A DNA stretch of 20,128 nt from a virus. Numbering within the stretch: the stretch's first letter is position 1; each line of letters begins with the position of its first letter. The notes beneath the pieces are model-generated. The model searched no databases. It was not told the DNA's origin and saw only the letters and a program-made list of their open reading frames with translations. The DNA is taken from IMG/VR virus record IMGVR_UViG_3300022925_002732, positions 1 to 20,128 of that record. The stretch is one strand, 5' to 3'. The position numbers and the translations under genes are program-made. Shown one piece after another: positions 1 to 20,128 of this stretch.

Positions 1-42
1 ACTTTTAGAAAGGTTTTTGATTTCAATTTGATCAGGATTCAT
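1..42 (-). CDS. Start of an unidentified downstream phage gene (3' end outside window)
   Basis: Fourteen codons are visible, reading MNPDQIEIKNLSKS, and the frame stays open to the left edge. The ATG lies inside the last codons of the 74-residue gene: the run ATGAATCCTGA contains this start and that gene's TGA stop. A GGAG sits eight bases before the ATG, which gives this start better ribosome-binding support than any other in the window. The overlap and SD suggest a cotranscribed gene in the same late operon. The visible peptide is too short to assign a function. Small conserved proteins commonly follow the large tail genes in marine T4-like phages, so that is the likely class, but this is inference. 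Confidence 0.7.
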   Translation of the reverse strand, partial: MNPDQIEIKNLSKS

Positions 43-256
43 TTGCCAATCTCCGTAGTAGCGACTTGATTTCATTTAAATCATCTTTTATACTAGCAAC
101 TTCAGACTCAAGAGTTTCCATTTTATAGTTTTCTTTTTGTTTTTGTTGCCTGCGACTAATATACTCTTCGTGGGCAGTTTTGTTTGTATTAATAATTGCA
201 TTGGTTAAAGGGTCTCTAATTAAATCAGAACGACCCTTTACACGTACTTCTTTCAT
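32..256 (-). CDS. Small coiled-coil phage protein of unknown function (74 aa)
   Basis: The ATG lies one base after the TAA of the 2529-residue tail gene (TAA-T-ATG) and no SD is near it, so translation probably depends on reinitiation by ribosomes finishing the large gene. The N-terminal part (about residues 4-30) reads as a compact motif: VRVKGRSDLIRDP, then NAIINTNK. Short proteins with a similar 'VKG-S-LxRDxxTxAIINT' opening are, from memory, common in marine T4-like phages, without a known role. The C-terminal part is strikingly regular: M46, L49, V53, I56, L60, I63, L67 and L70 follow 3-4-3-4-3-4-3 spacing, as in a parallel coiled coil of about four heptads. The middle (residues 31-45) is rich in Arg, Lys and Gln. 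It has no signal peptide or membrane segment. Its position suggests a minor virion part or assembly factor for the preceding tail protein (inference). Confidence 0.85.
   Translation of the reverse strand: MKEVRVKGRSDLIRDPLTNAIINTNKTAHEEYISRRQQKQKENYKMETLESEVASIKDDLNEIKSLLRRLANES
51..54 (-). promoter_or_regulatory. Shine-Dalgarno sequence (GGAG) for the partial gene starting at 42
   Basis: On the minus strand GGAG is followed by eight bases and then ATG, a standard spacing. It lies within the coding sequence of the 74-residue gene. It is the only clear SD seen before a gene start in this window and supports the ATG at 42. Confidence 0.65.
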
Positions 257-257
257 A

Positions 258-3200
258 TTATGCTAATGCTATTGTTCTCAATTCTTTAATCCTTGGTGCA
301 TATGCTTGATTGGTTGAGGTTCCAACCAACTTAATTCTATAAGACTTGAAGGAAGGTAAATCATCGATGGTAAATACATACTCTTTAAATGTCAAATCAT
401 TGGATACAAATCCTTCAGATGCATTTGAAACAGGGACTAGTCTGTCCGTAGTTCCGTCATTAAGAACTGGAGTTGCATATCCAGGGAAAGCTTCAAAGAT
501 TGGTTCAAAATCTTCCTCATCACCGATAGCATAGAATGCTCTGATATCACTATATTGATTAATATGAGCAGAGAGTAAGATCTTGATGCTTGTCGCAGAA
601 GAATCTAAATTGTTTTCTTTAGACACATATTGGAACGCATTGGGATCATCTGTTATAGAGTTGACTCTGTTGTCTGTAACAAAATCAGTGATTGGTCTAT
701 CAACTCTATTTGAAATCAAGATAGCACTCACTCTTTGAGTGTCAATGACGGGACTGACACGAGAATCATTTGTTGTCAAGGCAATAGACATGTTAAAGGA
801 ACGATCCCCAGGCAATTGCTGTAGTACAGAACTATTTGTTTCATTTACTCTAGATGCAATTATTCTTGGAGAAGTGAAATAGTTAGTAGCATTTAGAGTT
901 ACATCCTCAACTCCAACGTTATTGAATGGAACTGGTAAAGAAGTTCCAGAACCATCTCCAAGGTTTGAACCTGAAGTAGTTCTAACTCTTGCACTAATAC
1001 TTGTTCCAGGAACAGTTACGTTTTGAACGCTAGGAACAATTGCTTCAAATGGCATGTTCTGGGTTGCTCTAATCTTATATCCACCAGATTCTTTTGTTTC
1101 ATTGAAGAACAATTTGGGGAAGTTAGTTTCATCAGTTCTATCAAGTCCGTTGGCAGACATATCTACCTTAATCGTGTAAGAGTCATACGATATTGGATTA
1201 GTAAGATCAACATCACTGAATAAGTGTGTTTTATTAATTCTTCTAAGTGAAACACCTCCCATTTCGTATTTGTAAACTGGTGTACCTACAACATAATTTC
1301 TAACTTGTGTGCTATCAATACCACGAGTAACACCACCAATAACACTACCAGCGGTAGAGGTATATTCAATGATTTCATCACCAATCTTCAGATATCCTGG
1401 AGTTGTTGCACTAACTCCAACATTCTCAAATGTTCCGAGATTGGCAACACTATCCACTTGAATGTCTGTCGTAGCATCTGAAGCATATGGAGATGTTAGT
1501 TTAGTTGCAGCAACATCACTTTCTACTGCAGATAATACAACTCTATTGTTCTCATGATACATTCCATGATTCTTGTGATTGACTACGAGGTGTACTCCAT
1601 CATGTTCACCAACAGTTCTAATAGTTGTTGGAACAACATTACCACCTTGGGCATCATTTAGTGTTGTCAACACTCCGACACTATTTGTATACATGAGTGT
1701 CTTACCAACTCCAGTTGCAAAATCACCTTGAACATTATCAAACACTAGTTCTGTGGTGCTAGCGATAGAAGTAACGGAGAATCTAGCATTTTTTCCAGAT
1801 GGTAATGCTCCACCAATATTAAGTATTTCAAGAACATCACCAACAAGATACCCAGTTCCTTGAGTATTGACAGTAGCACCGATGGCAACACCGTCAGTGA
1901 TAGAAATATCAGCAGTTATGTTTTGACCTGTTCCGGTGATGCTTGTAAGCGCAACTCCAGTGTAAGTGAGTCCACCAGATGCTGGTGTGTATCCGATACC
2001 AGCATTTACAATGGTCAAATCACCTATCGCAGAACCAGCAGCTCCTACAAAGTCTCCTGTTGCTTGAGTTGTTAACTGGGAGAAACGATTTCCAATAACC
2101 AGTGACTCTGCTAAAGTGGAACCTAAACCAACTCTAATTTTTCTAGAATTGACGTTGACAGCGTTTGGTTGAAGTGTTGGAATCTGACCATTACCCTCAC
2201 CCAAGATTGGACTGTAAACTTCCAAAGAACCATTTTGTACAAATTCTGCACGACGTATAGTGAACTTAAGGTCCTCCCACTGACTTGGTTCCCAAGTTGA
2301 AGCATTCTGTGACTTAAACAGAGAACCCAAGTAAGGTTGGTTTGAAATAAATTCATCAGTCAGAATATCTGATTCACCAACTCTAGAGATGAATACTCTG
2401 TATTTTGTTGACCAAGAAGCAAGAGTAATTGCATACTCTCCACCGGGTTCAAGATAAACAGGTGCTTTGAAATTAAAAGTAGTTGGAACTGTTCCATCAG
2501 AAGACACATTTATTTGATCAGGGTCTTTAACAATTTCAGAGAATGGAAGAATCTTTTGAGTAGGAACACCATTCTGCATTGTACGAATTTGGAATGTCAT
2601 GGGGATATCCATGTCATCCTTTGTTTGGAAGAATACATCACAACTTGTGATGAATACGCCAGTTGAATCCAGAACTTGGAAAGATTGTGCCAGAGGATCC
2701 CACCATATAACAGTTTGATCAACAAATGTTGTAGAATCTACCAATTCTGTAGTTACGTTTCTACCAAGGAATTCTCTTGCTCCTCTAGATTGAGTTTGTT
2801 GTTTCTGCTGAATCTCTGCATTTCTGACAGATATAATCTGTTCCTGAACAGTTTCTAATGTTCCTGATGCAGTGTAGTTGTTTTCACCAACTGAAGAAGC
2901 AGCTTCCTTGTTATTATCAGGATTATCAATCAGACTAAATGTTTTTGTTCCTGTTTCAAATCTTGGATTACCTGCAATATTTGGATTAGGAATGTAGAAA
3001 CTACCAATCAAGTTTGAACCCAAATCAGTTACTAATCTCAAATTTGAAACAGTTGCTTGTGCACCACTTGTTTGTCCAACAAGAATCATATCTTTGGCAA
3101 CATATCCATAGTAGTCACCTTGAGCTTGTAATGCTAGAGAAGCAGTGTCAACGTTCAATACAGTTGATGTAGAGGAATATAATTCAGGTAAAACATTTCC

Positions 3201-6200
3201 TTGTCCAGGAATTTGAACTTGTCCAGGATTGCCCAAGAATGTTTCAACTTCTGTTGGAGAAAGTTGTGATAGATATGGATTGTTTTTGAAAATTCTGGTA
3301 GGAGCGTTAAATGGACCTTCTTTATGATTCGCCGTTGCAACTCTAAACCTAATTTCAGGTGATGAGATAACTGGATTTCCTAAACCAACCTCTTTCATTT
3401 TACCAATGACTGTTTCTCCCACTTGGAAGACACCACTTGTCATTGCAATTTCTAGTAGTTTTGGAGTGCAATACTTACTTACATCTCTACCATCAAAGAA
3501 TGGATATATTCTTGTAAGTGGTCTTGCTTTTGTTGCATTAAATTCAATATTTCTAGAACGCATAATGCTGATAACTTCTCTATTGACAACTCTGTCACCT
3601 TGAGAAGTTCTATCAAATCTTTCAGTGATAACTGTTTGCGTTCCAGATCTATTATCAGTTCCAGTTCTGAATGTATCAGTTGTAGTATCTTGGAATACCT
3701 CATTAGTACTAACTGATGTGTTAGTTCTATTTCTAGCGCGTCCACCAGGACCCTGAAGATGACGTGTTCTAGTTACAGTTCTTCTTCCACCGCCACCAGA
3801 ACGAGTGCGACTTCTTCTTTGTGTTGAAGATTGAGTTTCTGTTCCAGTCCAAGTGGTTTCCCATGCATTCCATTGAATTGGGAAGAATCCAGTTTGTGGA
3901 TCTGGTTGACCAAATCTTCTGGTAGCAGATGCCATCTCTGCAGCATAGTTACCCTCAACATCAATCACCTTCGCTTCAATTCTAGCAGTATCAACCCAAG
4001 TATCAGATGCAGGTGTCAGAGCAACAGTTGATTGCCAGAAACTAACCAAGAAAGGAGTTATACTTTCGGTTCTTGTTGCAAAAGTTTGTTTTAACCACTC
4101 AACCTCTGTATAATCAAGAGTAATAACTTCACCAGAACGTTTGATATTTTCACCATCTGGATCAGTGAAAGATACATCAGTCTGTGAGGTAACGCCTTCT
4201 ACAGGTTCAATTGTTAAATCAATTGAATTAGTATAATGTCTCGGACGCAGTTCTCTATTTTCAATATCAATAGAGTTTTTGACTGGTATGTCAGTTTCTT
4301 GGGGAAGAAGAGTAGTAAAGTCATCAACAAAGAAACCAGATTTAAATCTGTTGAGACCCTCTGAATCAGTAACAAATAAACTCTCTGCACCAACTTCTAA
4401 CAGAGACAAAGTTGTGTAATATTCAAGACTCTTGATTCTATCTTCAAGACGCTTGATATCAGACATCCTATATCTCTTATGATCTAGGAATGATATCTCA
4501 GAGAATGAAGGTTCGAGAAGATAAGGTTCTAATTTAACAGATGCAATCTCTAATGCATCATCAATAGGAACCGGTCTTTCATAAGTTTCTGATGGGGTTC
4601 CTTGTTGAACTTGCAGTCTTCCATCTTTAGTAATGAATATTCTGTCAACACGCCCCAGATAGAAAGAGTAGTCAACATTTATTGACTCATCCGATGCTAA
4701 AATATTTGCAGCAGAATTTCCATCACCATCATATGTTCTACCTAAAAATTCTAATGGAGATCTAGCATTTTCAGAATTAGTAAAGTCAGACACTCTAGGT
4801 CTGATATCAATCATGTCTGTATTTCTTTCTCCATTGATAGTTTGAATATCCTTTGCATAATCAAATGACTTATATGAGTTTGCAGTTGTAATGTCTCCAT
4901 CATCAGTTGCCTCATAATATGCATTAGAGAAATAGATTTTTAATTGTCTGGTGGGATCTTTGGTATTAGGATTTCTAGTGATATAACCATGACTGTAAAT
5001 AGATGGTCTTTGTCCGGTATTAAACTGGAACTTATTGGCAATGGGCTCACTTGGAGAATCTAAAGTTGTTAGTGTAGCAGTAATATTTGATTCTGAAAAT
5101 GTTATCGTCTCCCCTTCAACCAAGTTTATAGAGTTTCTTGGGATGTATGAAATTTGAGAATCAGACAATCTTTCTGCATAAATTCCTCTTGCTCCGGAAG
5201 ATTGTCCTACAAAGAATTCTCCAACGACTAAATCTGTTGTATTTCCAGCAACTCCACTAAAAGCAGAAAGAGTTGCTTTAGGTGCAGATGCAGCTGAAGT
5301 ATCTCTAGATTCGTAGATACCTAAAACCTCAATGACATCTGGTTTGTTCAGCGAAATCTTTTCATCTTCTACCCTTGTACCAAATGGGAAGTTTCCAAAA
5401 TCAAGACCATTGTTTAAAGTTGTGGTTCCAGTGCCAGCACCATCTAATTTTGACTTATCAACAACTAAAACATTAATTCTATTCTTTCTCTTAATTTTTT
5501 CTGTTACTTTATTTTTATTTAAAGTTGCATAAAGAGTTGCACCAGTATCATTAGCACCTATATTATTAATTTGAAGTTCTGTATTACCGTTCGTGAATAC
5601 AAACTTATCAGAGGTTAATTCTTCAGTCTCACCATTTGATCTGATTAAGGCATATCTCTCTTCATCGAATGCCAAGAAAGTTTCATTTGCTGCAGCAGTG
5701 ACAACAGATGATAATTTATTCCCAGTGATATTGACAGTAAAAGTTTTTCTAATCTTGAGATCTGCTTCGGTTAAATCAACGTCAGATATCAACTGTTTAG
5801 GCATTAAGGTATATAATGCATTTGCATCAAGTTCACCAGCACCAGGTTGTTTTACTCCAACTCTCCTCAAATCAGTGACTGATGTTGTTGCTTGTGGAAG
5901 AGCGCCTTCTACCACACCAGAGACTGTGGAGACTCCAGTTACTGTGATTGAATCTGTGCCAACTGTAAGGACTCTTACGGTAATCGGGTCTGCGCCAACT
6001 GGATTTGAATATTGTAAAATATCATTATGCTTAACTTGAGTTAAAAGATTAGATCCAGTTGGGGCAATGACTGTGCTGGTTGCACTAGACTCTGCAGAGA
6101 ATGTTGCAATACCAATATTTACTAAACTATCTAAAACAGTGTCTGCAGCAAATGTTACAGCAGTGCCAGTTACTCCACCTGAATATACTGACTGAATATC

Positions 6201-7847
6201 AGCAATTCCATGCGAAGTTACTGCTGTAGCAACTCTACTATTTTCTACACCATCAAAGATAAATGGTTCATTTAATACAAAATCACCACTTTTCTCATAT
6301 ACAGTCAGAGCAGTTCCTGCAGATACATTGTTTCTTAAAAATGCAGTTGCTCCGCTATACTTACCCTTGATGTGAGTGGGTACTGTTAATGTGATTGCCT
6401 CATTAAGAGTGATATGAGAGAATGTTTGAATATCATATAGTTGAAGATCCCACTGATTAGTATTTGCATTGGTAGCACTATATGTTCCACTTTCTAATGC
6501 ATAGTCATATACTCTTGCTAAACCAATCTCTTTTCCTTGCTCTACCTCTTTAGATGAACCGGTTCCAAGTCTTCTATCTCTCAAACTTACAAAGTAAGTG
6601 TTTCCAATACCTGTTGTTGGAGCACCAAAAGTATTGTTTACTTTAAAGGTAGAACCAGTGTTGTATATAATTCCTTGATTTTCTAATTTCTTTGTAGTTC
6701 TTGGTTTTGGAACATCAAGATATGACGTGCTAATAGTTTCAACTTCATATCCTTTGACAAATGCTTTTCCAGGTCCAATTTCATATAAAGCAAGATCCTC
6801 TGATGCTAAAGATCCTTGTTGTGTAAATTTACCTTCTTCATAGACACCATTATTACGAACACCATCGTTCAAAGAATCTCTAACAGATACATCGAAAGCC
6901 TTTACAGCGTAATCACCAGACTCTGCATATGTTCTACGTGCTAATTCATCAGCAATAACGCTATATTGGGTATTCTTTACTTGAGACTCAAGATTACCCT
7001 CCCTGACAGTAGCAAGTTCTACAAAGTCAGAATCGTTGTAGTCATCAATTGACTTAAATGTAAGTGAACAGGATATTTTTAAACGGTCTGCTCCAGGTGA
7101 CGCAAAATTATTAAAACCTTTTGAATTGTCTGTAAGAGTTTCGTCGATGTCAGAGTTTATAACTTCTTCTAAAACCTTAAGACCAATCCTACCGGTAGGA
7201 TTATCTGTGTATTGTGATATGATTAATGTTTCATCGGCAACATTAACAAAATTACCTCTAACGAAATAGACACCGTTTGAAATAGAGAATGCCGCTCCAG
7301 TTGAATTGCAATTTGATGCAATTGTAGAACCCCAAGACTCACCAATCGGTATGAATGGATTATTCAGTGGTCCAGAGGTGATATCAACGTCAGTTGCTAA
7401 AAGTTCACCATCTAAAAATTCTTTTAATTCTGAATCCTGAACACCAGAAGATAAGAAGGAGAGATAGAGAGTTAAATTACCTCTTTCAGAATCTGCTGAC
7501 TTTACTATATCTTTTACAAACGCTGTTATACCAGAGGTTAAACCAATAATCTTTCTATCTTTCAGTTGATCAATATAGTATTCAACAGGAACTCCTAAAT
7601 GAGTATTGTTTAACTCAAGAGCATAATACGTTCTAGAATACGCAGTGTTTCCTGGGATGACTTTAGCACCTTCTTTAAAAAAGTGCTGACCAAACCTTTC
7701 AATTTGATTTTGAAGAATAGACTGTAAACCAGTTAGTTCTCTTGCTTGAACCGGATAACCTGGTTTAAACAGAACTCTATGGTAATTATCATTTGGATCA
7801 AAATCATCAAAATATGGAGATACATTGAGATTGGTTTGTTGAGCCAT
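258..7847 (-). CDS. Giant DUF4815-type tail/baseplate structural protein (2529 aa)
   Basis: The start ATG lies six bases after the gp8 stop; no SD is evident. The N-terminus (YFDDFDPNDNYHRVLFKPGY, then PVQARELTGLQSILQNQ) has the opening of the DUF4815 family found in T4-like marine phages, followed by beta-rich sequence with 'GLTSG' elements (about residues 1-420). Residues about 1337-1376 are an Arg/Gly/Thr-rich insert. Near 1430 is a strongly familiar tail motif, RNIEF followed by LTRIYPFFDGRDVSKYC, and near 1715 begins WDPLAQSFQV, with VFFQTKD and PVYLEPGGEYAITL after it. Residues about 1940-2025 contain GxGY repeats, and about 2150-2200 a 'KIGDEIIEY...TRGI' repeat. The last 80 residues (FPGY ... 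IKELRTIALA) match the conserved C-terminus I recall for this family. By position after gp8 it may do the job of T4 gp9/gp10/gp11, forming the outer baseplate and attaching fibres; that role is inference. No catalytic domain, signal peptide or membrane helix is visible. Confidence 0.9.
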   Translation of the reverse strand: MAQQTNLNVSPYFDDFDPNDNYHRVLFKPGYPVQARELTGLQSILQNQIERFGQHFFKEGAKVIPGNTAYSRTYYALELNNTHLGVPVEYYIDQLKDRKIIGLTSGITAFVKDIVKSADSERGNLTLYLSFLSSGVQDSELKEFLDGELLATDVDITSGPLNNPFIPIGESWGSTIASNCNSTGAAFSISNGVYFVRGNFVNVADETLIISQYTDNPTGRIGLKVLEEVINSDIDETLTDNSKGFNNFASPGADRLKISCSLTFKSIDDYNDSDFVELATVREGNLESQVKNTQYSVIADELARRTYAESGDYAVKAFDVSVRDSLNDGVRNNGVYEEGKFTQQGSLASEDLALYEIGPGKAFVKGYEVETISTSYLDVPKPRTTKKLENQGIIYNTGSTFKVNNTFGAPTTGIGNTYFVSLRDRRLGTGSSKEVEQGKEIGLARVYDYALESGTYSATNANTNQWDLQLYDIQTFSHITLNEAITLTVPTHIKGKYSGATAFLRNNVSAGTALTVYEKSGDFVLNEPFIFDGVENSRVATAVTSHGIADIQSVYSGGVTGTAVTFAADTVLDSLVNIGIATFSAESSATSTVIAPTGSNLLTQVKHNDILQYSNPVGADPITVRVLTVGTDSITVTGVSTVSGVVEGALPQATTSVTDLRRVGVKQPGAGELDANALYTLMPKQLISDVDLTEADLKIRKTFTVNITGNKLSSVVTAAANETFLAFDEERYALIRSNGETEELTSDKFVFTNGNTELQINNIGANDTGATLYATLNKNKVTEKIKRKNRINVLVVDKSKLDGAGTGTTTLNNGLDFGNFPFGTRVEDEKISLNKPDVIEVLGIYESRDTSAASAPKATLSAFSGVAGNTTDLVVGEFFVGQSSGARGIYAERLSDSQISYIPRNSINLVEGETITFSESNITATLTTLDSPSEPIANKFQFNTGQRPSIYSHGYITRNPNTKDPTRQLKIYFSNAYYEATDDGDITTANSYKSFDYAKDIQTINGERNTDMIDIRPRVSDFTNSENARSPLEFLGRTYDGDGNSAANILASDESINVDYSFYLGRVDRIFITKDGRLQVQQGTPSETYERPVPIDDALEIASVKLEPYLLEPSFSEISFLDHKRYRMSDIKRLEDRIKSLEYYTTLSLLEVGAESLFVTDSEGLNRFKSGFFVDDFTTLLPQETDIPVKNSIDIENRELRPRHYTNSIDLTIEPVEGVTSQTDVSFTDPDGENIKRSGEVITLDYTEVEWLKQTFATRTESITPFLVSFWQSTVALTPASDTWVDTARIEAKVIDVEGNYAAEMASATRRFGQPDPQTGFFPIQWNAWETTWTGTETQSSTQRRSRTRSGGGGRRTVTRTRHLQGPGGRARNRTNTSVSTNEVFQDTTTDTFRTGTDNRSGTQTVITERFDRTSQGDRVVNREVISIMRSRNIEFNATKARPLTRIYPFFDGRDVSKYCTPKLLEIAMTSGVFQVGETVIGKMKEVGLGNPVISSPEIRFRVATANHKEGPFNAPTRIFKNNPYLSQLSPTEVETFLGNPGQVQIPGQGNVLPELYSSTSTVLNVDTASLALQAQGDYYGYVAKDMILVGQTSGAQATVSNLRLVTDLGSNLIGSFYIPNPNIAGNPRFETGTKTFSLIDNPDNNKEAASSVGENNYTASGTLETVQEQIISVRNAEIQQKQQTQSRGAREFLGRNVTTELVDSTTFVDQTVIWWDPLAQSFQVLDSTGVFITSCDVFFQTKDDMDIPMTFQIRTMQNGVPTQKILPFSEIVKDPDQINVSSDGTVPTTFNFKAPVYLEPGGEYAITLASWSTKYRVFISRVGESDILTDEFISNQPYLGSLFKSQNASTWEPSQWEDLKFTIRRAEFVQNGSLEVYSPILGEGNGQIPTLQPNAVNVNSRKIRVGLGSTLAESLVIGNRFSQLTTQATGDFVGAAGSAIGDLTIVNAGIGYTPASGGLTYTGVALTSITGTGQNITADISITDGVAIGATVNTQGTGYLVGDVLEILNIGGALPSGKNARFSVTSIASTTELVFDNVQGDFATGVGKTLMYTNSVGVLTTLNDAQGGNVVPTTIRTVGEHDGVHLVVNHKNHGMYHENNRVVLSAVESDVAATKLTSPYASDATTDIQVDSVANLGTFENVGVSATTPGYLKIGDEIIEYTSTAGSVIGGVTRGIDSTQVRNYVVGTPVYKYEMGGVSLRRINKTHLFSDVDLTNPISYDSYTIKVDMSANGLDRTDETNFPKLFFNETKESGGYKIRATQNMPFEAIVPSVQNVTVPGTSISARVRTTSGSNLGDGSGTSLPVPFNNVGVEDVTLNATNYFTSPRIIASRVNETNSSVLQQLPGDRSFNMSIALTTNDSRVSPVIDTQRVSAILISNRVDRPITDFVTDNRVNSITDDPNAFQYVSKENNLDSSATSIKILLSAHINQYSDIRAFYAIGDEEDFEPIFEAFPGYATPVLNDGTTDRLVPVSNASEGFVSNDLTFKEYVFTIDDLPSFKSYRIKLVGTSTNQAYAPRIKELRTIALA
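1770..2025 (-). repeat. GxGY beta-repeat module in the DUF4815 protein
   Basis: Two successive protein-level repeats read 'LTIVNAGIGYTP' and 'ATVNTQGTGYLVGDVLEI', about 40 residues apart. They have the same layout as modules in the giant upstream protein and in gp8: a strand ending in xVxxxGxGY, then a V/I-rich strand, then a G-x-G-A/N turn. The similarity is seen in the amino acid pattern; I did not see long identical DNA. Confidence 0.65.
3721..3838 (-). other. Arg/Gly-rich low-complexity insert within the DUF4815 protein
   Basis: The translated stretch, about residues 1337-1376, contains SRTRSGGGGRRTVTRTR and then GPGGRARNRTN, with eleven arginines in about 31 residues and no acidic residue. 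It joins a segment rich in Trp and aromatics (FFPIQWNAWETTW) to a Thr/Asn-rich stretch before the conserved YPFFDG region. It looks like a flexible, positively charged surface loop or linker. Base composition here is richer in G+C than the surrounding gene. Confidence 0.7.
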
Positions 7848-7853
7848 GATTGA

Positions 7854-9410
7854 TTAGAATTGCAATATAATTTTAATATCTTCCTTTTGATTTGAAGATC
7901 TTGTTATAGATGGGCGGTTGTCAGTGTAGATTATATTTCCGGAGAACTGCTGTACCTCTGGAGTGGATACGCCTGAAGCAAAGGTTTGTCCTAGGTTATA
8001 TGTCCTATTATTTATGACTGTTGCCAGACCTGAGAAGTTGGTATTAATTCCCAAGTTGATACTTCCGCCAGTGATTGTGAGACTACCTCCAGTTGATGGA
8101 GATGCGGTAAATCTGTTTAATTTAAATCCAAACTGCGGATCAGTTTGAGCAGTTCCAACAGTATTAAATCCGGCAAAAGTTCTTTCTTGCCAAAGTTTTA
8201 GAACTCCAGTTACTTTATCGTAATTTACAACTTTACCAATCGCTGTTACACCTGTTCCAATTGTTTGCTGAACAATAGTATCTTCGGTGAATGTCGCAGA
8301 GTCAAATCCAGTTCCTTCTAATTTAAGAGCGTAAACTCCACTTGCCTTATCCAAGGACAAAATTTGATTGCTACCAAATGCTAATGGATTTTCAACGATA
8401 CCGATTCTAGCAATTTCATTTCCTGTTATAAAATCAGGGTTTTCAGTATCATTTTCAATTCTTGAATATAATAAAACATTAGTTGCACCAAGTTCCCTAT
8501 AGATGTCTTTTCCATGACCCCCTTTGGGTGGAATAATGACATCCAAAGTAGGATAGGCAGCAGGCACAGGAACACCACCCGCAACTAAATCAACATTACC
8601 AAAGGAATAACCAGACCCTTGGTTTGAAACTGATACGCTTTCTATCTTTGAGTCATTGTTGACTACAACTGTGCATTCTGCACCAGTTCCATCTCCTTTA
8701 ATTGGAACTTTTGTGTAAGTGACATTTCCAGTGCCAATTCCAGTTCCTCTATTTTTTAAAACAACAACTTTAATTCCACCATCAACTGCATTATTTCTAA
8801 CTACAGAAATATTGGTATCTGTACTAGTTTCCCATTGTGATGGAACAGGCATATATTCTGTACTATCAAACTTTACAATGTCACCTGGTTTGATAGTGTA
8901 CAAATATTTCCAGATATAACCATCTCCACTTGTTCCAGCACTTCTTGGTTCTAAATCAGTGAACGTTGGTTCATCCAGTGATGGACGCCCATTTGGATTC
9001 TCTGGGTCTGTTCCATTTTGTAAGCAAATATAAACTCTATAATCACTATTGAGAACAAAATAGTTTGCGGAGTACAGAGTAGTTCCACTAGAATTTATAG
9101 GTGTGTTGTTTATATTATAGTCATGTCTGTAGTAGTCAAAGGTAGTTCCAGAGGTCCAAACACTTTTCTTCACCACCTGCTTTGCATCATCAGATGTAAT
9201 TTTCTTGAGTGCAATTATAGTATCCCATGTGGAATTTTCATTATCAAAATCATCAATTGGGGCGGGTGGGTCATTATCCCAATTGGCATCAATTATCGTT
9301 GGATTGGGAAGTCCAACAAAACTATAATAAGAGTTTGTAGTCGTGTTAAATCCGGCTACAAAATTCTTTGCATTCAATATTCTTATCTGATCAGTTATAA
9401 TGGCAGACAT
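7854..9410 (-). CDS. 8: Baseplate wedge subunit, T4 gp8 homologue (518 aa)
   Basis: T4 gp8 is a dimeric wedge protein of the baseplate, and several T4 gp8 landmarks are recognisable. YRVYICLQNG matches the 'VYRCLD' strand. GDGYIWKYLYTIKPGD (about residues 158-173) matches T4 'GDGYVWEYLFEI', followed by TEYMPVP for T4 'NEYIVVP'. The end, IIYTDNRPSITRSSNQKEDI, parallels T4 'MIYMENRPPI...QTEEINILF'. The N-terminus MSAIITDQIRILNAKNFV is typical of marine phage versions as I recall them. At 518 residues it is about 185 longer than T4 gp8 (334); part of the excess is a GxGY beta repeat at about residues 207-278 and a 'GKVVNYDKVTGVLKLWQER' segment near 385-405. A T4-type late promoter motif lies just upstream. 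It lies between the gene-7-position giant gene and the DUF4815 gene, with six bases to the latter, consistent with a wedge-assembly operon. Confidence 0.88.
   Translation of the reverse strand: MSAIITDQIRILNAKNFVAGFNTTTNSYYSFVGLPNPTIIDANWDNDPPAPIDDFDNENSTWDTIIALKKITSDDAKQVVKKSVWTSGTTFDYYRHDYNINNTPINSSGTTLYSANYFVLNSDYRVYICLQNGTDPENPNGRPSLDEPTFTDLEPRSAGTSGDGYIWKYLYTIKPGDIVKFDSTEYMPVPSQWETSTDTNISVVRNNAVDGGIKVVVLKNRGTGIGTGNVTYTKVPIKGDGTGAECTVVVNNDSKIESVSVSNQGSGYSFGNVDLVAGGVPVPAAYPTLDVIIPPKGGHGKDIYRELGATNVLLYSRIENDTENPDFITGNEIARIGIVENPLAFGSNQILSLDKASGVYALKLEGTGFDSATFTEDTIVQQTIGTGVTAIGKVVNYDKVTGVLKLWQERTFAGFNTVGTAQTDPQFGFKLNRFTASPSTGGSLTITGGSINLGINTNFSGLATVINNRTYNLGQTFASGVSTPEVQQFSGNIIYTDNRPSITRSSNQKEDIKIILQF
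8571..8782 (-). repeat. GxGY beta-repeat module inside gp8
   Basis: The gp8 translation here reads 'IKVVVLKNRGTGIGTGN', then 'GDGTGAECTVVVNNDSKI', then 'SVSVSNQGSGYSFGNVDL'. This is the strand / G-x-G-A turn / strand / GxGY layout found many times in the upstream giant protein. T4 gp8, as I recall its sequence, has no equivalent at this place, so this looks like an insertion into the gp8 fold. Confidence 0.65.
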
Positions 9411-9427
9411 TTTTGTAATTTTTTAGT

Positions 9428-9435
9428 TATTTATT
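9428..9435 (-). promoter_or_regulatory. Putative T4-type late promoter (AATAAATA) upstream of gene 8
   Basis: The minus strand reads AATAAATA, which fits the NATAAATA late-promoter core recognised by gp55-like sigma factors in cyanophages (T4 consensus TATAAATA). It overlaps the TAA stop of the giant gene. The last A is 17 bases before the gp8 ATG, so transcription would begin about ten bases before that ATG and leave a very short leader. No -35 element is needed for this promoter class. It is the only match seen in an intergenic position in this window, and the AT-rich background makes chance matches possible. Confidence 0.5.
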
Positions 9436-12400
9436 AGGTTACGAACCCAATTGACTTGAGTGATTGTTGTCTTGTGATGTATGGACCGGTTCTTATTCCA
9501 ACCACACCATTATTTGTAATTGCCCCATAAGTTGCAACTCCAACTCTTTCAGAGAACTCTATCTTACCCCAACTAAATCTTCCTGCAAAAACACTAGTGC
9601 CAACACCAACACCAGAGAAGTCTTCTACACTTACGGTAACCCTTCTAACTGCAGTTGCTCCATATCCAATCGCACTAGTTGTAATGGCAACATGATGTGC
9701 TACTCTGTAGATATTATCTATAAAGGTAGTACCAACCCCAATTACATTTCCACCTTCATCAAGGGCAGTTATTCCTGAACCAACATGATTGTGAGTTATA
9801 TTGGAGTCATAAACAATGAAGTAATCTCCAGTTTGGATTCCACTGATTGTTGTATTCTGTGTTACTTTTGTATTGTCTCTCAAAGGAGAATCTTTTTCAA
9901 TAATTAAATCAAGAGTAATACCAGTGGAAGCAACACCAACTGTTGTTGTTCCAAATCCAGTGATAACACCAAAATCTCCAGCAAAGGATACAATCGTATT
10001 GTCTTCCTCTGTCAGTGATTTTGGAGGAGAAATGAGGACGATAGGTGGATTTGCCTGGGTGTATCCAGTTCCACCAGAGGAAACTGTAATAGTGGTAACA
10101 ATACCAGCAGTTATAGATGCAGTTGCCACAGCTCTTTGAGTTGTCCCAAGTCCAACTGGATTTTGTACTGAAACATCTGGAGTTGTTGAATAACCAACTC
10201 CACCCGTAGACAATACTATGGAAGATACAGTTCCTGCCGAAGAAACTACTGCAGTTGCTGCTGCAGAAACTTTTTGTCCGTAGTTGACAATGGTAAGTTT
10301 CTTTTGGAAATCAGTAGAAACAGTGCTTTCATTATCTTGGTTGAATGATGGTCTAACATTATCAACATATATTTCAGTTGAACCAACACCAACAGATTTA
10401 ATGATGTATGCTGCTGGGAAAATGCTTGGTTCATATAAAGGACGTGCTTTACTAACTCGTCTTCCATCAAGATAAATGTCATCTCTTTGTCTACACCATT
10501 TTACTGGTCTTTCTAAAGTCTCATCTTCACTAAGTCCTGCACCATTATATGCATCCGTATTAACAACGTTAGTTGTAATAATATCTTGAACCGTTCTTGG
10601 GTCTTCATCAAGTTTATCAACACTACTATCGATATCTAAACTATCACCAACCTTGACAGTTTCTGTAATATCAACATCTTGAGTGTCAACGGCAGAACTA
10701 CCTCTGTAGAATATTACTTTTACAGAATCACCTTCATCTGGTGGTTCTGTAAATAAAATTTGAGAACCACCGGAGAATTCATATCCAACTCCAGGAACTT
10801 GTAAAACATCATTGAGGAAAATGAAAATATTATCTTGAATATTGATGTTTGAACCTTGTCTGGCAACAAAGGATATAAAGTTTCCACCTTTTTTGAGCGG
10901 GAATCTTTGTCTAGATCCAGTAAAGAGATTAGAGAAATCATCAAGGACATCCCAATCTCCAACAGACCATCCAGTAAACTGGTCACTATCAATTTCATCA
11001 ATTATAAGACGGAATGAATCAAAAGAAGCATGTGGGTCTGTTGGTATGCCAACAGTTCCACCAACACCAACAGTCAGCACTTGAGAGTTACCATAACCAA
11101 ATCCAGTGTTTGATACTTCAAAGTCAATTACACTTGATCCATTACCAACAACAATATCAACTTTTGCGCCTGTTCCAAGTCCAGTAGAACCTGCAGAGTA
11201 AATCAATGGAACATTGACATATGATAAAGGAGGATCAATAAAGACATCAGGTGGATTAGTTTGAGTAAATCCAGCTCCAGGATTTGTAAGTGCAATACTT
11301 ACAACATGTCCTCCAATAACTGAAGCAGTTCCGATGAATGTTATCTGTGGAGTTCCTGTTGAGGATTCTGCAACACCAACATTGACAGTTGTTTGTATAC
11401 CAGATCTGTAACCAGAACCACTGTTTCCAATGGCAACAGAACTAACTTGTCCAGAACCGTTAATTACAACTGTTGCACCTGCTGCTACTAATGGTTGGAA
11501 ACCAAATCCAGCACTTGAAGCAACAGAAACAATTACACCGCCTCTTGGGACATTTGCAGTATTTACATCATGTGCAGCAGAACTTGCAGTTCCTGTGAAA
11601 CTAATTGTAGTAACACCAACTTCTTCCGTCACAGTGTAATTTGAGTTTGCTCCAAGACCTTGATAAATTCCATTGATTGTTACAATAGTTGAGGTTGAAA
11701 CTCCAGATACATTTTCATCATTTTGAGTCAGTGTGAAGTCCTTTGTTGACCCATTAAACTGATTGGTGATATCATCATACAAGAAGTTTCTAGAATACGT
11801 TTCTTCAGTTGAACCAATAGCAGCATTTCTAATAAATGATCTTCCAGAGAAAGTTGAAGAGGATGTAATACCAATCCAATCTCTAAATGATGGTGGATCA
11901 GAAATAGAACCAATAGGTCTATTGCCATATGGTGCTTCAACAAAGTGAACAGTGTTATTAACAATGTTATAGTGACCTCTCAACTTGGTAACAGTTGATC
12001 CAATACCATGAGAATTCAATTTAGTTCCCACCCATGACCTTTCAACTTTAATACCATTTGTTTTACCAATACCAATAGAAACAATTTTCAATATTTCTCC
12101 AGTGTCAGCAGCACCAACTCTTACATAGTCTCCAGCAAAGATTGAAGTAATACCTGCAAATTCTATTACTTCATCTGCAGCTGCTGCTTCTGCAGAGAGT
12201 TCTGTTATAATCCTTGTCTCCGAAATTGGAGACTGTAACATATTATCAATGGTCAACATCACTTTCTGATTTGCATCTTTAGCAGTCAGTGTGTGGAAAT
12301 TTTGTATTCCGTTTCCAGTGAATGCGATAGAAACTGGATTTTTTGCTAAAGCATGTTCAGCAGTTGCTGCAATCTTAACAAAGTTTTCATTAACTTTAAT

Positions 12401-15400
12401 ACAGAAAACATCCGCTGGTAAAAGAGTGGTTGCGCCAACACCTGGGAATGCATCTGTTGATGCAATTGAAATAGCATCTGTCTTAATTCCTAAAGGAGAA
12501 TTATAAGTCAATGCTTGTCCACTAACAAAGAAGTGGTTTGGCATCTTAATTGTGTTCTCTGAAATATTAACAATTGCTGAATCTGAAGAATCAAAACTCC
12601 TTTGGAAAATATTGTCATTTTTATGAGTTAATTCAAAATCTTTCTTGATAGTATTTTTGGTGCCAGTGTAAGTAGAGAAATGAGACTCTACAAATGCAGA
12701 TTGCATATCTTTCAAGTCTGGTGTCGTAACAATTTCATTTACAGACAGTGTATTAAGATATGTCTTAACGTGACATGCTATACCTGCATTTGGTGTGAAG
12801 ACTATTTGAGTTGTATTAGTTCCTAGTCTGTTAGCACCCAGTGTTCCTAATCCAGATACTCCTGTATTACCCTCGGAATCAATAATTCCAAATTCAGTCA
12901 AGAATACATCACTATCATTATCAACAACAACAATTTCTGATATTTGAGAAATATTGTTTGTTGTATCAGTTACTACAACGATTCCATAACAACCATCAAT
13001 ACCAACATTGACATTATTTGCATAATGACCAACTCCAACTGCAGATGGAGACCCTGAAGCTGCTATATCTTGACCTTCTGCAATCAATTGAGCATGAGTA
13101 TAATCTTGAGTTCCAACACCAACATATTTTTCAGAGGAGATACCAATTGACAGTGCATTCAAATATGTTGTGGTAATACCTGCATCATATGGAGTAAACT
13201 TAACAACAATATCAGAGCCAGACATGGTTACACCATAAGTTCCAAGTCCAGTTGTACCTGATGAAGTAGCATCTAATGAGTGTGTGGTTAACTGACCATA
13301 TTCAATAAATTCTACATTAGTTCCATTGCATACAATGCTTACCTCTTCAAATTCAGCTTCATTGTTTGAGTTTTCGATACTGAAAAGTATCTTTGCTGCT
13401 CTAGTTCCAGAGGTAGTAGTTCCAATTCCAGCAAGAGTAAAGACTGTTGTTACTGCAGCGCCAGCAATGATATGGTTTGTGCTTGCAAGACTTACTAAAG
13501 CACCTGGGAACCCTGAAGTGGTTGATAGACCAATTTGAGTTGATCCAATACCAATTGTTTCAGAGTGTAAATCCAGTCTCTCCAAGTTGTAACTAAAGAT
13601 TGACAAGTTATAGTTGTTTACCTCAAACTTATCTGGGTAGAAATTCAAAACTCCGTCAAGTCCATCAACGACATAATCAAAAGTGCCCAACTCAAGTTCG
13701 GTATCAGTATCACCATATTGACTAATCATTGCTTGTCCATTATGGACATTGTTTATTACAGAGACCAGAGAAACTTGTCTTTCTCCAGTAAACAATTTGT
13801 CTTTTACAAGAATTACAAATTTTGCTCCAATAGCATCTTCTAACTTATGTCTATTGACCTCTTGGAATGGAGTTCCTCTTGCATTGCTATTAAATTGTCC
13901 ACTTATATCATCAATAAGGAGAACTCTATTGCTGATAGATTCTGTAAAGTCACTAATGATTCTAGTTTTAAAAGTAATCTCATCAGAATACTTGTTGTTT
14001 GCGCCACCAATATAGTTTTCAGTTACAAGGTCAAAATTAGCAACACACTCTAAATCATATACATTTACTAAATCAATTTGAATTGATGTAGCATCAGTTG
14101 GTACAACTTCTAAAGCATCTTCATCCTCTAGAGGTAATAATGACTCAACTTGGAGGTCACTAAATTTCTTAAATCCTGCACTGTGTAGCAAAGAACTTAC
14201 TGAATCATTCCATTTTTGGAATGGAACTTTTGATTTAATTGAATATGAGAAGTTTTGATAATAATCATTATCAGGCAATCTTTGTTCTATCTTACTCAAG
14301 AATCCATTTTCAGTTCTCCATCCATTATCAACTTTAGAGAAATAATCAATATCATATTCAGACTTAAATTCATATTTGGCATTAACCGTTGCTTTAGAAC
14401 CAGTTACATCCTCTTCTATGATATCTCCAACCGAGAAATCATCTGAACTTTCAAGTGTAAGTAATTGATTTGTCTCATCCCAATCAGCAACGGTTCCTTC
14501 TAAATCTCCGGAAGTAACAACACTCCCTTTTTGGAAGGAATTTGATTTTATATCAAAGTTAAATACTGGAAATAATCTTTCTGGAACTAAAGTTGCTGAT
14601 GAGTTTGTGGTATCAAAAATACCAGCTACTTCTAAACCACTAAATTCATTGAAGGAATATGTAACAATACCAATACCACCACCCAGATTTGCAGTTACTC
14701 CAGTTACATTGAACAGTTTATAATCATAATCTTCAGAGTTAAATCCTTTTGTAATAGCATTAACATCAGCCTCTGGATCAACTGTAACTACGCTATTTTC
14801 AACTAAAATTTTATCCCCAACTTCAATTGGGAAATTTTCACTATAAGTTTTCTTCATAGTGACAGTGACTGTTTTGTCAGCGTCATCATATACCAAATTA
14901 GAAACTCTAATACCGTTTGAATTTTTTATTGGTCTAATAGTAGGATTATTTCCACTTAAAGAAAGTGTATTCTTAAGAATAGGAACAACATTACTACCAG
15001 TAACATATCTCAAATCGATGTCGTCGATTTGTTTTTGAGTTGTTCCATCAAGAACAATTAATGTTGGTGGAGTAGTATATCCACGTCCAAACGAAGTTAT
15101 TCCCACTCTGGAGAATCCAAAGAAAGTATTGAGTTCTAATACTTGAGGAAGATTTGCCTCTGGAGACAAAGTAAGGTCTGAAAGATAATTAAATCCAATA
15201 TTTTCTAGTTTAGTTTTTACAACCTTTCCTATTGTCGTACTGGAGGGTTTTAAAATAGCTCCAGTTCCAGTAGAAGTTGTTATCGTGCTAATACCTGGAA
15301 GTCTAGAATATCCCTTTCTTCTATCCTTAAGGTCTAATGCAGAAATTGGTCCTGATGCCGTAAGAGAATCAGTTGTGTAGGATAGAACAGATGTGGTTCC

Positions 15401-18400
15401 CGAATATGAGGTTGCTTCTGGTTTTTCAGATACGCTATATTCAAACGTGGTTCCTGTTACCCCACTAATAGTATACTTACCATCAAATACACTATCCTTT
15501 ATATTAATTTGATTATGTAAATCTACCTCGTCGCTAGAAACAATTTCTAGATAAGAAGACTTATTACCAATAACACGTATTGGTTCTAATCTATAATAAA
15601 GAGTTTTTGGAGTATTTTTATTAACAGTAAGAGTTGCAGTAGCTCCGCTTTGACCAGGAGTTCCACTCGTTGTAAAAACAAATCCATCAACATCAGTTTC
15701 ATATTCTTGAGTAAAAGCAGAATCTGTATATAACTTAAATAAGAACCCTGGGAAGGGGGTTGTGTTTATGAGGTAAGATAATGTTTCACTGCTCAAGTCA
15801 AAAACAACTGTAGAATCTCTATACACCTCTATTGGTGGATTTACAGGGAATAGGGTTCCAGGTTGTCTAGAAGTAATATTTACAAATTCTGGACGTGATT
15901 GTTTCGTTTGATATTTTGTATCACAAAGTTTGACATTATCTTTATCAACCACATATGCATAGTATTCTTTATCATTAGTCAATCCAGCAGACGTTCCGCT
16001 GTGAATAATTTTTTGACCGGTAATTAATCTATGGTTAGATACAGTAATAGTGTTTGTTGTTAATGCAACTCCAGCGGCAACAAAATCTAAACCACCAATA
16101 ACCATTTTCCTGTTGCTTTCATTATATCGAACTGTTCTTGTTGTTGAAATTGATGGATTTACATCAACATAAACAGTGTCACCTCTAACTAATCCGTGAG
16201 TAGATGCAGTGGAGACTGTAACTAAATCTCTATCAACACTTCCTTTTATAACATTCTTGTAATCAGTTACGAAACTATGTCTTGTTCCAGTTCCAATACC
16301 AGTGAAATACAATAAACCATGATCAGCATTAGTAGATGCCGTGCCGACATAAACTCCAGTGCTTCCCAATCCAACCGGAACTGATGATACACCGATAAAG
16401 TCAGGGGACAAATTAGCAACATAAAGTCTAGAGTTTTCACCCAGTAACATTGAGGACGTATCACTGATAGAGGCAATACCAATAGGATCTCCTCCATGAG
16501 TCTTATAAATGACCTCATCGCCAGTTGCTAACCCATGATTTGGAAGGAACACCTGTTGTGTAGGAATGAACAGATTGGTCTCTCCTACGCCCGGAGAGGC
16601 GAACGTAACTGTTTTTCCGAACCCTGGACCCGATTGGGTTCCAATTCCTAAACTTTCATTAGGATCGAAATAATATTCTCTATTTCTTCTACTAAAGAAT
16701 GATGCTTCGTTTTCAACAACAATATTAAATCTCTTTGGATTATCTTTTATTATGGTTGTAATTGTATGGGAAACACCAACTTTTCCATTCTGACCTCTCA
16801 ACACCCTCAATCTGGAAGACTTTCTATCAATATTCAGAACTCTTACTTGTTCTTCATTACTTCCAGTTCCTATTGATATGATATCATTCTCTTGCACATC
16901 AGCTACATCTAAACCTCTTCCATAAACACTAATATAAGTGATAATACCAACAGCAGATACTGAAGGAATAGTTTGACTTACCCTCAAAGCATAAGTGGAT
17001 ATTCCCGTGGCATATGTTCCTTCAATTAATGATGATGTTGTTGAAAGTCCTGATATACTTACAACATCACCATCTTTAAAGTTGTGAACAATACTAGAAA
17101 TACCGACAAATGATTTCTTTTGACCTGTTGGGAAAAACTCAATATTAGATATTGTGGTTTTTGCAAAACTTACATTACTTACTGATACGCCATCCAGTCT
17201 TGAAATTCTAGCAGCAGAGAAAAATCCTTTTTCTGATTCAAAAACGACTCTATCATTAATTTTATAGTTTGATCCACTAGTAACAATGCCAACATCAGTA
17301 ATATATCCTTTTTCAGTCGTGCTTATGACAGAATCTTGATCAATAAATTCATATGATTTTTGCAAATAGTCATATCCACTATTTTTCTTGGTTATGGAAT
17401 ATGGAGCAGTATTTCTTCTCCAATTAGTTGCATTTATGTCATAATTATCTTGATTTGAGTTTATATCATAATTAAATGCATTTGGTTTCGCCTTAAAGTA
17501 CTCTCCAATGACATATGGAAATGCGGGTCTCTTAAAGTTTTTGAATACTCCGTCTGCAGCAGCAGTTAAATCAAAAGTTGTAAAATACGCATAAGTTCCA
17601 TTTGGAAAATCTGGGGTTACGCAGAATCTGCCATTATTTCTATCTAAAACAGATTCATCTGTAGAATCTACCCATTTAAAGTCTTCAATAAAGAATTCCC
17701 TTGGAAAGACTGAAACAGGTGGTCTATTAGGTTGCAGTTCTACAACATAACCAGATTTCATTTGGGTTATATCACCACCAGTAGATCTTTCATATGCATA
17801 TGGACCATAAATTGGATATCCGTCATATGACCATCCAATAATAGAGGAGTGATCTGTGTTATCTATTTCTTGGTTATCTCTTATTGTTAAATCTTTTTTG
17901 CCGTAAAGTACAGATCCATTACTATCCTTTGCATATTGAATTTTTCTTAATTCTCTTGGAGAATATGCATAAGAGAACTGTAATCCATAATCACTGTTAT
18001 TTGATTCTGAAATGAAAATATCATCAGAGGTTAAACTTTCAAATCCTTTCTGAACAGTGTTGAGTTCCCAAGTTTGCAATTTGGTAGAAAATTGAGCTCC
18101 CTCACCAGCAGAAACAACTTGTATTGATGTAGTGGAAACTCCGTATCCAACACCAGATTTAGCAACTCTTACAGATACAATATTTCCATTGACAATTTCT
18201 GGAATTAGTAGAGCACCTTCCCCACTTCCAGTACCATCAGTTATAATCAAATGTGGTGAAGAGTTATATTCTTCTCCAGTTCTATTAACAATAACATCTC
18301 TTATTCTTCCAACCTGATCAATAATTGGTCTTAATTGTGCACCCACACCAGACTTTAATTTTATTTCTGGGTCTCTCTTAAAGTTAATGATATCAGATGC

Positions 18401-20128
18401 ACCATATCCGACACCTGTATTTGTTATATGGATAGAACTTATCTGTCCTCTAAACAGTGGTTGAACAGTTGCTTTAAATTCTGATCCTGCTGTAGAGGCA
18501 ATACCAACTTTTCCAGTAACTTCAACAGATATTGGTTGATAGTTAAAATTATGAATTCCAGAACCAATAGAGGTAAGTTCTACAAATTGATCTGTTTTGA
18601 GGAAGAAGTCTTTTGCTGTTGTACCTACTCCAACTTGACTTAATTTAAATTTATCAGCATCAATTGCAGTTATATAATAATCTGTTTGATTTGTAAGACC
18701 AGATATTACAGTTCCATCAGTAGTATATCTTACAATCTCACCAGTCTTATAATCATGATTCTTGATACTGATAAAATCAAGAGATGTGCTAACTCCTGCT
18801 GGTCCACAAGTTCTTTGCTTGTTCTCATATCCTACACCAGAGTTAATAACATTGATTGAACCAATGGTGAGTTTATTGTTTAGAGATTTAAGAGTATGAA
18901 CACCCTCTCCAGCAAGTCCAATAGTGACTGTATTGATACCAGCACTAGATCCTGCAATTGCACTATTTAAAGTATTATGTAATTTTACATCATACTCATT
19001 CAATACTTCAGTATAATAAGTGGCACCTGTCGTCAGTCCTGTGACTGCCTTTTTACCAAAGGTATTATAAGTAACCCTTTCACCGTTTCTAAACCTGTGG
19101 AAGGTCGTAAACCCAATTGTAGAGGTAGATGTAGTGATACCACCTATTCCAGTGCCGAGTGTAGAAATTCCTGTAGCATTGAAAGAGATTTCATTGGTTA
19201 CGGATATTAGGTTTGCTTCTGCTTTAGCTCCAACACCATTTCCACCAGTAATTTTTACTTGAGGAGTTTCGACATAATCAAATCCTGGGTCTAAAACTTC
19301 AATTGCAGATAATCCGCCATTTACTGCACATATACCTGTAGCACCAACTCCTGTGCTATCAGAAATATGTAAAAGAGGGGGATTTATAACATCATAATCA
19401 GAACCACCAGCAACTACCTCTAATTCACGTATTTCATTATAATGAACAAAATCAGAAGATTTGTAATTTAGTAATTCTACACCATTTACAAAAATACCAC
19501 TATATTTTAAATTATTTTGATATTCTTTTGAGTCTATTACCGGATTAGAAACTTCTCTGTATATTTTTTGTGGACTTATATTTTTATTTTTAAACTCTTC
19601 TCTCTCAATAGTGTTATCTCTTATAACAACATTATTCACTCCTCCAGCAGGAGTTACACTTTCAAATTTTCCGGCAAATAAATTAGACTTACTTTTTGCA
19701 AACTTAATATTTTTTTCATCAACTCTTTTTACAACATAAATCCCCTCTGGAAAAATAGCACTAACAATTTCTTCATTAAAGATTACAGAACCATCTGGTT
19801 GAGTAATTGAAGTGATATTTTTTTGTGGTGTATAATATATGAGGTCACCAGTATAGAAATTATGGTCCGTTGCTGTAGTAATAGGAATTAATTCTTGACC
19901 TAAATCAAAAGTTCCAGAAATAGTAAATTTTTGACGATTAGGTCCAACTTTGGTATCCAAATAGGAGGGTAAACTATTTGCTGCGATTAAAACTTTATCT
20001 TTATCTACATAAGTGTTTAATATGTTTGAATTAAACGATTCTAAACCAGCAAAAAGATCAGATTTAAACTTCGTTAATCTTTTTCCTACTTTGATGATTT
20101 TTGCAGGATCACCTACACCAGAACCTCT
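9434..20128 (-). CDS. Giant repeat-rich virion/baseplate protein in the T4 gene 7 position (5' end outside window)
   Basis: The frame is open from the right edge to a TAA at 9434, at least 3564 codons. A TTG at 19960 could be read as a start, but the 56 codons before it are open and protein-like (KVGKRLTKFKSDLFAG, then VLIAANSLPSYLDTKVG), so the real start is upstream of the window. Position directly before gene 8 corresponds to T4 gene 7 (wedge protein, about 1032 aa), but this protein is over three times longer and I see no clear gp7 similarity. Domains, by position: H-x-F-x-x-G-D repeats and GxGY beta repeats (19880-18090), a YHYH-like domain (about 17965-17505), more of both repeats (17310-15030), a conserved tail segment with LPDNDYYQNFSYSIKSKVP (about 14550-14150), a duplicated domain of about 86 residues (13401-12738), GxGY blocks (11460-11050 and 10234-10017), a conserved block with FLNDVLQVPG and VKVIFYRG (about 10920-10690), and WCRQRDDIYLDGRRVSKARP (about 10490-10430). 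Virion structural role is well supported by context and resemblance; the exact function is unknown. Confidence 0.85.
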   Translation of the reverse strand, partial: RGSGVGDPAKIIKVGKRLTKFKSDLFAGLESFNSNILNTYVDKDKVLIAANSLPSYLDTKVGPNRQKFTISGTFDLGQELIPITTATDHNFYTGDLIYYTPQKNITSITQPDGSVIFNEEIVSAIFPEGIYVVKRVDEKNIKFAKSKSNLFAGKFESVTPAGGVNNVVIRDNTIEREEFKNKNISPQKIYREVSNPVIDSKEYQNNLKYSGIFVNGVELLNYKSSDFVHYNEIRELEVVAGGSDYDVINPPLLHISDSTGVGATGICAVNGGLSAIEVLDPGFDYVETPQVKITGGNGVGAKAEANLISVTNEISFNATGISTLGTGIGGITTSTSTIGFTTFHRFRNGERVTYNTFGKKAVTGLTTGATYYTEVLNEYDVKLHNTLNSAIAGSSAGINTVTIGLAGEGVHTLKSLNNKLTIGSINVINSGVGYENKQRTCGPAGVSTSLDFISIKNHDYKTGEIVRYTTDGTVISGLTNQTDYYITAIDADKFKLSQVGVGTTAKDFFLKTDQFVELTSIGSGIHNFNYQPISVEVTGKVGIASTAGSEFKATVQPLFRGQISSIHITNTGVGYGASDIINFKRDPEIKLKSGVGAQLRPIIDQVGRIRDVIVNRTGEEYNSSPHLIITDGTGSGEGALLIPEIVNGNIVSVRVAKSGVGYGVSTTSIQVVSAGEGAQFSTKLQTWELNTVQKGFESLTSDDIFISESNNSDYGLQFSYAYSPRELRKIQYAKDSNGSVLYGKKDLTIRDNQEIDNTDHSSIIGWSYDGYPIYGPYAYERSTGGDITQMKSGYVVELQPNRPPVSVFPREFFIEDFKWVDSTDESVLDRNNGRFCVTPDFPNGTYAYFTTFDLTAAADGVFKNFKRPAFPYVIGEYFKAKPNAFNYDINSNQDNYDINATNWRRNTAPYSITKKNSGYDYLQKSYEFIDQDSVISTTEKGYITDVGIVTSGSNYKINDRVVFESEKGFFSAARISRLDGVSVSNVSFAKTTISNIEFFPTGQKKSFVGISSIVHNFKDGDVVSISGLSTTSSLIEGTYATGISTYALRVSQTIPSVSAVGIITYISVYGRGLDVADVQENDIISIGTGSNEEQVRVLNIDRKSSRLRVLRGQNGKVGVSHTITTIIKDNPKRFNIVVENEASFFSRRNREYYFDPNESLGIGTQSGPGFGKTVTFASPGVGETNLFIPTQQVFLPNHGLATGDEVIYKTHGGDPIGIASISDTSSMLLGENSRLYVANLSPDFIGVSSVPVGLGSTGVYVGTASTNADHGLLYFTGIGTGTRHSFVTDYKNVIKGSVDRDLVTVSTASTHGLVRGDTVYVDVNPSISTTRTVRYNESNRKMVIGGLDFVAAGVALTTNTITVSNHRLITGQKIIHSGTSAGLTNDKEYYAYVVDKDNVKLCDTKYQTKQSRPEFVNITSRQPGTLFPVNPPIEVYRDSTVVFDLSSETLSYLINTTPFPGFLFKLYTDSAFTQEYETDVDGFVFTTSGTPGQSGATATLTVNKNTPKTLYYRLEPIRVIGNKSSYLEIVSSDEVDLHNQINIKDSVFDGKYTISGVTGTTFEYSVSEKPEATSYSGTTSVLSYTTDSLTASGPISALDLKDRRKGYSRLPGISTITTSTGTGAILKPSSTTIGKVVKTKLENIGFNYLSDLTLSPEANLPQVLELNTFFGFSRVGITSFGRGYTTPPTLIVLDGTTQKQIDDIDLRYVTGSNVVPILKNTLSLSGNNPTIRPIKNSNGIRVSNLVYDDADKTVTVTMKKTYSENFPIEVGDKILVENSVVTVDPEADVNAITKGFNSEDYDYKLFNVTGVTANLGGGIGIVTYSFNEFSGLEVAGIFDTTNSSATLVPERLFPVFNFDIKSNSFQKGSVVTSGDLEGTVADWDETNQLLTLESSDDFSVGDIIEEDVTGSKATVNAKYEFKSEYDIDYFSKVDNGWRTENGFLSKIEQRLPDNDYYQNFSYSIKSKVPFQKWNDSVSSLLHSAGFKKFSDLQVESLLPLEDEDALEVVPTDATSIQIDLVNVYDLECVANFDLVTENYIGGANNKYSDEITFKTRIISDFTESISNRVLLIDDISGQFNSNARGTPFQEVNRHKLEDAIGAKFVILVKDKLFTGERQVSLVSVINNVHNGQAMISQYGDTDTELELGTFDYVVDGLDGVLNFYPDKFEVNNYNLSIFSYNLERLDLHSETIGIGSTQIGLSTTSGFPGALVSLASTNHIIAGAAVTTVFTLAGIGTTTSGTRAAKILFSIENSNNEAEFEEVSIVCNGTNVEFIEYGQLTTHSLDATSSGTTGLGTYGVTMSGSDIVVKFTPYDAGITTTYLNALSIGISSEKYVGVGTQDYTHAQLIAEGQDIAASGSPSAVGVGHYANNVNVGIDGCYGIVVVTDTTNNISQISEIVVVDNDSDVFLTEFGIIDSEGNTGVSGLGTLGANRLGTNTTQIVFTPNAGIACHVKTYLNTLSVNEIVTTPDLKDMQSAFVESHFSTYTGTKNTIKKDFELTHKNDNIFQRSFDSSDSAIVNISENTIKMPNHFFVSGQALTYNSPLGIKTDAISIASTDAFPGVGATTLLPADVFCIKVNENFVKIAATAEHALAKNPVSIAFTGNGIQNFHTLTAKDANQKVMLTIDNMLQSPISETRIITELSAEAAAADEVIEFAGITSIFAGDYVRVGAADTGEILKIVSIGIGKTNGIKVERSWVGTKLNSHGIGSTVTKLRGHYNIVNNTVHFVEAPYGNRPIGSISDPPSFRDWIGITSSSTFSGRSFIRNAAIGSTEETYSRNFLYDDITNQFNGSTKDFTLTQNDENVSGVSTSTIVTINGIYQGLGANSNYTVTEEVGVTTISFTGTASSAAHDVNTANVPRGGVIVSVASSAGFGFQPLVAAGATVVINGSGQVSSVAIGNSGSGYRSGIQTTVNVGVAESSTGTPQITFIGTASVIGGHVVSIALTNPGAGFTQTNPPDVFIDPPLSYVNVPLIYSAGSTGLGTGAKVDIVVGNGSSVIDFEVSNTGFGYGNSQVLTVGVGGTVGIPTDPHASFDSFRLIIDEIDSDQFTGWSVGDWDVLDDFSNLFTGSRQRFPLKKGGNFISFVARQGSNINIQDNIFIFLNDVLQVPGVGYEFSGGSQILFTEPPDEGDSVKVIFYRGSSAVDTQDVDITETVKVGDSLDIDSSVDKLDEDPRTVQDIITTNVVNTDAYNGAGLSEDETLERPVKWCRQRDDIYLDGRRVSKARPLYEPSIFPAAYIIKSVGVGSTEIYVDNVRPSFNQDNESTVSTDFQKKLTIVNYGQKVSAAATAVVSSAGTVSSIVLSTGGVGYSTTPDVSVQNPVGLGTTQRAVATASITAGIVTTITVSSGGTGYTQANPPIVLISPPKSLTEEDNTIVSFAGDFGVITGFGTTTVGVASTGITLDLIIEKDSPLRDNTKVTQNTTISGIQTGDYFIVYDSNITHNHVGSGITALDEGGNVIGVGTTFIDNIYRVAHHVAITTSAIGYGATAVRRVTVSVEDFSGVGVGTSVFAGRFSWGKIEFSERVGVATYGAITNNGVVGIRTGPYITRQQSLKSIGFVT
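10017..10234 (-). repeat. GxGY beta-repeat block, last pair in the giant protein
   Basis: Two well-preserved units are 'IVLSTGGVGYSTTPDVSV' and 'ITVSSGGTGYTQANPPIVLI', each followed by a Pro/Gly-rich turn. They are about 37 residues apart. The TQ-x-NPP ending is shared with the AGF unit of the 11050-11460 block. Confidence 0.7.
11050..11460 (-). repeat. GxGY beta-repeat block near the C-terminal third
   Basis: Units read 'VAIGNSGSGYRSGIQTTV', 'IALTNPGAGFTQTNPPDVFI' and 'FEVSNTGFGYGNSQVLTV', separated by small Gly/Ser/Thr-rich stretches with a GTGAKVDI turn. The AGF copy shows that Phe can replace Tyr. Confidence 0.7.
12738..12995 (-). repeat. Duplicated domain of the giant protein, copy B
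   Basis: About 86 residues show the same order as copy A: SEIVVVDN, 'FLTEFGII', 'GVSGLGTLGANRL', QIVFTPNAGI, and the end KTYLNTLSV. Identity to copy A is concentrated in the GLGT-x-G turn, the FTP-x-AGI strand and the TYLN-LS end; the rest has diverged. Confidence 0.65.
13138..13401 (-). repeat. Duplicated domain of the giant protein, copy A
   Basis: This segment of about 88 residues ends 'GTTGLGTYGVTMSGSDIVVKF' then TPYDAGITTTYLNALSIGI. The order of motifs (VSIV, an 'FIEYGQL' strand, the GLGTYG turn, a VVKFTP strand and the TYLNALSI end) recurs in copy B, about 48 residues further along the protein. Confidence 0.65.
15027..15330 (-). repeat. GxGY beta-repeat block, degenerate units
   Basis: The translation shows RRKGYSRLPGISTI with a GTGAIL turn, a weaker unit 'TKLENIGFNYLSDLTL', then 'GITSFGRGYTTPPTLIVLDG'. 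The same V/I-x-x-x-G-x-x-Y-x-x-P pattern recurs at about 35-50 residue spacing, with more divergence than in the other blocks. Confidence 0.55.
17505..17965 (-). other. YHYH-like domain embedded in the giant virion protein
   Basis: The translation contains DHSSIIGWSYDGYPIYGPYAY (split by the family into an HSxIIGxxxDGxPIYGP core), followed by LDRNNGRFCVTPDFPNGTY and then FPYVIG. Order and spacing match what I recall of the YHYH domain family: the DG-x-PIYGP motif, the NGRF-x-x-TP element and the fPYxxG end. The naming motif YHYH is replaced here by YAYF (about 17583-17594), so both family histidines are absent at that point. In free-living bacteria the domain occurs in exported proteins, and its activity is not established. 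Here it is one module of a tail protein. Confidence 0.7.
18088..18450 (-). repeat. GxGY beta-repeat block, three consecutive units
   Basis: Three units follow one another: 'IHITNTGVGYGASDII' with SGVGAQL, 'VIVNRTGEEYNSSPHLII' with GSGEGALL, and 'VRVAKSGVGYGVSTTSIQV' with GEGAQF. The unit length is about 40 residues. The middle copy has lost the GxGY glycine pair (GEEY). Confidence 0.7.
19204..19427 (-). repeat. GxGY-type beta-repeat block (first in the giant protein)
   Basis: Two units are visible: 'LEVVAGGSDYDVINPPLLHI' with a GVGATG turn, and 'AIEVLDPGFDYVETPQVKI' with a GVGAKAEA turn. Each is about 35 residues. The unit is V-x-x-x-G-x-x-Y-x-x-P-x-V-x-I followed by G-x-G-A. Confidence 0.7.

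Follow-up and report, generated by a model that had tools for sequence, protein, structure and literature searches.

A YHYH-family domain lacking its signature histidines in the gp7-position baseplate protein of a cyanophage-type virus

The YHYH family (Pfam PF14240) is named for an H..YHYH histidine triad. In cellular proteins, such as those of Deinococcus, Rhodobacterales, Bradyrhizobium and Persicobacter plasmids, this triad opens a series of motifs in the order ...[NG]xH...GxYHYH...DG[FY]x[IV]...LDxxxG...YxYxxT..P. The leading histidine (H0) and the YHYH make up the signature site, here termed site 1, whereas the YxYx that follows LDxxxG is termed site 2; in full-length members of the family the YHYH is found about 25-50 residues ahead of DGxPIY. 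In phages, a tail-associated Zn-dependent hydrolase was predicted in a 2021 paper from a conserved-histidine triad and an aspartate, with AOO14285.1 as the sole protein named (PMC7824862). The domain has also been listed among the carbohydrate-binding, host-recognition domains of pelagimyophage structural proteins (PMC7029224). We found no experimental study of the YHYH domain in the open-licence literature, and this includes metal binding by any YHYH protein.

The S-RIM14-type cyanophages encode three members of the family close together, with site 2 reading YAYF in all three. AOO14285.1 (3788-22384 of locus L315) is the gp7-position protein of S-RIM14 Sn_11_0110; the triad is absent from this protein, which has no YHYH within its 6,198 aa and reads EYAHLSNPQRLR at site 1. 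AOO14286.1, a standalone protein, has GGH..YHYH; joined to it is an alpha/beta hydrolase with similarity to PHA depolymerases (NF050058 E=4e-7, below the cut-off). The third, AOO14288.1, is a protein of 1,184 aa with a degenerate site 1 and a cupredoxin-like insert. Judged by these residues, the zinc-hydrolase prediction fits AOO14286.1 instead of its neighbor AOO14285.1. This amounts to a correction of the literature, as the only phage YHYH example named for the zinc-hydrolase idea belongs to the gp7 copies, from which the zinc ligands postulated are missing.

The carrier protein and its YHYH domain

The window analyzed here, i.e. the whole 20,128-base stretch of a virus record, contains three minus-strand frames: a giant gp7-position baseplate wedge protein (9434..20128; 3564 aa visible, with the 5' end outside the window), a gp8-like baseplate wedge subunit (7854..9410; PF09215 E=2.5e-11; phrog_438) and a DUF4815 protein (258..7847; PF16075 E=2e-59; phrog_358). 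A PHROG profile search matched phrog_2885 (baseplate wedge subunit) to the giant frame over most of its length (E=0, 2785 bits). The complete protein, from a cyanophage-type T4-like phage, exceeds 3,564 aa, and, among named phages, Synechococcus phage SynMITS9220M01 has its nearest relative, a baseplate wedge initiator (64.8% over the YHYH domain). Since names differ among records (gp7, baseplate wedge initiator, structural protein and, once, VrlC), we use the working name gp7-position protein for those that match phrog_2885 and occur in the order gp25-gp6-gp7...gp8-DUF4815. In the window this assignment comes from phrog_2885 and the downstream gp8 and DUF4815 genes, gp6 being outside the window. 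In S-RIM14, the counterpart is located after gp25 and gp6, and the label VrlC belongs to the DUF4815 protein, not to the gp7-position protein. The DUF4815 domain and the gene order gp8-DUF4815 are common to the two; in the window gp8 comes directly after the gp7-position gene and, therefore, the middle genes of S-RIM14 are absent from that place. The gp7-position giants AOO14285.1 and QJT70096.1 (SynMITS9220M01) share with the window copy the kind of protein, the domain and the missing triad. The window copy differs from them in sequence detail only, and is thus a further member of the same group.

In a Pfam search PF14240 matched residues 660-856 of the giant protein with E = 3e-23 (83.2 bits, cut-off 25), the alignment beginning at profile position 21. 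Addition of the C-terminal FPYVIG from an alignment of gp7 copies extends the domain to residues 660-875 (17504..18151, minus strand). Within it DGxP[IV]Y, LDxxNGR...GxYxY and PY follow each other in the order that the family requires: DGYPIYGP, the most conserved motif of the family, at 17801..17824; the second site LDRNNGRFCVTPDFPNGTYAYFTT, of the GR..YAYF form and with NGRFCVTP inside, at 17576..17647; and FPYVIG, which closes the domain, at 17504..17521 (all on the minus strand). Homologs of the domain were found in 463 phage records. With sequence, motif order and a score far above the cut-off all alike, descent of the segment from the YHYH family is not in doubt at the level of sequence comparison, but the name-giving triad is missing. 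The original prediction had recognized the elements DG-x-PIYGP, NGRF-x-x-TP and FPYVIG in family order, and these are borne out on the minus strand with a shift of at most one base. Of the interval that it assigned to the domain (17505-17965), the start can be retained; the end falls inside the domain and cuts off the N-terminal part with most of the true signature site.

Upstream of DGxPIY in the window copy there is no H..GxYHYH. When the profiles of gp7 copies and of phage standalone copies are aligned with each other, the histidine-free QFSYAYSPRELR (17945..17980, minus strand) falls at the equivalent of the signature site. Neither YHYH nor HYH occurs in the entire 3564-aa frame, and the domain has no conserved histidine pair elsewhere. 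Residues 640-900 hold a single histidine, H760 (17849..17851, minus strand, within DHSSIIGW), which is invariant in gp7 copies and occupies a position with no conserved histidine in cellular copies. Of the histidine triad and aspartate considered in PMC7824862, the window copy has the aspartate and none of the histidines. A histidine pair elsewhere in the segment, or its placement outside the family, had been named as what would overturn the original prediction, and neither was found.

The second YxYx site

The YAYF of the window was originally taken to stand where YHYH would be expected. The motif is present, one base away from the position first given (17582..17593 on the minus strand and not 17583-17594), but it aligns with site 2, the true signature site being upstream of DGxPIYGP at 17945-17980. 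To avoid motif bias, whole genomes from three groups were sampled for cellular copies by means of the Pfam profile, and all copies were aligned to a profile of cellular copies; one scan that used YHYH itself as the pattern was left out of the site-1 frequencies. In the 42 alignable copies found in this manner, H0 is present in 42/42 and both histidines of the YHYH site are kept in 42/42 (YHYH 40, YHFH 1, IHYH 1). Site 2 of the same set is variable, with YHYH in 11, YAYF in 6, YHYY in 5 and other forms in the rest; YGYY is also a cellular form. Further, the alphaproteobacterial copies L292-L295, L298 and L299 combine YHYH at site 1 with YAYFLT at site 2, and the cellular profile consensus at site 2 is GtYaYfvT, with which the window agrees. 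Because site 2 varies in cells, YAYF occurs in triad-intact copies and the consensus has this form, YAYF is, as far as sequences can tell, an ordinary state of site 2.

The notion that YAYF is a degenerate signature YHYH, fixed in phages and matched by YHYH at that place in cells, is thus highly improbable. It would be suggested by an alignment restricted to the 16 of 140 scored cellular copies that do show GH..YHYH at the second site; however, the histidines are missing there in most cellular copies, and YAYF is also seen in cellular and phage copies with an intact first site. The contrast originally put forward for checking, YAYF fixed in phages against YHYH in cells, accordingly fails, YAYF being among the cellular variants. 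When the histidine after LDxxNG and the last histidine of YxYx were scored together in cellular copies (n=140), both were present in 23, neither in 111, the last alone in 6 and the first alone in none. Among viral copies, which were gathered by sequence patterns, site 2 is devoid of its three histidines in 180 of 181, the remaining copy having a single one (YAYH). In the viral large ORFs YAYF is found in 88/92 scorable copies, and the pattern used for gp7 copies left these letters unfixed; GTYAYF was part of the pattern for standalone copies, which inflates the frequency of YAYF in that set. Judged from its residues, site 2 resembles a weakened copy of site 1, i.e. a pseudo-repeat inside the domain in which a second triad is optional, and this probably explains why YHYH had been expected there. 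YAYF does not mark a loss, because it is part of this second pseudo-repeat site, G[HRM]..YxYx, which is histidine-less in most cellular copies and in all but one viral copy. Hence, the earlier conclusion of a scaffold kept and histidines lost survives in its outcome, the motifs being retained and three conserved histidines gone, but not in its evidence, which was the normal form of site 2.

In certain short-form cellular YHYH proteins (P0006, P0008 and L019) the first and second sites both read GH..YHYH, a pattern resembling an internal duplication that might provide two metal sites. Within the Okeania phylum, only 5/292 genomes had any YHYH match; one cellular protein from this phylum, of 261 aa (L268, in the 1.7 Mb genome G253), has an intact site 1.

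Site 1 of the gp7-position copies and the probable loss of the triad

The profile of cellular copies does not align at site 1 in 84/93 viral large ORFs, and covers the window copy from model position 81 only (positions 81-172), i.e. in its C-terminal half. This could be read as an origin of the gp7 copy from a C-terminal half-domain that never had the triad, with the intact phage copies acquired separately from cells. We consider this quite unlikely, as the profile of phage standalone copies extends through site 1, where GqYHYHd is paired with LQysHlYaPRxLR of the gp7 copies, albeit with low confidence at that end, and the Pfam match sets in well ahead of the C-terminal half. Likewise, in a tree built from 98 columns by a quick method, a branch with 93% support sets all phage copies apart, and the gp7 copies group together (82% support) beside the standalone copies, so that intact and gp7 copies form neighboring groups. 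The tree does not fix a root, so that loss of the triad in gp7 is inferred from its conservation in cells.

At site 1 the gp7 copies have Y[ST]H[LI]YAPRxLR or a variant of it, and remoter gp7 copies vary, e.g. EYAHLSTPKKLR. In an alignment of 50 gp7 copies there are 41 invariant columns, among them the Y, P, R, L and R of Y-x-P-R-x-L-R. The aligned sequences thus show the gp7-position copies to be without the H..YHYH triad as a class, with Y-x-PR-x-LR in its place. A scan of two large viral ORFs with an intact YHYH, L114 and L117, as potential counter-examples among gp7 proteins revealed that both match phrog_2576, i.e. they have the standalone domain fused into other large proteins.

Of 81 viral copies in which these positions are aligned, 57 have the complete site-1 triad, and both H0 and the last histidine are missing from 24; 9/24 of the latter retain the first histidine of YHYH. 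Loss of H0 or of the last histidine alone was seen in 0/81. This coupling is not an effect of selection, since the patterns that drew the viral copies left site 1 unspecified. It is strong by count and weaker by independent events: the tree requires at least eight changes of the triad and offers three independent comparisons on well-supported branches. Coupled loss is what would be expected if the two histidines share a metal. The aspartate of DGxP is kept in 93/93 viral large-ORF copies, and for this reason is more likely to have a structural role than to act as a triad-specific metal ligand. We infer from these patterns that the triad may be metal-binding and the gp7 copies, therefore, metal-free.

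The reading that we favor, and consider probable, is that the gp7-position protein captured a YHYH domain which lost its triad and was kept as a structural or docking module of the wedge. Under this scenario, the capture would have taken place in an ancestor of these cyanophage-type phages. The triad, whose absence in gp7 is observed and whose loss is suggested by its near-universal presence in cells, would then have disappeared, probably as there was no further need to bind metal. The domain would have been retained in folded form, serving the baseplate wedge as a structural or docking module, and the invariant Y-x-PR-x-LR segment that replaced the triad may make contacts inside the wedge. 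Of the uses originally suggested for the domain, a structural one is plausible, given that the protein carrying it belongs to the core of the baseplate wedge. Receptor contact is possible, with nothing to favor it over an internal structural role.

The gp7 domain could also have a different active site. It might still bind a ligand, such as a glycan, or act as an enzyme through D769, the R834 of NGR and H760, given that gp7 copies show little or no variation in D, NGR, HS and TPxxPxGxYAYF and that YHYH was grouped with carbohydrate-binding domains in pelagimyophages (PMC7029224). We regard this as unlikely: conservation of most of these residues extends to the intact copies and may have purely structural reasons, and the single H760 cannot stand in for a triad. 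Nor does either structural model match a solved structure. The model of the standalone domain is of good confidence (pLDDT 84.7, pTM 0.85); its matches among predicted structures of viruses carry the names YHYH or baseplate wedge initiator (Bellamy, E = 1.3e-4). With a pLDDT of 65.5, the AlphaFold model of the gp7 domain has low confidence and is too poor for comparing site geometry, and the fold of its site-1 region is not established on this account. Comparison of the standalone and gp7 models against the PDB by fold gave no significant match, and sequence searches retrieved no solved relatives; the YHYH fold may so far be unsolved.

Phage paralogs and the cupredoxin-like insert

The original prediction also opposed phage copies that had lost the histidines to cellular copies that kept them. 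This split is contradicted by the sequences, in which intact copies are encoded by the same phages as the histidine-less gp7 copy. The standalone proteins AOO14286.1 and AOO13203.1 (phrog_2576) share the domain and the site-2 YAYF with the window copy, and their genes adjoin gp7 in those phages; unlike the window copy, they keep GGH..YHYH. AOO13203.1 (2516-4237 of L015), which adjoins the gp7-position gene, is a triad-intact standalone protein whose C-terminal part is an alpha/beta hydrolase similar to short-chain PHA depolymerases (E=4e-7, below the cut-off).

Another set of paralogs, typified by AOO14288.1 and WJZ48554.1 (Actinomycetia phage DSL-LC01), combines, within the YHYH domain, a degenerate site 1 with YAYF at site 2. 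Unlike the window copy, these have a copper-site-like C..H..M insert ahead of the LD-NGR part. Such cupredoxin-like inserts (YFCYxHxxM, CQFHSLM) between the DGxPIY and LD-NGR parts of phage YHYH proteins were seen in L315 (25414-28968, AOO14288.1), the second ORFs of L103, L104, L105, L107, L108 and L109, and L009 (1822-3192), for which the Pfam cupredoxin scores are under the cut-off. The first YHYH site is degenerate in all seven of the cupredoxin-insert proteins found by motif. A bolder proposal, which we hold to be doubtful, is that YHYH is a real metal centre switched off as a unit by phages, repeatedly, with one such event at the base of the gp7 class; the loss in the third paralog would go with the cupredoxin-like insertion, metal chemistry thus moving between folds within one baseplate gene cluster.

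The phage YHYH domains can thus be sorted into testable classes, namely intact standalone copies, triad-less gp7 copies and triad-less copies with a cupredoxin insert, from which metal binders can be predicted. As the carriers are baseplate proteins of marine cyanophages, these classes bear on cyanophage assembly and attachment. Further copies that keep the triad occur in a cyanophage protein annotated as 'peptidase S8' (L016, 2-5755) and in a viral structural protein of more than 4,000 aa (L117, 1-12837).
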